Positions 1-64,000 of a stretch of 64,000 nt of DNA are shown here, piece after piece. The position numbers and the translations under genes are program-made. The notes under the pieces were generated by a model. The model ran no database searches. It saw only the letters and a program-made list of their open reading frames with translations, and was not told the origin of the DNA. Each line of letters opens with the position of its first letter. Position 1 is the stretch's first letter. This DNA is from Streptococcus rubneri (lineage in GTDB: Bacteria; Bacillota; Bacilli; Lactobacillales; Streptococcaceae): contig NZ_SRRP01000001.1 in the NCBI RefSeq assembly GCF_004785935.1, positions 682,001 to 746,000 on the forward strand, given 5' to 3'.

Positions 1-735
1 AAAATCTTTGACAGGGTGGTATTTTTTAGATGCAAACCCAAATAACCAATAGCCTGCAGGACTGGTAGGGATATGTGCCTGATAAACTCGACTGATTGGA
101 AAGGCTTGATTAACCTTACGGTGCATGCTTCGACAAGCTGACTCATCTTCGTCAAAGAAGGGACTACCATGCTGATAAATCATGATTCCGTCCTCTTTCA
201 AGGCTCTGTAACTATTGCCGTAAAATTCCTTGGTAAAGAGCCCTTCCGTATGGCCAAATGGATCAGTCGCATCGTTAATGATAATGTCGTAATCATTTTC
301 ACAGTTTCTCAAAAACCTTAGTCCATTTTGGTAGTAAATAGTAACACGAGGATCATCTAGCCCAGCAGCAAAATCTGGAAAATATTCTCGACAAACCTCA
401 ACCAGCATCTCATCTGGTTCCACGATATCGATTTGTTCCAATTCTGGATAGAGTGTTAATACTTGGGCAACACCACCGTCACCGCCCCCAATAACCAAGA
501 CTTTCTTTGGATTGGGATGAACAGCCATAGGAACGTGGACGGTCATTTCGTTGTAGACAAAGTCATCTGCATCTGAAAACAAGACATGCCCATTTAAAAT
601 CAAAATCTTCCCAAAAGCTGGAGTATCTAATACTTCAATATCTTGCCATTCACTTTTTCCAGCGTAGAGTTGTTTGGCAGTTCTCAATGATAATTTCACA
701 TCTGGAGTATGAACTTCAGAAAACCATAAATCCAT
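1..735 (-). CDS. speE: Spermidine synthase (C-terminus outside window)
   Basis: Aminopropyltransferase that makes spermidine from putrescine and decarboxylated S-adenosylmethionine in the cytoplasm. The visible 245 residues begin MDLWFSEVHTPD and contain the family signature VLVIGGGDGG, which binds the nucleotide cofactor, and the catalytic-loop region IINDATDPFG. The ATG is the base after the TAG of the upstream decarboxylase gene, so the two are probably translationally coupled. The last 40 or so residues lie beyond the left edge of the window. Identification is by recognised family motifs. Confidence 0.95.
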   Translation of the reverse strand, partial: MDLWFSEVHTPDVKLSLRTAKQLYAGKSEWQDIEVLDTPAFGKILILNGHVLFSDADDFVYNEMTVHVPMAVHPNPKKVLVIGGGDGGVAQVLTLYPELEQIDIVEPDEMLVEVCREYFPDFAAGLDDPRVTIYYQNGLRFLRNCENDYDIIINDATDPFGHTEGLFTKEFYGNSYRALKEDGIMIYQHGSPFFDEDESACRSMHRKVNQAFPISRVYQAHIPTSPAGYWLFGFASKKYHPVKDF

Positions 736-2190
736 CTAGTTCTCCTTTCTCTTAATAACGTTGATATGATTGACCTCTGGATCTTCCGTTCCTTGGAGGG
801 AACAACCACGTTCTTTTGCGAATTGGATATAATCGACAAGACCTTGTGTAATTCGTTCACCAGGTGCTAGGATAGGAATCCCAGGAGGGTAACACATGAC
901 AAATTCCCCACAGACTTGTCCAACGGACTCGTCCAAGGTTAAGCTTCTTCTCTCTGAGTAGAAGGCTTCCTGTGGAGATAGCACCAACTCTGGTTGGATA
1001 TATTCGCCAGCGATCAAGTCCTTCCCATCTCGTGAGTATAGTCTCTTGATATCAGCTAGAGCACCAACCAAGCGTTCAATGTCTTGGATACGGTCACCAA
1101 TCGAAATGTAGGCCAAGATATTGCCAATATCACCAAACTCAATCTGAATGTCATATTCATCCCGTAAGAGATCATAAACTTCAATACCTGTTAGCCCAAT
1201 TCCCTGAGTGTAAACTGACAGCTTGGTTACATCAAAATCACAAACCGATACACCATCTACTAGCTCTTTTGAGTAGGCATAGTAGCCACCGATGGCATTG
1301 ATTTCACGACGAGCGTACTCAGATAGCTCAATGACCTTCTCAAATGACTCTTTACCACGAAGGGCCAAATTGCGGCGTGAAATATCCAAACTAGACATTA
1401 ACAAATAGGATGCTGATGTTGATTGGGTCAGGTTAATGATTTGACGCACGTACTCAGGATTCATCTGATCGCCAACTAAAAGAAGCGAACTTTGAGTCAA
1501 GCTGCCACCAGACTTATGCATAGATACGGCTGACATATCTGCTCCAGCGTCCATAGCAGATAGAGGAAGTTTATCTGTAAAGTGGAGATGAGCACCGTGT
1601 GCCTCGTCTACTAAGACTTTCATTCCTGCAGCGTGGGCCATCTCTGTTAGCCCCTTTAAGTCTGAACAAATCCCATAGTAGGTAGGATTGTTGATTAAGA
1701 TAGCCTTGGCATCCGGATGGTCCTTAATAGCTTGTGCCACACGATCATTTTCAAGCCCCAAAGCAATACCGATTTTGGGATCCACACTCATCTCGATATA
1801 GATGGGAATAGCTCCACATAAAACGAGTGCATTGATGGCTGATTTATGGACATTTCGTGGTAGGATGATTTTATCACCTGCTTTACAGGTGGAAAGAATC
1901 ATGGTTTGCACGGATGAGGTTGTTCCGCCAATCATTAAAAAGGCATGGGCAGCTCCAAAAGCCTCTGCTGCTAGCTCTTCTGCATCTCTGATAATCGAAA
2001 TAGGATGCCCAAGATTGTCCAAGGGCTTCATAGAATTGACATCAATACCAACGCATTTTTCCCCTAAAAGTTCAACTAACTCTGGATTCCCACGGCCACG
2101 CTTATGACCTGGTACATCGAAAGGAACAATCCTTTTCTTTCGTAACTTAACTAACCCCTCATAAATGGGAGCTTGGTTCTGATTTAACAT
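736..2190 (-). CDS. speA: Orn/Lys/Arg decarboxylase, fold type I PLP enzyme
   Basis: PLP-dependent decarboxylase of 484 residues, the short (Bacillus SpeA/YaaO-like) form of the Orn/Lys/Arg family. The N-terminal signature PFDVPGHKRGRGNPEL, the segment LVDEAHGAHLHF and the PLP-lysine motif SMHKSGGSLTQSS near residue 225 are all visible. It is the first gene of a polyamine operon and its stop abuts the speE start, so its likely role is to supply agmatine or a diamine for spermidine synthesis. Streptococcal homologues are also called cad (lysine decarboxylase); sequence alone does not settle the substrate. A candidate Shine-Dalgarno AAAGGAG lies 12 bases upstream of the ATG. A structured RNA lies immediately upstream. 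Confidence 0.88.
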   Translation of the reverse strand: MLNQNQAPIYEGLVKLRKKRIVPFDVPGHKRGRGNPELVELLGEKCVGIDVNSMKPLDNLGHPISIIRDAEELAAEAFGAAHAFLMIGGTTSSVQTMILSTCKAGDKIILPRNVHKSAINALVLCGAIPIYIEMSVDPKIGIALGLENDRVAQAIKDHPDAKAILINNPTYYGICSDLKGLTEMAHAAGMKVLVDEAHGAHLHFTDKLPLSAMDAGADMSAVSMHKSGGSLTQSSLLLVGDQMNPEYVRQIINLTQSTSASYLLMSSLDISRRNLALRGKESFEKVIELSEYARREINAIGGYYAYSKELVDGVSVCDFDVTKLSVYTQGIGLTGIEVYDLLRDEYDIQIEFGDIGNILAYISIGDRIQDIERLVGALADIKRLYSRDGKDLIAGEYIQPELVLSPQEAFYSERRSLTLDESVGQVCGEFVMCYPPGIPILAPGERITQGLVDYIQFAKERGCSLQGTEDPEVNHINVIKRKEN

Positions 2191-2259
2191 TATGAAGACA
2201 TACTCCTTTACTTTATTTTCTACACCTGAGCTAAAATCAGGTGTTATAGCAAACTTATG

Positions 2260-2286
2260 AAAAAAGAGCAGGTTGGCACCTGCTCT
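2260..2286 (-). terminator. Intrinsic terminator of the RNA upstream of speA
   Basis: On the minus strand AGAGCAGGT pairs with ACCTGCTCT around a four-base loop (9 bp perfect) and is followed by a run of T. It sits about 70 bases before the decarboxylase ATG. It either ends a free-standing small RNA or acts as an attenuator for the polyamine operon. Confidence 0.88.
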
Positions 2287-2590
2287 ACAATCTATTGACG
2301 TGTTTATGTTTGTTTCTTTTGAGTATGTCTGTTCCTGATGTTTCCTAACTCTCTAGTAGCAAATATTACGTACTTTATTGATCGTTTCACAAGATGACGT
2401 GTGCTTTCACCACACTAACAAATGTATACGAATTAGAACTAATGTCCTAACATCAACTTATAAAAGTAGGCTTTTAACCCTATCAATAATGTGGCTTTTC
2501 AACCACGCTTCGGCATTCAACCCTGCCTGTCCGTAGGCATTTTTTACTCGGGTTTATATTTGCTAGAAAACATCATCTCATTTTCTAAGC
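2287..2590 (-). ncRNA. Structured non-coding RNA or leader upstream of speA
   Basis: There is no credible ORF, but the minus strand is dense with pairing. A long-range perfect 10-bp helix joins TAGCAAATAT (2556-2565) to its complement (2357-2366). Inside it are small hairpins: GCCT/AGGC, GTGGTT-GAAA-AGCCAC with a GNRA loop, TAGG/CCTA and GTGTG/CACAC. A promoter lies just upstream and a strong terminator just downstream, giving a transcript of about 330 bases. This is the layout of an independent sRNA or a terminating riboswitch-like leader. I could not assign it to tmRNA, RNase P RNA, 6S or a known riboswitch. The streptococcal asd-type motif is one candidate I could not verify. Confidence 0.65.
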
Positions 2591-2596
2591 TTCATC

Positions 2597-2625
2597 AATA
2601 TATCATGTTTTCAGAGACTTGTAAA
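2597..2625 (-). promoter_or_regulatory. Sigma-A promoter for the structured RNA
   Basis: The -35 is TTTACA at 2620-2625 and the -10 is TATATT at 2597-2602, with a 17-base spacer on the minus strand. The predicted start is near 2590, just before the closing helix of the RNA. The spacing supports a genuine transcription unit. Confidence 0.7.
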
Positions 2626-2719
2626 GTATTTTCAGAACTTTTTTAAAACAATTTAATATTTAGTTCGTGTAATTTATTCAACCCAGAAATAGAAATCGTT
2701 TTAAATTTAAATCAAAAAC

Positions 2720-2752
2720 AAAAAAAAAGGAACTAAATAAATTAATTCCTTT
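2720..2752 (-). terminator. Intrinsic terminator after the membrane-protein gene
   Basis: AAAGGAA and TTCCTTT (7 bp) flank an AT-rich loop, followed on the minus strand by a run of nine T. It lies about 40 bases after the stop of the gene at 2791-3807. Confidence 0.7.
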
Positions 2753-2790
2753 AGATAGGCATAAGCAAATTCAACTATTCAAAATCGTAT

Positions 2791-3807
2791 TTACTCATCA
2801 CGCGCTACTTTGGCAGCTAGTTTAAAATCAGTCATCAAATAATTTTCATCTAGATGGATAAGACTATAATACTCATTCCAAAATAGAGAGTCACTGTTAC
2901 TTGACCACTGTAATCCATACCATAATTGAGTGACATCACTTGTATTTGATGGTGGGATTGACCATAGATGCTTTTTGAAAGTTTCTTGAACACGTGGAAC
3001 ATCAAGTCGACTAGTCAAGTCGAGTTCATCCAATTTCAAAGTGATAGAATGTTTCTTAGCTGCTTCAATGCTATCCTTGTTAAATCGAACCTGAATAACC
3101 TTAGAATCTTCTAGAACCACGTTCTTATCTTCTGCCCCGTAAAAGGAAATACTCCCAAGAACTATGCCATCTTTTGCAAAGAGATAGGGAGCGTAGGGAA
3201 CAGCATTGCTATCAAGTCTGAAGCCTTTTTCGATAGTGACTGATTTATCTCCTGAATACTTTTTGAAACTGCCATCTGTCAGGAGTTCTTCGTAGTCGCT
3301 ACCACCATCACCTTGTCTTACATAGATATCAAATCCAGCTTCCATCAGATCACTTGCTTTGGTTTCTGCTAACGTGATTTTACTTTCATTAATTTGCAAA
3401 ATTGGTGCTTGAGGTGGCAAACCAATCGTGAGATGAAATATGACTCCTACTAGAAAGACCATCAAGGTTATAAGGAGGGCAAGTAATGACTTTCCAGTCC
3501 TTTTTCTTGCATTGAAAAGGGCCATTAGAGCAGGTAGGAGGATCATTTTAGCTAAAATAGAATTCCCCACACCGCCTCTATTTAAGGTCTGAAAAGCAAA
3601 GATCCCTGCGATTGCAATCAGGGACAGGTAGACCAAAATCTCGCCTAGACCCAGTTTTTCTGTTCGAGTTTGTTGGTTTACAGGGGATTCGTACAATGAC
3701 TGTCCATTCTCTTTCCTCCTTTTTAGAAAGAGATAAAAGCCCAGACCGAGTAGCAGATTAAAAATTGCAAAAGCAATTAAAGTACCTATAATCACCGTTC
3801 TACCCAT
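2791..3807 (-). CDS. Membrane protein of unknown function, paralogue of 8242-9261
   Basis: A 338-residue protein with an N-terminal hydrophobic helix, at least three more membrane segments up to about residue 130, and a C-terminal domain of about 200 residues. No signal peptidase site is evident. The soluble domain begins with INESKITLAETKASDLMEAGF, which matches in position and sequence the IQDTTVIIGETKASELLDQGY region of the protein at 8242-9261, so the two are diverged paralogues flanking the small-gene cluster. Its start overlaps the end of the upstream gene by 8 bases, implying an operon. I recognise no family function; an envelope-linked or immunity-related role is only a guess from context. 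Confidence 0.7.
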   Translation of the reverse strand: MGRTVIIGTLIAFAIFNLLLGLGFYLFLKRRKENGQSLYESPVNQQTRTEKLGLGEILVYLSLIAIAGIFAFQTLNRGGVGNSILAKMILLPALMALFNARKRTGKSLLALLITLMVFLVGVIFHLTIGLPPQAPILQINESKITLAETKASDLMEAGFDIYVRQGDGGSDYEELLTDGSFKKYSGDKSVTIEKGFRLDSNAVPYAPYLFAKDGIVLGSISFYGAEDKNVVLEDSKVIQVRFNKDSIEAAKKHSITLKLDELDLTSRLDVPRVQETFKKHLWSIPPSNTSDVTQLWYGLQWSSNSDSLFWNEYYSLIHLDENYLMTDFKLAAKVARDE

Positions 3808-4267
3808 GGCTCTCTACTCCTTTATGTTCTCTCTCAAATCTTATCTTTCTCTTTAATGTCCAATTCCCAATCAATAAAACCATTAAGAAGAAGGGGCCTC
3901 CTTCTATCAGTACAATCGGTAAAGCCAGTATAGCAATCATCAAAAAACTAGCTTGCTTTTGATGCCAACTACCGCCCCATTCTCCGTTTATCAGTCCCCC
4001 AAAATAGTCGATGTAGTTAGTAAACCAAGTCAATAAGGGATTTTGAAAATCATTGCGCCTTAGGTAAATGAACATAGCAGAATATAGCAAAACATAAAGA
4101 ATTCCAAGGACTAGAATAATCTTTTGACTAGTTCGAGTAGCCTCTAGAACGATTTTTTCTCTCTTCTCTGGTTTTATTTCCTTGAGACTTGGATTCTTAC
4201 AAGAGAGTTTTTCAAATCTATAGGCCAGAAATCAGTAGAGATAATACTTTTTTATATCACGCTTCAT
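3800..4267 (-). pseudogene. Small membrane protein gene with in-frame stop
   Basis: From an ATG at 4267, preceded by a TTGGGGA ribosome-binding site, the frame reads MKRDIKKYYLY, meets TGA at 4232-4234, then continues FLAYRFEKLSCKNPSLKEI and runs open to 3800 with two hydrophobic segments (QKIILVLGILYVLLYSAMF and a second near the C-terminus). The uninterrupted remainder gives at most about 96 residues from a later ATG (4090) with no clear binding site. The simplest reading is a 155-codon gene inactivated by one nonsense change. It is co-directional and overlapping with the membrane-protein gene that follows. A sequencing error is the alternative. Confidence 0.6.
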
Positions 4268-4310
4268 AAAATCCCCAATCTAAGAAGGACATTGAATTAT
4301 AAATCATGGT

Positions 4311-5105
4311 CTAAACATCTAATTTCAAGGAATTGCCTTCCAAATAAACTGCTTTTGACTCAGTGATTTTGATTTTTTGATCTTCTGAAAAGCCAATGGT
4401 TTCACCGTCCTTTAAGGTGACATCACTGCCTAAAACATACTGAAGAATAGACAAGAGGAGATAATATAAGTCATCGCTATTCATAGGAGACTCGATAATT
4501 TCAATCTCAATTTTTCCAAACTCTTTCAAACCATAAGTGTAAATACTAGTTTTATCTCCCTGGTTGATAATTCCCATATAAATCCAGAGTTGAAGGGGAA
4601 GCATTTCTTCTTTCAAAAGGTCAGCCAGGTCTAGATAAAGATCTTTGGGTAAGAGCAAGGTGGTAGAACCCTGATAAATACCAATAGCTGATTGACTAGT
4701 TTTTAGGATAGAGGCATTGACTTTAGTTAATAGGGAATAAGTTTCTACTGGCGAAAGATTGTCAGACAAAATAGAAACAATGGCGTGTTGTGTGTGCTCC
4801 TGTGTTTCCTTCTCAACATCCTGCCAGAGGTAAGAATAGGCATACAATTCTTCAAATTCTTGACTTGGGATAGGTAAATCCATTAAAGCCAGCGCAACGA
4901 GAGCACCATCAATCACAAAGGTTGCACTAGAATCATCCCCAGAAACTTCAGAAATTTCAAGCCCCCAGTGAGTTTTCAATTCCTGAACGACCTGATCTAA
5001 AGAATAGGCCTGCTTGTCTTTGAAGAGGGTCATGGACAAGATCAGTTGTTTTTTCTTCTCTGACTTTTCTTTCTTACTAGTAAATAGATTTTTTAAAAAA
5101 TTCAT
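4311..5105 (-). CDS. DUF4261-like cytoplasmic protein
   Basis: A soluble 264-residue protein with a basic N-terminal tail (MNFLKNLFTSKKEKSEKKKQ). The body resembles DUF4261 proteins in its early SATFVIDGALVALALMDLPIP segment, where family members carry a small hydrophobic strand followed by PIP. It has no signal peptide or membrane helix. It opens the cluster of small minus-strand genes in which CbrC- and DUF1877-type proteins also occur. These families are often seen beside polymorphic toxins, so an immunity-like role is plausible but unproven. The family call is from memory of the pattern. Confidence 0.6.
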   Translation of the reverse strand: MNFLKNLFTSKKEKSEKKKQLILSMTLFKDKQAYSLDQVVQELKTHWGLEISEVSGDDSSATFVIDGALVALALMDLPIPSQEFEELYAYSYLWQDVEKETQEHTQHAIVSILSDNLSPVETYSLLTKVNASILKTSQSAIGIYQGSTTLLLPKDLYLDLADLLKEEMLPLQLWIYMGIINQGDKTSIYTYGLKEFGKIEIEIIESPMNSDDLYYLLLSILQYVLGSDVTLKDGETIGFSEDQKIKITESKAVYLEGNSLKLDV

Positions 5106-5153
5106 AGGACTTCTCCTTTATTTCATATCAGTTAGGAAGCAAAGCTATCTTGG

Positions 5154-5651
5154 TCAAAGTGAGTCGAGATGCCAAGTTTCCTCATCCTCAAAACCGTAGA
5201 ATTTCTCATCAAGTAGCCAATTTCCATCCACCAATCTAAGTACAAACTGATGCTTCATTTCTAAAGCTTCTTGATAATGGGTGATGACTCTTGCTTCTTC
5301 AGCTTTTGTCATGATAAAATCTACAGAAAAATCATTCCTTTGAACATAGTTATACTCACTTGGGGAGCCATAAGAATTTCGAACTCCTCCTTCCAAGCAT
5401 TTTTGAGTCACTCGTCCAGTTATAAGTTGTATTTGTCTATGAAAATAGTCATCCATAAGATCATTCCACAAAGGGTGAAGCTGATTAGATGGGATGCCAA
5501 GGGCTTCTTTTTCCTTATCCAGTGCTCTGTTATGCTCAAAAATTTCCTCTTCTAACAAGGTTAAACTTTTGAGTAAATCAAGCAATGGTGTGATGATTAT
5601 TTCTGCTACAGTTTGATATTTTTCAGGGGTATTTTTATAGTTCACTTTCAT
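5154..5651 (-). CDS. NTF2-like immunity-type protein
   Basis: A small soluble protein of about 165 residues. The start at 5651 is chosen because AAGAGG lies 6 bases upstream; a start at 5669 would overlap the previous gene and has a poorer site. The C-terminal half (DFSVDFIMTKAEEARVITHY ... HQFVLRLVDGNWLLDEKFYG) has the alternating strands and terminal 'W-x-(I/L)-D' strand typical of NTF2-fold immunity proteins. The first half is helical. It follows the neighbouring gene with a few bases of overlap, so the two are co-translated. The specific toxin partner is unknown. Confidence 0.55.
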   Translation of the reverse strand: MKVNYKNTPEKYQTVAEIIITPLLDLLKSLTLLEEEIFEHNRALDKEKEALGIPSNQLHPLWNDLMDDYFHRQIQLITGRVTQKCLEGGVRNSYGSPSEYNYVQRNDFSVDFIMTKAEEARVITHYQEALEMKHQFVLRLVDGNWLLDEKFYGFEDEETWHLDSL

Positions 5652-5661
5652 AATAAGCCTC

Positions 5662-6216
5662 TTAATCATCCTGGATTAATTGCTTTACTTCTATGTCTGA
5701 AAGTTGTCCATCCATGTAGAGTTTCCTAAGTAAATCTTTATCTACGGTAATTTCATAATAGTCAGTCACAAACTCATGAAATCTCTCAAAGCTATCAAAA
5801 AGGTAAGAGAGCAACCATTCTCCGCCATCCTGATTTTGGTAAGTCTGTTGATGCGCGTGACCATCATACCAGATAAAGAAGGTTGTTTCATCTTTTTGGT
5901 CTTCTGAATAAAGTGAGACATACTTTTCATCCAGTCCTTTATAAAAACTATCGATGATATCTTGATTCCACTCGTCAGCAGCAAACTGGCTTAAACTACT
6001 TTCATGATCAAAGCCTTTTATAAGGATCATTTTATCAGTCAAAATCACATCTAAAGAATCACCAGAGCCATTGTCAATAAGATATCGGAGTCCATAGTCT
6101 TCCTCAGTCTTAATCACGAGTCTAAGCCAATCCTCACTCGGATCTGTTAGATACTCATCAATGACCAGCAAGGCATCTAAGAGAGTCTTTATCTTGTCCC
6201 AATCAATCTTTCTCAT
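5662..6216 (-). CDS. Hypothetical acidic protein of the immunity-like cluster
   Basis: A 184-residue, strongly acidic, soluble protein without signal peptide or membrane segment. It contains a central block rich in aromatic residues (FFIWYDGHAHQQTY) and ends in an acidic helix (SDIEVKQLIQDD). The stop overlaps or nearly abuts the next gene. I do not recognise a named family. Size, charge and position among CbrC, DUF1877 and NTF2-like proteins resemble single-domain immunity proteins, which are commonly acidic and intracellular. Confidence 0.6.
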   Translation of the reverse strand: MRKIDWDKIKTLLDALLVIDEYLTDPSEDWLRLVIKTEEDYGLRYLIDNGSGDSLDVILTDKMILIKGFDHESSLSQFAADEWNQDIIDSFYKGLDEKYVSLYSEDQKDETTFFIWYDGHAHQQTYQNQDGGEWLLSYLFDSFERFHEFVTDYYEITVDKDLLRKLYMDGQLSDIEVKQLIQDD

Positions 6217-6233
6217 CTCTAAAAACCTCCATC

Positions 6234-6716
6234 TTATTCTTGCAATTTATCAAGATCACAAGCCCTATAACGAGCTGTTAGATAGCCTGAAAAGCTAATC
6301 TGAGGGATATTCCACTCATTAGGTAAATAAATCGAACAATCTATCTGATCACCTAGAGGGGAACTTGCTGAGAAGACATATCTTCCCAAATCCTCATTAT
6401 TAGGATTTCTTTCAACTTGACCCAATCTGCTAGTATTGAACCAGTCTTTAAACAGTAACCAGATTTGCTCGGCATCTTCGTTTAATAGGGAGACTTTCAA
6501 GTTGTAGCTAATTCCGACCCTACATCTTTTTTTGAATCCTGACTCATCAGCCTTACAAACTTTTATCGATCCCTTGTCATACTGCCAGTTATCACTATCT
6601 AATAGGGGAAATTGAACAGATAGATTGTCTTTAAATCCCTGCATAGTATCAAATAAATCTTTGGAGGCGGCTTCGAATAATTCTAGTTCTTCCATAGTCT
6701 TCTCTTTAATTTTCAT
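6234..6716 (-). CDS. Hypothetical protein, LppA-like fold possible
   Basis: A 160-residue soluble protein with a helical N-terminus and a beta-rich remainder: SGFKKRCRVGISYNLKVS, then LGRYVFSASSPLGDQIDCSI, ending ISFSGYLTARYRACDLDKLQE. The pattern resembles LppA-type domains found in mycobacterial lipoproteins, but there is no lipobox or signal peptide here, so the protein is cytoplasmic. It lies 18 bases from both neighbours in the same direction, consistent with an operon. No catalytic motif is visible; the family suggestion is weak. Confidence 0.55.
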   Translation of the reverse strand: MKIKEKTMEELELFEAASKDLFDTMQGFKDNLSVQFPLLDSDNWQYDKGSIKVCKADESGFKKRCRVGISYNLKVSLLNEDAEQIWLLFKDWFNTSRLGQVERNPNNEDLGRYVFSASSPLGDQIDCSIYLPNEWNIPQISFSGYLTARYRACDLDKLQE

Positions 6717-6734
6717 AGCTAATCACATTTCGAT

Positions 6735-7586
6735 TTAATCTGCATCGACCCAGATCTGGTATTTTTGACAATGGAGACATCTAAACAAATAACCACAGAT
6801 AGGCCCGTCTTTGACCAAGTAGTCCTCTATCTCTTGATATTCTTCACGCGCTTCATAGTCTGCCAAGACTTGCTCAGCGATTCCCATATCCTTCAATTCT
6901 CGAGTTCCAACTGTACCCAAGTAAGCACAATAATCTTGGCAACAAGAAAGCCAATATTCTCCCTGCCAACTAGAGTAGCCTGGGGTCTGACAAAAAAGCA
7001 GCTGATTCTTTTCTGGATCCAATTCACCCTGCCACTCGGCATCTTGGATAAATTCTGCATCGAATTTCTGAGCTGCTTGACCGTTTGCAATGCACATTGG
7101 GCAAAGGTATTCTATATCCTCGATACAATAAGGGATCAAGGCATAATAAACATTGCTTTCTTTCCCACAAGATGTACAAAGCTTGGCTTCTCCTTCAACA
7201 AATGAACCTGTAGCTAAGGGATCTGGATGATAGAGAAAATGAGGCAAGTTTTTTAACAAGTCCTGTCTTTGCTTCTTCTCTTCTTTTCTTAGAGGACGAG
7301 GAAGGGCAAAACGATCACCATGACTCTGACTCATTTCTTGTAAACGGCTCAGTTTCTTTAATTGTTTTCGGTCTGGTTTATCTAAGATTTCGGTAAATAA
7401 GCTATAGGCACTAGTGTAGAGACCCAATTGGTCATAGAGGTCAACTAAGACTTTTTTAGCTTCTAAATCCTCAGACTTAGCTAATTCATCAGCTAAATCA
7501 TAGAGTGCCGCAACACTGGAAGAATTTCCATCTTGTTCCATGTATTGATTTTTTAAAGTAATATACTTTTCTAGAAATGGATTCAT
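6735..7586 (-). CDS. CbrC (UPF0167) family protein with N-terminal helical extension
   Basis: A 283-residue protein. About 100 N-terminal residues are helical (MNPFLEKYITLKNQYMEQ ... KQLKKLSRLQEMSQSHGDR). Residues 115-283 match CbrC: CTSCGKESNVYYALIPYC, then YLCPMCIANGQAAQKFDAEF, and the terminal IDYLVKDGP-like and CGYLFRCLHCQKYQIW segments, with paired cysteines suited to zinc. E. coli CbrC is linked to colicin E2 tolerance, and Firmicute members often accompany toxin-immunity loci. The ATG has an upstream AGAAAGG site. The extension is longer than in the E. coli family and may be a separate helical-repeat module. Confidence 0.8.
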   Translation of the reverse strand: MNPFLEKYITLKNQYMEQDGNSSSVAALYDLADELAKSEDLEAKKVLVDLYDQLGLYTSAYSLFTEILDKPDRKQLKKLSRLQEMSQSHGDRFALPRPLRKEEKKQRQDLLKNLPHFLYHPDPLATGSFVEGEAKLCTSCGKESNVYYALIPYCIEDIEYLCPMCIANGQAAQKFDAEFIQDAEWQGELDPEKNQLLFCQTPGYSSWQGEYWLSCCQDYCAYLGTVGTRELKDMGIAEQVLADYEAREEYQEIEDYLVKDGPICGYLFRCLHCQKYQIWVDAD

Positions 7587-7617
7587 GGGACTACCTTTCT
7601 AATGGAATATAAAAACC

Positions 7618-8124
7618 TTAACAAATGGTCACTAAGACATTCCCCTTGTGGTTTAAGATTTCCTTGTAAAAGTCTTTCATTTTGACAAAGCAGGTTAAAA
7701 TATCATCCTTGATTTCTTCCTCTTCCTCAAGATAATCCCAAATATCAGGATACAAGTCGGCTTTCTTGCATGCTTCCATACTAAAGTCTTTCAAAGCCTT
7801 GTCCATATCAAATTCTTCTAAAGCTTGACTGATAGCCGAAATTCTCGATTTTTCAGTATAGGCGATATATTCAGATACATCCTCTAGAGGAGTCACCCCT
7901 AAAACAGCTTCTCTCAAGGGATTGTCATCCAAAAATTCTGAACTACTAAATCCTGTCATGACAAAGAGAAGAGCATCCCACATTTTGTCAATATCTATTA
8001 AGATATCATGAGTATCAGCGGAATCCTCAGCAAAATCTAACAAGTCATCTTCTTGGTTAGAAAGACATTTTATTTGTTCTAATTCATTGTCTGGTAAATA
8101 TTGATAATTGGCAATCATTCCCAT
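7618..8124 (-). CDS. DUF1877 (YfbM-like) family protein
   Basis: A 168-residue acidic cytoplasmic protein with the characteristic DUF1877 layout: the start MGMIANYQYLPDNELEQI, then LLDIDK-type spacing before WDALLFVMTG, then LREAVLGVTPL, a helical middle and a C-terminal strand/helix pair. The function of the family is unknown; YfbM is the E. coli representative. It is first in the leftward run of small genes and shares the 8125-8241 intergenic region with a divergently transcribed membrane protein. DUF1877 genes recur in polymorphic-toxin immunity arrays, which agrees with this context. Confidence 0.8.
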   Translation of the reverse strand: MGMIANYQYLPDNELEQIKCLSNQEDDLLDFAEDSADTHDILIDIDKMWDALLFVMTGFSSSEFLDDNPLREAVLGVTPLEDVSEYIAYTEKSRISAISQALEEFDMDKALKDFSMEACKKADLYPDIWDYLEEEEEIKDDILTCFVKMKDFYKEILNHKGNVLVTIC

Positions 8125-8241
8125 GATTTTTCTCCTTTGAATCTTGTAGGATAATACTGATGTTTTTAGCTCTATTTTATAGAAAATGCTATAATGGAGC
8201 TAAGAAATTGTTTTATTGAATGTTAAATAGAGGGAATAGTC

Positions 8242-9261
8242 ATGTTCACTAGTATTGTTTTAGGGTTTTATGCTCTTTTCTTTCTATCCTTATCTTTTAC
8301 TATCTATCTCTATATCAGACTTCTAGTTGCGGTCAGACAAAGGAAAGATGTCCCAAAATGGATCTACAAACTTGGCCAAGCTGTTCAAGGAAGAATTCAC
8401 GTTGACTATGAAGAAACCACTGATGCTAATGCCCTTAAAGAGATTCATTGGTTCTTGCTAATCTATTTAATCGTAAATCTACTCGTATTGGCTGGCTTCT
8501 ACTATCATGGTAATAGCTTTCCTCAAGCCATTTATGAATGTTTGAAAAAACAATTTTTTATCGTACTTGTTAGTATGGTTTTAAAAAGTATTGGGAAATT
8601 TATCGTATTAGCTATAAGAAAAAACTTTCAAAACAGTCATGCCTATGCATCAACCAACGCTTTTATCGGGACAGCTTTTTTAACGAGTTATGTTTTTATG
8701 TTTTGCATGATGATGAGTGGCCTTCCAGCTCAACCCGTTCCAGTAACCATTCAAGATACCACTGTCATTATCGGGGAGACCAAGGCTTCCGAGCTTTTAG
8801 ACCAAGGCTATACCTTTGGAGATAAAGGCGCAGAGAGCTCCATCACCAATCCCAAAAACGACCACTTCTACTACGGTCAGCTTCTCGAAGTCAAGCGGGA
8901 TAATCAGTCCTTTGGCTTTATGAGCCTTACCCCCACAGGTAAAGATACTGATCAGCTCAAAAACTGCATCATCACCTATTACAGATCACCTAAGGATAAC
9001 AAGCAACTAGAAGAAATTTCCATCAATCATGTCAAGCTAGCAAATCTCAAGCTCCAAGATTTTCAAACACGAAAATTAATCGATATCTTTGAAGTCAATC
9101 CAGCTGATTATGACGTCTCTGATAAGGATAACAACTTTATCCTAACCATCCAAACAGCAGATTACGACCTCTGGAAAAGATACCGTATTGAATCCAAGTT
9201 CAATTCAGATGGTTCGATTGATAGCTATGGAGTCAGAGCCCAACATAGCATGTGGGAATGA
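8242..9261 (+). CDS. Membrane protein, paralogue of 2791-3807
   Basis: A 339-residue protein with about four transmembrane segments in the first 175 residues (FTSIVLGFYALFFLSLSFTI; WFLLIYLIVNLLVLAGFY; FIVLVSMVLKSIGKFIVLA; FIGTAFLTSYVFMFCMMM). It has a C-terminal soluble domain starting IQDTTVIIGETKASELLDQGY, homologous to the domain of the protein at 2791-3807. It is transcribed divergently from the immunity-like cluster and is the only plus-strand gene in the first 17 kb. A TATAAT -10 lies about 50 bases upstream of the ATG. The function is unrecognised. Having paralogues at both ends of the cluster suggests tandem duplication with intervening gene gain. Confidence 0.7.
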   Translation: MFTSIVLGFYALFFLSLSFTIYLYIRLLVAVRQRKDVPKWIYKLGQAVQGRIHVDYEETTDANALKEIHWFLLIYLIVNLLVLAGFYYHGNSFPQAIYECLKKQFFIVLVSMVLKSIGKFIVLAIRKNFQNSHAYASTNAFIGTAFLTSYVFMFCMMMSGLPAQPVPVTIQDTTVIIGETKASELLDQGYTFGDKGAESSITNPKNDHFYYGQLLEVKRDNQSFGFMSLTPTGKDTDQLKNCIITYYRSPKDNKQLEEISINHVKLANLKLQDFQTRKLIDIFEVNPADYDVSDKDNNFILTIQTADYDLWKRYRIESKFNSDGSIDSYGVRAQHSMWE

Positions 9262-9291
9262 TTCACCATTTCCCCCTTTATCACATAAGCA

Positions 9292-10104
9292 TTAAACTGG
9301 AAAAATATCGTCGACAAGTTTATAGGTTTCGATGAATCGAAGGCCAGAGGAACCTTTATCTCTAGTGATTTCTTCATAAATATCTTCTAAATTTTGGGCA
9401 GGTGCCAACATCCAAAGACTAAAAGGTCTAAGTTTCACCTGTCCAATTTTTTCAATATTTTCTAATAATTGCCCTAAATCTTTGTGATTGAACCAGCAAT
9501 CTGTAACGAGAGCAAACTTTGTATTGTCCATCTTACAGGAGATTTGACTGGTCAAAAAACCATCGATGGAGGGCTTTTTTGTTTGTAAGAGGCGTGTGCA
9601 AGCCAAATGATACTCAAGCTTTCTAGGACTCTGCTCAACCATAGATAAAAAGACAAGACCATACTCATCTTGGAACTTAACAGTAAGGAGATCTCCTTCT
9701 TCAAAATAAGGTTTACGTTTAGTTTTGGCTTTAGTGACCTTTAGAGGTCTAGGATTTTCAGTTTGCAACTGGATAGCAAGTTTATCCAAGAACTTTTGCC
9801 TTTGCTTCAAAGCCTTTGAATCTATTTCCAACCAAAATGGATCAGCCCCTTTTTTGATAAGCTCCAAGGTTTTATCTCTGATATCGTCTGTCAGGTGACC
9901 AATCTTCCACAGTGAGTAGGCAAGAGCAGTCCAATAAATCTCTGTAAAAAAGTCTGTTTGACAGTAATCTTTCTCCGCATCGAGGATATCCTTGATAATA
10001 TTGCCTACATGATCACCATCTCTATAGCGACCAACTACCTCATTGTAAATGTCATACCCTTGATCACTGTCAATGATTTTAACGCCATCAATTGCCATTC
10101 TCAA
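9292..10104 (-). CDS. Hypothetical two-domain protein, immunity-like
   Basis: A soluble 270-residue protein. Residues 1-110 are helical (DQGYDIYNEVVGRYRDGDHV ... FFTEIYWTALAYSLWKIGHL) and resemble helical domains next to DUF4259-like immunity proteins. Residues 130-270 begin PYFEEGDLLTVKFQDEYGLV, the strand pattern that opens Imm26-type and related proteins. A basic linker (KVTKAKTKRKP) joins the halves. It has no signal or membrane segment. It converges on the plus-strand membrane protein with only 30 bases between stops. The immunity assignment is an inference from pattern and context. Confidence 0.55.
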   Translation of the reverse strand: MRMAIDGVKIIDSDQGYDIYNEVVGRYRDGDHVGNIIKDILDAEKDYCQTDFFTEIYWTALAYSLWKIGHLTDDIRDKTLELIKKGADPFWLEIDSKALKQRQKFLDKLAIQLQTENPRPLKVTKAKTKRKPYFEEGDLLTVKFQDEYGLVFLSMVEQSPRKLEYHLACTRLLQTKKPSIDGFLTSQISCKMDNTKFALVTDCWFNHKDLGQLLENIEKIGQVKLRPFSLWMLAPAQNLEDIYEEITRDKGSSGLRFIETYKLVDDIFPV

Positions 10105-10150
10105 CTCCTAATGCTCAATCGACATCTTATTGATAAATCTCAAAGCTTAT

Positions 10151-10404
10151 TTAATCTTATGCTTGTTCATTTTCTCTTGGAAAATATCTGTAAGAATTTG
10201 TCGCAATTCTTGAGCTTCCTTTTCAGGAAGTTGGCCTTCTTGTTCAGCTACAGCATACAACTCCGGATACTCGAGCGATACTCTCTTAACAGTACGTGTA
10301 ATAGCATGTTTTATAAAAAAAATGGAATCCGTTTAATCATATCTTGAGGAATTAATGCGATAATCTTATTTTACAAGATAGGTTTTCCAGATTTCCATTT
10401 TCAT
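10151..10404 (-). pseudogene. Frameshifted remnant of a small protein gene
   Basis: A good binding site (AAGGAGA) precedes ATG at 10404, which opens MKMEIWKTYLV and then stops. A second frame continues as KIIALIPQDMIKRIPFFL and stops. The third frame continues as KHAITRTVKRVSLEYPELY, then an acidic helix, ending EKMNKHKIK at 10151. Together the three frames read as one coherent protein of about 83 residues broken by two frameshifts, so this is a decayed gene. The family is not recognised. The 10405-10509 spacer downstream of the next gene holds nothing else I can support. Confidence 0.5.
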
Positions 10405-10509
10405 GATAGATATTTCTCCTTAAGAAGCTAGATAGTGCTAGATGTTTCTCTTTACTGCTCAATCCGTCTACTCAAGCAGTGGCATACACTCACAAAGAAC
10501 TTTGTTTGA

Positions 10510-11076
10510 CTATTGAATATCTTCCATCGCTTCTTTCACATATTCTTCGACATCTTCAATCTCTACAAACATTGGGTCTAAGTGACATAGGAAGTGCCAA
10601 TCTTCGGTGTCGCGTTTTCTGTAGACAATCGCTTCGCCGTCTTCACTTCCGAAAAAGCTTCTGTCAACTTCATACCCTTTGTTTTCTAGGAATGCTTTTG
10701 CCTTGCGGAAGTTAGATTCTCTGGCTTCGACATAAGCTTTCACTTCATCGTTATTCACGACATATGCATCGACTTTTGTAGCTCCTTCGATCATTTTATC
10801 GTTTTTAACGGATAGATTCGAAATTTCTTTCCAAATAATGTCCACATTTTCCTCAGAATTAAACGAAAATCTAGATAAAGGGACAATATTTCCATTGAAG
10901 ACAATCTCCATATAATCCGGTAGATTTTTTGGATTAAAATACTCCACATCAAAACTATCTTCTTTTTCTAAAGTATATCCCGGGATTTGCGCTACAAAGG
11001 CTCTTCCCTCTTCTAAAGAATCAAACGCGACTAAATCCTTTTGATAATCACCTTGATACAATTCCAATATAACCAT
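10510..11076 (-). CDS. Hypothetical acidic protein; degenerate second copy at 16376-16507
   Basis: A 188-residue soluble acidic protein starting MVILELYQGDYQKDLVAFDS and ending with an acidic helix (VEIEDVEEYVKEAMEDIQ). The central SRFSFNSEENVDIIWKEISN and YVEARESNFRKAKAFLENKG segments suggest an alpha/beta fold. It has no recognised domain. A truncated relative with an in-frame stop occurs 5.3 kb downstream, where the N-terminal 40 codons are still alignable (LELYQ, KDLVAF, SL-EG, GYTLE). The gene therefore belongs to a duplicated lineage of the cassette region. Function unknown. Confidence 0.6.
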   Translation of the reverse strand: MVILELYQGDYQKDLVAFDSLEEGRAFVAQIPGYTLEKEDSFDVEYFNPKNLPDYMEIVFNGNIVPLSRFSFNSEENVDIIWKEISNLSVKNDKMIEGATKVDAYVVNNDEVKAYVEARESNFRKAKAFLENKGYEVDRSFFGSEDGEAIVYRKRDTEDWHFLCHLDPMFVEIEDVEEYVKEAMEDIQ

Positions 11077-11122
11077 CGATAACCCTCCGTCATTCAGTAT
11101 CGGTCCGCATAACGCCTATCTA

Positions 11123-11977
11123 TTATTTTATTACAACCGTTTCTTCCCATCGTCTGAGCACATCTTTCAAAGGCTCATCTAGATAGGTATAGGCCTTGTC
11201 CTTTATCCAATCAGGGATTCCATAAGCTGCTTCGGCGATACTTCCTGTGATAGCAGCAAGAGTATCACTATCCCCACCAAGAGAAATCGCATTTCGAATA
11301 GCATCTTCAAAATCTGTACTTTCAAGAAAGGCAATGATGGCCTGAGGTACCGTATTCTGGCAAGTTTCATTAAAACGATAAGTAGGACGAATTTCATCTA
11401 GTGTTTGAGAAAGATTATATCCATACTCTTGCTCTATGTATTCCTTGATGAGTCTCTTGCACTCTGTAGGGTTATCGTTAATCGGTTTTCCATAGTCGCC
11501 ACTGTAACCTCCAAAGTAATAACGACACATAAAGATAGCATCAGACGTCGCCATAGCTCCTTTGACCCCCTCTGGATGGTTATGAGTCACCTCTGCAGAA
11601 AGTCGTGCAACTGCTCTTCTGGACGGCCAGGCTCCCGTTCGTGCACAGAAACTACAATCCATGGTCCAGGCACATGGAGAAACACGCATTGCTGAGCCAT
11701 TTCCAAAGCTATTATAAGGTTCTCGATCGTCGCCATCAATCCAATTCCCAAATCTAGCCCCGTAACCAGCATCGGGATACATTCTACCATATTTCTTCAT
11801 GGCATCAATAAAGTCATCCTTCTGACTACCGTTCATGATGGCTTCAGCAACAGCACAGGTCATTACCGTATCATCAGTGAAAAAACAATCCTCACGAAAT
11901 AATGGAAAGTCTTTCGTTTTAATGTTGCCCCATTCGTAAACAGAACCTACAATGTCTCCAACTATTGCCCCTAGCAT
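11123..11977 (-). CDS. ADP-ribosylglycohydrolase (DraG) family protein
   Basis: A 284-residue hydrolase of the DraG/ARH family, which removes ADP-ribose from proteins or small acceptors using a dinuclear Mg/Mn centre. The metal ligands are in place: GAIVGDIVGS at the N-terminus, FFTDDTVMT near residue 35, and GGDSDTLAAITG near residue 240. GNGSAMRVSP and VTHNHPEGVKGA are further family blocks. The gene opens a run of seven unrelated enzyme genes in one direction with short spacers. It may counter ADP-ribosylating toxins, nucleic-acid modification or a housekeeping substrate; the sequence does not say which. Confidence 0.9.
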   Translation of the reverse strand: MLGAIVGDIVGSVYEWGNIKTKDFPLFREDCFFTDDTVMTCAVAEAIMNGSQKDDFIDAMKKYGRMYPDAGYGARFGNWIDGDDREPYNSFGNGSAMRVSPCAWTMDCSFCARTGAWPSRRAVARLSAEVTHNHPEGVKGAMATSDAIFMCRYYFGGYSGDYGKPINDNPTECKRLIKEYIEQEYGYNLSQTLDEIRPTYRFNETCQNTVPQAIIAFLESTDFEDAIRNAISLGGDSDTLAAITGSIAEAAYGIPDWIKDKAYTYLDEPLKDVLRRWEETVVIK

Positions 11978-11998
11978 AAGATTTCTCCTTACAGCATA

Positions 11999-12784
11999 TC
12001 AGATTTCCAATGGGTCGCTCTTTAAAAATGGTACCACCAACTCAATCCACTCTTGAGGCAGATAAGCTGATAAATAGCCGTGGTTATAGCCCTTTGCTTC
12101 ATACAGGATCGTATTGGGATGGAGCTGCAGAAATAATTTTGCCGATGCTTTCACACAGTTCATTTCTTTTTCACCATAGATATACAGAACCTTGGCCTTG
12201 CTAGTAGAAATTGTATCCTTGAGCTTGTAACGCCCCATATAGGTTTTGTAAATAGTCACTAATGTTTTGATAGGCGTCCTTGGCAGATCCTCCAAATAAT
12301 AAGCTTTTATCTCCTCTGGATAAGCCAGTTTAGGATAGAGTTTGTTCATCATGCTTAACTGGAGTTTACAAGAGAATTTACTGAACATCAGTTTGCCAAA
12401 TAGGGACACTAGAAAGATGCTGAGTTTAGCTAACCTTGGTTGAGGAATACAGAGGCTTCCATCTATAATGGCCTTCTCAGCTATCTCGCTGTCTAAGGAC
12501 AAAAGCTCCATAGCAATTTGACCACCAAGTGAAACACCACTAATCGCAAACAACTTTCCACCACAATTCTCTTTGATATAGTCCAAGATTTCCAAGGCAG
12601 AATCTTCCGTAGAAACATAATCAAGTTGATATTCTTCGCCGTGGCCATTCAAAGTAGGTAAAATAACACGGTATTCTTCTGACAAGAATCGTGCTTGGCG
12701 AAGATAGTTCCACCAAGAACTACCACCGCCATGTATCAGCAAGATAGGAGGCAAATTCTTATCACCAAATTCATGGAATTTCAT
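11999..12784 (-). CDS. Alpha/beta hydrolase
   Basis: A 261-residue cytoplasmic alpha/beta-hydrolase fold enzyme. The oxyanion segment ILLIHGGGSSWW is near residue 15, the nucleophile elbow GVSLGGQ near residue 100, an acid-bearing strand KVLYIYGEKEMN near residue 210, and the catalytic histidine in GYNHGYLSAY near residue 240. A helical cap of about 60 residues lies between. The substrate is unknown. It follows the ADP-ribosylglycohydrolase gene with a 21-base gap, so co-transcription is likely. Confidence 0.85.
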   Translation of the reverse strand: MKFHEFGDKNLPPILLIHGGGSSWWNYLRQARFLSEEYRVILPTLNGHGEEYQLDYVSTEDSALEILDYIKENCGGKLFAISGVSLGGQIAMELLSLDSEIAEKAIIDGSLCIPQPRLAKLSIFLVSLFGKLMFSKFSCKLQLSMMNKLYPKLAYPEEIKAYYLEDLPRTPIKTLVTIYKTYMGRYKLKDTISTSKAKVLYIYGEKEMNCVKASAKLFLQLHPNTILYEAKGYNHGYLSAYLPQEWIELVVPFLKSDPLEI

Positions 12785-12913
12785 GTTTAAACTCCTTACT
12801 GTAAGACTTTAACTCGTAGGGATAAAAATCATCTGTTTTAAAGATAGTTAGATATATTTGAAATTGAGCAAATAATCCTGACGTTTCTTCAAATTGATAT
12901 TTAAGCTCTTTTA

Positions 12914-13795
12914 TTATTCAGCCTTTTTCTCAATCAAATACCAACTAGGAATGATTTGCTCCATATTATCATACCATTCTAAAATTTCCTTAGCTTGATG
13001 TTGCATTACTGCTATTTCTTCGATTCCGTAAGGAACAGACCATGGCAGAGCACCAACTATGTTATTTATAATATAGATAGCAAGAAGTTTCCAAAATAAA
13101 TCTGGAACCTTACCATCAAAATATCCATCTATCATACCAGATGAAAAAGAAGGCGAAACTTGAGCGGACCACACAATGCGATTGAACTCCTCCCAAGGAT
13201 CTCCAAGATCAAATCGATCAAAGTCAATGACATAAATTTCTCCATCTTCACCAATCATGAAATTTCCGATATGATAATCTCCATGTTGGAAAACCTGAGG
13301 TCTGTCTTTTAACAATTCTCGATTTGCATTTAAATAATCAATAAAAATCTGACCATTTTCGTATTGAACGGGGCATTCTTTGTATTTTTTGATTTTGTCA
13401 TCAATTTTACGATTAAAAAAGGATTCCCAATCTTCACGAACTTCTGTAACAGGAAGTGAATGAATTTTTTGAAGGATTCTTCCTGCTTTTACTCCGTAAG
13501 TGTATTGTTGTTCTTTCGAAACAATTAAAATGGTTTCTCTTGCATCTTTCCCGTCTATCCATTCGTGTAAAGAGTGTACCTCGTCATCGCAGAGTTCTAT
13601 GCTAATCGGTTTACACATAGGAACTCCAAGAGAAGCTACTTTCTCCATCATATCAAATTCAAATTTTTTAGAATCTAACTTATCCTTATCAGAAACACGC
13701 AAGAAATATTTTTGCTGATTTTGATCTGTCACACAATATTTTTTATCATCTGACCAGCCTTTATTTATGGCTATCTTACTACTAAAATCCATCAA
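12914..13795 (-). CDS. Aminoglycoside phosphotransferase-like kinase (APH family)
   Basis: A 293-residue kinase of the APH/choline-kinase fold. It has the N-lobe lysine strand (QQKYFLRVSDKDK), the Brenner catalytic loop HGDYHIGNFM near residue 190 and the metal-binding IDFDRFDLGDPWEEF. Members phosphorylate aminoglycosides, macrolides or small metabolites. This one resembles the many uncharacterised Firmicute APH paralogues more than a named resistance enzyme. It sits close to an AAC(6')-like acetyltransferase, so an antibiotic-modifying role deserves a test, but homology alone is insufficient. Confidence 0.85.
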   Translation of the reverse strand: MMDFSSKIAINKGWSDDKKYCVTDQNQQKYFLRVSDKDKLDSKKFEFDMMEKVASLGVPMCKPISIELCDDEVHSLHEWIDGKDARETILIVSKEQQYTYGVKAGRILQKIHSLPVTEVREDWESFFNRKIDDKIKKYKECPVQYENGQIFIDYLNANRELLKDRPQVFQHGDYHIGNFMIGEDGEIYVIDFDRFDLGDPWEEFNRIVWSAQVSPSFSSGMIDGYFDGKVPDLFWKLLAIYIINNIVGALPWSVPYGIEEIAVMQHQAKEILEWYDNMEQIIPSWYLIEKKAE

Positions 13796-13898
13796 GCACT
13801 CTCCGATTCACTTTCCAACACTTCTTGCAGTTTTTACTAGTAACCCATCCAGTTCGTCTACACTTTAGTCACCTAGATCAAGATTTAGATAATGAAAA

Positions 13899-14507
13899 CT
13901 AGTCAATTTTCTCTGTTATGTTTCCAAGTTTATCCAATACAAGACAGGAATGATCATTTAGTGGAATTATGGGAACATTAACGAGTTCTTCAGCTCTATC
14001 CTTATTAGCTTTATCATTCCAGGAATCATAATGGACACTAATTAAAAATTGACTAAAAAGTCCTAATCCATTTTTTATCTTTATCTGATGATCTACATTA
14101 TCATTAGGTGAGACATAGACTTTTTCTCCTAATAATAGGGCTCCTGCAGAAAATCCCATAACTTTCACCCCTTTATTCAACATACGATCGATATAATTTT
14201 TGAACTCCTGATTGACATAAGTAGCTAGATACTTTTCCGTATTTCCACCACCGATAATAATTAGATCAGCATCTAGATAGCTATCAAAATTAATCTGCTC
14301 AGTGTCCAAGAGTAAGTAATCAGTGTTTAGGTTAGAAAAATGGCTTCGGAAAACTTCCGTGTACTTTTTCATATACGGTTCCCAATTTTCTCGATAAACT
14401 GTAAAAATGACAATTCTTTCGATCTTCCTTGATGACACAATTTTATTAACAATCGTATGGTTCTTTATCGGCGGATTTCCACCCATCAAAAAAATTTGTA
14501 CGTCCAA
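13899..14507 (-). CDS. S51 peptidase / class I glutamine amidotransferase-like protein
   Basis: A 202-residue protein with the peptidase E fold. Near residue 84 is the glycine-rich IIIGGGNTEKYL, and near residue 115 the nucleophile serine elbow MGFSAGALLLGE, followed by YVSPNDN and a late DHSCLVL strand. Classical peptidase E cleaves Asp-Xaa dipeptides, but many Firmicute relatives are uncharacterised. It has no signal peptide and is expected to be cytoplasmic. It lies in the same direction as its neighbours with short spacers. Confidence 0.82.
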   Translation of the reverse strand: MDVQIFLMGGNPPIKNHTIVNKIVSSRKIERIVIFTVYRENWEPYMKKYTEVFRSHFSNLNTDYLLLDTEQINFDSYLDADLIIIGGGNTEKYLATYVNQEFKNYIDRMLNKGVKVMGFSAGALLLGEKVYVSPNDNVDHQIKIKNGLGLFSQFLISVHYDSWNDKANKDRAEELVNVPIIPLNDHSCLVLDKLGNITEKID

Positions 14508-14554
14508 TCTTTCACACTTCCTAAAGATACATAAATTTTGACTACGTTCTGAAA

Positions 14555-14983
14555 TTATAATTTCTTCTTAAAATGAATAATTCTATTTGCCTCCTGAAAT
14601 CCAATATTGAGATGAAATCTTATAGAATCCGTATTCGTTAAAGTACAGTCACTTGCAAATTCCTTACATCCTTTATTTTTCGCCCATTCCTCACATTTTT
14701 TACAGAGATTTTTAGCAATATCCTTTAAACGATATTCCTCGTCGACAATAATCCCTTCTAAGTATCCAACAGGACTATATTTACAACCTTCAACATAATC
14801 AAATCTGAGTGAACATAGTGCTAGACCTACAATTGTGTCACCTTCAACTTCAGTAAAGATTGCAGTATTTTTGCCATTCGTATATTTTTTTACTTCATCA
14901 ATAGCTTCTTTATCGGTCAATTGGGGCCATAATTGTTTCATTAGTTTAGCCGTTTTTATAGAATCTTTTGTTATTCCATCCAT
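14555..14983 (-). CDS. GNAT acetyltransferase resembling AAC(6')
   Basis: A 142-residue GNAT N-acetyltransferase. It aligns along its length, from memory, with the Acinetobacter-type AAC(6')-I enzymes: LCSLRFDYVEGCKYSPVGYL corresponds to their beta-strand pair, EGIIVDEEYRLKDIAKNLCK to the acetyl-CoA loop, and WAKNKGCKEFASDCTL plus GFQEANRIIHFKKKL to the C-terminal half. That family acetylates the 6' amine of kanamycin and tobramycin. Whether this protein acts on aminoglycosides is not shown, but the resemblance is closer than to generic GNATs. Confidence 0.78.
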   Translation of the reverse strand: MDGITKDSIKTAKLMKQLWPQLTDKEAIDEVKKYTNGKNTAIFTEVEGDTIVGLALCSLRFDYVEGCKYSPVGYLEGIIVDEEYRLKDIAKNLCKKCEEWAKNKGCKEFASDCTLTNTDSIRFHLNIGFQEANRIIHFKKKL

Positions 14984-15120
14984 ATTGATGTTCCTCCGCG
15001 AATTACAAGCAAATGTTACGAATCATGCTGTTACTTTGTTACTCATTGATTGATACCAATACCATCCCCTTCTACTTTTCGACTGTCTCAGATTGGAAGA
15101 GCAGTGGTACGACCTCAACA

Positions 15121-15220
15121 TGAAACGAGCGAACACTAATTATGCTAGGTAGTCTTGTCTGTTCTATAAACTTTTTGACGATAGCATAAGGTTATCGTTA
15201 AATGGTATTACCTAGATAAA
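15121..15220. repeat. Intergenic repeat, copy 1 of 2
   Basis: This roughly 100-base block shares with 16571-16684 the ordered elements AAACGAG-GAACACTAA-TATG, TGTCTG, TCTATA, GACGATAGCATAAGGTTATC and TATTACCT. The core is an inverted repeat (arms around CGATA and TATCG with loop GCATAAGGT). It lies between the acetyltransferase and TfoX-N genes. It may be a trace of segmental duplication, a small mobile repeat or a recombination site. It is not a BOX or RUP element that I recognise. Confidence 0.6.
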
Positions 15221-15231
15221 CTGAGATTTTA

Positions 15232-15552
15232 TTATTTCTTTTTCTTTGGTTTTGGTGCAGGTAACTCATCATACATTGAATTGAATAAGCCGGTTAAATA
15301 TTCTTTGTTGTCAACATTATCCACCAATAGCATTTCCTTTGCACCTTCATACGGCAATTCGTATTCTACATTCGGCATATACGCAATTGCAGATTTGACA
15401 GGCTTCACTAAAAATCTATCATCATAAATTCCACCCATGATTTTCCCTCGATAATAAATTATATATTCACCCATCATTGCTCTATATGATATTTCTTCCA
15501 ACTCGGACAATTGTTCTAAAATGAAATCTAAATATTCTTTACTTGAAGCCAT
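15232..15552 (-). CDS. TfoX N-terminal domain protein
   Basis: A 106-residue protein consisting only of the TfoX/Sxy N-terminal domain: SYRAMMGEYIIYYRGKIMGG, IYDDRFLVKPV and LPYEGAKEMLLVD, ending in a lysine tail (PKPKKKK). In gamma-proteobacteria the full-length protein regulates competence. The stand-alone domain in Firmicutes has no established role, and no competence function should be inferred. The lysine tail may bind nucleic acid. Confidence 0.85.
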   Translation of the reverse strand: MASSKEYLDFILEQLSELEEISYRAMMGEYIIYYRGKIMGGIYDDRFLVKPVKSAIAYMPNVEYELPYEGAKEMLLVDNVDNKEYLTGLFNSMYDELPAPKPKKKK

Positions 15553-15573
15553 TTTTGCTATCTCCCTTAATTA

Positions 15574-15729
15574 CTAAAATTTCAATAGTCCATTTTCATC
15601 AAATTGAAAATTGGGTCTCCAAGAAACTTCTCAATAATATCCATCTAAATCCGAAAAATATGCGTGATATCCACCCCAGAAAAGTCCCTGTGGCTCTTTT
15701 ACAATTTTTCCACCTGCTTTTTATTACTA
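15574..15729 (-). pseudogene. VOC/glyoxalase-family C-terminal remnant
   Basis: The minus strand reads AGGKIVKEPQGLFWGGYHAY, then FSDLDGYY, a TGA where family members have Trp, then EVSWRPNFQFDENGLLKF and a stop. This is the C-terminal third of a vicinal-oxygen-chelate protein (typical ending GYYWEVAWNP). There is no N-terminal half upstream, because in-frame stops occur directly before it. The remnant is therefore both truncated and nonsense-mutated. The rest of 15730-15833 holds nothing I can support. Confidence 0.75.
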
Positions 15730-15833
15730 ATTCTAGTACTCGCAAATATAGTAGAAATTAAATAAGCAATAAAAATGATAATAAAAATAACATAGCAGCC
15801 AGTCTTACAACTTACTACTTTTCATATGATAAT

Positions 15834-16325
15834 TTACAAATGTCTTTCCAACCACTCGATCTTTTTAAAATCCTTATTGTCATTGTGATCATTTCGATAG
15901 GAGTCTTGAGAAGAAGCTTTGTAAATACTTAGATACTGCTCCAGACTTGGAAGACGAAAAGTGATGCCTTCAATGTGAATAAGCTCTATATCCGATTCCG
16001 AAACTCCTGCAAAATCAGGTAAGGAATCGATACTTCCAAATTCAACACTCACTCTATCCTTTTGGAATTCATGCTCATGAATGTCTATTAAGACGTAGCC
16101 TAAGTCTTTCATCACTTTCATTATCTTGTCCCAGTCATAAATTCTGAGATGATCAGGTGCTTCCCAACCTCTAGGGTCACCAGGCACATGAATGTCAATG
16201 TCAGACGGCTCCCAATTTTCTTTCGTTCTAAACTCCAATCCCAAAGAACCCATCAGTGTTGGTGTAATTCCGACTCGATTTAAATGGAAACAAATGGTTT
16301 TAAATTCTTCAAATAAGAGACTCAT
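15834..16325 (-). CDS. Nucleotidyltransferase-fold protein
   Basis: A 163-residue protein with the minimal nucleotidyltransferase pattern: LMGSLGLEFRTKENWEPSDI supplies the Gly-Ser, followed at the right distance by the SDIDIHV carboxylates. A third acidic strand (KDRVSVEFGSID) comes later. Homologues in streptococci are usually annotated only as hypothetical, or wrongly as phosphoribosylanthranilate isomerase. It is a soluble single domain without an obvious HEPN partner next door, so a MNT-HEPN toxin-antitoxin pair is not supported. Confidence 0.65.
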   Translation of the reverse strand: MSLLFEEFKTICFHLNRVGITPTLMGSLGLEFRTKENWEPSDIDIHVPGDPRGWEAPDHLRIYDWDKIMKVMKDLGYVLIDIHEHEFQKDRVSVEFGSIDSLPDFAGVSESDIELIHIEGITFRLPSLEQYLSIYKASSQDSYRNDHNDNKDFKKIEWLERHL

Positions 16326-16375
16326 GTTTATTCTAAACCTTTCATCTAACTGTTCGTTATTTCTACTTTATTACC

Positions 16376-16507
16376 TTAAACAAAATCACCTTCATTTTCT
16401 AGAGTATATCCAGTTGTTTAGGATACAAATTCTTTTCCTTCTTTTAAGGACCCAAATGCGACTAGATCTTTATAAGAAGGATTTTGATATAATTCCAACA
16501 TATACAT
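16376..16507 (-). pseudogene. Truncated relative of the gene at 10510-11076
   Basis: From ATG at 16507 the frame reads MYMLELYQNPSYKDLVAFGS, LKEGKEFVS, a stop, then TTGYTLENEGDFV and a second stop. It aligns with the first 43 residues of the protein at 10510-11076 (LELYQ, KDLVAF, EGYTLE pattern). The remaining 140 codons are missing. It shows that the cassette region carried two copies of this gene. Confidence 0.75.
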
Positions 16508-16531
16508 CTCTAGTCCTTCTGATTTTTGAAC

Positions 16532-16565
16532 GATTATCCACATGTCACTAACAAACTCACACACT
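16532..16565. repeat. 34-bp repeat, second copy of the recombinase-junction sequence
   Basis: This segment matches 17966-17999 at 30 of 34 positions (GATTATC-AC-T-T then CACTAACAAACT and ACACACT). The other copy is where the rlmD remnant meets the serine recombinase gene. This one lies next to the decayed gene at 16376-16507. It may be a half-site left by an earlier, related insertion. Confidence 0.55.
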
Positions 16566-16570
16566 ATACG

Positions 16571-16684
16571 TGAAACGAGTGAACACTAAGTATGTCAAGT
16601 GAACCTGTCTGCATATGGCAACATGTCTATAGACCTTTTAACGATAGCATAAGGTTATCGTTAAAAGTTATTACCTCTACAAAC
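16571..16684. repeat. Intergenic repeat, copy 2 of 2, with 12-bp inverted repeat
   Basis: This is the second copy of the block at 15121-15220. The core here is a perfect 12-bp inverted repeat, CTTTTAACGATA and TATCGTTAAAAG at 16635-16667, around the same nine-base loop GCATAAGGT as in copy 1. Neither copy encodes a protein. The stem has no T-run on either side, so it is not a typical terminator. Confidence 0.6.
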
Positions 16685-16732
16685 TGGTATTTGTTTAATA
16701 TGATACCTTTAAATATATAAAATTCAAAAATA

Positions 16733-17404
16733 CTACATAAATATCATTAAAAATACAATTCCAGCTACATTACAAAGAATGTGCGAAACTGTTGTAATCA
16801 AACAATTTCCTGTCTTTTTATAAATTATGGCATAGATTATACTGTCAATAAAAATCGTAAAAACATCATAGAATACGAGTCCAAAGTTTCCGATAGCAAT
16901 ATGGGCTATTGCAAACAATAAAGCAGACATAAATGCACAAACCCAAAATGGAAAAAATTTAATTGCTTTACCAAGGAAAAATCCACGCCATGCAATCTCC
17001 TCTACTAACGCTGCAATAACTATTTGAATCGTAAGAAGCGGTATTTTATTATAGGACAACATTGTATCTGTTCTTCCAATAACATGAGCAGAATACATCC
17101 CATTAAATATAATATCTCCAATAACCACCGACACTATAGCCGTAGCTACTGTAAGTAGTACCAGAGGAATTACCCATTGTTTTTTCATATCACTAAAAAA
17201 AGTTTTAAAGCGTAATCCTGATTCTATTTGCAATTTTTTGTCCATGTTATCGACAACAAAGAAAAATAGGATTCCTGCTATAACTGAAGCTCCTGCAATG
17301 GATGTTTCGGGTTTTATCTTTGTCAAAGATAATATAGCCATCAAAGCAATCCCCGTCATTGTTATATAGAATGTCTTATTTTTTATTTTAGTATAACCCC
17401 ACAT
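16733..17404 (-). CDS. CPBP family intramembrane metalloprotease
   Basis: A 223-residue protein if started at ATG 17404, which has TGGAGGG about 10 bases upstream and is preferred over the longer frame from 17458. It is a polytopic membrane protein with the CPBP/Rce1 motifs: EEIAWRGFF (glutamates plus Arg) near residue 135, FAIAH near residue 165 and a late SHILCN. Bacterial CPBP proteins often give self-immunity to bacteriocins. No bacteriocin gene is adjacent, so its substrate is open. Its start region overlaps the decayed phospholipase-D-like gene upstream. Confidence 0.85.
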   Translation of the reverse strand: MWGYTKIKNKTFYITMTGIALMAILSLTKIKPETSIAGASVIAGILFFFVVDNMDKKLQIESGLRFKTFFSDMKKQWVIPLVLLTVATAIVSVVIGDIIFNGMYSAHVIGRTDTMLSYNKIPLLTIQIVIAALVEEIAWRGFFLGKAIKFFPFWVCAFMSALLFAIAHIAIGNFGLVFYDVFTIFIDSIIYAIIYKKTGNCLITTVSHILCNVAGIVFLMIFM

Positions 17405-17469
17405 ATAATTATTCCCTCCATAAATTCTAATTTGTCTTTGTTTAAAAATAAATCCCATTATTTAATTCC

Positions 17470-17715
17470 ATAAACTATTTAGCAAACTTTGTTGCAAGTT
17501 CATGATCAAATGCAGTGGCTAAGGTTTCATCATTATTATTAGCTGTTGATGTCCAATTATATAATCCGTGCATTACATAGTCCATATCTATGATACAAAA
17601 CTTAAACATACGGTCCATACAGCTATGCCCAATAAAACATAGTATTCTTCCCCTTTATCTGCAGAAGAAATCTACCCTCTTCTTTTTTGTAATAGACATC
17701 TATTCCACCCCAGTG
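17470..17715 (-). pseudogene. Phospholipase D-like protein remnant
   Basis: The minus strand carries GIDVYYKKEEGRFLLQIKGK in one frame and, after a shift, HSCMDRMFKFCIIDMDYVMH continuing GLYNWTSTANNNDETL and ELATKFAK, then a TAG where family members continue QFMEL. The second block is the C-terminal HKD-like region of a PLD-superfamily nuclease (KFCIID, G-YNWT, A-NN-DE). The histidine-lysine motif is already degraded. It is a frameshifted, nonsense-mutated fragment. Confidence 0.65.
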
Positions 17716-17903
17716 TCTTAAACATAGTGTCTACTGGATTATTTACATCTTGACATCAAGTTTGGACAAAAGTGCCACACACTCGGCGGTTCAGACTTAC
17801 CGTATCATTTCGTCGGTTTCTCTCCTCATTCTACGAGTCCTATACCCCAGGGCACCTTCTCGACCTTCGGTCTCACCTTGTCGCATGGGCAGATCATCTG
17901 CTT
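17716..17903. other. Conserved-looking intergenic segment downstream of rlmD remnant
   Basis: There is no credible gene. The stretch 17780-17903 is noticeably more GC-rich than its surroundings and contains the hairpin GACC-GAA-GGTC on the minus strand. It looks like native chromosomal sequence following the 3' end of the rRNA methyltransferase gene rather than element DNA. Confidence 0.4.
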
Positions 17904-17966
17904 CTACTTCGCTGATACCTCAGCTCGTACAAGCAGTGATACTGCCTCAATATGGTGCGTTTGAGG
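17904..17966 (-). pseudogene. rlmD: 3' end of a 23S rRNA (uracil) methyltransferase gene
   Basis: Twenty codons read PQTHHIEAVSLLVRAEVSAK and a stop. This is the C-terminal motif of RumA/RlmCD-type TrmA-family methyltransferases (usually MFP-x-T-x-H-x-E-x-V-x-LL). The body of the gene is absent; sequence upstream of codon 1 changes abruptly at 17966 into the 3' part of the serine recombinase gene. The gene has therefore been split at its 3' end by an insertion whose left boundary is here. The remaining portion should lie beyond the right edge of the window. Confidence 0.75.
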
Positions 17967-17999
17967 ATTATCTACGTTTCACTAACAAACTTACACACT
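17966..17999. repeat. Element-chromosome junction (att-like) 34-bp repeat
   Basis: The rlmD-like codons end at 17966, and the sequence that follows is shared with 16532-16565 (30/34 identical) and encodes the last residues of the recombinase. Large serine recombinases lie next to their attachment site, so this is the likely attL or attR of the element. The exact crossover dinucleotide cannot be placed from one end alone. Confidence 0.5.
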
Positions 18000-19750
18000 C
18001 GACATGCGCTGTTTCCTTTATTTGTACACTTTTTTTCGTCATCGGTTACGGCATTAAAACACAATTTATCGTTTTCTATTTTAGCATTCTTTCTTTTAGA
18101 TTTGTAAGATTTTGCATCTTTAGTCGAAGAATCTCCCGTTTTAAAAATTATAGTCAACATTGCTGGATCAATTTCTCCATCAGAATTTATTCCGCCTACT
18201 ATTATTTTTTCAACGATACTTTCAAAAATGTCCTTGTCAAACTCCGTCAAAGTCTTTTGTGAAGTTAAAATTTCTTTAAAATTCTCTAATCTACTTTTTA
18301 TATCAACTTCTGATTTTAAAGTTACTTCTAAGTTTACTTTTTCTTCTAAAAGTTTTTCTTTCTCAATTTGTATTTGATTAAATTTATCTTCATATACAGA
18401 ATCACTTATTTTTCCATCAAGATTCATTGAAACTAATTTTTCTTCTTTTTTGTACAACGAATTTAATTTACTAACTATCTTATTCAATTCCACTTTTAAG
18501 GTATCATCAGTAAGCTCTTCTTTTATAATTTCAAGAAAGTCTTCAGTTAGGTTATGATTTTCATAAAACAACTGTTGGTAGCTCTGTAAAAAAGCATTTT
18601 CTATTGCTTTTTCCTCTATTCCTTTACTATGAATGCAATACTTTTTACCTCTCTTTATAGATGTTGTACAGTGCCAAATAATCTTTTTGTACTCTGAACT
18701 AGAGTGCCAACTTCTTCTAGACAGAACAGTACCACAAAAACCACATTCTAATCTACTGCTAAAAGGGTACATTCTTGAATATCTTTCTCGTTTACCTTTT
18801 GTATTTGCTATGGTTTTTTTGTTTCCTGATCTCCGTAATCTAATTTCTTGCGCCTGTGTAAAAATTTCTGGACTAATTATTGCATCATGATTATTTTTAA
18901 TGTAGTATTTATCTTCTTCACCGAAATTTATTAAACGTCTCTTACTAATGGGGTCAACAGTGAAAGTTTTTCCCATTAGAATATCACCTTTATACTTCTC
19001 GTTTTTAATAATTCCTAAAACTGTTGTATCTTGCCAGTGATCAAGACCTCTCGGAGTTTTATAACCTAGTTCATCAAGTTCTCTAGCTATTGCCCTACCC
19101 CCAATACCATCAATGTATCGTTCAAAAATATAACGTACTATCTTGGCTTCTTTTTCATTTATTGATATCGACTTTGTATCTTGATTATAGTCATAACCAA
19201 GACAACCTTGAAAACCAATAAGTTCTCCACGTTGCATCTTCATTTTTAAACCTTTTTTAACATGGGCAGATGTATTTTCAACTTCCTGTTGAGCCACCGA
19301 ACTCAATATCGTCAATAGCAACTCACCATCCATAGTTAAAGTATCAATATTTTCTTCTTCGAAATATACACCAATTTGTTTATCTTTGAGCAAACGAACA
19401 TATTTGAGAGTATCTAATGTATTTCTAGCAAAGCGAGCAATGGCTTTGGTAATGATATAGTCTATTTTTCCATCAAGGCAATCTGAAATCAATCTTTGAA
19501 AATCTTGTCTTTTTCCAACTTGAGTTCCTGAAATCCCTTCATCAGCATAAATGTCAACCAAATTCCAATCTTGGTGCTGTGATATATACTCTCTATAATG
19601 ACGAACTTGAGAATCATAGCTATTTTTTTGATCATCACTATCGGAACTAACACGACAATATGCTGCTACTCTCCTCGATAAAGAACCACTATTATCATTT
19701 CTTCTAGTTACTAAAGGATTTGCTTTTATAATTTCAACGTTATTTGACAT
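17972..19750 (-). CDS. Large serine recombinase (integrase)
   Basis: A 592-residue site-specific recombinase. The N-terminal resolvase domain has the catalytic serine in YCRVSSDSDD (about residue 35), DEGISGTQVG, and the arginine segment AIARFARNTLDTLKYV. A recombinase domain follows (ARELDELGYKTPRG), then a zinc ribbon with cysteine pairs (LECGFCG ... WHCTT ... KYC), a coiled-coil and a C-terminal tail. Start: ATG with AGGAGG upstream. It probably integrates and excises the element at the adjacent rlmD site. The last 20 residues, including an unusual CTNKGNSACRVC tail, are encoded within the junction repeat, so the C-terminus may differ in the excised form. Confidence 0.93.
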   Translation of the reverse strand: MSNNVEIIKANPLVTRRNDNSGSLSRRVAAYCRVSSDSDDQKNSYDSQVRHYREYISQHQDWNLVDIYADEGISGTQVGKRQDFQRLISDCLDGKIDYIITKAIARFARNTLDTLKYVRLLKDKQIGVYFEEENIDTLTMDGELLLTILSSVAQQEVENTSAHVKKGLKMKMQRGELIGFQGCLGYDYNQDTKSISINEKEAKIVRYIFERYIDGIGGRAIARELDELGYKTPRGLDHWQDTTVLGIIKNEKYKGDILMGKTFTVDPISKRRLINFGEEDKYYIKNNHDAIISPEIFTQAQEIRLRRSGNKKTIANTKGKRERYSRMYPFSSRLECGFCGTVLSRRSWHSSSEYKKIIWHCTTSIKRGKKYCIHSKGIEEKAIENAFLQSYQQLFYENHNLTEDFLEIIKEELTDDTLKVELNKIVSKLNSLYKKEEKLVSMNLDGKISDSVYEDKFNQIQIEKEKLLEEKVNLEVTLKSEVDIKSRLENFKEILTSQKTLTEFDKDIFESIVEKIIVGGINSDGEIDPAMLTIIFKTGDSSTKDAKSYKSKRKNAKIENDKLCFNAVTDDEKKCTNKGNSACRVCKFVSET

Positions 19751-19806
19751 GGCTTAACCTCCTATTTATCTGCATTTATTTTACCGCAACCAATAAAAAA
19801 GGTCAG

Positions 19807-19935
19807 CTAATTTGTGTATATTTTACGCAGTTTCAGCTTTATTTTTTCATATTCTTTTTCACTAATAAGTTTTTTTAGGAATAATAGATTTAGCATCTCT
19901 AGCTCGACTATATAATTTTCTAAATTTGATTTCAA
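19807..19935 (-). CDS. SHOCT-like small protein upstream of the recombinase
   Basis: A 42-residue protein from a TTG start with AAGGGAAG upstream: MKSNLENYIVELEMLNLLFL then KKLISEKEYEKIKLKLRKIY. The pattern 'L-x-x-L-x-x-x-x-(L/I)-I-(S/T)-E-x-E-Y/F-x-x-(I/K)-K' is that of SHOCT (short C-terminal) domains. Such small proteins commonly precede recombinase genes in Firmicute elements. It lies 56 bases upstream of the recombinase start. The role, perhaps a recombination directionality factor, is not established. Confidence 0.65.
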   Translation of the reverse strand: MKSNLENYIVELEMLNLLFLKKLISEKEYEKIKLKLRKIYTN

Positions 19936-20016
19936 AAAATCACTTCCCTTTTATCTTTTATCAATCTCCTCCATGGCATGACTGATGAAGTCATCATAAG
20001 AATTACACTTGCTGCT

Positions 20017-20199
20017 CTTTTACGGTGGCAGCCTGAACGGTCAGAAGTATCATTGTATATCATTTGTATCATGGCATATAAAGTATCGCTCTATTTTATT
20101 GATGGTTTTAATGTCGCTCTTATCATGGCGAGCCATTCAAAACTGCTCCACAAATGAGGAAAGTACCATTTTGGACTATTCAATTGTCAAAGAACAAAT
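20017..20199. repeat. 185-bp repeat downstream of HTH gene, copy 1
   Basis: Aligned with 21272-21452 the blocks include TTACG-TGGCAGCCT-AACGGT-AGAAGTATCATTGT, CTCTATTTTAT, TGCTC-ACAAATGA, GT-CCA-TTTGG-CTATTCA-TTGTCAA, with roughly 70% identity overall by eye. On the minus strand it starts with TTGACA and follows an XRE gene by 40 bases. The unit 'HTH gene plus 3' repeat' has been duplicated. Its function is unknown; a non-coding RNA or recombination site is possible. Confidence 0.65.
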
Positions 20200-20240
20200 A
20201 AAAAATCTCCTCATTTTCACACACTACGAAATTGAGGAGA

Positions 20241-20462
20241 TTATTTTCTAAAGCGAATTTTATCAGGAAAATCTGTCAATCCCAATAGATAGTCTGTACT
20301 GACATCGTAAAAGCTTGAGAGAGTTACCAATACATCTGCCGTCAAGGCATGCTCACCCCGTTCAATTTTAGCATAAGCTGAGTTTGTAAACGAAAGTATT
20401 TTAGCTATTTGTTTTTGGGTCAAATCGTGATCTTCCCTCAAATCTCTCAAACGTCTGTACAT
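20241..20462 (-). CDS. XRE/Cro-CI family small regulator
   Basis: A 73-residue helix-turn-helix protein: RLRDLREDHDLTQKQIAKIL, then FTNSAYAKIERGEHALTADV, then YDVSTDYLLGLTD. The domain is complete with no effector region, as in SinR/CopG-sized phage and ICE repressors. It probably binds DNA as a dimer. A perfect operator-like palindrome and a consensus promoter lie directly upstream. Paralogous to the gene at 21460-21657, with the same downstream repeat. Confidence 0.88.
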   Translation of the reverse strand: MYRRLRDLREDHDLTQKQIAKILSFTNSAYAKIERGEHALTADVLVTLSSFYDVSTDYLLGLTDFPDKIRFRK

Positions 20463-20484
20463 CTAGCTTTCTCCTGAGAAAAGT

Positions 20485-20530
20485 ATAATATATAAAACTA
20501 AGAAATCTTTCAAAGTGTCCAAACTGGACA
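20485..20530 (-). promoter_or_regulatory. Promoter and operator of the XRE gene
   Basis: TTGAAA at 20508-20513 and TATTAT at 20485-20490 are separated by 17 bases on the minus strand. Directly upstream of the -35 is the perfect palindrome TGTCCA-AAC-TGGACA (20516-20530). Its position next to the -35 suits autoregulation or activation by an HTH dimer. Confidence 0.65.
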
Positions 20531-21052
20531 TTTTGAACTAAAATTAATTTATTAAACACTTCTCATAAGCATATCTATTAACCGTCTGAGAGCAAAGATT
20601 TTATCAACTATTTAAAATTACTGACTTTCAAAAATTAGTCTTATTGTAAAATAAAGTGAAACACAAAAGAAATGTTTATCTAATATATTATAGTCTCAAA
20701 AATATTACAAAATTATAGAAAATATTCACAAATCAATCACACAAGCACTTCTCTGAAGCTGAACAATACTAAATTTTAGTTTTATTTAAACAAAGGAAAA
20801 AACTGCTTATACTGCTCGTCGTTAGGATAGAAAACGTTCTATTTTTATTTGTAAAACTAACCGAGATTCTGTAATACCGGTGAAACAAATCAATGATAGA
20901 AGATCTACTGATAACAGTATTATGCAAATCCAATCTAGAATTTTCATTATCATTCTATAGAAGCTAGCTATTACTTATAACTAAATAAGATTTAGCCTGA
21001 CTTTCTGACAGAGTTCACATAAGTTAAGAAAGAAAAACCAAGGAGACATAGT
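20531..21052. other. AT-rich intergenic stretch without recognisable gene
   Basis: Both strands were read in all frames. Only short unsupported frames occur and there are no strong hairpins. Nothing further is claimed. Confidence 0.4.
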
Positions 21053-21130
21053 ATGAAAACTTTTATTCACACTTATAAATTCCAACATTTTGATTATGTG
21101 ACTATTAGTCAGCATATTTCAGGAGTATAA
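21053..21130 (+). CDS. Possible 25-residue peptide
   Basis: ATG at 21053 is preceded by AAGGAGACATAGT, an excellent binding site at correct spacing. The frame gives MKTFIHTYKFQHFDYVTISQ followed by HISGV and a stop. It is isolated, on the strand opposite to its neighbours, and has no hydrophobic pheromone-like segment. It may be a genuine microprotein or the truncated start of a lost gene. Confidence 0.35.
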   Translation: MKTFIHTYKFQHFDYVTISQHISGV

Positions 21131-21271
21131 AAAATTAAGCATTGAAAGTTGCACACTATATTTTACTACTGATTATTTCAAAACATTCCCTCCTAATAAC
21201 AAGTTACTCTAAGTTGATCCCAGTGGGAATGATTGGTGATATTACTACTCATGGGAGTTTCACCCACTATC

Positions 21272-21452
21272 TTTTTACGATGGCAGCCTAAACGGTTAGA
21301 AGTATCATTGTCCTCACTTGTGTCATGGTTGATAGAGTACCACTCTATTTTATAGCTGACAGTTCTCGCTCATCTCACGGCGTATCTGGCTAAATTGCTC
21401 TACAAATGATTAAAGTCCCACTTTGGTCTATTCAGTTGTCAAGGGACAAAAG
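21272..21452. repeat. 185-bp repeat downstream of HTH gene, copy 2
   Basis: The second copy of the block at 20017-20199, ending 8 bases from the stop of the second XRE gene. The outermost blocks (GGCAGCCT at one end, TTGTCAA at the other) are better preserved than the middle. Confidence 0.65.
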
Positions 21453-21459
21453 AAGGGTA

Positions 21460-21657
21460 TTATTCCTTATCCATCTCTAGTAAAAAATCCGTAGTTACTC
21501 CATATAACTTTGCTAATTTCTTTAAGAATTGAGTTGGAACATCATGAATACCATTTTCTATTCTTGAATATGTAGACTGGGAACAATTTAGGTATCGTGA
21601 AATTTGACTTTGATTATAATCTCTGTCTTTTCTTAAATTTTTTATCCGAATATACAT
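21460..21657 (-). CDS. XRE family small regulator, paralogue of 20241-20462
   Basis: A 65-residue helix-turn-helix protein: RIKNLRKDRDYNQSQISRYL, then CSQSTYSRIENGIHDVPTQF, then KLYGVTTDFLLEMDKE. It is a stand-alone DNA-binding domain similar in size and layout to the protein at 20241-20462. It is likely an element repressor or regulator. The start is ATG at 21657. No clear operator palindrome is visible upstream. Confidence 0.85.
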   Translation of the reverse strand: MYIRIKNLRKDRDYNQSQISRYLNCSQSTYSRIENGIHDVPTQFLKKLAKLYGVTTDFLLEMDKE

Positions 21658-21858
21658 AGAAACCCTTCTGATATTATTTTAATCATTCAAAAATCAAAAA
21701 GGGAATCCTATGCAAAACTTGCATAAAGGATTTTTTTAGAGAAATCAGAAGCTAGAGGGATCTTTATCCTTAAGTAAAAGATATGAACGGAGCAACCGTC
21801 CCATAACAAAGTATATTGAAAAACGTTCCAAAGGAACTTAAACCCTGGAACGATTCTT

Positions 21859-22005
21859 CTATTTGTACTTTTCCAGAATTTTTTCAGCCCACGATAAATA
21901 ATCCCCTAAAACCTCTATTTTAGCAAACGTCTCCTCGTTAGGTATTTTGTCTAGAAGATAAGTCATAGTAAAACCTACTTCATCATAATCAAGAGCAACG
22001 ACCAT
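21859..22005 (-). pseudogene. C-terminal fragment of an unknown gene cut by an IS remnant
   Basis: The minus strand reads MVVALDYDEVGFTMTYLLDK, then IPNEETFAKIEVLGDYLSWA and EKILEKYK to a stop. The protein-like sequence stops being coherent exactly where the transposase remnant begins (about 22010), so the 5' part was probably lost at that insertion. The open frame continues upstream only by reading the transposase backwards. The family is not recognised. Confidence 0.4.
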
Positions 22006-22011
22006 CACTTT

Positions 22012-22215
22012 CAGAAAAGATTTCAGGAAACGGCTTATTTTCAAGAAATGGCTAAGCACCGGTATAAGATTGAAGCTAAGAATGAGAAATTGAAACAAAG
22101 GCACAGTTTTGATGTTGCGAGGGCATCAGTTCTTTTCAACATGGAGTTACAGGCTACCACGACCATATTAGTGGAGAATATGAAGAGGATTATGACATTA
22201 ATCAACCAAAAATAG
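22012..22215 (+). mobile_element. IS1182-family transposase C-terminal remnant
   Basis: The plus strand encodes ETAYFQEMAKHRYKIEAKNE, then LKQRHSFDVARASVLFNMEL and TTILVENMKRIMTLINQK, then a stop. This is the C-terminal block of IS1182-type DDE transposases ('F-x-x-M-x-x-R-Y-K-I-E-A-K-N-x-E-L-K-x-R-H-G-Y'). The catalytic domain is gone. A terminator follows. It marks an old insertion upstream of the lanthipeptide cluster's 3' end. Confidence 0.75.
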
Positions 22216-22225
22216 AGAAAAGTAA

Positions 22226-22263
22226 AGAGGAATCTACCCAATTATGAGATAGATTCCTCTTTT
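22226..22263 (+). terminator. Intrinsic terminator after the IS remnant
   Basis: AGAGGAATCTA pairs with TAGATTCCTCT (11 bp perfect) and is followed by TTTT on the plus strand. Confidence 0.75.
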
Positions 22264-22320
22264 GACTCATTTTAGTTGAACTGTAGGACTTACTTTTTCA
22301 GAGGGCTCCAAATTTTATTT

Positions 22321-24060
22321 TCATTTACTTTTTTGAGCCCATAAAATATTTACCATACTTATAAAAAGTAGTAATACTCCAACTAAACTGACTTGTAATG
22401 AATTATATGTATTTTCTGAAGTGTTAGGTAAATAATTTTGAGAGTACCCTTCTCGGTCAATAGTAATAATATTGTGTGTGTTTATTTGTTTAATTTCAAT
22501 AGTAGTTTGAATTCTCTCTTCCAACTCAATTAAATTAACATTATCTATGAAACTATCCCAACTTTGTTCATTTTTATATTCTGATTGTAACATATTCAAA
22601 TCATATCTCAATACGTTTGGTATATTTAACACTTTTATACCATTTTTTACTGGTAATGTTTCTTCCAGAATTTTTTTTACAAACATATAATTATAGGGCT
22701 GATCTTTTAATTTGTATTTATCAATAATCATTGCAATCGTACCAGAAACTTTAGGAGCAGCAAATGAGTTTCCATAAAGATACGTATATCCTCCTAGTGT
22801 TGCCGAAAAAATCCAATCTTCTTTATATTTTTCTGCATTAATAAAGTTATTAAGTCCTAATTCTGAAAGAGACAATGTTGAGCCTGCAGGCGCATATATT
22901 GCATCAGAATCCCCTTTATTGCTAAAATCTGATAAATTACCTAAGCGATCTATGCCTCCGACCGAAATTGTAGATGAGAAATAACTTGGAACATCAACTA
23001 CTAATCCTGGTTTTCTTACTTTTTTGCGTGAACTAATAAGTTTCAATAAATCTGACTGATTTGATACATTTAGGGAGTCATTCCCTAATGCAGCTACTAT
23101 AATTACTCCTTTTTGATTCGCGTAATCAATAGCCTTTTTATACTTCAAAAATGTTTCAAAATCATTTGTTCCGTCCTCATATTCTCCATCAATCATTAAA
23201 TATTGTCCAGTACTAAGATTGATAATATCATTGCCATCATCTACAGCATCAAAAATTGCTTTTACAATCCAATCTGGACTAGCCGACGACGTACCAAATA
23301 TTCTATAGACGTTAACATTAACGTGAGGATTTACTCCATTAATATTGTCATCCCCTACAATTTGAGCTACAACAGCCGTACCATGACCTAATCTATCTTG
23401 AATATCTGATATTATTCCTTCCTCTCCCTCCTCTTTTCCTAAATATCCTTTATTGGGGACATAGTTTTTTGAGTGATTTGAAAGATTTTTCAGTAATCCA
23501 GTATTTTGTAAATCGACTCCTGAATCTAAAATAGCAATTGCAACTTCAGAATTACTTTTGGGATATAATTCATAACTTTCGCCTCCACCAGTAACTTTAT
23601 CTATATCCCATTTATATTCTCTTACAATCGACGATTCTAAGTTATCTTCGTCATGCTCTAAATTTCCTCCTCTATTATCTAGATGAGAAACATTTTCCTT
23701 AATTTTATTATCTAAATTATCTTCGCCTAGTAAATTATTACTTTCAGAGTTAACGATATCGTTATTTAATTGTGATTCAAGTTCCAATTTACAACAGTTT
23801 TTTTCTAAATGTTCATCTGTTGTTACAAATAATTCTGCCTCATCGATTTGAATATAAAATTTATTTTGGTCTACTTCTTCTTGATCTTTATTAGAATAGT
23901 CAACCTGTTTTTCATCAGATTCAGAAAAACTTTCGCTAGTCTGAGTGTGAGTTATATTGCCATCAAGATTTTTAGGTATTTCTTGAGCAGTAACAGAATT
24001 ATTGAACAAACAAAAGAATAATATCGCTAAAGTCCAATATTTTTTTTTCATAATCTTCAT
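22321..24060 (-). CDS. lanP: Subtilisin-like lanthipeptide leader protease, wall-anchored (LanP)
   Basis: A 579-residue S8 serine protease. There is an N-terminal signal peptide (KKYWTLAILFFCLFNNSVTA). Acidic prodomain residues run to about 155. The catalytic triad is Asp in AILDSGVD (about 178), His in GHGTAVVAQ (about 227) and Ser in GNSFAAPKVSG (about 430). A C-terminal LPNTSE motif (about 543), hydrophobic helix and positive tail (AQKSK) indicate sortase anchoring with a variant LPXTG. It is the last gene of the lanthipeptide operon and is expected to trim the residual leader linker outside the cell, as CylA and LicP do. The prodomain is unusually rich in Asp, Glu and Asn. Confidence 0.92.
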   Translation of the reverse strand: MKIMKKKYWTLAILFFCLFNNSVTAQEIPKNLDGNITHTQTSESFSESDEKQVDYSNKDQEEVDQNKFYIQIDEAELFVTTDEHLEKNCCKLELESQLNNDIVNSESNNLLGEDNLDNKIKENVSHLDNRGGNLEHDEDNLESSIVREYKWDIDKVTGGGESYELYPKSNSEVAIAILDSGVDLQNTGLLKNLSNHSKNYVPNKGYLGKEEGEEGIISDIQDRLGHGTAVVAQIVGDDNINGVNPHVNVNVYRIFGTSSASPDWIVKAIFDAVDDGNDIINLSTGQYLMIDGEYEDGTNDFETFLKYKKAIDYANQKGVIIVAALGNDSLNVSNQSDLLKLISSRKKVRKPGLVVDVPSYFSSTISVGGIDRLGNLSDFSNKGDSDAIYAPAGSTLSLSELGLNNFINAEKYKEDWIFSATLGGYTYLYGNSFAAPKVSGTIAMIIDKYKLKDQPYNYMFVKKILEETLPVKNGIKVLNIPNVLRYDLNMLQSEYKNEQSWDSFIDNVNLIELEERIQTTIEIKQINTHNIITIDREGYSQNYLPNTSENTYNSLQVSLVGVLLLFISMVNILWAQKSK

Positions 24061-24083
24061 AAATTTACCCTTTTAATCCAAAA

Positions 24084-26192
24084 CTAATTATTTGAATACA
24101 ATTGCTTATAAATGCCTCCTAATTCAAGAAGTTCTCTATGGGTCCCAATCTCTACAATTTCACCATTATCCATTACTAAGATCTTATCTGCAGATTTGAT
24201 AGTATCTAGTCGATGTGCAATTAAAATCTTAGTGGTACCGATTTCACTTAAGTAAGAAGTTGTAATTTGTTGAGATAAATTATCTAAACTACTTGTTGCT
24301 TCGTCCAAAACAACTACCGAAGGTTTCGACAAAAGACAACGAGCTAAAAGTATCATTTGCTGCTGTCCTCCAGAAAAGTTATTACCTTCTTCAGCGATGA
24401 TTGTCTCTAATCCAAGAGGTAAAGATTTAACTACATTGCTAAGACCAATTGAATTTAGATTTGTCATTAATTCTTCATCTGAAACAAAGTGTCCAAATGT
24501 CAAATTCTCTCTTAAGGTACCATAACTCAGGGTTGAATTTTGTAACACTGCTCCAAAAATCTTTCTATACAATGTTTGACCAATTTCTTCTTTTTCTACT
24601 CCATCAACTTCTATTGAACCAATATTAGGTTCTAATAAACCTAATAAAATTTTAGCTAATGTACTCTTACCTGAACCTGATTCTCCAACAATAGCAACAG
24701 TTTCTCCTTTTTTAATAGTAACATTTATTCCTTTCAAAACATAATCATCAAATAATCCATATTTATACCAAATATCTTTTAATTCTATTTTTTTATCAAA
24801 TTTTATTTCTTGACTGACTCTTTCTGGAATTAATTCGGATTTAGTATTAAACACATCCTCTATTCTTAAAAAATATCCCTTTAATAACATTAATTGTATA
24901 TAGTTGTCACTTAAAGAAATTATAGGAGAAATAAAGTATGGTGAGACTGTACTTATTGCTACAATTTGTCCTAACGTCAATTGTTCGAATGTTTTTATAT
25001 TTACACCTACAATAAGGGTCAAAACAGGGAGAATAATTTGTAAAACATTCGTTATACTACTAACAATTGATAAATGTATATCAAGTTTTCGACCTATGAT
25101 GAGCTGTTTTGTATTAAAATTATCCCATTTATTAATCCAAAATTCCTCTTCTCCAGTTAGCTTAATATCACTATTTTTAGAAATTACTTCAGAAGTAATA
25201 TTTTGAACATTAACCTTTTCTTTTATATTTTTATCAATTAAATTTTTTGAGATTTTTATGATTGGATACATTACAATAGATAGAGCTAGACTTAGTGATA
25301 TTAAAAAGACCACCATGTACTTAGAATAGCTAAATAAAACCACAGCATAAACCACAATCATTAACAAATCAAGTATAGCTGCTATAAAATTATTCGATAG
25401 TATTTCTCTTATATAAACAATAGAATTAGCTCTAAAAAGTATATCCCCTAAAGTACGTTTTTCATAAAAACTGTAAGGTAAATATATCAAATGTTTCATA
25501 AAGTCATAGCTAATCTCTTTATCCATTATATATTTCAAAGACGCAACATATATCTGTCTTAATAAATACATTAGTGAGAATGAAATAGTAAATATAAATA
25601 ATATAGTAAATAACATTCTAGACGAATACGAATCGTCCTTGAAATTCATGTCAATTATGTGTCTATTAGCTATAGGTACTAATGATTGTATTACATACAA
25701 TAATGCTGTTACAAAAAATAAAATCCCTAGCTTATTCCTATACTTAAAAAAATATTTTAAAACAGGCGACTTTTTATTATCTTTATGAGGCATAAAGCTA
25801 TCTAACTTTTTAAATGTTAAAATGATATTTGAATAATGTCTTTCAAATTCACTTATTGACATTCTCTGCCTGCCTTTTGCAGGATCTAAAATATAAAATT
25901 TGTTTTTACTAATTTTTTCAAGAATAATAAAATGAGAACTCTCCCAGAAGCAAATGAGTGGGAAACTGAGAGATTTTAAATCTCCTGCCGAAGCTTTAAA
26001 AGCATTGGAACTTATATTAAAATCTCCTAAAACTTTACTTATAGATAGGAGAGAGTATCCAGATCTGGATGATGGGTAGATTTCACGTAGTTCATTTAAA
26101 GAAATTTCATATTTAAAATAGTTCAATATCATGGCACAGCATGCTAATCCACATTCTGAATTTTCCATTTGATATATCATTGGAACTTTCAC
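24084..26192 (-). CDS. lanT: Peptidase C39-containing lanthipeptide ABC exporter (LanT)
   Basis: A 702-residue bifunctional exporter. The N-terminal C39 protease has its catalytic Cys in ENSECGLACC (about residue 14) and a His in WESSHFIILE (about 95), with Asp in YILDPAKG. The transmembrane domain spans roughly 150-430. The ATPase has Walker A GESGSGKST (about 505), signature FSGGQQQ and Walker B VVLDEATSSLD. It cleaves double-glycine leaders during export, matching the YGG and YGA sites of the two precursors. The start overlaps the preceding M50 gene by 4 bases. Confidence 0.94.
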   Translation of the reverse strand: MKVPMIYQMENSECGLACCAMILNYFKYEISLNELREIYPSSRSGYSLLSISKVLGDFNISSNAFKASAGDLKSLSFPLICFWESSHFIILEKISKNKFYILDPAKGRQRMSISEFERHYSNIILTFKKLDSFMPHKDNKKSPVLKYFFKYRNKLGILFFVTALLYVIQSLVPIANRHIIDMNFKDDSYSSRMLFTILFIFTISFSLMYLLRQIYVASLKYIMDKEISYDFMKHLIYLPYSFYEKRTLGDILFRANSIVYIREILSNNFIAAILDLLMIVVYAVVLFSYSKYMVVFLISLSLALSIVMYPIIKISKNLIDKNIKEKVNVQNITSEVISKNSDIKLTGEEEFWINKWDNFNTKQLIIGRKLDIHLSIVSSITNVLQIILPVLTLIVGVNIKTFEQLTLGQIVAISTVSPYFISPIISLSDNYIQLMLLKGYFLRIEDVFNTKSELIPERVSQEIKFDKKIELKDIWYKYGLFDDYVLKGINVTIKKGETVAIVGESGSGKSTLAKILLGLLEPNIGSIEVDGVEKEEIGQTLYRKIFGAVLQNSTLSYGTLRENLTFGHFVSDEELMTNLNSIGLSNVVKSLPLGLETIIAEEGNNFSGGQQQMILLARCLLSKPSVVVLDEATSSLDNLSQQITTSYLSEIGTTKILIAHRLDTIKSADKILVMDNGEIVEIGTHRELLELGGIYKQLYSNN

Positions 26193-27118
26193 AATACTCC
26201 CTCCTTGTTCAAAATAAAGTCGATAATTTCTTCTTGTCTAAAATCTACTAATTTCTTTAGATACTTAATCTTTTTTAAATATTTATTATTTTTCGAGTAA
26301 ATATAGTTTGACAAGGTAAAAACAACTTCTTCTGAAGATAAGTTCTGTGGAATAAACCAATCAGAAGATTTATGTAGTAATTTATAGTACTCACGGATAA
26401 TATTTTCCTGAATATTTGAATCAAAAACTTCATTATTAGCAATTGTAAATGCTGATCCTTCACCTTTTACTTCAAAGTAAAGGTTTATCAAACATTTTTC
26501 AAATTTTGAAAAAAAAGATTTTTCTTTAGAGGTTAATTTTGCAAAATCGTCGATTGTTATATGAGGATTATTATAGAAACTATTCGCAAAGAATCTTTGA
26601 TATGTTTTTGAATCTTTTGAATACAAAACTATCTCTCTAATAGCATTGCCATCTGTTCCATCAATTGGTAAACATACCGTAACTAGAAAAAGAATTATAT
26701 TCAAAATAAAAAATTCTGATGCGTACGGCACAAATCCCAAAAGTGCTAATATTGCGACAATTAGGTTAGCTCCACCTCCCCCAAAGAAGTAGAACACCAA
26801 ATTCCTATCACTATTTTTTTCATTAGTAATGTTTCTATTACTCATTTGACAATAACCGAATGCTAATAACACTGGAAATTTGAAATATATTTTTTTTCTA
26901 AAATAGAAGAAAAAGGGAGTAGCAAGCATCTCTAGTTTATAAGATAAACATCTTCCCACTAAAAAATGACCTAGTTCATGTAATATAACTGATATTAACG
27001 AAATTAAAATCAATCGAAAAAAATAGATTAATGAATCATTTGGAAAAATTATCAATAATAGGAACAATAACGGAGCCAAACATAAATATATGACAGAGTT
27101 ATTTAATATTTTCAACAT
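26189..27118 (-). CDS. M50 (site-2-protease-like) membrane metalloprotease in lanthipeptide operon
   Basis: A 309-residue polytopic protein with the zinc motif HELGHF (about residue 42) in a hydrophobic helix and a later LPIDGTDGNAIRE that supplies the second metal-ligand region (equivalent to the family's N-x-x-P-x-x-x-x-DG). Four or more membrane segments are visible. It sits between the flavin reductase and lanT genes with overlaps on both sides, so it is an operon member. Its job is not established. Self-immunity, assisting leader or linker removal, or signalling are possibilities; no LanFEG immunity transporter is present, which makes immunity attractive. Confidence 0.82.
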   Translation of the reverse strand: MLKILNNSVIYLCLAPLLFLLLIIFPNDSLIYFFRLILISLISVILHELGHFLVGRCLSYKLEMLATPFFFYFRKKIYFKFPVLLAFGYCQMSNRNITNEKNSDRNLVFYFFGGGGANLIVAILALLGFVPYASEFFILNIILFLVTVCLPIDGTDGNAIREIVLYSKDSKTYQRFFANSFYNNPHITIDDFAKLTSKEKSFFSKFEKCLINLYFEVKGEGSAFTIANNEVFDSNIQENIIREYYKLLHKSSDWFIPQNLSSEEVVFTLSNYIYSKNNKYLKKIKYLKKLVDFRQEEIIDFILNKEGVL

Positions 27119-27803
27119 AATACCATTCCTCTAAACTATTAGCTTCAAAAAGGCGTTTTTTCTCCCAATACATCTTCTCAAAATGTTCGGAATCATAATT
27201 TTCTAAAATTAATTTTAATGTCTGGTAAGCTCTTTCTTGATAATCCGTTGTTTTGTACTTAATTTTCCCTTCAAGTACATCTTCAATTTTATAAGTTGCC
27301 TCCATCAACTGAGCCTCTGCAATATCTTTGAGTGAATTGGTAATTGAAACTTGGTGTAATATCTGTCCTCCCATATATGAAAATATATCTTTAAGATATT
27401 CTGACACATTATCAGAGCCGTTACTCTCAGCAACATCTAATGTTACAACAAACTTTCCAGCTAATCGAAAAAGATGGCTCCACCCCCCAATCCTTTCAAT
27501 AAAGTTTTTTGTGTCCACAGATACGTTTTGTAAATATACAGGAGAAGAGATAATTATAATATCAGACTCTAATAACTCTTTTTTTATAATACCTCCATCA
27601 TCAGCATTACTTTGCCTATCAATTCCTTTCTTAAACAACTCTTCTGAATCAGAATTAGATATTTTTAGCTCTGAATTGAAAGGTGTCCTGAAAGATATAT
27701 CAACATTATTTCTACTAGAAATGATACTTGAAAGTCTCTTAGTATACTCTAAAGTCTTAGAGTTATGATTTCGCACTCCTGCATATATAAATATTTTATT
27801 CAT
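27099..27803 (-). CDS. NADPH-dependent FMN reductase-like protein; candidate LanJ dehydroalanine reductase
   Basis: A 234-residue flavodoxin-fold protein. Its N-terminal phosphate loop (KIFIYAGVRNHNSKTLEYTK) has the S-K-T pattern, and ISSPVYLQNVSVDTKNFIER is the FMN-edge signature of the reductase family. The C-terminal 60 residues are helical. In lanthipeptide clusters this family includes LanJB enzymes (BsjJB of bicereucin), which reduce dehydroalanine to D-alanine. Being inside an operon with LanM makes that role plausible here. It overlaps the M50 gene by 20 bases. The assignment to LanJB rather than a general reductase is inferred from context. Confidence 0.78.
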   Translation of the reverse strand: MNKIFIYAGVRNHNSKTLEYTKRLSSIISSRNNVDISFRTPFNSELKISNSDSEELFKKGIDRQSNADDGGIIKKELLESDIIIISSPVYLQNVSVDTKNFIERIGGWSHLFRLAGKFVVTLDVAESNGSDNVSEYLKDIFSYMGGQILHQVSITNSLKDIAEAQLMEATYKIEDVLEGKIKYKTTDYQERAYQTLKLILENYDSEHFEKMYWEKKRLFEANSLEEWYYVENIK

Positions 27804-28152
27804 TTTAATTCATCCTCTCAATTTGAATTTAGTAGATTTTTCAAGATAGTATGGTACAAAAACAGACTTTTGTTGGCTCACATTATTACATATGTTTTGT
27901 ATTAAACCAAAATCAATACTATTTTTGGAGTAGTTTTGATTTTAGTTTAAAATCATTTCTATAACAGTAGCATATACCTCAAGCCGTTTAGCAATTAGAA
28001 TAGAACCTTTCTTTATTATATTATTATTCTAATGAAAAGCTACACTATTAAAAATATTTTATAGAATTACATATTAAACTAGTCAATCTTGGTATTTTTA
28101 TATTGCTTAATGAGTGGACACCTCTATTTTAGAAACAAAACTATAAATTAAG
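27804..28152. other. 349-bp spacer between lanM and the reductase gene
   Basis: There is no start-bearing gene. On the minus strand a stop-free stretch of 44 codons (27813-27944, containing GLIQNICNNVSQQKSVFVPY) precedes the reductase without an ATG or binding site, so it may be the ghost of a lost gene. The gap is odd because all other genes downstream in the operon overlap or nearly touch. No strong promoter was found. Confidence 0.35.
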
Positions 28153-31143
28153 CTAGATCTCAAGTAATGAGGGGATAACTATCTTTTTGTCATTCTGATT
28201 CAGTGCGATATACCTTAAAAAAGTATAAGCAATACCAGTCACACCTGTATACAAAGAAAAATTTGGGAAATTGCTTGTTTGGACGATACGATACTCTCCT
28301 TCTTTTGATTTATTCATTACAACACTGCACAATAAAGACTCCAATTCCATACTAGTATCCATTTCTTTCATGTAGTCGATGTAAAAATTTATTATGGCCA
28401 TACTTCCATGGCAAAATGTATCATTATCTAAACTAGCTACAATTCCCTCTGGAACACTTTGGGGATAATTAACTAATGTCCCAAATTCTCCACTACACCA
28501 CTTCAAAGAATGAATTTTGATTTTCTCCCTAGGAACTAGTTGTAAAATTAATTCTTTATATTTTTTAAGTCTTGTCACTTTATAAATATTTTTTAATGTA
28601 AAAATTACACCTGATAGTCCATGGCCAAAACTATATCCAAAATTACTATTATCTCTCTCGCTTACATCATTATATAGCGTATCACCTAAACTTAATACTA
28701 GCCTTAGAACACGTTCCCTCTCTATTCCTCTCCTATAATATCTTACCAGTGTATTAATTAAAGGTAGAAGACCATTAATATAGTCAGACTTGTTTGAAAC
28801 ACTTGCAAAATCAGTCTTTTCAAGCTCAGTTAAAACACTCTTTATATAATTTAAGCATGGGAGAGTATTTGTATCGTAATCCTCTATAATGGATAGAACA
28901 ATGAAATATCCTATATCCCCAGTTAAACCAAATGTGGTCTTAGATAAAGAAACAGATTGCGGAATTGCAGATAACATTTTATTGTACAGTTGAGTATATG
29001 ATGATTTATCTTTCAATACTTTTACATAGTACATAAACAGTAGTATTCCAGCTCTACCCCTATACATATCATTACCCGTTTGTTCAAGACACCATTTAGA
29101 ATCTTTAAAATTAACAGGTATACTCCAAATTGGATATTCGTCATAAATATTATTAATAACCAAAGAGTCTGCAATATTTTCTACTTCATTATGCAGAATA
29201 GTAACTAAACTTTCATTTGGGAGTTTTTTTCTATTAGATAAGTTTAATTTATATCCTTTTTTTCGCTGATCAAAGCTTGGAAAATAAATTTCAATGATAT
29301 CAAGTTGCTTTTCTAAATTTTCCAAATTATTATTAGGTAAATATTTCATAAAATAGTCATATCCAGAAAATTGATGTAGGGAAATAAAATGATTTCCAAA
29401 ATCATCGTAGATTTCATTGATATTTGTATCTGTATAAAAAATCGGAATATCTAATAACCTCATTTGTTCACATTCACTTGCTACAATACCTTGATTAGAA
29501 AACTTATTGCTCCAGAGATTTTCCAATGCTTTTTCTCTATCTAACATTTCTTCATAAAAATCAGGATGATATAAAAAAGATAGTACTGAAGCATAGCTAT
29601 TTGTGTCTCTAAAAAGTACCCTTGTCTTTAAACCATACAAGTTTGCTTTTAATAGCATTTTAAATTCTTCTGTTTTATTTAACTCTTCAAATATCAAATA
29701 AAAATCCCTAAAACCTTTTTTGAAATCTTTTATATACTTATCAAATTCTATATCACCATCCCGAATAGGGAGGTTTTTCCCACCTTCAAAATCAATTTTC
29801 CCAATATCAAACTTTACCTTATCAGTATTTAAATTAATTAAAACTTGACCATTAAAAGCATCCTTCTTAAAACTTCCTGTAAGAGCACTAATCTCAACAT
29901 CAAGACCATCCTCCCTTTTTACTCCCTCTGTTGGAAGAAGCAAAGTTCGAGTCACCCTGTGAAACAGGGTATCCAGCAAACTCTGACCAGTTTTATCATC
30001 AAATAGAGGTTGCTGTAACATTGTTTCAAAGTCTATTATTACAGGCATATCTCCATAGGAAATCAAATTTTCAAAATGTATATCACACCCATTAAATAAA
30101 TATATAAATGCTAAAAGCACACCAAAATTATAATAATATTCAGGTAATTTTTTCTTTTGCTCTAGAGGTAGATAATCAATAAATTCTTCATAGCTGTGAT
30201 CCGAATAAGCAATAGTTCGAGGTATTCTTATCCTAATTTTTTCATCAACCTTTCGGATATACTCAGCAATAGTATTTAGTGAGTTATTGATTATTAAATT
30301 TTTAGGCTTGTAAACAATTTTCGCGTCATCAAAGAAGAGTATCAAAACAGTTTTTCCTTGGCTGTGTGTATCACCCTTTCCAAATTTTATATCATTTAAT
30401 TTCCCCCTTAGCCCTAATTCTTCTTCTAGCACACTAAAATCATTTTCTAAATTTGATAAAATTTCTATAAAATAAGTATAGAACCGAAGACAAGACTCCG
30501 ATATTTGCCTCAGTAAAACGGGATATTTGTTATAAAAATTTAATATATTCTCTTCCTTGTCAAACAATGTTATAAAATATTTGTACCGTTGCTGCTCCGA
30601 TTCCCCTTCAAGTAAACCTTTTTCACGCAATGAATTTATCTCTAAAACCAAAGGTTTAACAATCCAAGGATAGATTAAATCTTCTAAATAAAATACTAGA
30701 GAGGAAAAAATATTTCCATTCTTGTCAACCCACTCGTATTCTTTATTCTCTAGATAATTATTGATTAATTTAAGCAAATTAATAATAAAGGGTTCCAAAA
30801 TTCTAGAAAAATCTTTCTTAAAATTAATTCTTTGGGGATGTTTTCTAAATATTTCAAATGAACCCTCCGCAAATTTATACCATTCCGAATTTTCGGCATA
30901 TTCTGAATATAGTCTTATCTGTTCCTCGGTATAATCATAGTTCACAGTGTTAGAAAATATTTTTTTATTGTAATTATTTAATTTCAACATTTCTTCAAAA
31001 GTATTTTCAGAAATAATTGACATTGTAGAACGCCAATTATTTAATGAAAAGTTATTTAAGGAATTATCATTTCGTTCAGATAATATTTGATATCTTTCCT
31101 TAATAAACAATGTTTTATGCACATTTTTAAATTTATATTTCAT
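28153..31143 (-). CDS. lanM: Class II lanthipeptide synthetase LanM
   Basis: A 996-residue bifunctional enzyme. The N-terminal DUF4135 dehydratase (about 150-600) contains KPKNL, ENLISYG and VIIDFETMLQ-type kinase-like motifs; it phosphorylates and eliminates Ser/Thr. The C-terminal LanC-like cyclase (about 650-996) has FGHGLSGV and the zinc ligands in LKWCSGEFG (about 890) and NDTFCHGS (about 915), which direct Cys addition to form lanthionines. The start is ATG with GGAGG 8 bases upstream. It follows the two precursor genes after an attenuator-like hairpin. One LanM for two precursors implies broad substrate acceptance. Confidence 0.95.
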   Translation of the reverse strand: MKYKFKNVHKTLFIKERYQILSERNDNSLNNFSLNNWRSTMSIISENTFEEMLKLNNYNKKIFSNTVNYDYTEEQIRLYSEYAENSEWYKFAEGSFEIFRKHPQRINFKKDFSRILEPFIINLLKLINNYLENKEYEWVDKNGNIFSSLVFYLEDLIYPWIVKPLVLEINSLREKGLLEGESEQQRYKYFITLFDKEENILNFYNKYPVLLRQISESCLRFYTYFIEILSNLENDFSVLEEELGLRGKLNDIKFGKGDTHSQGKTVLILFFDDAKIVYKPKNLIINNSLNTIAEYIRKVDEKIRIRIPRTIAYSDHSYEEFIDYLPLEQKKKLPEYYYNFGVLLAFIYLFNGCDIHFENLISYGDMPVIIDFETMLQQPLFDDKTGQSLLDTLFHRVTRTLLLPTEGVKREDGLDVEISALTGSFKKDAFNGQVLINLNTDKVKFDIGKIDFEGGKNLPIRDGDIEFDKYIKDFKKGFRDFYLIFEELNKTEEFKMLLKANLYGLKTRVLFRDTNSYASVLSFLYHPDFYEEMLDREKALENLWSNKFSNQGIVASECEQMRLLDIPIFYTDTNINEIYDDFGNHFISLHQFSGYDYFMKYLPNNNLENLEKQLDIIEIYFPSFDQRKKGYKLNLSNRKKLPNESLVTILHNEVENIADSLVINNIYDEYPIWSIPVNFKDSKWCLEQTGNDMYRGRAGILLFMYYVKVLKDKSSYTQLYNKMLSAIPQSVSLSKTTFGLTGDIGYFIVLSIIEDYDTNTLPCLNYIKSVLTELEKTDFASVSNKSDYINGLLPLINTLVRYYRRGIERERVLRLVLSLGDTLYNDVSERDNSNFGYSFGHGLSGVIFTLKNIYKVTRLKKYKELILQLVPREKIKIHSLKWCSGEFGTLVNYPQSVPEGIVASLDNDTFCHGSMAIINFYIDYMKEMDTSMELESLLCSVVMNKSKEGEYRIVQTSNFPNFSLYTGVTGIAYTFLRYIALNQNDKKIVIPSLLEI

Positions 31144-31181
31144 TTACTTACCTCCAACCTATACGACTTACTATTGTTTTT

Positions 31182-31221
31182 AAAAAAAAACCTCTCTCAA
31201 AATTATTAGTTACGAGAGAGG
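31182..31221 (-). terminator. Attenuator between precursor genes and lanM
   Basis: On the minus strand CCTCTCTC pairs with GAGAGAGG (8 bp) and nine T follow. Its position after the precursors and before lanM suits partial termination, giving many precursor transcripts per synthetase transcript. Confidence 0.75.
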
Positions 31222-31259
31222 AAAATAAAGAGCAACTTTTATTTTTAAAATTGAATATT

Positions 31260-31448
31260 TTATTTTTTCTTGTTGTCTTTGCCACAACGAGTCTGAGCTG
31301 AACCCAAATATGATGCAATAAAACTTAATGTAGCAGAACATATAATTGATGATCTAGGGTCAGCACCATCTGTGCCACCATAAACCAATTGCATTTCTTC
31401 AAGGGATAATTCTTTCAAACTCTTTCCGATTACAAAATCATTTTTCAT
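31260..31448 (-). CDS. Lanthipeptide precursor 2
   Basis: A 62-residue precursor. The leader contains the ELSLEEMQLVYGG recognition and double-Gly site. A short acidic linker TDGADP follows, then a core rich in Ser/Thr with two cysteines: RSSIICSATLSFIASYL and a tail with TRCGKDNKKK. Six-residue linkers after the GG site, removed by an extracellular subtilase, are known from cytolysin and lichenicidin. LanP may cut next to the acidic residue. The basic KDNKKK end is unusual. It starts 6 bases after precursor 1 and forms a two-peptide pair with it. Confidence 0.92.
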   Translation of the reverse strand: MKNDFVIGKSLKELSLEEMQLVYGGTDGADPRSSIICSATLSFIASYLGSAQTRCGKDNKKK

Positions 31449-31454
31449 TTTAAT

Positions 31455-31679
31455 TTACCCCAAACAATCATTATTGTAGCTAAATATCCCCCCAATACCA
31501 GAAATAATTGCACTAATGCATACTTTCGAGCTACGTGCAGCTGATTTCAAAATAGTAGGAGTAGGCGTCCAAAGTGGCTCTGCACCATCAGATGCACCAT
31601 AAATTAAACTCATTTCATCAGCAGACAATGATTTTAAACTTTTTCCACAAAATTTTTCGTTTGAATTAAAGTTGGTCAT
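31455..31679 (-). CDS. Lanthipeptide precursor 1
   Basis: A 74-residue precursor. The leader carries KSLKSLSADEMSLIYGA with a Gly-Ala processing site, then the linker SDGAEP parallel to TDGADP of its partner. The core begins LWTPTPTILKSAARSSKVCI and ends SYNNDCLG with two cysteines and many Ser/Thr residues. Strong binding site AAGGAGGAG. The core has a Thr-Pro repeat and a Cys near the end, like beta-type two-component lantibiotics. Extra Ser residues beyond those needed for two rings could be D-Ala sites if the reductase is a LanJ. Confidence 0.92.
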   Translation of the reverse strand: MTNFNSNEKFCGKSLKSLSADEMSLIYGASDGAEPLWTPTPTILKSAARSSKVCISAIISGIGGIFSYNNDCLG

Positions 31680-31781
31680 AACTAATAACTCCTCCTTATA
31701 AAAAGTTAAATAAGTTGCTCTATATTTTTCGTTTTTTCAGATAAATTATAATTCTCTCATTCTCGTGCAAAATATCGGGTT

Positions 31782-31940
31782 TTAATCCGCCTTACCTACA
31801 TCAAGTCCATTAGACTTCTTTTGTGACTTCACTCGAATGTCATATTGCCTATCTTTCTGAATAAACTGTTGGTAAGGAATTGTATTACTAAACATAAAAA
31901 CACCTAGTAATACAAATGTAACTAATTTTTTTATTTCCAC
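31782..31940 (-). CDS. phrA: PhrA-type signalling peptide precursor
   Basis: A 52-residue preproprotein read from GTG: MEIKKLVTFVLLGVFMFSNT is a basic-hydrophobic secretion signal, and the C-terminus is SNGLDVGKAD and a stop. The last seven residues equal the active pneumococcal PhrA heptapeptide LDVGKAD, as I recall it from the TprA/PhrA literature. The mature peptide would be released outside, re-imported by an oligopeptide permease and bind TprA. GTG is the only plausible in-frame start; its binding site is weak. It lies between the divergent tprA gene and the lanthipeptide precursors, with its own promoter. Confidence 0.9.
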   Translation of the reverse strand: MEIKKLVTFVLLGVFMFSNTIPYQQFIQKDRQYDIRVKSQKKSNGLDVGKAD

Positions 31941-31985
31941 GTTTTTTTCTCATGCAATGAAACCCCTTTCTGTTTCCTTGTTTTT

Positions 31986-32014
31986 ATTCTAACATATATA
32001 TATTACTTAGTCAA
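31986..32014 (-). promoter_or_regulatory. phrA promoter
   Basis: The -35 is TTGACT at 32009-32014 and the -10 is TAGAAT at 31986-31991 with a 17-base spacer and an extended TG. This near-consensus promoter faces the lanthipeptide genes and may also read through to them. Confidence 0.7.
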
Positions 32015-32081
32015 TTGTTTTTATTACATTTTGAACTTTTTTTTTTTTTTATTACCATAGAGAATTATTTATTCCTTTAAC

Positions 32082-32110
32082 TTGCTATTTTGAACTAAAA
32101 ATTTTATAAT
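32082..32110 (+). promoter_or_regulatory. tprA promoter
   Basis: TTGCTA at 32082-32087, 17-base spacer, TATAAT at 32105-32110. It is divergent from the phrA promoter. A GGAAGG binding site precedes the tprA start. Confidence 0.6.
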
Positions 32111-32144
32111 GAAATTAAGCAAATAGGAAGGTTTATTATCTTTA

Positions 32145-33008
32145 ATGAATACACTCGCAGAGAAATTCAGATTGAAAAGAAAAGAGTTGAGACTCTCCCA
32201 ACAAACTCTTGCAGAAGGAATTTGTGAACAAAGTCAGATTAGTAAAATTGAGAGAGGGCATTTCATTCCCTCCGCAGACCTTTTGTTCAAACTCTCACAA
32301 CGACTTGAAGTACCATTAGATTATTTTTTTAATGAACAAATTGAAATTAAATCTAACCTCTCTAATTTCAAGCAATTATCTGCTCGCCTATTGGATGATA
32401 GAAATTATAACGATTTAGAATATCTTTATAAAATAGAGATAGAGAGAGGTAGCTTTCTAACACTAGAAGATCGAACTTACCTTGAATGGATTAAAGCTAT
32501 TATTGACTTCTATCAATATGACAGTAAGTGTGAGGCTATTTCTTCATTGGAAAATATATTATTAAAAGTCTCCTCAAATACTCTGATTTATTTAAAGGTA
32601 TTAAATACTCTATCTAATTTCTATTCCTTAGTGGGTCGTGAACAAGAATATGAGGCAAACTACTCTCATTTAATGGAGTTATATCAGACAAAAAATTTTG
32701 AGCATCAAGAGTTTTTATTTGGCTACATCAGAGTTCGTTACAACTACGCTCACTACCTAGTGTCAAAGGAAAAATATAACGAAGCCATCCAAGAAGCTCT
32801 TGAGACGATTGAACTCTGTAAACAAAGACAGACAAGCTACCAACTGGCTCCTCTACTTATTCTTGTAGGAAATGCTGGAGCCAAATTTCTAGACAAAGAA
32901 CAAGTCAAAAATTATTATATAGAAGCAAGAGAGCTATGCAAGATTTATAACAATCCTTTAATGTTGATGAAGATAGAAAATTATTTGAAAGAATTAGATA
33001 CTGTTTAG
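32145..33008 (+). CDS. tprA: TprA/PlcR-like quorum-sensing regulator
   Basis: A 287-residue regulator. The N-terminal XRE helix-turn-helix is complete (FRLKRKELRLSQQTLAEGIC, SQISKIERGHFIPSADLLF). From about residue 75 there are five or so TPR-like helical pairs that bind the peptide (for example YNYAHYLVSKEKYNEAIQEA). It belongs to the RRNPP/PlcR group. Divergence from phrA and the LDVGKAD signal identify it as TprA. TprA represses until PhrA accumulates, and this fits control of the adjacent lanthipeptide operon. Confidence 0.9.
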   Translation: MNTLAEKFRLKRKELRLSQQTLAEGICEQSQISKIERGHFIPSADLLFKLSQRLEVPLDYFFNEQIEIKSNLSNFKQLSARLLDDRNYNDLEYLYKIEIERGSFLTLEDRTYLEWIKAIIDFYQYDSKCEAISSLENILLKVSSNTLIYLKVLNTLSNFYSLVGREQEYEANYSHLMELYQTKNFEHQEFLFGYIRVRYNYAHYLVSKEKYNEAIQEALETIELCKQRQTSYQLAPLLILVGNAGAKFLDKEQVKNYYIEARELCKIYNNPLMLMKIENYLKELDTV

Positions 33009-33052
33009 TTAATCTTGACATTATAGTTTTTCTGAAACGTTAAATAACCTGT

Positions 33053-33085
33053 AAGGCTGATAGTGAAATTAATACTATCAGCCTT
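33053..33085. terminator. Bidirectional terminator between tprA and relaxase genes
   Basis: AAGGCTGATAGT and ACTATCAGCCTT form a perfect 12-bp stem with a 9-base loop, with a T-rich flank on the plus side (ATAATTTTT). It separates the convergent tprA and relaxase operons. Confidence 0.8.
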
Positions 33086-33112
33086 ATAATTTTTCCATGG
33101 TATCTCAAATAA

Positions 33113-34987
33113 CTATACTGATTTTGTTTCCCGTTCTAATTTAGTAACATTTTGATTTCTTGTGTTATCAAATATATTGATAAAATTCTCTAATCTCCTA
33201 ACCTTATATTCATAATCATCTATCCATTTAGTCATAAATCTTTGATTTTCTTCGATTTCTTTCTCCACCTGCTCCAGTTTGATAGCTGAAGTCAGGTTCA
33301 TCTTGGCATAGTCATATTTTGCCAGTCTTCTATTTTCTGGGTCTGAGTTGTTGAGATTGATTAAGACCTCTGCTACCTTGTTTAGATGAGCAACCTTATC
33401 CTGCAAATCTGTAATGGTCAAATCCAGCTGGGCGATTTCCTTGATTAACTCATCTTTGATTTCCTGGTAAGACTGATTGTTAAGGTCTAATTCGATAAGA
33501 AGATTCACCTCTGCGATTTTCTCTTTGAGGTTGGCAATGGTTGACCGCCTACGTTTAGGGATATGCGTGCTGCCGTGAGTAAGTTGACGGATTAGTTCAC
33601 GCCCTCTCATGTAACGATTGAGGTCTGAACTTTCTTTGTTATAGATGAAAAACTGGGCGGTCTCTCGTATAAAGACATGGTAGGACTTGTCTTGTTCGTT
33701 CTCATGAATATCCAAGTTTCGGTTTGGGATAAAGACCAAGCCGTCTTTTTTGACGCCGTAATTCATCTTGATGAAAAGACCTTCCTTGACCACCTTATCA
33801 ATCTGATACTCGGCTAGAACAACTTCAAACTCCTGAATCTGGTCATGTTTCTCTTTGAACTCCTTATAGGCTGTTAGGAGTTCCTCACTTGAGAGTTTAT
33901 CCTTGTCCTGATCTTCTTGATAGGTCTTCAAATCATAGACAAAGTTAGTCAAGTCAGACTCTGTTATGCTTTCTCTTTGGTCAAAATAATCCTCAAAGAA
34001 CTGGACATCGTACAAATTCTTCGTACTGACCTTTTTATTCTCTATAGAAATGGTTCGACCGTTCTCAGTCAAGGTAAAGGTCACATGCTTTTTCTTCAAG
34101 GAGATTGTCAGGTTTAACTGCTCTGCCATTTCCAAAAGATGAGAGAGGTCACGGGCTCTAGGCAAAAGAAAATCCAATCGCTGCTCAATGGCTCGTGTCG
34201 CAAACTGCTCTCGGAAATAGTCCTCGGTGTAGAGCTGTCTCTTATCCAGCTGCTTACCGCGAATGACCTGTTTCATCTCTCGGTCAGTCATAAGGAATCT
34301 GGCGTGCTTGTGGGAAAAATCCATCTCCACATTTAGAGCAGAAGCCTTGGCCAAAAAGTCCTCAAAGTTTTTGCTGTGTTTCATGAGAAAATAAAGCCGT
34401 TGCTTGAGTTCAAACTTATGATTGGTCTTGCGGTAAGCCTCAAACTTCTCGTGCGAATAACGGTTAGGCTGGATAATCGTTGCTCCTGCTTCCTTGGCCA
34501 AGCGGTCAGAAATCATGCGAAGGTTTCTCTCTTGAGCGTAATCCCATTTGAGCTTCTTGTCAGAATTGAGGTCGACAGAGTTTATCAGGATATGATTATG
34601 CACATGGTTTCTATCTGTGTGGGTTGTCACGATAAAACGAAAGTTTCCACCTGTCAGTTCCTTAATGGTCTCGTAGCCAATGCGGTTGATTTCCTCTGGT
34701 GTCAGCTTATCATCAGGCGAGAAAGACTGAATCAAGTGATGGGCATGGATTTTAGTTTGTTTGATCTGTTGGCGGTCGTTTCTGGAATCGTAGAGCCTGT
34801 CATTGTTAATTAAGTTGGCCTCATACATATCCACCATCTCCTCATAACTAGGAAAAACCAAATAGTTCCTCATGCCAAAATCAGAAACCAACTTCAACTG
34901 CTCCGTCTTTTCAGGATTGAGAATATACTTGATGAGGCTCTTGCGGTACTTGGTGCTGTGAACCGCAAAGTGCTTAGTGACTACCAT
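33113..34987 (-). CDS. MobP-type relaxase (Tn5252 Orf4/VirD2-like)
   Basis: A 624-residue relaxase. The N-terminal domain contains the metal-binding histidine cluster HTDRNHVHNHILINSVD (about residues 140-156) and an early histidine motif KIHAHHLIQSF (about 80). The central and C-terminal parts are helical with coiled-coil (for example DLQDKVAHLNKVAEVLINLN). It would nick one strand at oriT and pilot it into the recipient. It overlaps mobC by 14 bases. Length and layout match Tn5252-type elements. Confidence 0.92.
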   Translation of the reverse strand: MVVTKHFAVHSTKYRKSLIKYILNPEKTEQLKLVSDFGMRNYLVFPSYEEMVDMYEANLINNDRLYDSRNDRQQIKQTKIHAHHLIQSFSPDDKLTPEEINRIGYETIKELTGGNFRFIVTTHTDRNHVHNHILINSVDLNSDKKLKWDYAQERNLRMISDRLAKEAGATIIQPNRYSHEKFEAYRKTNHKFELKQRLYFLMKHSKNFEDFLAKASALNVEMDFSHKHARFLMTDREMKQVIRGKQLDKRQLYTEDYFREQFATRAIEQRLDFLLPRARDLSHLLEMAEQLNLTISLKKKHVTFTLTENGRTISIENKKVSTKNLYDVQFFEDYFDQRESITESDLTNFVYDLKTYQEDQDKDKLSSEELLTAYKEFKEKHDQIQEFEVVLAEYQIDKVVKEGLFIKMNYGVKKDGLVFIPNRNLDIHENEQDKSYHVFIRETAQFFIYNKESSDLNRYMRGRELIRQLTHGSTHIPKRRRSTIANLKEKIAEVNLLIELDLNNQSYQEIKDELIKEIAQLDLTITDLQDKVAHLNKVAEVLINLNNSDPENRRLAKYDYAKMNLTSAIKLEQVEKEIEENQRFMTKWIDDYEYKVRRLENFINIFDNTRNQNVTKLERETKSV

Positions 34988-35339
34988 AAAACTCCTTCAG
35001 TTGCTGGCATTTAATATTAAAGTCACTTTCAACTTCTTTAATCAATTGACCAATGCCCTGTACCAACAACTCACGGTCACATGGTTTTAAGATGTGAGTC
35101 TGATTGACCGTCCGTGCAATTTGATTAAGGTTGTTTCCGATACGCTTCAGTTCAAAGACCAGATCTTCATAGTTGCTGGTATCAATGGTTAGGAAGGTCA
35201 TGTTAGGGTTAAGCAAAACTTTTCTGGCATAAGCAGAGAAATTTTTACAGCAACTCTGTCCGATACGGTCGTACAAGGTCGCAAGTTCTTGGTCTGTCAG
35301 AAAAACTTTTTTAAGATTAGTTCGGTAACGATTTTCCAT
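34974..35339 (-). CDS. mobC: MobC relaxosome accessory protein
   Basis: A 121-residue MobC-family protein: FLTDQELATLYDRIGQSCCK, then YARKVLLNP, and the family signature FELKRIGNNLNQIARTVNQ, followed by a C-terminal helix. It helps the relaxase open the duplex at oriT. It overlaps the relaxase start and follows the upstream small gene by 2 bases, so the three form one mobilisation operon. Confidence 0.92.
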   Translation of the reverse strand: MENRYRTNLKKVFLTDQELATLYDRIGQSCCKNFSAYARKVLLNPNMTFLTIDTSNYEDLVFELKRIGNNLNQIARTVNQTHILKPCDRELLVQGIGQLIKEVESDFNIKCQQLKEFYGSH

Positions 35340-35341
35340 CC

Positions 35342-35704
35342 CTAACCTCCCATGTACTTGTCCCGAAAGTCTTGACTAAGTGGGATAGCCTGGTTAACCT
35401 CTGCTATTAGCTCCTGTACGCAGGTCAAGATAATCCGTAGGTGCTCTGCTGTGACTTGGTTGCTTTGTTCAGCCAAGGTAGTCACCTGTAAAATATCTCG
35501 GCTGATTTGTTCAATCTTTTGAGATTGCCAGAGAGTAAACCAGCGAATCAAAACGTCTTCGTGAGACTCTTTTTTCAATAAATTTTGGCGAAGGAATTCG
35601 GAGAAACTCTCCAATTGCTGTTCTCTCATCATTTCTTTTATCTTATTATCCTCCTGTCTTGTTATCCTGAATTGTTTTCTGATTAACTTAATATCTTGTC
35701 TCAT
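35342..35704 (-). CDS. Tn5252 Orf10-like mobilisation accessory protein
   Basis: A 120-residue basic helical protein: RQDIKLIRKQFRITRQEDNK at the N-terminus resembles a ribbon-helix-helix entry, then helices to the end. In Tn5252-family elements the gene upstream of mobC has this size and start, and a DNA-binding role at oriT is likely. It is first in the mobilisation operon, next to the candidate oriT. Confidence 0.75.
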   Translation of the reverse strand: MRQDIKLIRKQFRITRQEDNKIKEMMREQQLESFSEFLRQNLLKKESHEDVLIRWFTLWQSQKIEQISRDILQVTTLAEQSNQVTAEHLRIILTCVQELIAEVNQAIPLSQDFRDKYMGG

Positions 35705-36068
35705 GGTTTTATCCTTTCAAAAAATTACTTGCCTGACAATGTAAGGCAGCCTCACACTGTCAGTACACTTCCTAAAAGCCTCAAAAGTTTCTTTTTCGGC
35801 TTTTGCGAGCTCAGATATTGTGTCCACAATATCCCAAAAATCATATCGCCAGCCGATCAAAACCTTCTAAGTTCTGTCAGCCAACGATAAGAAACTATGG
35901 TGGCTATGCCCCCAAACCCCCAGTCAAAAATCAAGACTTGATTTTCTTAGGAATGATATTAGGATAACAGGGAAGATTTGAAAAAGGTATCACAGCTAAT
36001 ATAGTTGTGATTGACTTTCTCTGATTCTATGATAAAATTTCTGTAAACTAATTTTTGGAGAAATAAAA
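35705..36068. other. Candidate oriT region
   Basis: A non-coding region between the divergent mobilisation operon and the AlbA_2 gene. It holds a perfect 9-bp inverted repeat GATATTGTG-TC-CACAATATC (35814-35833), a C-rich block CCCCCAAACCCCC (35909-35921) and a second inverted repeat AAAATCAA-GAC-TTGATTTT (35927-35945). Position directly upstream of relaxosome genes and clustered inverted repeats fit oriT. The nic site cannot be placed. Confidence 0.5.
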
Positions 36069-37244
36069 ATGCTGAGTCTTGATCAAATACATTTACTATT
36101 GAATACTCCCGAAGATGTGTTTCATGATTTTAAACAAAAATGGCATCATTCAAAAACTGAATTGGTGCGTGATATCTTAAATTTTGTCAATACATCACAT
36201 CACGAAGATTGTTATATCATCTTTGGAATTGATAATATCACTTTAGATATAATTGGTGTAAACAATGATGATAATAGAAGAAATGAAGAAGATCTAACAG
36301 ATTTACTACATAAACTCTTTATATCAACAAATAATCAAATTAAAATTAGCATACAAACTGAAACTATAGACAACAAAGAAATTGACATCTTAATTATTCA
36401 TGATACAGATAAAGTTCCTGTATTTTTAACAAAAGATTATAAGCCTAAGAAAGATACTGCATTACCAAAAGGATTAATATATGCTAGAAATGGCTCTATA
36501 AATACTCCTAAAGACTCCTCTGCTCCTTTTGAGTTAATAAATAAGTTGTTTCAAAAGTTTAATCATACCGACTTAAATATCAAAGAGCAGTATTTTCATG
36601 TTTTAAAAGACTATAAAAATTGGTTCTTCATTGAAAATGAAGACGGAAGATTTTTTATTTATAATCCTAATCCCGATTTTTATATTAAACTTGCCGACGA
36701 TGATGCAAATCGTTTCAAAACTATGCCTTATAGTTTAAATCAATACCAGACTAATATTGATTGGCAATTAGTACAACTTCGATATCGTCATCTTACAATT
36801 GACGAATGTATGGCTATGTATTTAGATCAAGGTAATTGTCTAGTCCCTTCCCCTGAAGTAGAAAGTTTTAAAATAGATTATCAGGAGACTATTTATTATC
36901 ACTGTTTATACAAAAATACTTTAAAGTACCAATTGCTGAAAGTATTTTCTTCAATACCTGGTCTCGAAAAATATCCTTTAACTAGATTTAAAAATAGTAT
37001 AGTAATTTATGACACAAAATTAGAATTGAAAAAGACTCACAACTTGATAAATAGTAAATTCTCATCAAAAGACATAGTGAATCAACTTGAAGTTACAGAA
37101 AAAGATTTCGATTTTTACTATAAAAAAGCTAGACATAAAAATCCTGATTATAGCATACAAGAAAATCAAGTAAATCTAACTGAATTAAACTTAGTTAGAT
37201 TATTGAATAGTTTTCAAAAAACATATCTTGATAACCCACTATAA
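36069..37244 (+). CDS. AlbA_2 / Schlafen-like ATP-binding domain protein
   Basis: A 391-residue protein whose first 170 residues form an AlbA_2 (divergent AAA-4, Schlafen-like) domain: DVFHDFKQKWHHSKTELVRD, ILNFVNTSHHEDCYIIFGI and the later LPKGLIYARNGSINTP. The C-terminal 220 residues are not recognised. Such proteins occur as regulators and in defence loci. It is convergent with the Gabija-like genes, with a strong bidirectional terminator between. A role in defence is inferred only from location. Confidence 0.75.
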   Translation: MLSLDQIHLLLNTPEDVFHDFKQKWHHSKTELVRDILNFVNTSHHEDCYIIFGIDNITLDIIGVNNDDNRRNEEDLTDLLHKLFISTNNQIKISIQTETIDNKEIDILIIHDTDKVPVFLTKDYKPKKDTALPKGLIYARNGSINTPKDSSAPFELINKLFQKFNHTDLNIKEQYFHVLKDYKNWFFIENEDGRFFIYNPNPDFYIKLADDDANRFKTMPYSLNQYQTNIDWQLVQLRYRHLTIDECMAMYLDQGNCLVPSPEVESFKIDYQETIYYHCLYKNTLKYQLLKVFSSIPGLEKYPLTRFKNSIVIYDTKLELKKTHNLINSKFSSKDIVNQLEVTEKDFDFYYKKARHKNPDYSIQENQVNLTELNLVRLLNSFQKTYLDNPL

Positions 37245-37276
37245 TCAATCTTTTTAACTAGTAAAAAAGATAAAAC

Positions 37277-37319
37277 AGGCATAGAAATTAGTTTATCTAA
37301 AAAACTAATTTCTATGCCT
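37277..37319. terminator. Bidirectional terminator, 18-bp stem
   Basis: The arm AGGCATAGAAATTAGTTT at 37277-37294 has its perfect complement at 37302-37319 with a 7-base loop. It separates the convergent AlbA_2 and GajB genes. Confidence 0.8.
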
Positions 37320-37328
37320 TAATCATTA

Positions 37329-39191
37329 TTAATTAATAACATCAACTAAATTGGATTGAGTCAACAATGAATATATCTCATTAATATTTCTATTATTTTG
37401 CGGACTATTATTTCTCAATTTACAGTATGTGAATATTAAGTGACTTTTTGCTCTTGAAAGTGCGACAAAGAACGCACTTTTATCTTCTTCCGGTTGATCA
37501 TTAAAACTCCAGAATGCAGAATCCTCCAAGCCTAGAAAATAGACTACCTCATATTCTAATCCTTTACTCTTATGGATAGTCATAATTGGAATTGAGTTTT
37601 CACCCTTGAAACTAGAGACTGTATCTAGCCATTCACCTTGTGTTTGAGAATATTCTATGTATAATAACTTTGAAAAGTTCTTGACAATGATATCTAGGTC
37701 ACTTTTTCCATTGTATGTTGAAAAATTGGAAATAATTCTTTTTTCATCTATTTTTTCAATAATACAATCAATTAATTTTATCATACTTTCTTCATTGGGA
37801 ATAAAATTTGAAATTAGGTAAGTAATATCACTAACTATATTGTCAATCTCCTTATAAGATTTTGCTAAAATTAAATCATCAGTAAATTCATCTATTCCAT
37901 TGATATTTCCATAAAAATTACTAATATTTTCCCAAATTAAAGGATCTCGTTTTCCTTGACTACATGATATTAAATCTAATAATAGGTTACAAGTAGGGTC
38001 TTTTAAAAGTTCTTGATATTCATTTTCAATTCTTGCTTTAATCCCTTTACTGTTTAATGTAGTTATCAATTTTGAACTATAATCATCAACCTTCTGTTTT
38101 GCTAGGATACAAATTTCTGATGGTCGTATACCTCCTTGAATTTTTGATTCTATATCATTTGCAATTAACTCAGCTTCTAAACTTTCATTTTCAAATTCAA
38201 ATAATGTTATTTCACCCTCTTGAAATTCTGGATAATTATTTGTCTGAATAGATCTATGATTACTATTTAATATCTGATGAACCTCTTTTTGAAATTCTAC
38301 AAGTTTAGGTACAGAGCGGTGATTCATCAATAATTGATATTTATTTGAATTAAAGTCTCGAATATAGTCTGGAAAAATATCAGGCTTTGCACCTGCCCAT
38401 CTCATAATGGCTTGATTATTATCACCTACTGCAGTCAATTTACAAGTCGAATCTAAAAAACATATTTTTAATAAATTATACTGGTCATACGTAGTATCCT
38501 GAAATTCATCTAAAAATACAAATTCATATGTCATTCGAAGTGCTTTACAGACGTATTCGTTATTAGCTATTATTTGAGTAGCCAACTTTGTTATTTGTCT
38601 GTAAAAAAGGACTGGCTTATTACTCTGAGTACCTTTTAACAGATCATTTTTTATAATTGAATCATTATCACTCAAGGCAATACTTTCTGCAATTTCCTTA
38701 ATGCTATTCATCCTCATTCCAGTAGTATTTAATCCATTTCTATAAAGAACCTCTTTTATGACTTCCATTTCTTCAATCAAATAATCTTTCGACGGTCTTA
38801 TCTCTCCAGGAAGAACATTTCTAAATTGGTCTAAAATCCTCTTTTCAAATGCTGAATAAGTTAGAGAGGTAAATCGAGAAGCATATTCAGCCCCATAACG
38901 TTTTTTCACTCTTTCTTTCAAATTTGATGCAGCATCTGTCTTAAAACTTAATGCTAAAATTTTTTTCGGAGAAATACATTTATTTGTAGAGAAAAGATAG
39001 TCTAACTTTTGAGCTAATAATTCAGTTTTTCCAGCACCTGGTCCAGCAATGACTAGACAGTTGGTCACATCCTTGGCAGCTCCTAAAGCAGCCTTCTCTA
39101 TATTAATATCTACTTTAGGATGCCACTCTTCATTCTTCATCATGTTCAATAACTCCAAGTAATTCTTCAGCTCGTTTAACCATTTTTTCAA
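37329..39191 (-). CDS. gajB: UvrD/Rep-like helicase, GajB of a Gabija-like system
   Basis: A 620-residue SF1A helicase. Walker A is AGPGAGKTELLAQKL (about residue 50), DEAD-equivalent FLDEFQDTTYDQY (about 228), motif III region AVGDNNQAIMRWAGA, and motifs V/VI TIHKSKGLEYEVVYF and VALSRAKSHLIF near the end. In Gabija, GajB binds the GajA nuclease complex and is activated on sensing DNA termini. It overlaps gajA by 62 bases, as expected for the pair. It is longer than the Bacillus prototype (about 490 residues). Confidence 0.85.
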   Translation of the reverse strand: MKKWLNELKNYLELLNMMKNEEWHPKVDINIEKAALGAAKDVTNCLVIAGPGAGKTELLAQKLDYLFSTNKCISPKKILALSFKTDAASNLKERVKKRYGAEYASRFTSLTYSAFEKRILDQFRNVLPGEIRPSKDYLIEEMEVIKEVLYRNGLNTTGMRMNSIKEIAESIALSDNDSIIKNDLLKGTQSNKPVLFYRQITKLATQIIANNEYVCKALRMTYEFVFLDEFQDTTYDQYNLLKICFLDSTCKLTAVGDNNQAIMRWAGAKPDIFPDYIRDFNSNKYQLLMNHRSVPKLVEFQKEVHQILNSNHRSIQTNNYPEFQEGEITLFEFENESLEAELIANDIESKIQGGIRPSEICILAKQKVDDYSSKLITTLNSKGIKARIENEYQELLKDPTCNLLLDLISCSQGKRDPLIWENISNFYGNINGIDEFTDDLILAKSYKEIDNIVSDITYLISNFIPNEESMIKLIDCIIEKIDEKRIISNFSTYNGKSDLDIIVKNFSKLLYIEYSQTQGEWLDTVSSFKGENSIPIMTIHKSKGLEYEVVYFLGLEDSAFWSFNDQPEEDKSAFFVALSRAKSHLIFTYCKLRNNSPQNNRNINEIYSLLTQSNLVDVIN

Positions 39192-41199
39192 ACACAGGAG
39201 GTAGAAATCTTTTTAATTCATTATCACTAATAGATGATAAAAATTGCATGTGAGTTGTTGGTTTTCCTCTACCTAAAAAGAAATATTGATACCAAATCAT
39301 GAGTTTCTTTTCCTCTTCAGTAAAACTATCACCTGACCCACTCTTATCTTTTAAAGTAGCTCTTATTGCTTCCTCTTTACGTTTGTTGAAACCTTCTAAC
39401 TGCAATCTATCAAGACAGTCTAAATCACTCAATTTCACTTTTTTACTACTTCCATCCGAATCATTATATGAAACAACTGGTCCTTCTATTGAGGATAAAG
39501 TATTCAGATAATTGTCTTTATAATGTTGTAGCATCAAGAAATCAATATCTAAAGGAGATGAAAAGTAGACATTAAATTCTTCGAGTTTATTAAACCAATT
39601 ATTCAGGCGTGGTGCATCTATTGATTCAAACTCTCGTTCTCCAATCTCACTGAAATCAAGTCCCTGAGTGCGGAACCATTCTCGGAACTCTGTGTTCAAC
39701 TCATACAAATATTCAGAAATATATTTTATTCTTCCCCAACCGCCACCGTATCTCTCATTATCAAAATCCAACAAGGTAATATGAGGAATTCTGAGAGCAT
39801 TCAATAATTTCCAAAAATAGTTGACATGTCTGCCCCCTAAAGGGACAATTGAAATCTGAGAACTATCTACCTCTTTCCCAAGTAAATCAAAAAACTTTGG
39901 TAATAGCAGTTCCTCACTGTCGCCTTCACCTAGAACTATTAACTTCGCAAAATATAGTTCAGGATAAGCTTGAATTGCTCCTTTAATATATTTATAAGAT
40001 TCATCTATAGCTGGAGGTAGCTGTATATCAGAAACAATGGTTTGAAGAACTCTGTCATTATTTTCTATTCTTAAATACTTCAAATCTTCTGGGTCAATTC
40101 TTTTTACAATAGCTGGAGAATGTGACGTTAAAATTACTTGAGAGTTGTCATTATTGCCTAATTGCTTAAACCTTTTTATCAGTTTTCCAATGTGATGTGG
40201 AGCAATATGATTTTCTGGTTCTTCTATTGCTAGGATAGTTAGTACTGGTGGAATCAACTTAAATCTTGGATTATCAGGATTTTCTTCACGGTCTTTGTTA
40301 ATTTCTAACTCAATATCAAGTATCGAATCAACAAGTGAAAAATAAAAAATAGATCTCAGTCCATCTCCTAGATCTGAAACTGTAAATGCTTCTTCAGTGG
40401 TTGTTGGTGAAAATTTTAAGGCAATCTGTCTAAGTGCTGCCCCCATCTCAGAAGAATTAATAATCAACTCTGCTTGAGAAAAACGGTTATCTTCATGATA
40501 TAATTCCCATGATTTCTGAATCTCATTGTTGATCTGAGTCAATGCTCCATTTTCAGATAAAAAGGTGTTATTCAACTCATCAATTTTATCTGTAATTTCA
40601 TTTATCTCATCTTCGGTCCAATTTATACTATTTACCAACCTACTTAACATACTACCTGAAGCATTTCCCAACTCCTTCTCAGGCGTTCTTGAAGCAGGTA
40701 CATAAAGTACCCTAATTTTATCCAAATCCTTTCTAGGAGCACGATGTTTGTCTTCATCTCTAATAGTATCTTCATCAGATGAAATATAATAAATTTGAGT
40801 ATCAATACTTCCTTCAACTGTTCCATCATCTTCCCAGGAGGATTCTAATCTGATTCGTAAAAAAGGTTTTGCACCATCTTGAGAAACTGAAAAGTGCTCG
40901 AAAAATGTTGGAATGGCTGGTCCATAGACCGTTCCATCAAGTTCATCAAACTCAAAAATAGTTTCTATAAAAAGATTTCTTGTGTTTTCACCAGGTCTTA
41001 ACCCTTTTGGTAAATGAAAATCACTTTTTCGAATGATTCTATCACTTTGTTTATCTGAAAATAATTTACTCAATGCCTGTAATACACTTGTCTTTCCTGA
41101 ACTATTATTCCCTATCAGTACAGTTTGATTATTAAAGTTAATTGCTTGACACTCCCCAAAAGATCTAAAATTATTAATAACCATTTTTGTTAACTTCAT
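39130..41199 (-). CDS. gajA: OLD-family ATPase-TOPRIM nuclease, GajA of a Gabija-like system
   Basis: A 689-residue class 2 OLD nuclease. The N-terminal ABC-type ATPase has Walker A LIGNNSSGKTSVL (about 33), signature VSDLGDGLRS and Walker B LAIEEPENHIAP, then SHSPAIVKRI. The TOPRIM nuclease starts at VLGEGDSEELLLPKF (about 428) with LLDFDNERYGGG for metal binding. GajA cuts phage DNA when nucleotide pools fall. It is the first gene of the two-gene operon. The 689-residue length exceeds typical GajA (about 580) because of C-terminal insertions. Confidence 0.87.
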   Translation of the reverse strand: MKLTKMVINNFRSFGECQAINFNNQTVLIGNNSSGKTSVLQALSKLFSDKQSDRIIRKSDFHLPKGLRPGENTRNLFIETIFEFDELDGTVYGPAIPTFFEHFSVSQDGAKPFLRIRLESSWEDDGTVEGSIDTQIYYISSDEDTIRDEDKHRAPRKDLDKIRVLYVPASRTPEKELGNASGSMLSRLVNSINWTEDEINEITDKIDELNNTFLSENGALTQINNEIQKSWELYHEDNRFSQAELIINSSEMGAALRQIALKFSPTTTEEAFTVSDLGDGLRSIFYFSLVDSILDIELEINKDREENPDNPRFKLIPPVLTILAIEEPENHIAPHHIGKLIKRFKQLGNNDNSQVILTSHSPAIVKRIDPEDLKYLRIENNDRVLQTIVSDIQLPPAIDESYKYIKGAIQAYPELYFAKLIVLGEGDSEELLLPKFFDLLGKEVDSSQISIVPLGGRHVNYFWKLLNALRIPHITLLDFDNERYGGGWGRIKYISEYLYELNTEFREWFRTQGLDFSEIGEREFESIDAPRLNNWFNKLEEFNVYFSSPLDIDFLMLQHYKDNYLNTLSSIEGPVVSYNDSDGSSKKVKLSDLDCLDRLQLEGFNKRKEEAIRATLKDKSGSGDSFTEEEKKLMIWYQYFFLGRGKPTTHMQFLSSISDNELKRFLPPVFEKMVKRAEELLGVIEHDEE

Positions 41200-41337
41200 T
41201 ACTTGTCCTCGTTTCCTAAATTCAATTGTTTTAATTTTAAGTGCTATTTTCCACCTTCAACATATCTTCCTCAACCTTACTATATTTCCCAAAAAGGCAT
41301 CATTGAAGAGTGACAGATACTTAACCTTGATCTATTT

Positions 41338-41505
41338 TTAAAGCATAGACACATATTCTATGAATTCCTGGCAAATAGTGTCTATAAATTCTGTTGAAAT
41401 GGTACTTGTTCCGTTTTTATAACAGCTAAGGGCTATTGCGTAAAATTTATACAATTCGAGCAAATCTGTTTTTGTCAGGTCATGTGTCTTTCGTAGAATT
41501 TTATA
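41338..41505 (-). pseudogene. Possible remnant reading frame in the gajA upstream region
   Basis: A stop-free stretch without a start codon reads KTHDLTKTDLLELYKFYAIA, then a Ser-rich segment and ends EFIDTICQEFIEYVSML. It has plausible amino-acid composition but no ATG or binding site. The rest of 41200-41836 is AT-rich with no recognisable gene and presumably contains the gajA promoter and the plus-strand promoter for the SHMT-like gene. Confidence 0.3.
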
Positions 41506-41836
41506 TTGTTACCAATTATAGTATGCCCCTTTTACTTGATAACGCTATTATAACATTTAAAAATTAAAAAATAGGTTCTAAATTAATAGAAAGTATAATA
41601 CTAAAATTAGAATTTTTCGTGATAATTCTATAAAATGTTACTTTTCTAATAAACTTGTACTTATTTCCTTCAAATTACACAACTCTCTAGTTGTTGTAAG
41701 TTTTTAATTGACTCAAAGGTATTCGATATAATTACAAAACAGTGTTTTACTTTATAGTTGGCCAATATCATTTAATTTTAACTAAAAAAATCATTATACA
41801 AATCAAGCTACTAAAGATGAATTTATGATATACTAC

Positions 41837-41863
41837 TGATAATAAATTGTTATCGGTAGGAGA
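41837..41863 (+). repeat. 27-bp inverted repeat, left site (candidate recombination site)
   Basis: It is identical to the reverse complement of 45380-45406. The centre has arms GATAA and TTATC around the asymmetric 7-base spacer TAAATTG. Extending outward gives CTACTGATAA against CTACCGATAA, arms matching at 9 of 10, the architecture of a tyrosine-recombinase core site. The inner end contains the ribosome-binding site TAGGAGA of the SHMT-like gene. Confidence 0.8.
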
Positions 41864-41868
41864 AGTCA

Positions 41869-43110
41869 GTGTATAAAATTAATAAATTTGAAGGTGAAAT
41901 CTATCAGAAGTTAAATAAAATTCTTGATTCATATAACCAAGAACAGAATAGCGTAGTAAATCTTGCTGCATGTATTAGCTATCCATTCACCGAAGTATTA
42001 GAGATTCAAAGTTTCCCTCTCGCTACTCTGCCAACAGAGGGAGCTGTTGAAAAACGCTTTTTTCCTCATTGTACTTCATTGGATAATATTGAAATATATT
42101 CAGAAGAATTGTGTCTTCAACTTTTTGATTTAAATCCTGGTGATTATAGAGTTAATGTGCAACCACATTCAGGAACTCAGGCTAACCAAATAGTCTATAA
42201 TTGTGTTTTAGAAAGTGACGATTATATTTTATCGTTATCTCCAAAAGACGGAGGACATATTTCACACACTTATACAGGCAAAGGTACTGTAAAATATTAT
42301 CACTTAGATCATGATTTAAATATTGATTATATCGAATTAAAGGAATTATTAGATAAATATAAACCTAAATTGATTATTATTGGTGCTTCATCGTATGGAA
42401 ATGAATTTAATTATCAACAAATTTATGAAATTATAAAAGAGGTTAGCCCCAATACCCTTATTTTAGCGGATATTTGCCATAGTGTTTTATATATTATGGC
42501 AAAGCTACATAAGTCGATTTTTCCATATGTGGATTTCGTTACTTTTACAATGGATAAATGCTTACGTGGGCCTCAAGGAGGAGTACTAATGTATCGTTCT
42601 ATATTTGAAGAAAAAATAACTAATTCAATTTTTCCAAGAACACAGGGAGGTCCTACACAAAATGCATTATTTGCGAAATGTATCTGTTTAATCAAATTAT
42701 TATCAATAGATATTCAAGATTATGCACAACAGGTTATAAAAAATACTTTATTGTTTATAAAACAATTAAGTAAAGAAGGGGTTGATGTTGTTTATAAAAA
42801 CTCAAAGACTCATATAATTTTAGTTAATCTACTGAATCTAAACTTGAGTGGTAAGGATGCAGAGAATCTACTTTTTCAACATAAAATATTAGTTAACCGA
42901 AATCAAATTCCAAATGATACACACGGACCAATGACGACTTCAGGAATAAGATTAGGAACAATCGGAATTACAAATTTATCCTATACTGATGATGATATTA
43001 AAAAATTAGCTAAACTAGTAGCTAATTTATTAAAATATAAACAATATGATTATTCCATATATTTAGATCTCATTCGCAAGTACCATGAACAAATTAATAT
43101 CTCCAATTAG
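41869..43110 (+). CDS. Divergent serine hydroxymethyltransferase-like PLP enzyme
   Basis: A 413-residue fold-type I enzyme aligning with GlyA end to end (GTG start, TAGGAGA upstream). Conserved: VNVQPHSGTQAN, GGHISHT (cofactor-stacking His), DICH (Asp for the PLP nitrogen), the PLP lysine in TMDKCLRGPQGG and the substrate arginine in TSGIRLGT. Changed: the residue before the lysine is Asp instead of His, and the folate-side ENY motif is LAACISY. It is probably a PLP enzyme with altered or folate-independent chemistry, not a second housekeeping SHMT. It is convergent with the STAND-type ATPase, stops overlapping by 17 bases, inside the inverted repeats. Confidence 0.85.
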   Translation: MYKINKFEGEIYQKLNKILDSYNQEQNSVVNLAACISYPFTEVLEIQSFPLATLPTEGAVEKRFFPHCTSLDNIEIYSEELCLQLFDLNPGDYRVNVQPHSGTQANQIVYNCVLESDDYILSLSPKDGGHISHTYTGKGTVKYYHLDHDLNIDYIELKELLDKYKPKLIIIGASSYGNEFNYQQIYEIIKEVSPNTLILADICHSVLYIMAKLHKSIFPYVDFVTFTMDKCLRGPQGGVLMYRSIFEEKITNSIFPRTQGGPTQNALFAKCICLIKLLSIDIQDYAQQVIKNTLLFIKQLSKEGVDVVYKNSKTHIILVNLLNLNLSGKDAENLLFQHKILVNRNQIPNDTHGPMTTSGIRLGTIGITNLSYTDDDIKKLAKLVANLLKYKQYDYSIYLDLIRKYHEQINISN

Positions 43111-45373
43111 GAGAAAGACCTATACAGAAATTATATTTTTTGTAAGGAATCAACAGATAGTATTTAGTGAGTCCGTCTTGATAATCATCAATATAAGTTT
43201 TTTCACAAACAAAAGGAATATCATCAAATTGTTGTAAATTGTATACTATTTGAAATTTATACCAAGGATCGTCTATGAGTGGAATTTCTTCCTCAAAATT
43301 TCTTAGTGAATTTTGAAATTCTGTAAAAGAGATTCTTTCAGAAATCAATTCAATAATTAATTTGTTTAACTTGAGCATCCTAATATCTAAGGTCAAAGCT
43401 TTAGGACATTCTTGAAGTGATTTATTTATATACTTCAGAGATTGTTGATAATTTTTATTCATCAAAAAAATAATTGATTTATTACAATATGGTTCAAAAA
43501 TTTCATTTGAATCATATTTTTTTAGTATTTTTGTGGCCTTATTTAGATTCTCTAAAGCTATATCATATTCTCCGTCCCAGATATTAACAACACCTAAATT
43601 ATTATATACTGTTGCAACAGGTATTTGATATTCATTACGTTGAAAATAGTCCAATGCTAGTTTGAGATTTTCGGTAGCTTCTTTAGTTGGGAAATAATGA
43701 GCAGAATTTCGTAAAATAATATAATAGAAGTCGTCTTTTTCTACAGAATTCATGCTTTCATTAAGGAGTTTAATTGCCTCTCGATCTTTACCTAAATGAC
43801 CATAAGCATTTAGCTTGTAGAGTAATGTTCCAGAGCAATTTTCTAACTTTTCCAGTGATTTTAGCGCCTCCTCAAATTCATATTTTTGAATTTGAAATCT
43901 AGGATAGTATAGCTGTAAATCTTTTGAATAATTATCTTTTTGAAGACTGTTTAAAATAGCTAAACCTCCATTAAAATCAGAAATCCACTGGTACGAGTTC
44001 AATATATAATGTAAGTATTTTTCGGGTAATAATTCTATTAAATGAAGTATCTTCTTACTCAAAGATACAATGTAAAAATATGAATTTTTCCTGTATTCGA
44101 TTTCAAGTAACTGTTTGATATATTCTACATTTTGCCGCAACTCTTCAATATTACATATATTTATTAAGCAGTGAATTAAATAAGCTAACTCGCCACCAAC
44201 TCCTATAGATAGGATAGTTTGCTCTAAATATATTTTTAGATTGTTGGTTACTAATTGAAGATCAGAAGCATTTGTGTGATTTAAAATACCATTTACAATT
44301 GATTCGTGTGAAATTTTGATTTTATCATTTGTATCTCCATTAATATAGACAAAACCTGCATCAATAAGGGATTTTAGAGAATCAACTACTTCAGTATTTT
44401 CGTCTAATATAGATTTAATGTAGTTAAAAACTATATCTTTTCTCATACCAGCAGGAAAAATCGATGATATGATAAGTATATTTTTTTGAATATCTGGAAG
44501 TTTGTCATATATATCAGAAATATTAAATAATTCTGAATTTGGATTATCAATAAGTCTGTTAATAATTAATTCAATATCTTTATAATTACCTTGTGTTATC
44601 TGCCATATTTGATTCAATTTGACATTATCAAGTAAAGCAATTTTATTTCTTATTAGTAATTTACACTCATCCTCAGTAAGATACGATAAATTTAATACAG
44701 TAGGAGTATAATTGTCCAATGTATCTAGTTTATCAATCGATTTTATCTTATCATTTGTTCGGTTTATAATTGTTAAAGAGATTCCGCTTTGAAGTGTATT
44801 AAAGTCATCTTCAAATTTTATTTTTATATCTTCAGATAAAAATTGATAATTATCAATAATAATATTAAGACGGATTTTTTTTGAAACATGACTGAAATAT
44901 CTTAAATATAAATCATTTTCAAATATTCCCTCCTTTATTTCAGTAATAACTTCTTCCCAAGGATAATCAATTACTTTTTTGTAAGTTGTATCGAATGCAA
45001 TAAACGATCTGATTAACCTAAAACTATGTTTCAGAGTTAGATTTGTTAGTTTTTGTTTTCTTAAATAATTTGAAAACGAATATTTTTGAGGTATTGATAA
45101 GCATAGATTTCTTCTGAATTGTGTTGGGACATACGCTCCTTTTAGTAGATTTTCAAAAAATTTATTACTTTCAAACCCATCATTTATAACATCAATGTAG
45201 AGAATAAAGGCTTCTTTATCATGGCTGTAAACTTGTTGACAAACCTCTTTGATTAGCTCGGTTTTACCACTACCACTTAAACCATTAATAATATATAAAC
45301 TATTTTTATCATTACTAGAAAATTTAAAATGCTGTTTTAATTCTTCTATTTCAGTATCGCGACCGTAATACAT
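43094..45373 (-). CDS. STAND-like P-loop ATPase with C-terminal TPR-like repeats
   Basis: A 759-residue protein. The NTPase module starts at residue 1 (MYYGRDTEIEELKQHF) with Walker A INGLSGSGKTELIKEV (about 30) and Walker B-like LNIIIDNYQFLSED (about 165). A winged-helix-like segment (FPAGMRKDIVFNYIKSILDE) follows about residue 310. From about 440 to 700 there are TPR-like helix pairs (for example VATVYNNLGVVNIWDGEYDI). This layout is that of STAND sensors such as NLR-like defence or signalling ATPases, but no effector domain is fused. The convergent SHMT-like enzyme is the obvious partner. It shares the same 5' leader through the inverted repeat. Confidence 0.8.
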   Translation of the reverse strand: MYYGRDTEIEELKQHFKFSSNDKNSLYIINGLSGSGKTELIKEVCQQVYSHDKEAFILYIDVINDGFESNKFFENLLKGAYVPTQFRRNLCLSIPQKYSFSNYLRKQKLTNLTLKHSFRLIRSFIAFDTTYKKVIDYPWEEVITEIKEGIFENDLYLRYFSHVSKKIRLNIIIDNYQFLSEDIKIKFEDDFNTLQSGISLTIINRTNDKIKSIDKLDTLDNYTPTVLNLSYLTEDECKLLIRNKIALLDNVKLNQIWQITQGNYKDIELIINRLIDNPNSELFNISDIYDKLPDIQKNILIISSIFPAGMRKDIVFNYIKSILDENTEVVDSLKSLIDAGFVYINGDTNDKIKISHESIVNGILNHTNASDLQLVTNNLKIYLEQTILSIGVGGELAYLIHCLINICNIEELRQNVEYIKQLLEIEYRKNSYFYIVSLSKKILHLIELLPEKYLHYILNSYQWISDFNGGLAILNSLQKDNYSKDLQLYYPRFQIQKYEFEEALKSLEKLENCSGTLLYKLNAYGHLGKDREAIKLLNESMNSVEKDDFYYIILRNSAHYFPTKEATENLKLALDYFQRNEYQIPVATVYNNLGVVNIWDGEYDIALENLNKATKILKKYDSNEIFEPYCNKSIIFLMNKNYQQSLKYINKSLQECPKALTLDIRMLKLNKLIIELISERISFTEFQNSLRNFEEEIPLIDDPWYKFQIVYNLQQFDDIPFVCEKTYIDDYQDGLTKYYLLIPYKKYNFCIGLSPNWRY

Positions 45374-45379
45374 AAAACA

Positions 45380-45406
45380 TCTCCTACCGATAACAATTTA
45401 TTATCA
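45380..45406 (-). repeat. 27-bp inverted repeat, right site (candidate recombination site)
   Basis: A perfect inverted copy of 41837-41863. The outer arm differs (ATAGTGATAA here, CTACTGATAA on the left) while the spacer TAAATTG and the inner arm with the ribosome-binding site are the same. That is the pattern expected if recombination keeps the inside homologous and swaps the outside. Confidence 0.8.
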
Positions 45407-45464
45407 CTATACAAAGCACTCAAATAGGTTTATAATAGCATGATTATTGATAAAGGAGATTTTT

Positions 45465-46361
45465 ATGGATTATAAGCTTATTTCTACTTACTTAGATTAT
45501 TGCAAAACTCATAAGCGTTTGAGTTCACACACGATTCGAGCTTATAAGAATGATCTTATGCAATTTTATAATTCAAACTATGATAATGTCGAATCCTATA
45601 TCGAAGAGTTGACACAATCTAACATAAAAACGAATACATTAAGAAGAAAAATTGCTTGTATAAAGGTGTTTTATAACTATCTAAAATACCAGCACATAAT
45701 TGAAGAGAATCCCTTCAATCAATTACGCTTTCAATTTAGAACTGAAAAAATATTGCCTAAAACGATTCCGTATGATATTCTGAAAAATATTTTTTCATAT
45801 TTAGAGCAGAGAGTAGTTATATCTAAAACTGACTATCAAAAACAAAAAGCTGAAAGAAATCTACTAATTATTTCCCTATTACTTTCAACAGGTATCAGAA
45901 TTTCTGAACTTTGTCACATTCATCTCAAAGATATTAATCTTTCCAATAAGACACTCCATATTATAGGAAAAGGTAAGAAAGAGCGTATCCTATTTTTAGG
46001 AGATCAAACAACCTTCAATTTATTAGAAACATATATAAATAAAAACGGAAAGGAATCTAATGATTTCCTATTCCCAGGAAAACATTCGCCTAAACCATTG
46101 TCAGAGCAAAGTGTACGTTTAATTTTAAAGAGAATCGTTGAACAAAATAGCTTATCTAAAACTATTACACCACATATGTTTAGACATAGCTTTGCAACAA
46201 TGCTTCTAGATAATGATGTAGATATTCGATATATTCAACAAATTCTTGGACACAGTTCTATATCAATCACACAAATCTATACTCACGTATCTCATTCAAA
46301 ACAAAAAGAAATACTTAGTTCTTTCAATCCTATGTCAGTGATTCATTCTGAAATCGAGTAA
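45465..46361 (+). CDS. Tyrosine recombinase (XerC/XerD-like)
   Basis: A 298-residue recombinase; ATG 45465 is chosen because AAAGGAGA lies just upstream. The N-terminal SAM-like core-binding domain (YLDYCKTHKRLSSHTIRAYK) is followed by the catalytic domain with all residues: Arg in STGIRISELC (about 145), Lys in GKGKKERIL (about 175), H-x-x-R in PHMFRHSFAT (about 240), His in LGHSSISITQ (about 263) and the nucleophile Tyr in QIYTHVS (about 272). It lies 59 bases outside the right inverted repeat and is the natural candidate to act on it. It is separate from the element's serine integrase. Confidence 0.92.
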   Translation: MDYKLISTYLDYCKTHKRLSSHTIRAYKNDLMQFYNSNYDNVESYIEELTQSNIKTNTLRRKIACIKVFYNYLKYQHIIEENPFNQLRFQFRTEKILPKTIPYDILKNIFSYLEQRVVISKTDYQKQKAERNLLIISLLLSTGIRISELCHIHLKDINLSNKTLHIIGKGKKERILFLGDQTTFNLLETYINKNGKESNDFLFPGKHSPKPLSEQSVRLILKRIVEQNSLSKTITPHMFRHSFATMLLDNDVDIRYIQQILGHSSISITQIYTHVSHSKQKEILSSFNPMSVIHSEIE

Positions 46362-46617
46362 GAGACATTTCCGAAGGTTACAGTTTACTTCATCTTAAAT
46401 TAATGTTTGTAGTTCGACTTTAGTTAATAGATTTTATACTCAACAAAAGCAAAAAGCATGCAAAACTCCACTTTGAATCAGCATTTATACTATATTCCGT
46501 ATTAAGAACTCCATAATTGTTTTTCTAAAATATAACTTTCAAGTATCCTTAAATATAATAAAAAGAGATGGGCAAAATCTCAATTCCTGAAGAAAATGGA
46601 GTAAATCTTCCCACAAG

Positions 46618-46665
46618 AAAACGCATAATTTCAAGTTTTTCAACACCTGAGACTATGCGTTTTTT
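46618..46665. terminator. Bidirectional terminator in the 46362-46739 spacer
   Basis: AAAACGCATA and TATGCGTTTT (10 bp) with a 26-base loop and TTTTTT on the plus side. The surrounding 46560-46690 segment has weakly matching outer ends (GATGGGCAAAATCT and, inverted, GGTGGGCGAAACTT), so it may be a small IS or MITE remnant. No gene is seen in the spacer. Confidence 0.6.
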
Positions 46666-46739
46666 AGTTCTAAAAAAGTTTCGCCCACCTTAAACAACTA
46701 ACAAAAGTTATAAGTAGACTATATTTTAAAACTTAAGAT

Positions 46740-47157
46740 CTAACAACCATTTCGATTAGTTAAATCTTTCAATCTTTCTTCTCCTGATTTAAGCATCTCT
46801 TTCTCAACTTGATTCCATTCGCCAAATAGTAAATCATGAAGAACGGTTGCTACTGAAGTTTTATCTTCTTCTGAATCGTATACACAACTTCTATCTCGTT
46901 GGTGAATTTGAATTCTTTCAAAGATAGCTAGTTTTTCCAATTGTCTTGTATTATCAACTAGATAATTTACAATGAAATCATGATGTTCTTTTGGAGTTGC
47001 GCGTGCTTGATCTGGATTGATAGCGTACAGTTCTTCATAACGGATAAGGGTGCTCAGATAGGACAGCTTAGGCTTTGTCGCAATCAAAGCTAATTGTACT
47101 TCATATCCCATACTTTTCAAGAGTTGTGCTGTTTCCTTTGGAACGTCAACGCCCTTT
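46740..47157 (-). pseudogene. pezT: PezT (zeta toxin) C-terminal fragment
   Basis: The frame covers the C-terminal half of the pneumococcal zeta toxin: LKSMGYEVQLALIATKPKLS, YLSTLIRYEELYAINPDQAR, KEHHDFIVNYLVDN and LLFGEWNQVEKEML. Zeta toxins phosphorylate UDP-N-acetylglucosamine. The N-terminal half with the Walker A loop is missing and the sequence changes abruptly near 47158, so the toxin is inactive. No PezA antitoxin remains. It shows that a pezAT module was present in this element lineage. Confidence 0.85.
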
Positions 47158-47159
47158 AA

Positions 47160-47384
47160 CTACCCTATTCTAACGCCAAATTGGAAGCGACTAATAATCT
47201 CATTAAACTCATCAAACGAAATGCCTTTGGTTTTCGAAACTTTGAAAACTTCAAAAAACGGATTTTTATCGCTCTGAACATCAAAAAAGAAAGGACGAAA
47301 TGTGTCCTTTCTAGATCTTAGCTTTTCTTCAACCCACTGCAGTTGACAAAGAGCCATAACATTTAGAAAAAAGAAATGCACCAT
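47160..47384 (-). CDS. Short open frame of uncertain status
   Basis: 74 codons: MVHFFFLNVMALCQLQWVEE then LRSRKDTFRPFFFDVQSDKN and a C-terminal FDEFNEIISRFQFGVRIG. The second half reads like folded protein, but the start is unconvincing and no family is recognised. It ends exactly at the broken 5' side of the pezT fragment, so it may be the 3' remainder of another gene joined there by deletion. Confidence 0.3.
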   Translation of the reverse strand: MVHFFFLNVMALCQLQWVEEKLRSRKDTFRPFFFDVQSDKNPFFEVFKVSKTKGISFDEFNEIISRFQFGVRIG

Positions 47385-47431
47385 TTTTGGTGCGTTACTT
47401 CTTGTTTTTCTAGCCTAAACTTTACTCCTAA

Positions 47432-47473
47432 AAAAGCCACCTTAAAGAGTAATTCCTTTTTCGGTGGCTTTTT
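47432..47473. terminator. Bidirectional terminator after the DUF3990 module
   Basis: AAAAGCCACC and GGTGGCTTTT form a 10-bp stem around a loop; runs of A and T on both sides allow function in either direction. It ends the minus-strand DUF3990 operon. Confidence 0.75.
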
Positions 47474-47479
47474 AAAATA

Positions 47480-47707
47480 CTATACATTAAAATACTCTTG
47501 TTTAATTTTTGTAAGCAGATTGTTAGCAACCGAAGTTACACCAACATGCATCAGTTCAGGATCAGAATAATCTAGATTACGAGCATAGCCTTCTGCAACA
47601 GTCTGAGCAATACGCTTATCCAATTTATAATTAGAGGCTTTTAATAGTGCTTGAAATAATTCTGAACTATATAGTCTAATATTATTTTCCAATGATACTA
47701 CTGCCAT
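47480..47707 (-). CDS. Partner of DUF3990 protein, antitoxin-like
   Basis: A 75-residue helical protein (LFQALLKASNYKLDKRIAQT, then YARNLDYSDPELMHVGVTSV). It overlaps the DUF3990 gene by 10 bases and is translated after it. DUF3990 proteins are commonly paired with small DUF3791-type or similar proteins in toxin-antitoxin arrangement. The family of this one is only a tentative match, and antitoxin is an inference from pairing. Confidence 0.55.
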   Translation of the reverse strand: MAVVSLENNIRLYSSELFQALLKASNYKLDKRIAQTVAEGYARNLDYSDPELMHVGVTSVANNLLTKIKQEYFNV

Positions 47708-48330
47708 TTTTGTAACTCCTCTCCTGTTTTTGATTGATAAACCATCTCTATTTTCATTATATCACAAAAAGATTGGTTGTGGATGGATAATTGTTTAAAA
47801 GAATATGGTTTTCTAAACTCAGCAAGCATTTCTTCTTTTGTAATTTCATTCTGACGAAAACGAGCTAAAGCTTGGGTTGGATTGTCATCAGTCTGAACAC
47901 CATAGATAAAATCAAAATGGTGTTGTAATTCATCTGGATTTTCCCGATTTTGAACGACAAATTCAGCAAAATCTAAATCTGACTCTGACTTTTTATGTTT
48001 TGCAAAATAGTGACAATGATAGTCAGGGTTCTTAAAAATTTCTATAAAATTTGAAATACGAAATTCTACTATAATTCCTACTTCTTCTTCTGAGTCAAAA
48101 ATATTATTATTAGAGCTGCTTCGATTTAATACTTCAACTTGCTTGTTAATAAATTTTCTAGCTTGTTCAAAGTCAGGCGTGATATAGAAACCAGGACCAA
48201 AATCTAGCTCACTTCCTAAATTAAATTTAACATCTATACCACTTTTTAAGGATTCTAAATGTCTCAATAATGTAGCATGAAACCACTGCGTCTGACCTAG
48301 TTGCTTTTCCTGCTTGGTAGTCAACTCCAA
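47698..48330 (-). CDS. DUF3990 (ADP-ribosyltransferase-fold) protein
   Basis: A 210-residue protein with the DUF3990 core: WFHATLLRHLESLKSGIDVK, FNLGSELDFGPGFYITPDFEQA, then a strand VEFRISNF and FAEFVVQNRENPDELQHHFDF with IYGVQTDDNPT. The H ... GFY-T ... E pattern is that of the ADP-ribosyltransferase fold, so an NAD-dependent toxin activity is plausible. It is the first gene of a two-gene unit with a small partner. Catalytic competence is unproven. Confidence 0.75.
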   Translation of the reverse strand: MELTTKQEKQLGQTQWFHATLLRHLESLKSGIDVKFNLGSELDFGPGFYITPDFEQARKFINKQVEVLNRSSSNNNIFDSEEEVGIIVEFRISNFIEIFKNPDYHCHYFAKHKKSESDLDFAEFVVQNRENPDELQHHFDFIYGVQTDDNPTQALARFRQNEITKEEMLAEFRKPYSFKQLSIHNQSFCDIMKIEMVYQSKTGEELQKWQ

Positions 48331-48411
48331 AATATTTACTTCCTTCTCTAGTCTATACTAAAAGTATAACACAAGACTTTATTCAAGTAAAAGAAAATTG
48401 TATAAAACTAT

Positions 48412-48687
48412 TCACTTCCTTCCGTCTTTCCTAAACCTCTCTAAATTCTTCTCCAATTGTTCCTTATGAAGTTGATTCTTAGCTTCCTTTAATGTGTCAT
48501 CCAAAGTTTCTTCTCTGTAAGTTGATTCTGTTTTTAGTTGTTGTGATTCTTGATTTGGAGTAAAAATGATATCTAACAGTCGGTCTATTTTTTCAAGATC
48601 TTGGACAGACATATCAGATAGTCTATAAATTAGCTTCTTAAATACATCACCATTGTCTTGGTTTTTCTTAAAAAATGTTGTAAACAT
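48412..48687 (-). CDS. Small conserved ICE protein
   Basis: A 91-residue charged helical protein: a hydrophobic start (MFTTFFKKNQDNGDVFKKLI), then LSDMSVQDLEKIDRLLDIIF and a Lys/Glu-rich coiled end (KNQLHKEQLEKNLERFRKDG). It has no recognised domain. It lies at the start of the conjugation-region block and is likely an element-specific accessory protein. Confidence 0.6.
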   Translation of the reverse strand: MFTTFFKKNQDNGDVFKKLIYRLSDMSVQDLEKIDRLLDIIFTPNQESQQLKTESTYREETLDDTLKEAKNQLHKEQLEKNLERFRKDGRK

Positions 48688-48724
48688 CTATAACCTCCCA
48701 AAAAAAGCAGCCTATCAGGACTGC

Positions 48725-49108
48725 TTAGTGTAATTCGGAAATCGCATCATAAATTGACTGCAATTTCTTATTGTCTTTATTCTTTGTGTCAATCAAAGTA
48801 TGTAGCCCTTCAATTTTCTTTTGACTACTTTCAATATCGCTATTGTTATCCGCAATCAGTCTTTTAAGATGTTGCTGATAACTTGTAGTGATATCTGTCT
48901 CTTTTCCTGTTCTAACCTCTGCAACTTTGGGTTTAGAACTAGGATTTGATTCCGTCACAGGTGCTTGTTTTCGCTTTTGAAAAGCTGCTTCATAATTTAC
49001 TTCATTACCTCCTTGATGATTTCCAAATAAGGCCGCAATTTTATCTGAATCCCCTTGATTTTCTGATTTACTTTCTAATGGCTGATTAAAATTCCAATCT
49101 TTTGTCAT
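48725..49108 (-). CDS. Small hydrophilic ICE protein with coiled coil
   Basis: A 127-residue protein, disordered in its first two-thirds (SNPSSKPKVAEVRTGKETDI), with a coiled-coil C-terminus (SQKKIEGLHTLIDTKNKDNK). It overlaps the gene upstream by 4 bases. It is conserved by type in Tn5252-like elements; its function is unknown. Confidence 0.6.
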   Translation of the reverse strand: MTKDWNFNQPLESKSENQGDSDKIAALFGNHQGGNEVNYEAAFQKRKQAPVTESNPSSKPKVAEVRTGKETDITTSYQQHLKRLIADNNSDIESSQKKIEGLHTLIDTKNKDNKKLQSIYDAISELH

Positions 49109-49338
49109 TCACTCATTTCATCCTTTCTAAATTCAGAATCATCGAATTGCCTTTCTTTACCAAAGGCATGGTCAAGTGCTTCTTCAAAACTCATGTGACT
49201 GATGCTTTGACGCCTTTTGAACGTCGCAAACATCGCTGTCTCCAGTTGTTCTTTGTAAGTAGCGAGTTTTTCTGTCTCTCTTGCTACCTTACTCTCTTGC
49301 CTAGTGACCTTTTCTTCTAAGCGTTCAATAATGGTCAT
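49105..49338 (-). CDS. Small coiled-coil protein, DUF3847-like
   Basis: A 77-residue protein: MTIIERLEEKVTRQESKVAR is a long helix, then FKRRQSISHMSFEEALDHAF. The size and helix-plus-tail pattern fit the DUF3847 proteins of Gram-positive ICEs, which sit near relaxase or primase genes. The overlap with the downstream gene indicates one transcript. Confidence 0.55.
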   Translation of the reverse strand: MTIIERLEEKVTRQESKVARETEKLATYKEQLETAMFATFKRRQSISHMSFEEALDHAFGKERQFDDSEFRKDEMSE

Positions 49339-49388
49339 ATACGATCCTCCTTCATTCTAATATTAGCTAAAACATCTTGATTTTGTTA

Positions 49389-50477
49389 TCACAATTCTAA
49401 ACATTGAGAGGTTTGTCTTACTGGTTGATTCCTCAATGTCTCTTTTGTAGTCTCGATCATCAATTGTAAATCTGATTTCTTTTCCCGAAGAATATCGTTC
49501 CAGTCTCTTTTTTCTTTCCCAGATTCATTATCAGGTAAATCCAGTAAAACAGGAAATCCTGATTGAGATAACTTATCAGAAAAATCTTTACCTGCATCAT
49601 CACAATCTACCGCAAGTGTCAATAAATCAGGATGATTATTGAAATAGGTAGTGGTATCACGAATTGTATTGATCAAAGGCAATAACTTTGAAGGTGTTAC
49701 TGTATCTAAGAATTCCAACTTCTGATTTTCTTCAGCTATCAGTCGTAAAGTTTGATAAGCGACAACAGACCTTTTTAATCCCTCCATAGATACCAAGCGA
49801 ACATCTGATAGACTTTGTTGATGAAGTTCGTAATAGCTCATCAAGTCGATGAACGATTCACAAAAGACCAGTCTATTTGGTTTACCAATGTCAAAGGATA
49901 TTCCAACATGTCCATGGCTTCCTTTTAGAATCGTTTTTAACCTTTCTCTAGGAAGAGAGTGATTCTTATAAATTCCTTGTAAGCTTGTTGCCTGCAGTTT
50001 GTGACGATGATCAAAACTTTTAAAAACAATAACAGGTTCAACAGTTTCATTTGTTTTCCAACTGGCTTGTGCTATCAAACCTTGTTGAATCATCTTTTGT
50101 ACGATTTCTTCTGAGATTTCTCTACATTCTGTTAAATAATATCTAGCCAGACTACAGCTAGAATCTTCTATTCTCTTTAAAGGATAATAAAATGGTCTAT
50201 CTCTATTTTCTTGAACAGCTTCTTTTTGAAAAGGTTCTTCAGAAAGAAAGGCTAGAGCTTCTTTAAAGGAAATTCCCTTAACAAGTCGAACAAAATCAAT
50301 GACATCACCTTGAATATCTCTTGAAAACCATTTAAAAGTATTGGTAGTTGAAAAAATCCGAAATGAATCGTGTTCAGAATGCTCATAGACACTGCTCGAA
50401 ACTTGTTTAAAGTAGATACCTAAACGATTGGCTACATCAAGAATTGAAATTTGCTTACATTCCTCTATATTCATCAA
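49389..50477 (-). CDS. TOPRIM-type primase-like ICE protein (DUF3991)
   Basis: A 362-residue protein. The N-terminal ISILDVANRLGIYFKQVSSS and FKWFSRDIQGDVIDFVRLVK form the primase zinc-domain-like DUF3991 region. The later RLVFCESFIDLMSYYEL and LTLAVDCDDAGKDFSDKLSQ supply the TOPRIM Glu and Asp-x-Asp. It likely primes complementary strand synthesis in the recipient during conjugation. No cysteine zinc knuckle is seen, which is usual for this ICE type. Confidence 0.85.
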   Translation of the reverse strand: MMNIEECKQISILDVANRLGIYFKQVSSSVYEHSEHDSFRIFSTTNTFKWFSRDIQGDVIDFVRLVKGISFKEALAFLSEEPFQKEAVQENRDRPFYYPLKRIEDSSCSLARYYLTECREISEEIVQKMIQQGLIAQASWKTNETVEPVIVFKSFDHRHKLQATSLQGIYKNHSLPRERLKTILKGSHGHVGISFDIGKPNRLVFCESFIDLMSYYELHQQSLSDVRLVSMEGLKRSVVAYQTLRLIAEENQKLEFLDTVTPSKLLPLINTIRDTTTYFNNHPDLLTLAVDCDDAGKDFSDKLSQSGFPVLLDLPDNESGKEKRDWNDILREKKSDLQLMIETTKETLRNQPVRQTSQCLEL

Positions 50478-50483
50478 ACATCA

Positions 50484-51125
50484 TCATTTTGTCGTAGTAT
50501 TTGGCAGTGATGGTATTGATGATGATTCTTCTAAAGTTTTAGGAGTTGCCTTATCTAAATCATCTAACCCAGATTTCCAAACCTGTACTTGATTGACCAA
50601 TAACTTACCTGGTAGTTTCGAATAAGACAACTTAACCGTTCTGGTTTCTGTCTGATTGGTCTTTGATTGGTTGGCATTCTTTAAATCGGATACATAGGTT
50701 ACATTATAAGACACCATAGCAATGGCTTGATTCGTAGTCTGATTGACAAAGATATTAGCTTTTTCAAAATGATAATCCAAAATATAATCCTTATACACTT
50801 GGTTCATGGCATCATTTTGACTTGACAATTCTTGAGAATAAGCTGATTCAGTCATATAAGGTTGAATACGTGTATTATTTTCTCCGAGCTTTTCTTTCGT
50901 ATAGTACTGTGTCAAAAATTCTTTTACAGTATCTGATGACAAAATACTTGCTTTATCTTCTGCTTGTTTGTCCTCTACAAGTTTAGCTGCAGCCAATTCA
51001 ATCTCTTTACGACTTTGTTTAGCAGTAGAATGTTGACCAGCAGTATATCCCATCATGAGAATAAAGCTAGTTGCAGCCACTGCTCCAACACTAATTAAGG
51101 CTTTAGTTTTGACTTTATTTAACAT
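50484..51125 (-). CDS. TcpC/VirB8-like ICE membrane protein
   Basis: A 213-residue protein (start at ATG 51125, which has AGAAGG upstream, preferred over the frame from 51161). It has an N-terminal membrane anchor (ALISVGAVAATSFILMMGYT), then an extracellular domain of about 150 residues with NTF2-like pattern: VKEFLTQYYTKEKLGENNTR, TNQAIAMVSYNVTY, VQVWKSGLDDLDK. TcpC-like proteins form part of the conjugation channel. It is the last gene of the block before the RiPP cluster. Family recognition is moderate. Confidence 0.65.
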   Translation of the reverse strand: MLNKVKTKALISVGAVAATSFILMMGYTAGQHSTAKQSRKEIELAAAKLVEDKQAEDKASILSSDTVKEFLTQYYTKEKLGENNTRIQPYMTESAYSQELSSQNDAMNQVYKDYILDYHFEKANIFVNQTTNQAIAMVSYNVTYVSDLKNANQSKTNQTETRTVKLSYSKLPGKLLVNQVQVWKSGLDDLDKATPKTLEESSSIPSLPNTTTK

Positions 51126-51295
51126 CTTAGACCTTCTTTCTATAAAAACTAGGTCAAGCATACCAGATAAATCTTGAAAAAAGTATCACAATAGAAAAAG
51201 GACTCTACATTGAAAAAGAATCCTTAATTTTTTATAATACTATCAAATAATTGTCTCAAATTCACCGAGCTGATCACAGGAAAAACGAGGCCTGA

Positions 51296-51460
51296 CTAAA
51301 ACAAGCGCACGGCATTTAAACCCCCAAAAAAACCGAAATGCGTTGAAAGCGTATGATCAGTTTTATAATGACTAGATAATAGATGATGAAAATCAGGAAT
51401 ATCCAAAATCACATTCTTATGAAAACTCTTTTGAACTTTTGAAAAGCTTATGTTAGTCAT
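51296..51460 (-). pseudogene. Truncated second ABC ATPase gene
   Basis: From ATG at 51460, overlapping the end of the exporter gene, the frame reads MTNISFSKVQKSFHKNVILD IPDF in two pieces, the N-terminal strand pair of an ABC ATPase ('x-F-x-K-x-x-K-S-F-x-x-x-V-I-L'). After residue 24 it turns into unrelated sequence and stops at 51296, before the Walker A. The cluster therefore once had, or was cut from, a further transporter gene. The 51162-51295 spacer otherwise holds only a weak terminator-like hairpin. Confidence 0.5.
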
Positions 51461-52982
51461 GTTTTAGAACTCTTCTCACAACAACCAACTCCCCATCCTT
51501 GATTTCCCAGACCTGGTCAAATCGTTCTAACGCCTCTTCTTGACGGTGGAGGGTGATGATAACAGCACTTGGCAAGCTGAGAACCTTGTCCAATTCCTTT
51601 TGAAACTGGCTAGCATCCAAGGCAGAAAAAGGCTCATCCATGATAATCAGCGGACTCTGACGATTTTTCTCACGATTAAGATACATGCGTTGTTGCTGTC
51701 CACCTGATAGAGATTGGGGTGGTGTCTTTTCAAACTCCTCATCCCTGAAATTCTCATCTAAAGTCTTGAAAATGGTGACATTATTGTCATAAGAAGAAAT
51801 AAAAGTATGCTCCTGCTGCAAAATCATACCAAATTTGCCCCAGAGTTGATGAACAGGGAGATGATCAAGTAAGATTTCGCCTTGAAAATCTCGGTCAGTC
51901 CCGTTTAAAATGTTGAGCAGACTACTCTTTCCAGAACCATTTTCGCCGATGAGGGCAATCTTGTCCCCCTTGCGAATTTCAACGTGGGGAATAGTCAAGC
52001 TAGACTCCCCCAGTCGCTTGGTGATATGGTTTAGCATCAGGGTCTCGAAAGACATCTGAGGTGCCTGAACAGCGGACGGACAGCTGACAATTGCTTGAAA
52101 ACTTTGCACCACAGGTTTGACCGACTCCAGCATTTGCAAGTCGTATAGGATTTCCTGAATTGGCTCCGAAAAAGCAGTGATATAGCCAAAGCTAGCCACA
52201 ACCTCAGGAATGCCCAACTGCTGGGTGGCAAGGGAGTAAGCGAGATAAGCGAAAAGGACAATGCTGATAAACTCAAAGGAAAGCCCCGTCAGCAGGATAC
52301 CCATGATTTTGGTCAAACCATAGCCCAGATACTTATCCTGCAAGGTGTTTAGAGCATTTCGTTGCTGGTCCTGAAAGCCAGACAAGGTGACTTGATTGAC
52401 CAGATGGTGTCCCTTGAGCAAATCCTCCAAAGTACGATAGTAATTTCCCTGCTTTTCTAGATAAACCTGCCGACGTTGGGCGGTTAACTTCCCCACAATC
52501 TTGGGAATTTGAATACTGACAGCTGTCGAAACAAGCAAAATCAAAGCGACCAAAGGATTGATGGTGCGACTAATCACCACAGTGTAAATGAGAATCCTCA
52601 GAATTTGCTTGATAAAACTCATAAGAGGTGGTAGGTAGTCCTTCTCCAAGGAATCTAGGTCGTTTGATTGATAGGAAATGTACTCTGCCACCGTTTTCTG
52701 CTTGAAATCGTGGTGTCCCAGCTCCAAAAGCGCCTGAAACCAGTCATTTTTAAGATGAGTGGAAAAGAGAATTGCCTGCTTCCAATCCAAACGCATCTGG
52801 ATATAGTTGCAACCCAGATAGCACAACACCGCCAGGCAGTAGCCATACAAGGCAATTTGATAATGCCCCCTAACCAATTCCTGGGTGAAATAGGGTAGCA
52901 AGGCAGTGCAGACATTGGAAATACCACCAAAAACCAGATTAAAGAAAAGATACCAACGCAGCGGTTTAAGATAAATCTGCAT
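51453..52982 (-). CDS. ABC transporter, fused permease and ATPase (RiPP exporter)
   Basis: A 509-residue half-transporter. Six membrane helices occupy residues 1-290 (for example GYCLAVLCYLGCNYI and FISIVLFAYLAYSLA). The ATPase has Walker A LIGENGSGKSSLL (about 348), signature LSGGQQQR (about 425) and Walker B LIIMDEPFSALD. It carries no C39 peptidase. It overlaps the second radical-SAM gene by 17 bases and is the last intact gene of the RiPP operon, so it most likely exports the matured peptide. Its base composition is visibly richer in GC than its neighbours, suggesting separate origin. Confidence 0.88.
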   Translation of the reverse strand: MQIYLKPLRWYLFFNLVFGGISNVCTALLPYFTQELVRGHYQIALYGYCLAVLCYLGCNYIQMRLDWKQAILFSTHLKNDWFQALLELGHHDFKQKTVAEYISYQSNDLDSLEKDYLPPLMSFIKQILRILIYTVVISRTINPLVALILLVSTAVSIQIPKIVGKLTAQRRQVYLEKQGNYYRTLEDLLKGHHLVNQVTLSGFQDQQRNALNTLQDKYLGYGLTKIMGILLTGLSFEFISIVLFAYLAYSLATQQLGIPEVVASFGYITAFSEPIQEILYDLQMLESVKPVVQSFQAIVSCPSAVQAPQMSFETLMLNHITKRLGESSLTIPHVEIRKGDKIALIGENGSGKSSLLNILNGTDRDFQGEILLDHLPVHQLWGKFGMILQQEHTFISSYDNNVTIFKTLDENFRDEEFEKTPPQSLSGGQQQRMYLNREKNRQSPLIIMDEPFSALDASQFQKELDKVLSLPSAVIITLHRQEEALERFDQVWEIKDGELVVVRRVLKHD

Positions 52983-53991
52983 AGACTATACTCCTTGCTA
53001 AAGCTGTTTTTTTGCATATCGTAGAACAATTTCTACTGTCTCCCGATTCTGATAATGCAATACCAGGACATTGCGTACAATAATTAGAAATCGCACATGT
53101 ACTACAATTCTTACTGTTTTTTAAAGTGTATTTTGCTATCTTATTGAAAGCCGATCTATTCCATATTTCTCTGATAGGGGTCAGATATATATTTCCAATA
53201 CTCCTACTGTAAAGAGAACATGGTTGTACTGCTCCTAAACATGTTATATATAGTGATAACTCCACAGAACTACACGTTAAAAAATTTTCATTCTTATGAA
53301 CAAAAGTAACACCATTTATTTCATCTATTTTTTTCTGTATTGGAATTAGTTGTTTTAGAGTCAACGATTTCACTCTAACCTCATTTCCTATCGTACCTCT
53401 CCTTGGAACAATTTGGGTATCAACCTTATATTTGAAATTATTTTTCTTACAAAAATCATATACTTTATCAATGGAGTTAATGTTTTGTAAAAATAGAGGT
53501 GTTTTTACCTCTACTAGAATATCAAATTTCTTTAATAATTCTAGATTATGAAGACATCTTTCCAATGAACCTTTTTTATTGGTAATCTGATCGTGAATCT
53601 CTTTATCCATTGAGAATATTGTACAAGAAATATAATCAATATATAGATCTGACAAAATTGCAATACGTTGCTCATTCAACATTGACACATTTGAATAGAT
53701 AATTACATTGAAAAACATTTCCCTAGCAATCTTAATATATTTCATAGCAAAAGGATGTGCAAACACTTCTCCTCCTGTAAAAACAATTTCAAATGTACCT
53801 AACTCTCGTAATTGAACTAAGAGATTTCTAAAAGTATCTAAATCAAATCCTTTCTGATTATATTCTGAAATGTAACAATGTTCACATCTCCAATTACAAA
53901 ACGAAGTTATTTCAATCGTTACTGAGTATAAATTACGATTTTCTCGGTATAATTTTATAACATCTGTTATATCTTTAATAGTTTCAGTCAT
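52966..53991 (-). CDS. Radical SAM/SPASM maturase 2
   Basis: A 341-residue enzyme from ATG 53991 (AGGAG upstream; a longer frame from 54033 is less likely). The radical-SAM cluster is in SFCNWRCEHCYI (about residue 35), then the GGE motif in VFTGGEVFAHP. A C-terminal SPASM-type region carries cysteines SLYITCLGAVQPCS, KNCSTCAISNYCTQCPGIA and CSTICKK for auxiliary iron-sulfur clusters. It installs a radical-made linkage in the adjacent precursor. Paralogous to the enzyme at 54307-55356, with the precursor gene between them. Confidence 0.92.
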   Translation of the reverse strand: MTETIKDITDVIKLYRENRNLYSVTIEITSFCNWRCEHCYISEYNQKGFDLDTFRNLLVQLRELGTFEIVFTGGEVFAHPFAMKYIKIAREMFFNVIIYSNVSMLNEQRIAILSDLYIDYISCTIFSMDKEIHDQITNKKGSLERCLHNLELLKKFDILVEVKTPLFLQNINSIDKVYDFCKKNNFKYKVDTQIVPRRGTIGNEVRVKSLTLKQLIPIQKKIDEINGVTFVHKNENFLTCSSVELSLYITCLGAVQPCSLYSRSIGNIYLTPIREIWNRSAFNKIAKYTLKNSKNCSTCAISNYCTQCPGIALSESGDSRNCSTICKKTALARSIVYADLS

Positions 53992-54076
53992 GCATATCAC
54001 AACTCCTAAAAAGGTAAGCAAAGAATGATACAAGTTAAAATTATTTAATCATCCTTTGCATTACCTTTAGCAACGT

Positions 54077-54095
54077 CTAATCAAAAGTTGATTAG
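54077..54095 (-). terminator. Stem-loop over the precursor stop codon
   Basis: CTAATCAA and TTGATTAG (8 bp, 3-base loop) overlap the TAA of the precursor gene. It lacks a T-run. It may act as a transcript stabiliser or partial terminator that raises precursor over downstream gene expression. Confidence 0.5.
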
Positions 54096-54217
54096 TTACT
54101 ACTTGTGTCAACAACAATATGAGAACTTCCACCACTACATAGTGCTGACTTTGTACTACTGACAACAACTGTTGGTGTTTTAACAACCAATTGTGGTTTT
54201 TTGAAAACTTTAGCCAT
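54092..54217 (-). CDS. Radical-SAM RiPP precursor peptide (41 residues)
   Basis: ATG at 54217 has the strong site AAAGGAGAG upstream. The peptide starts MAKVFKKPQLVVKTPTVVV and ends SALCSGGSSHIVVDTSSN. Small size, basic N-terminal leader, a Ser/Thr-rich C-terminus with one Cys, and position between two radical-SAM genes identify it as the substrate. There is no GG or GA leader cut site, so maturation probably uses another protease. One cysteine means at most one thioether; two enzymes imply at least one further modification. It matches no streptococcal RaS-RiPP motif that I recall. Confidence 0.85.
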   Translation of the reverse strand: MAKVFKKPQLVVKTPTVVVSSTKSALCSGGSSHIVVDTSSN

Positions 54218-54306
54218 GAACCCTCTCTCCTTTCCCATCATGTAGTACTTATATGCCTCTCTCCAGAGGAATTAAAAATAACACTTCATATCTCTCTAAC
54301 TAAAAA

Positions 54307-55356
54307 TTAACAATGAAAACTCGTTATACCAATGCCAGAATAATAGTCTTGATTAACATACCTTGCTCTAGCTACTTGACGCTCAGATTTTAAACATCCC
54401 CAAAGAGATTTATCCTCAAGTAATGCTATACCACTACATCTATTGCAATACTTATTAAGTGGGCAACTTGGGCACTTCTCCAATTCGCTAAATTTCTTAT
54501 TTTGAATCTCGTGTAAAGTAGTAGAATTTAACCAAATATCCTTGATGGAAGTGTTTAATATGTTTCCAATAGGCATGTTTAAATTATTACATGCTAAAAA
54601 ATTTCCATTTGATTCAATAGTACAACTGTATCTTGTTGCATTACAGACATACATACTTGAATTATTTTCGAAACATCTAAAATTTCTAATTGTGTCTATT
54701 TTTACTATATTCTCATTTAAGAACTGATCACTCACACGAAATATAGACGGGGTGGCATTACCATCAGTTTTATAAAAGATATTCGTTGTAGCTAAATGCT
54801 TAAAATTCATATTTTTACAAAACTCTGACACTTCATCAATACAATTTTGGTTGGTAGTAAGAATAATCTGTTTAACTTCCACTGGTATATCGTATTCTTT
54901 TAATAAATTCAAATTGGCTACCGTTTTCTTTAGTGAACCTTTAACTGAAGTTATTTGATCATGGATATTTTCATTCATTGAAAACACCGTACATGATACT
55001 TGAGAAATATTCAATTCAGCTAACGCCTTAATTATCTCCTCATTCAACAATGAAACATTCGTAAACAATTTAACATCAAAGAACATCTCTCTAGCATCTC
55101 TAATAATTTCCAATGTATCTGGTCGTGTAAATATCTCACCACCTGTAAAGAGCAATTCAAACGTCCCCATCTCTCTCAAATCCTGAAACAATTCATAAAG
55201 ACATTCTCTTGAAATCCCCTTAGTGACATACGAAGGAAGATAACAATGCTTACACCGCCAATTACACCTTGTTGTTAATTCTATAGTAACAGATAGTAAT
55301 GTTTTGTTTTTTGAAGCTAAAGCGTATATATCATTATCATAGAATTCAGAGTTCAT
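54307..55356 (-). CDS. Radical SAM/SPASM maturase 1
   Basis: A 349-residue enzyme with the motif TTRCNWRCKHCYLPS (about residue 30) and LLFTGGEIFTRP. The C-terminal cysteines fit SPASM: MYVCNATRYSCTIES, FLACNN, EKCPSCPLNKYCNRCSGIA and GCLK. It is paralogous to the enzyme at 52966-53991 (HCY, F-TGGE-F, SCT-FSM, I-DQIT-KGSL conserved). It overlaps the PqqD-like gene by 11 bases, so that protein is probably its partner. Confidence 0.92.
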   Translation of the reverse strand: MNSEFYDNDIYALASKNKTLLSVTIELTTRCNWRCKHCYLPSYVTKGISRECLYELFQDLREMGTFELLFTGGEIFTRPDTLEIIRDAREMFFDVKLFTNVSLLNEEIIKALAELNISQVSCTVFSMNENIHDQITSVKGSLKKTVANLNLLKEYDIPVEVKQIILTTNQNCIDEVSEFCKNMNFKHLATTNIFYKTDGNATPSIFRVSDQFLNENIVKIDTIRNFRCFENNSSMYVCNATRYSCTIESNGNFLACNNLNMPIGNILNTSIKDIWLNSTTLHEIQNKKFSELEKCPSCPLNKYCNRCSGIALLEDKSLWGCLKSERQVARARYVNQDYYSGIGITSFHC

Positions 55357-55687
55357 AAATTAGTCCATTCTCTAAGAGTTCTAGTACAAACTCATCTACC
55401 AGTGACTTAATTTCAGAAATGTCACAGCCATATATCTCAGAAAGGCTTAGTAAAACTTGATTATAAGTCCTCTGCTTGGAAAAAGAAAGCCAAATATCTT
55501 TTGAGGAATCTTCCAGTAAAAACATTTTATTTATCTGTTTATCTAAAATATAAACTACCCCTGTCGTTGGCTCCATTTGCCAGGCTAACTGTTTCGAATA
55601 ATAATACCTCATTGATAATTCTGAATCTGCTGTACTAATTGCTGTTAGTTCAGTTTCCATCAATTCATATTTCTCTAAACTAGCCAT
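55346..55687 (-). CDS. PqqD-like RiPP recognition element protein
   Basis: A 113-residue stand-alone RRE. SKQLAWQMEPTTGVVYILDK forms the strand pair, SSKDIWLSFSKQRTYNQVLL the helix-turn, and IYGCDISEIKSLVDEFVLEL with LLENGLIY the terminal winged-helix part. PqqD-type domains bind the leader and hand the core to the radical-SAM enzyme. It is the first biosynthetic gene, downstream of a promoter with the Rgg-type motif. Confidence 0.85.
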   Translation of the reverse strand: MASLEKYELMETELTAISTADSELSMRYYYSKQLAWQMEPTTGVVYILDKQINKMFLLEDSSKDIWLSFSKQRTYNQVLLSLSEIYGCDISEIKSLVDEFVLELLENGLIYEL

Positions 55688-55709
55688 GACTATCCCTTCT
55701 TTGCTTTAA

Positions 55710-55771
55710 ATTATATTTGTAAGCTTACGAGCATAGTTTATCACTTTATAAATCTAATTCTATTTTGTCCC
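55710..55771 (-). promoter_or_regulatory. Biosynthetic operon promoter with Rgg-type motif
   Basis: On the minus strand GGGACAAA (55764-55771), then 19 bases, then GTGATAAACTATG (55732-55744), then TATAAT (55710-55715). The first two elements recur in the same order before the shp gene (56680-56721). Sharing by these two promoters only points to the Rgg protein as the common regulator. Confidence 0.65.
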
Positions 55772-55783
55772 AAATCTGCACTT

Positions 55784-56656
55784 TCATTTATCATCTGATA
55801 AAGGTGCTAATATTTTAATTAAATGCTCCTCATATCTTTCTGCAAGTTTCTCACATTCTGCTGCACGCATAAATCCAATTACTTTTCTCATTTTTAGGAT
55901 TGATTTTGTTGTCTGTTCTTTTTTAAATTCATAAAAAGAGCGTGCATATGTAAAAATCAACCGTTCATAAATTTCGGATTCATCAAAATAAAAATGCGAA
56001 ATTTGTTTTTCAAAATATTTTGCATCCGTTAGATAATCTCTTTCAATACAAATGATAAAAGCATTTAGAGCCATACTAGCGATTACTCTTCTATAACTAG
56101 GTATGTCATGATAAAACTCAGTTCTATGTAACATCTCTTTAGATAATAATAGAAATGTTTCATGATTGAAAATATACATGATATTTCCAAATAATAAAAT
56201 TTCAAACATTCCCCAATAATCAACACTAAATAAGTAATTGGTTATTCTGTTTATATCCGTATCGCTGAAATATTCTTCGTTAGAAAGTTCTTGTAATTTT
56301 ATTTTTAAAAAAATAATTTCGATTGTTGAAAAAATAGATAAATCATCATTTTCCATGAGTTTAATCAACATTTTATGTAATTTAGCCACGTTTCTCTTAA
56401 GGAAACACTGCTTAACTTCATCTATAAGTTGATAAAAGTGATCTCTTTTAAAATCATTAGCTGCAAACATAAATTCCTCGATGGGAACATTTATCTGTTC
56501 AAGAGCCAACAAAAATTTTGTTATCGTTAAATCTGTCTCCCCCTTTTCAAACCTAGACAGCTGTGAACGTGATATTCCTTTGTGCTCAATCTCTCTAAGA
56601 GTAATTTTTCTTGATTCTCTAAATAATTTATATATTTCTCCAAATTTTTTTAACAT
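55784..56656 (-). CDS. Rgg-family quorum-sensing regulator
   Basis: A 290-residue Rgg/MutR protein; start at 56656 because GGAGG lies 8 bases upstream. N-terminal helix-turn-helix (LFRESRKITLREIEHKGISR, SQLSRFEKGETDLTITKFL), then all-helical repeats to the end. Rgg proteins bind imported short hydrophobic peptides. The divergent 21-residue hydrophobic peptide gene is its likely cognate pheromone. It is co-directional with, and 97 bases upstream of, the radical-SAM operon. Confidence 0.9.
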   Translation of the reverse strand: MLKKFGEIYKLFRESRKITLREIEHKGISRSQLSRFEKGETDLTITKFLLALEQINVPIEEFMFAANDFKRDHFYQLIDEVKQCFLKRNVAKLHKMLIKLMENDDLSIFSTIEIIFLKIKLQELSNEEYFSDTDINRITNYLFSVDYWGMFEILLFGNIMYIFNHETFLLLSKEMLHRTEFYHDIPSYRRVIASMALNAFIICIERDYLTDAKYFEKQISHFYFDESEIYERLIFTYARSFYEFKKEQTTKSILKMRKVIGFMRAAECEKLAERYEEHLIKILAPLSDDK

Positions 56657-56679
56657 CCTATACCTCCATGAGCAAATAT

Positions 56680-56721
56680 GGGACAAATCTCAAATAAAAT
56701 CTATCCATGTGATAAAATATG
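56680..56721 (+). promoter_or_regulatory. shp promoter region with Rgg-type motif
   Basis: GGGACAAA (56680-56687), 21 bases, GTGATAAAATATG (56709-56721), an arrangement shared with the biosynthetic operon promoter (19 bases there). It lies 57-98 bases before the SHP ATG. Activator control with positive feedback on the pheromone is implied. Confidence 0.65.
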
Positions 56722-56777
56722 ACTAGATTATACCATAATAATTAAAGTTTTTATTAATTTATTAAAGGAGGTTTCAC

Positions 56778-56843
56778 ATGAATATTCCCAAAAGAAGATT
56801 CATATTGATTTTACTTGAAATCATCATTATCATCGCCTTATAA
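56778..56843 (+). CDS. shp: Short hydrophobic peptide pheromone (SHP)
   Basis: A 21-residue peptide from ATG 56778 with AAAGGAGG upstream: basic start MNIPKRRF, then ILILLEIIIIIAL and stop. Basic N-terminus, an acidic residue 8 from the end and a hydrophobic C-terminus are the hallmarks of streptococcal SHPs. The mature pheromone is likely the last 8-9 residues beginning at or just before Glu. It is divergent from rgg and followed by a terminator. Confidence 0.88.
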   Translation: MNIPKRRFILILLEIIIIIAL

Positions 56844-56871
56844 TTACAATTCTGTAATTTAGCGCCTATAT

Positions 56872-56908
56872 AAAAAACAGCTGAACAACCTTGTTCAACT
56901 GTTTTTTT
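56872..56908. terminator. Bidirectional terminator after shp
   Basis: AAACAG-TGAACAA pairs with TTGTTCA-CTGTTT with one mismatch, followed by T7 on the plus strand and A6 on the other side. It ends the shp transcript and the convergent conjugation operon. Confidence 0.8.
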
Positions 56909-57215
56909 ACTCTCTTTTCCAACTGATAATTTTTAAAATACCAAAGACAAGAAAGGCTAGATTAAAAGTTACATAAAATACTGTAAAACTGATCAGACCA
57001 TTCTGAGATAAATCTTCCATATAAAGGGTCGGTTCAGTAAAGAATAAATAAATTCCATAGACCTCTACAAAAATAAGAAAACTGACAAAACCAATAAGGA
57101 AAAGTCCACTGGCAATAAGAAAGAGTCTCCATAAAAGAATGAGAATTCCTCCTACTGCTAAAAAAAATACTGGGATAAGGAATAAATCATTCATGACTTT
57201 CTCCTTTCTAGTCAA
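56907..57215 (-). CDS. Small ICE membrane protein, DUF5966-like
   Basis: A 102-residue protein with three hydrophobic segments (LFLIPVFFLAVGGILILLWR; GLFLIGFVSFLIFVEVYGIY; FTVFYVTFNLAFLVFGILKI). The size and position next to the SNF2 gene match a conserved small gene of Tn5252-like elements. Likely start is the second in-frame ATG near 57194, after CTTTCTCC-complement GGAGAAAG. Function unknown. Confidence 0.55.
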   Translation of the reverse strand: MTRKEKVMNDLFLIPVFFLAVGGILILLWRLFLIASGLFLIGFVSFLIFVEVYGIYLFFTEPTLYMEDLSQNGLISFTVFYVTFNLAFLVFGILKIISWKRE

Positions 57216-57492
57216 TCAATTGACGATAATGGGTGGCAAGAGAGGAATCAAACTCTTCTAATTTTTGAACTAAGTCCAAATACTCCTCTTTCTCATGTTC
57301 TTCAAAGTCCACACCTCGATGATTCTGAAGAGCAATTTCCAATTGACTAGTAAGTTCTCGTTTAGAAAAACTGTAATCCCCTGTCACTTCCTCATAATGT
57401 TCCTTTAGTTCCTTGTAGGCTTGGTATTCTTCAGGTGTTTGAAATCCCTGTACCAAAGCCTCTTCTAATTGATAATAGGTATCTTCCATCAT
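57208..57492 (-). CDS. Small conserved ICE protein, DUF5965-like
   Basis: A 94-residue acidic helical protein (YYQLEEALVQGFQTPEEYQA, then SFSKRELTSQLEIALQNHRG, ending LATHYRQLID). It overlaps the next gene by 8 bases and is 74 bases after the SNF2 gene. It is an element core gene by position; no function is known. Confidence 0.55.
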   Translation of the reverse strand: MMEDTYYQLEEALVQGFQTPEEYQAYKELKEHYEEVTGDYSFSKRELTSQLEIALQNHRGVDFEEHEKEEYLDLVQKLEEFDSSLATHYRQLID

Positions 57493-57566
57493 AATTGTTA
57501 CCTCGTTTCTTTCTATCCTTATTCTACCGCGCTTTTCTTTTCTTGTCCGCTATTTGTATCTATTTT

Positions 57567-60500
57567 TTACTCCAATTCAAAAGAAAGTTGTTCTTGCTTT
57601 TCTTTTCCTTTTTCATGGAATTGTCTTAAGGCCTGATCAATAATATCTAAATCCGTTTCCGTTTCAATCAATGGCGCGAGTACATCGTATTCGGCCTTTT
57701 TAGTTTGATAATCCTCTTCCTTTGGAAAGTTTTTCTCAATTTCTACTTTAGCAGTATTCCATTTATCCTTTAATTCATCCAATAAGTTCTGAGTTTTCAC
57801 TTGGTCCTCTTTAATGTGATCAATCGTATGCTGAAGCCTTTGAATTGTCCCCAAAGGAGAATACAGATCTAAACTGACAGAATACTGATTTTCTCCTACA
57901 ATCTTAACAGAGAAGGTTTCAGGAAGAGGTTGATTTGTTGGAAGACTAAGCATTTTAATGTCAAATCCTCGATAGCTTGCTAGGGTACGGAATTCTTTGC
58001 TGTCAGCTTGATTATGACGGATAAGACGGTGTAGGGATTCCCCTGCTTCAGATCGTTGATCAAAAGCTTGCTTACCTACCGTCATAGAAAATGCCTGGTC
58101 TTTCGACATTTCAGACTGTTGAATGTCTCCTTCATATTTGCTTAATCGTTTCTCAAGAATGGGCATATTTTCTTCACAGTAAGAGATTGTATGACGATAG
58201 TGATCCTTGCTGCGTTGAAAGGCGCGTCTTTGATTTTCTAATAGAGTTAGATCATTCTCTAGTTCCATCTTATATTTGAGATAAGGATTACCTGTTGCTA
58301 GTGCCTTAAAATCAGAAGCTGTCATGGTCTGCTCATCAATGTCTTCTGCAGCACGAATCGGCTCCTTAGAAGTCATAATCTGCTTAATATAACGGAGTTT
58401 GTTCTCCTGAGTTGCCCATAGATAATTATCAAATGAACCTGTGGTAATGTAGTGGTAAATATCCACTTCCTTGTTTTCATTTCCCTGTCGGATAATCCGT
58501 CCATTGCGTTGCTGAATGTCACTTGGTCTCCACGGTACATCCAGGTGATGAACTGCTTTCATCTTGCTCTGAACATTTAAACCTGTTCCTCCTTTTTCAG
58601 TTGAGGCAAGTAAGATCCGCACCTCTCCTGCATTGACCTTTCGAGACAAACTATTCTTCTTTTCATCACTATTGGCATCATGTACAAAGGCAATTTCCTT
58701 ACTAGGGACTCCTCTATCAACTAATAAAGCCTTAATCTCAGAATAAACATCAAAGCCATTGTCTTTTTTTTTAGGTGTTCCAATATCTGAAAAAATCATC
58801 TGAGTAGCCTTATTTTCCATTCCTTCACGATAAATTCTTTCAACATTATCCACTACCTGAAGCAGTTTATGATTGTCTGCTAGACTATAACTAGAGTCTA
58901 ATAAACGCATATCAATAGCTAATTTTCGTGCCTCACCTGTTATCTTTAACATGTTATCCTGGCTTGGATCAACTGTTCCACATTTAACCGCATCTGACCT
59001 CATAACTAATTCTTCTAAATAGAGTTTCTGGTTTTCAGTTAACTCACTCTCAATAGGTATAATACGAGCTTCTGGAACAGGTAAATCCAACATATCTTGC
59101 GTTTGAATGTCGGCTGTTTCTTTATAGATTTTCATCAACTCAGGTAGATTGACAAACTTTTTAAATCGTTTCTTAGGCTGGTACTTATCCCCTGTAGGAG
59201 CTAATTCCATAGAGTTTTGAATTTCTCCAAAAGCACCTACCCAAGAGTCAAAATAATCAACTTGATAGCGTTTTAAGATATCCGGTTGAATGTAGTTCAT
59301 CATAGTATACAGCTCACTAATTGAATTTGAAACAGGTGTTCCTGTCGCAAAGACAATATTTTTAAAATCATGTTCTTCCTGAATCTGTCGAACCTTCATT
59401 TCCATATCCACGTTCTTCTTAGAGGTTGTATTGGTAATCCCTGCTACATTTCCAAGTCCAGTAATTGGACGAATATTTTTAAAGTGATGTGCTTCATCCA
59501 CAAAGAGAAAATCAATTCCTAAGTTCTCAAAATCAATAAAACTATCACGATTGAAACGTTGGAGTTCTTCCAATTGTTTCTCTAGACCACTTATTGATTG
59601 TTCTGCTTCTTTAACGGTATACTTATTTTCAGAATGTGTTTTAATCTCTCGTAGTTCATTGAGTTTATCCTCGATATAATTCATCTGTCTTTCTTTACTG
59701 ACAGGGATTTTTTCAAATTGAGAATCCCCAATGACAATGGCATCGTAATCTCCTGTAATAATACGTGACACAAATTGTTTTCTTCTCGCCTTCACAAAAT
59801 CTTTCTTAGTGGTCACAAAGACTTTTTTAGTAGGGAAAAATTTCATGATTTCTTGGCCAAATTGAGCAGACAAACTAGAGGGCACCACATACAAGGGCTT
59901 ATGAACCATCCCCAACTCTTTTAATTTAAACCCAGCACCAAGCATGGTCAAGGTCTTTCCTGAACCTACCTCATGAGCTAATAAAGCTCTTTTTTCTTCT
60001 ACGATTCTTTGAATGGCATTCTCTTGATGAGGGCGAAGACTGATGTTTTGTGCCAAGCCATCAATGACTAGATGGCTACCATCATACTCTCGACTAACCG
60101 TTCGATTATAAAGACGATTGTAACTTTCTTCAATGACTTGTTGGACTTCTGGATACCGTGATACAAATTCTTGAAAGAGCTCTTGTAAATGCTGCTCTTT
60201 TGCTCTTAGAACAGAGGTTTTTTCCAAATCTGTGATAGTCTTTTTCTTTTCTCCTTCCGTAACAGTCATGGTAATCGTCGGTTGGTTCGAATTAAGTAAA
60301 TTCTCAAAAATCTTTCTTCCTGTATCATAACGTGACCCACTGACTCCAAGACTACTATCTTTGGCACTTGGATAGCGATAAGCAAATGATGTCCTTAAAT
60401 GAACCTGGCCATCGACAGGATTCACTTCAATGACTTGTTCAACATCTGGCGAAGACAATTCAAATTCACGATTGGTAAAACATTCAAAAGCAAATTTACC

Positions 60501-63500
60501 ATAAACGGATTGAGGAATCCAACGTGACCCTATTTTAAACTCAATATCTGCCAGATGAATCCTTGGAGGGCGAACAGATTCTAACAAATCTAAAGCATGG
60601 TTCCAATCATATTCTTGGTTGTTTTCCTCCACTAATAGTTGAACTACTTCTATCTTGTTGAGAATGTCTCCTGATAAAAACTGGTTCTTAGAAAGATATT
60701 TTCTTTCTCCTCTTAAATAACTTTCTGGATCCATTAAAATCTGGTCACCTAACTCATCTAAAATAGCAGCTTGGCTATGTTCGGGATAAATTGATACCAT
60801 ATAGTCTAAATCAACCCCTCTACCATCCGATAAACTAGAGTTTAAGGCATCTAGAGCCGTTGAAACTCTTGCAATCACTCTCTCCGGCCTAATCAATGCT
60901 TTCTCAAAGGCTAAAGATTTTTTATATTTTACTTTCTGATCTTTAGAATCAATGTATTCATCTTCTAAACTTGCTAGTAAAGAATACTTATCGTCACTAT
61001 CAAATAAGTTCCGATTGACTGAGGCATTCAAGTATCCAAATTGACTTACAAAGCGATTATAGTCACGATTGAGTTTACTAAGTAATACCTGAAAATCTGT
61101 CCGACTATAATCTGGATGACGTTGAATTTCAATTAAGGATTGATAGGTCTCTCTCAAATCAACCATGCCCTTAATGCGACTAATATCCTTATCCGATAAG
61201 GGACTTTCATAAAAGACAGTTTTTTTGAACAGTCCCTTATATTTCCCCCTTTTACTCGCTTCTTCTGACTTGTAAACATCTAGTGCTTCCTCATCAGTCA
61301 AATGAAGTTGCACGAATCGGTCTATTTTATGTTCAGACAAAGAACTGTCCCAAGCTTTAAAATCTCCCTTCTCATCTACATAATAACTAATTTCGTCAAC
61401 TTTTGAACTTTTCCGAATGCCATGCGTATCTCGGTAATAAATTTGATTTCCCTCATATCCAAAAGAATAGAGCGTTAAGTCCTCACGTATACGACTTGGG
61501 ATAGAATTATCCACTTCTTCTTGGATAAAAACAGGTGCTTTCAAAGAATTGTCAATTTGTTTAGGTGCTTCTACATTCTCTAATGCTTTCATTATGTCAG
61601 TAGCTAATGTTTCTGATTCCCCCTTAACATTGAGGGTTCCTCCATTAAAATTACGTACCTCATATTGACCCAAAACTTGTGTATTGTATTTCCCATCAAA
61701 ATAAGGATTGATCCAGACACGCTTATCCTCCTCAAAGGGAATAGAGCCACTAAAAACAAGTTCCTCCTCATTAAGATTCTTTGCTTGATCCTTTTGAAAG
61801 AAGAGGAGATCTGTGGTCACTCGAGTACCTGCAATCTTTTTAAAAGCCGTATCCGGCAAACGAACACCCCCTAAAAAATGAGTTTTGGTTTTAATCTCTT
61901 GTAAGACATTATCTGTCCGCTTATCCATTGTGCCAATAGAAGAGATAATCGAAACTTGTCCTCCATCTCTTACTAAATCAAGTGAGTGTTTGACAAAGTA
62001 ATCATGAATCATATAAGGTTTATCATAGTTTTTATCTGCAATGCGAAAATTTCCAAATGGAACATTCGTTAAGACTAAATCAAAACTATTATTTTGATAG
62101 GAAACTTCTTCAAATCCTCGCACTTCAATATGGGTATTGGGGTGGAGTTGTTTTGCGATTGCGCCTGTCACGCTGTCTAATTCAACTCCATAGAGTTCTG
62201 ACCTCTCTCGTATACTTCTAGGCATAGCCGCAAAGAAGTTCCCAGCCCCCATAGAAGGATCTAAAATCCTTCCTCCTTCAAAACCATCATCCAGTAATTT
62301 TTGCCAAATCTGGCGAATAATCATTGGGTCTGTATAATAGGCTGTAAGAGAACTTTGTTTCATGGTGGAGTATTCTGATTTACTTACTAAGCTCCTAAGA
62401 GTTAAACGTTCTGATTCGTACTTTGGATTGAGTTCATCGAAAAATTCATTGGCAAGACCACCCCATCCAACATACTTGGCTAGTAGTTCTTGTTCTTCTG
62501 GATTCGCTTGTCGTCCCTCTTTTTCTAATCTTTTAACAAGTTCAATTGCGGCGATATTCGTTTCAATCTTTTCTCGATTTGTCTTAGGATAAAAGTCCTC
62601 TAAGTCATCTGGAAAAACAAAATCTTGAACAGTAACATCCGTCTCTTCTATACCTGAAATTAAAGGTTTTATTTCCTTATCCTTTTCATTATCTTCTTCC
62701 AGGTAGGAAAACAAATCTATTTCCTGACTTTCACTTGATGGATTAATCTCAATCTCTGAATCTTCTTTTTCAAGTTCTACATGAGACAATACTTGTTCAA
62801 TCTCTTCCAAACTGTTCAAGTATAAAATAGGGTTCTCTTCAAATAACTGGTTAGAATCATTGAATAGCTCTAGGCGAACTAAGTCATTTAACTGTGCATT
62901 TTCAATCGAAACCAATTGAAATACTTGTCCTTTATAACTTACTTGTGAACCGATTGGATATTCCCTCAAAGCTTCTTCTACAATTTTATCTACTTTAGAT
63001 AGGGAATGAACTTCCACATTTTCTTCTACCTGGTCAATATTATCTAAAGGTAAGACCGCTTCCGCTACTTGCTTAGACTTTTCTCTTATAGCTTTCACTT
63101 CATCAAAATGAGTAATAATCTTCAGCTTTTGTGTCAGTGGGAGTTGTGTGTAGTTTTCTTCATGATGGACAAGATCCGTAACGGTATCTAAAGTAGCCAT
63201 CAATTCTGAACCCAAATAGGCTAGAGCATCTCCCTCTTTTTCTTCAAAATGAATCTCAAGAAGTTCTTTTTTTAGTTCTTTGGAATCAACCATTAGAAGA
63301 AATTCCTCTATATCTCTACTAATACGGTCAGATAGATTATTCGCAACCCGATAGACATTGACTAAATTGACATCCTGATTCTGATGAAATACAAGCTCAC
63401 TTAATGGTGTTAGCTTCTCTTTTTCAGATTGGATATAAAATCGAGTGGAAAGGTTATAGGTTGCGACTTCTAGCACCAAGTTTTTCTCAAAATTACTTAA

Positions 63501-63800
63501 TTGAGATAATTTACTTAGACCTGCTTGTCCAAATTTTCTTGTGTAACTTTCTAAATCTTGGTCATTATTTTCAGAACTGGCCTCTAGGAAAGAAACAATA
63601 TCTTGATGAAACGAATAGACATGAGGTATCTCTTCTATTTTGCCCTCTTTAGTCAAAAAACTCTCTACCAAATCCTGCCATTTCTCATCAAAATGTTGCG
63701 CTTGATAACGAAGAAATAGGTCCATTTTCTCCCTATCTTTTGGAATTGTTCCACGAAACATAGCCAATAATTGCATTACTTCCATACTCGCTCCTTTCAT
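57567..63800 (-). CDS. SNF2-type helicase / DNA methylase of Tn5252-like ICE
   Basis: A 2077-residue protein. An N-terminal helical region of about 430 residues is followed by an adenine-methylase-like domain with motif I DPSMGAGNFFAAMP (about 517) and motif IV LTNVPFGNF (about 581). The SNF2 helicase has Walker A LAHEVGSGKTLTMLGAG (about 1278), FVDEAHHFKNIRP (about 1435), LLASTEKGGTGLNVQS and QQRNGRIIRQGN (about 1768). Long coiled-coil ends it. These proteins are hallmarks of the ICESa2603/Tn5252 group, perhaps protecting or remodelling DNA in transfer; motif IV differs from the canonical (D/N)PP(F/Y). Confidence 0.93.
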   Translation of the reverse strand: MKGASMEVMQLLAMFRGTIPKDREKMDLFLRYQAQHFDEKWQDLVESFLTKEGKIEEIPHVYSFHQDIVSFLEASSENNDQDLESYTRKFGQAGLSKLSQLSNFEKNLVLEVATYNLSTRFYIQSEKEKLTPLSELVFHQNQDVNLVNVYRVANNLSDRISRDIEEFLLMVDSKELKKELLEIHFEEKEGDALAYLGSELMATLDTVTDLVHHEENYTQLPLTQKLKIITHFDEVKAIREKSKQVAEAVLPLDNIDQVEENVEVHSLSKVDKIVEEALREYPIGSQVSYKGQVFQLVSIENAQLNDLVRLELFNDSNQLFEENPILYLNSLEEIEQVLSHVELEKEDSEIEINPSSESQEIDLFSYLEEDNEKDKEIKPLISGIEETDVTVQDFVFPDDLEDFYPKTNREKIETNIAAIELVKRLEKEGRQANPEEQELLAKYVGWGGLANEFFDELNPKYESERLTLRSLVSKSEYSTMKQSSLTAYYTDPMIIRQIWQKLLDDGFEGGRILDPSMGAGNFFAAMPRSIRERSELYGVELDSVTGAIAKQLHPNTHIEVRGFEEVSYQNNSFDLVLTNVPFGNFRIADKNYDKPYMIHDYFVKHSLDLVRDGGQVSIISSIGTMDKRTDNVLQEIKTKTHFLGGVRLPDTAFKKIAGTRVTTDLLFFQKDQAKNLNEEELVFSGSIPFEEDKRVWINPYFDGKYNTQVLGQYEVRNFNGGTLNVKGESETLATDIMKALENVEAPKQIDNSLKAPVFIQEEVDNSIPSRIREDLTLYSFGYEGNQIYYRDTHGIRKSSKVDEISYYVDEKGDFKAWDSSLSEHKIDRFVQLHLTDEEALDVYKSEEASKRGKYKGLFKKTVFYESPLSDKDISRIKGMVDLRETYQSLIEIQRHPDYSRTDFQVLLSKLNRDYNRFVSQFGYLNASVNRNLFDSDDKYSLLASLEDEYIDSKDQKVKYKKSLAFEKALIRPERVIARVSTALDALNSSLSDGRGVDLDYMVSIYPEHSQAAILDELGDQILMDPESYLRGERKYLSKNQFLSGDILNKIEVVQLLVEENNQEYDWNHALDLLESVRPPRIHLADIEFKIGSRWIPQSVYGKFAFECFTNREFELSSPDVEQVIEVNPVDGQVHLRTSFAYRYPSAKDSSLGVSGSRYDTGRKIFENLLNSNQPTITMTVTEGEKKKTITDLEKTSVLRAKEQHLQELFQEFVSRYPEVQQVIEESYNRLYNRTVSREYDGSHLVIDGLAQNISLRPHQENAIQRIVEEKRALLAHEVGSGKTLTMLGAGFKLKELGMVHKPLYVVPSSLSAQFGQEIMKFFPTKKVFVTTKKDFVKARRKQFVSRIITGDYDAIVIGDSQFEKIPVSKERQMNYIEDKLNELREIKTHSENKYTVKEAEQSISGLEKQLEELQRFNRDSFIDFENLGIDFLFVDEAHHFKNIRPITGLGNVAGITNTTSKKNVDMEMKVRQIQEEHDFKNIVFATGTPVSNSISELYTMMNYIQPDILKRYQVDYFDSWVGAFGEIQNSMELAPTGDKYQPKKRFKKFVNLPELMKIYKETADIQTQDMLDLPVPEARIIPIESELTENQKLYLEELVMRSDAVKCGTVDPSQDNMLKITGEARKLAIDMRLLDSSYSLADNHKLLQVVDNVERIYREGMENKATQMIFSDIGTPKKKDNGFDVYSEIKALLVDRGVPSKEIAFVHDANSDEKKNSLSRKVNAGEVRILLASTEKGGTGLNVQSKMKAVHHLDVPWRPSDIQQRNGRIIRQGNENKEVDIYHYITTGSFDNYLWATQENKLRYIKQIMTSKEPIRAAEDIDEQTMTASDFKALATGNPYLKYKMELENDLTLLENQRRAFQRSKDHYRHTISYCEENMPILEKRLSKYEGDIQQSEMSKDQAFSMTVGKQAFDQRSEAGESLHRLIRHNQADSKEFRTLASYRGFDIKMLSLPTNQPLPETFSVKIVGENQYSVSLDLYSPLGTIQRLQHTIDHIKEDQVKTQNLLDELKDKWNTAKVEIEKNFPKEEDYQTKKAEYDVLAPLIETETDLDIIDQALRQFHEKGKEKQEQLSFELE

Positions 63801-63832
63801 CTATACGAAAATAGGAGAATCACATGATTCCC

Positions 63833-64000
63833 CTACAACTCTATCTCCATTTCAACCTCTTGAGGACTGATTTCTAAATCACTAGATAAAAGAGAAACGG
63901 CATCCGTTCTCATGTAGTAAGTATATAAGTCTTCTAGGTCTTGTTGGTTTTCAATCCCTGTTTCAATACTAATCAGAGCCTGTATAAATTCCTTGTAGTG
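63833..64000 (-). CDS. ICE protein, C-terminal fragment (start outside window)
   Basis: The last 55 codons: HYKEFIQALISIETGIENQQ, DLEDLYTYYMRTDAVSLLSS and DLEISPQEVEMEIEL, then TAG. It is an acidic helical protein, co-directional with and 32 bases upstream of the SNF2 gene. It probably belongs to the conserved element core; the family is not identifiable from this part. Confidence 0.6.
   Translation of the reverse strand, partial: HYKEFIQALISIETGIENQQDLEDLYTYYMRTDAVSLLSSDLEISPQEVEMEIEL

Follow-up and report, generated by a model that had tools for sequence, protein, structure and literature searches.

A putative invertible dock for exchangeable convergent gene pairs beside a tyrosine recombinase in Streptococcus

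Surface and restriction genes are known targets of DNA inversion. Integrons combine a fixed recombinase and promoter with exchangeable promoterless cassettes. Among the closest described systems are invertons, which passages of PMC11892184 place often near surface genes, and the pneumococcal hsdS locus, where passages of PMC7096588 describe tyrosine-recombinase inversion by PsrA. Passages of PMC12529663 describe PinQ of E. coli, a serine recombinase that inverts cryptic prophage DNA and acts on phage T2 adsorption, and a passage of PMC12578639 describes a tested Thoeris system of S. equinus as an operon.

In the present manuscript, we characterize a locus within a 64,000-nucleotide stretch of a Streptococcus rubneri genome (contig NZ_SRRP01000001.1), the whole of which we refer to as the window. 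As read from sequence, the locus has the inverton features tested, resembling tyrosine-recombinase invertons in its inverted sites, its adjacent recombinase with the catalytic motif and its occurrence in both orientations. It differs from them in that the segment consists of promoterless convergent genes, of which those at the ends start at sites that supply their ribosome-binding site, and in that the cassette is interchangeable between loci of this kind, hereafter docks. An hsdS domain, in contrast to the PsrA locus, is absent from the window cassette and from 20 scanned cargo representatives. With PinQ the dock would have in common a DNA inversion touching phage interaction, and the passages on PinQ mention no exchangeable cargo. 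Like integrons, docks pair a fixed recombinase and promoter with swappable promoterless cargo; unlike them, a dock holds one cassette between two near-identical inverted sites, and integron membership was rejected, as the window recombinase scores 105.7 bits with the TIGR02249 integron-integrase model (cut-off 265). Thoeris and caspase/TIR systems (ThsA with TIR, caspase with ThsB-like TIR) are cargo in other docks, whereas the window cargo is an SHMT-like enzyme with a putative STAND protein. We found no description of the dock, which is an inverton variant with exchangeable promoterless cargo, in the open-licence PMC literature (subscription papers were mostly beyond reach), nor in passages of PMC12529663, PMC11514479, PMC11868660, PMC7096588, PMC5903667 and PMC7563491.

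Taken whole, our reading is that the dock flips, swaps its cargo over evolution, acts as an expression switch and probably serves immunity, and we consider this reading likely. The dock would comprise a tyrosine recombinase gene, two inverted sites and one strong promoter outside the far (distal) site, and would hold an exchangeable promoterless cassette of convergent genes. The recombinase would invert the cassette between its two sites, the promoter-side gene would be expressed via the Shine-Dalgarno sequence inside the site, and the other gene, with no recognisable promoter and facing antisense read-through, would be expressed weakly, so that a culture would be split into enzyme-high and partner-high cells. 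Over evolution, whole cassettes would be replaced by others at the same sites. Most cargo pairs would join an enzyme making or modifying a small molecule (TIR, SHMT/PLP, ATP-grasp, polyprenyl synthetase, methyltransferase or glycosyltransferase) to a sensor- or effector-like partner (ThsA, STAND-like NTPase or membrane protein), and anti-phage immunity would be held heterogeneous to limit its cost. One small dock would then flip and over time swap whole modules, Thoeris-type genes included, across many streptococci and also in Campylobacterota, where the recombinase is a related one. Its site and recombinase offer a search handle for new candidate immune pairs, the dock makes cell-by-cell phase variation of innate immunity, as a way to manage its cost, testable, and carrier cultures may be mixtures hidden from standard assemblies and annotation.

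Sites, recombinase and cargo of the window locus

The preliminary description of this DNA proposed two convergent genes between 27-bp repeats identical in inverted orientation, and direct reading bears this out: the distal site is TGATAATAAATTGTTATCGGTAGGAGA, matched by its exact reverse complement at the proximal site (Table 1). Both repeats fall within the top-length inverted pair of the region (33 nt, 94%), and the longest perfect inverted repeat is 27 nt; across 100 mononucleotide-shuffled versions of 41700-45500 its length did not exceed 20 nt and averaged 13.8. Two further features described at the outset are also there, namely an asymmetric 7-base spacer, TAAATTG, between near-palindromic arms in both repeats, and the ribosome-binding site of the adjoining gene inside each repeat; Shine-Dalgarno-like GGTAGGAGA (in the inner arm of the distal site) lies shortly 5' of the start codons, GTG at 41869 and ATG at 45373 on the minus strand. 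With up to three mismatches allowed, these two are the only copies of the site in their own genome.

Table 1. Features of the dock and its neighbourhood in the window
Feature	Position	Strand	Basis or remark
Gabija neighbour, outside cassette	37329..41199 (GajA 39130-41199, GajB 37329-39191)	-	PADLOC
Extended -10 promoter motif TATGATATACT (TRTGN + TATACT), pointing into cassette	41824..41834	+	Outside distal site; predicted function
Distal recombination site	41837..41863	+	Arms around spacer TAAATTG (41843-41849); conserved in 57 cassettes
Cargo gene 1, SHMT-like, probable PLP enzyme, 413 aa	41869..43110	+	Promoter-side in this genome
Cargo gene 2, putative STAND-type NTPase carrying TPR repeats, 759 aa	43094..45373	-	Recombinase-side in this genome
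Proximal recombination site	45380..45406	-	Exact reverse complement of distal site
Outward recombinase promoter-like site TATACA-17-TATAAT	45408..45436	+	-35 abuts proximal site; predicted function
XerC/D-like tyrosine recombinase, 298 aa	45465..46361	+	Pfam; alignment to XerD

The catalytic motif of tyrosine recombinases is R..HxxR..H..Y, and alignment with XerD shows TGIRISEL, HMFRH, GHS and QIYTHV kept in the window recombinase, which matches Pfam Phage_integrase at E=1.2e-44. A complete XerC/D-like recombinase had been placed 59 bases outside the right repeat; we measure 58 bases to the ATG at 45465, which agrees within counting, and the longest open reading frame of the gene starts at a TTG at 45447.

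The two cargo genes overlap by 17 bp. The product of the first matches Pfam SHMT at E=7.5e-78, well above the Pfam cut-off, and scores 296.7 with the curated SHMT model, below the threshold of 335. In alignment it retains the PLP lysine and the RLG arginine, while ASEN is changed to ACIS, the Tyr of KYAEG to Pro and the His before the lysine to Asp; several of these altered residues are ones that SHMT uses. We therefore rejected canonical SHMT identity on the sub-cut-off curated score and the lost active-site residues, and its sequence suggests that the protein is probably a PLP enzyme with a different reaction. Its 759-aa partner matches Pfam TPR_12 above the cut-off, and AAA_16 and nSTAND6 below it. 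No solved structure resembles this protein at E<=1, and its AlphaFold model (pLDDT 50) is too poor for fold use. PADLOC found no known defence system in the two cargo proteins (a mad8 match, E=3e-4, spans about 50 residues), and neither ThsA nor a TIR cyclase was found among them with Pfam and PADLOC. The neighbouring Gabija genes score clearly in PADLOC (GajA 1096 bits, GajB E=1.3e-223).

Docks and exchangeable cargo among streptococci

Allowing up to three mismatches, the site occurs in 53 of 284 genomes of the genus, in which a reversed-pattern control gave no matches. Exact pattern matches include S. mitis, oralis, infantis, parasanguinis, pseudopneumoniae, suis, thoraltensis and Granulicatella; the Granulicatella loci (L124/L170) come from this exact-pattern search and stand outside the 57 complete cassettes analysed, of which 51 are from genomes and five from plasmid loci, with the window as the last. 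Loci with single or broken sites were dropped (L047, L054, L061, L063, L069/L070, L094, L095, L104/L105), as were L086 (a site and a recombinase, with just the opening codons of an SHMT-like start and no cargo match), L096 (full second-PLP cargo and recombinase, second site not found, N runs beside the first) and one orphan site in L077. The loci counted do not all represent independent events, since L043 is 100% identical to L046 and L057, L078 and L080 are closely related. The exact-pattern matches amount to 62 stretches, two from metagenome bins: L143, labelled Erysipelotrichaceae and perhaps misbinned, has a recombinase (69%) next to a site at a contig end, and L168 (Bacteroidales) has a site with neither cargo nor recombinase and looks like chance.

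The cargo is convergent in all 57 cassettes and clusters into 11 types, seven of which occur in both orientations (Table 2). Types were annotated by Pfam, PADLOC and NCBIfam; the labels "STAND-like" (C5/C14/C18), "membrane" (C0) and "GNAT-like" (C8) and the nuclease-like N-terminus of C18 come from sequence reading rather than database matches. C15 has a sub-cut-off nSTAND6 match, and a C8 relative from Aliarcobacter carries a GNAT acetyltransferase annotation.

Table 2. Cargo types and orientation, as cassettes with the first-named gene on the promoter side : on the recombinase side
Cargo type	Orientation
Polyprenyl synthetase + membrane protein	6:5
SHMT-like + STAND	4:5
Methyltransferase + GNAT-like membrane protein	3:4
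ATP-grasp + STAND-like, subtype one	5:2
ATP-grasp + STAND-like, subtype two	1:3
Second PLP enzyme + STAND-like	1:2
C6/caspase/ThsB-like TIR/C7	3:2
TIR + ThsA	0:5
Divergent TIR + ThsA (L088)	1:0
C6 + C7	3:0
Glycosyltransferase + 1014-aa protein	2:0

A homologous recombinase stands at one end of every complete cassette (57/57), starting about 60 bp outside the site. The recombinases of L049, L090, L091, L092 and L102 look broken, so that not all docks can be active by themselves; a contig end truncates that of L055. Four spacers exist overall, and the 7-bp spacer is identical between the two sites of a locus in 57 of 57, as expected if both sites recombine. The spacer also tracks the recombinase clade, with TAAATTG in 18 of 22 loci of clade A, TAAATAG in 20 of 20 of clade B, and a mixed remainder (8, 5, 1, 1) into which broken recombinases fall because clades were defined by ORF identity to the window recombinase. 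Relatives of this recombinase were found in 21 of 395 genomes of the order at E<=1e-90 (20 of this genus, and G355) and in 11 of 398 genomes of the class at E<=1e-75, all of this genus. A collection of viral contigs held no relatives of the SHMT-like protein, the site or the recombinase; phage records gave a single 154-bp match, to the recombinase, and none to cargo C8.

Different cargo can occupy closely similar docks. In 75 locus pairs, drawn from 27 loci, both 1-kb flanks are at least 90% identical and the cargo differs, with no cassette DNA match among these pairs at E<=1e-5. Over the 60 bases outside each site, position-wise identity is 0.90 on the distal and 0.97 on the proximal side; inside the site it is 0.91-1.0 at 24 of 26 positions (0.63-0.68 at positions 18-19), and past the site, into the cassette, it averages 0.30-0.32. 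The reverse case is seen in 15 pairs whose cassettes are at least 99% identical and whose right flanks are less than 95% identical (down to 81%); identical Thoeris-type cassettes, for instance, occupy docks with right flanks 81.5% alike. Cargo replacement in docks is well supported by these sequence comparisons, and homologous recombination in the flanks, rather than the recombinase, could explain it. Cargo is also partly inherited with the dock, not independent of it: among recombinases at least 95% alike, 35 of 179 pairs have their cargo in common, compared with a shuffle mean of 17, and 0 of 500 shuffles reach 35.

Inversion, putative promoters and predicted expression

At E<=1e-60 the SHMT-like protein is found in 8 of 284 genus genomes. 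A scan of 279 genus genomes at E<=1e-10, scoring at most three candidates per genome, found the STAND protein in 8, each time inside such a cassette. Full-length copies of both all sit within such cassettes; the STAND gene is broken in G200, and G099 has an additional truncated SHMT copy beside a one-site dock. With the recombinase placed right, the window, G047, G099 and plasmid NZ_CP018188.1 have the SHMT gene at the distal end, and G063, G077, G132, G200 and G219 have it next to the recombinase. Between the window and G063, the left and right 1 kb are 99.8% and 99.9% identical and the 3.5-kb cassette is 99.8% identical in inverted orientation. G047 and G219 are 100% identical over both 1-kb flanks and the cassette interior, with opposite orientation and one base of difference within a site, and the cassettes of L057 and L080 are 100% identical to that of L078 but inverted (flanks 97.4-100%). 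Eight same-cargo pairs have both flanks at least 97% identical, four of them inverted and four not; three of the eight are supplied by L057, L078 and L080 and are not independent.

Recombination inverting the 3.5-kb segment, which the preliminary description proposed together with a comparison of orientation among related genomes, is thus well supported at the level of sequence: relatives hold the same cassette in the same dock in opposite orientation, with the switch at the repeats, and orientation is not fixed (window/G063, G047/G219). Variants immediately outside the sites remain with the dock in G047/G219, and the inner-arm variant GA goes with the SHMT gene both in L060, where that gene is distal, and in L099, where it adjoins the recombinase; this partition at the site edges would place the crossover within about GATAATAAATTGTTATC. 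We strongly infer that the adjacent recombinase performs the inversion. Repeats that are near-palindromic and located in 5' leaders might instead be operator sites of a shared regulator, with the opposite orientations left by old rearrangements. We rejected this reading as extremely improbable, since G047 and G219 have identical flanks and interior yet opposite orientation, and spacer identity and recombinase adjacency both hold in 57 of 57 cassettes.

The evidence on orientation comes from comparing genomes with one another; assemblies that break at site edges add evidence from within genomes, of a weak kind. In G123, both dock contigs end 8-9 bases into the cassette, in the start ATACTATGG, which is common to both genes of the polyprenyl cassette elsewhere; the cassette of G123 was not found, and its cargo type is a guess from those 8-9 bases. 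In G255, the end of one contig coincides with the inner edge of the site, and a second contig, with glycosyltransferase-type cargo, ends 4 bases past the outer edge. These breaks fit a culture holding both orientations and are suggestive only, the other junction of G255 being missing. Contig ends lie within 30 bp of a site in at least four genomes (G102, G123, G173, G255), of which we take G123 and G255 alone as candidates for mixed orientation.

The element TGNTATACT stands directly outside the recombinase-distal site in 55 of 57 cassettes, the flanks farther out being of several unrelated kinds; the two exceptions are L088 (contig end) and L102 (decayed recombinase). An extended -10 motif was found outside the proximal site in none of the 57, and the Granulicatella docks likewise have theirs on the far side. 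The conserved proximal-side motif reads as the -35 of an outward recombinase promoter; the consensus match there is roughly as frequent in shuffles of that stretch and is conserved in the compared cassettes. With a promoter motif at the distal side only, inversion should decide which gene is expressed strongly, the distal gene being predicted to be strongly and the proximal gene weakly expressed. The initial proposal that inversion keeps both genes translatable fits this anatomy, whereas its exchange of outside promoters has to be recast, since a clear motif on one side only makes for strong versus weak expression rather than promoter A versus promoter B.

The best argument against a strict either/or switch comes from Thoeris, which is understood to require both proteins at once. 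The main Thoeris-type cargo is in one orientation in 5 of 5 cassettes, reversed in the L088 variant only, and the proximal gene may well be expressed. The sites might then serve cassette exchange, as an integron-like landing site, with both genes expressed from both sides and inversion a neutral by-product, an account that would also suit frequent cargo replacement and the near 50:50 orientation of the larger types (SHMT 4:5, polyprenyl synthetase 6:5, methyltransferase 3:4, enzyme promoter-side first). It would leave unexplained a strong promoter motif kept at one side only, and among 72,556 plasmids all matches that passed the chosen cut-offs, for the methyltransferase (3 records) and for the two ATP-grasp proteins (1 record each), lie within docks of this kind, even across phyla, as if these proteins depended on the dock for their function. 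We regard exchange alone as possible but doubtful, and retain the expression switch as the preferred reading.

A probable role in immunity, and relatives in other phyla

A role of the cargo pairs in anti-phage immunity is likely. ThsA is clear in other docks (E=2.5e-151 and 8.3e-100, L082 and L088); its TIR partners are Pfam TIR_2 proteins with weak ThsB matches (5e-8, 6e-7), their top PADLOC model being the candidate PDC-S66. Caspase and ThsB-like TIR genes, the latter again with weak ThsB-TIR matches, are also among the cargo. Most cargo types (the SHMT, polyprenyl synthetase, methyltransferase, ATP-grasp and glycosyltransferase pairs) have no convincing PADLOC match, and this, with the frequent position of invertons near surface genes in passages of PMC11892184, would suit a phase-variable surface, metabolic or signalling trait encoded by non-immune enzyme and sensor genes. 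We think this unlikely, because Thoeris-type and caspase/TIR genes occupy the same dock and Gabija adjoins the window cassette.

A plasmid search with the recombinase found relatives at 36-40% in Aliarcobacter and Paenibacillus, adjoined by convergent genes of the same families as the Streptococcus cargo. Matches by phmmer include ATP-grasp (C1, about 1e-41 to 1e-54), one STAND-like protein (C5, 9e-12), GNAT (C8, 4e-32) and methyltransferase (C9, 5e-55), E-values that are generous because the search was run against a small set; the 818-aa partner in Paenibacillus matched no cargo cluster. Between the Aliarcobacter plasmids pACRY43158 and pM830MA, the flanks are collinear at 99.8-99.9% identity and the 3,458-bp cassette is 99.9% identical in inverted orientation; pAFAEC of A. 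faecis has the same dock (92-98%) with other cargo. The Paenibacillus plasmid carries a 30-bp perfect inverted repeat containing a Shine-Dalgarno sequence; its recombinase was not found in 299 genomes of the phylum, in a search run without a positive control. The recombinase faces the cassette in the Aliarcobacter and Paenibacillus docks, opposite to Streptococcus.

A bolder extension, which we put forward as speculative and rather improbable, is that docks form an immune platform in at least two phyla. The invertible frame would put the signal-making enzyme and the sensor or effector strongly on in different cells or at different times, a just-flipped cell alone would be high in both, and inversion would act as a safety catch or a trigger; the SHMT-like/STAND, ATP-grasp/STAND, polyprenyl-synthetase/membrane, methyltransferase/GNAT-membrane and glycosyltransferase/nuclease-STAND pairs would then be undescribed immune systems on the Thoeris plan.

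Plasmid CP020439.2 has a second match each for the polyprenyl synthetase and the recombinase.

Setting of the dock in the window

The genes that adjoin the dock in the window, Gabija and a candidate defence gene, form a small defence island, and the relaxase, MobC and Toprim-like genes point to a mobilisable or conjugative element as its probable carrier. The lanthionine synthetase, transporter and radical-SAM genes are likely to represent peptide natural-product clusters.

Coordinates of features in the window and at two other loci
Locus	Coordinates	Feature
Window	28153-31143 and 51453-55687	LanM-type lanthionine synthetase; ABC transporter, two radical-SAM/SPASM proteins, PqqD-like protein
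Window	33113-35339 and 49389-50477	Relaxase, MobC, Toprim-like protein
Window	36069-41199	Gabija gajA/gajB and PDC-S50 (Schlafen AlbA_2) candidate defence gene
L143	3473-4440	69% recombinase and site
L188	9344-10752	Aliarcobacter cassette

Cargo capacity and dock variation

The Aliarcobacter cassette carries, besides an ATP-grasp gene and its large partner, an extra small third gene (annotated YbaK/EbsC); as with the caspase/TIR type, a dock can therefore hold more than two genes. Three docks, each with different cargo, occur in a single genome (G200; L090, L091 and L092), and all three of their recombinases appear broken. L143 lies in a metagenome bin labelled Erysipelotrichaceae, on a contig that ends 2 bases inside the inner edge of the site.

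Frameshifts in the polyprenyl cassettes

C0, the putative membrane-protein partner of the polyprenyl synthetase, is frameshifted in four of the 11 polyprenyl cassettes (L044, L049, L055 and L101), each time in the same homopolymer tract. These frameshifts may constitute a second switch, of the slippage type, or may alternatively be sequencing errors. Unbroken copies of C0 are also present among these cassettes.
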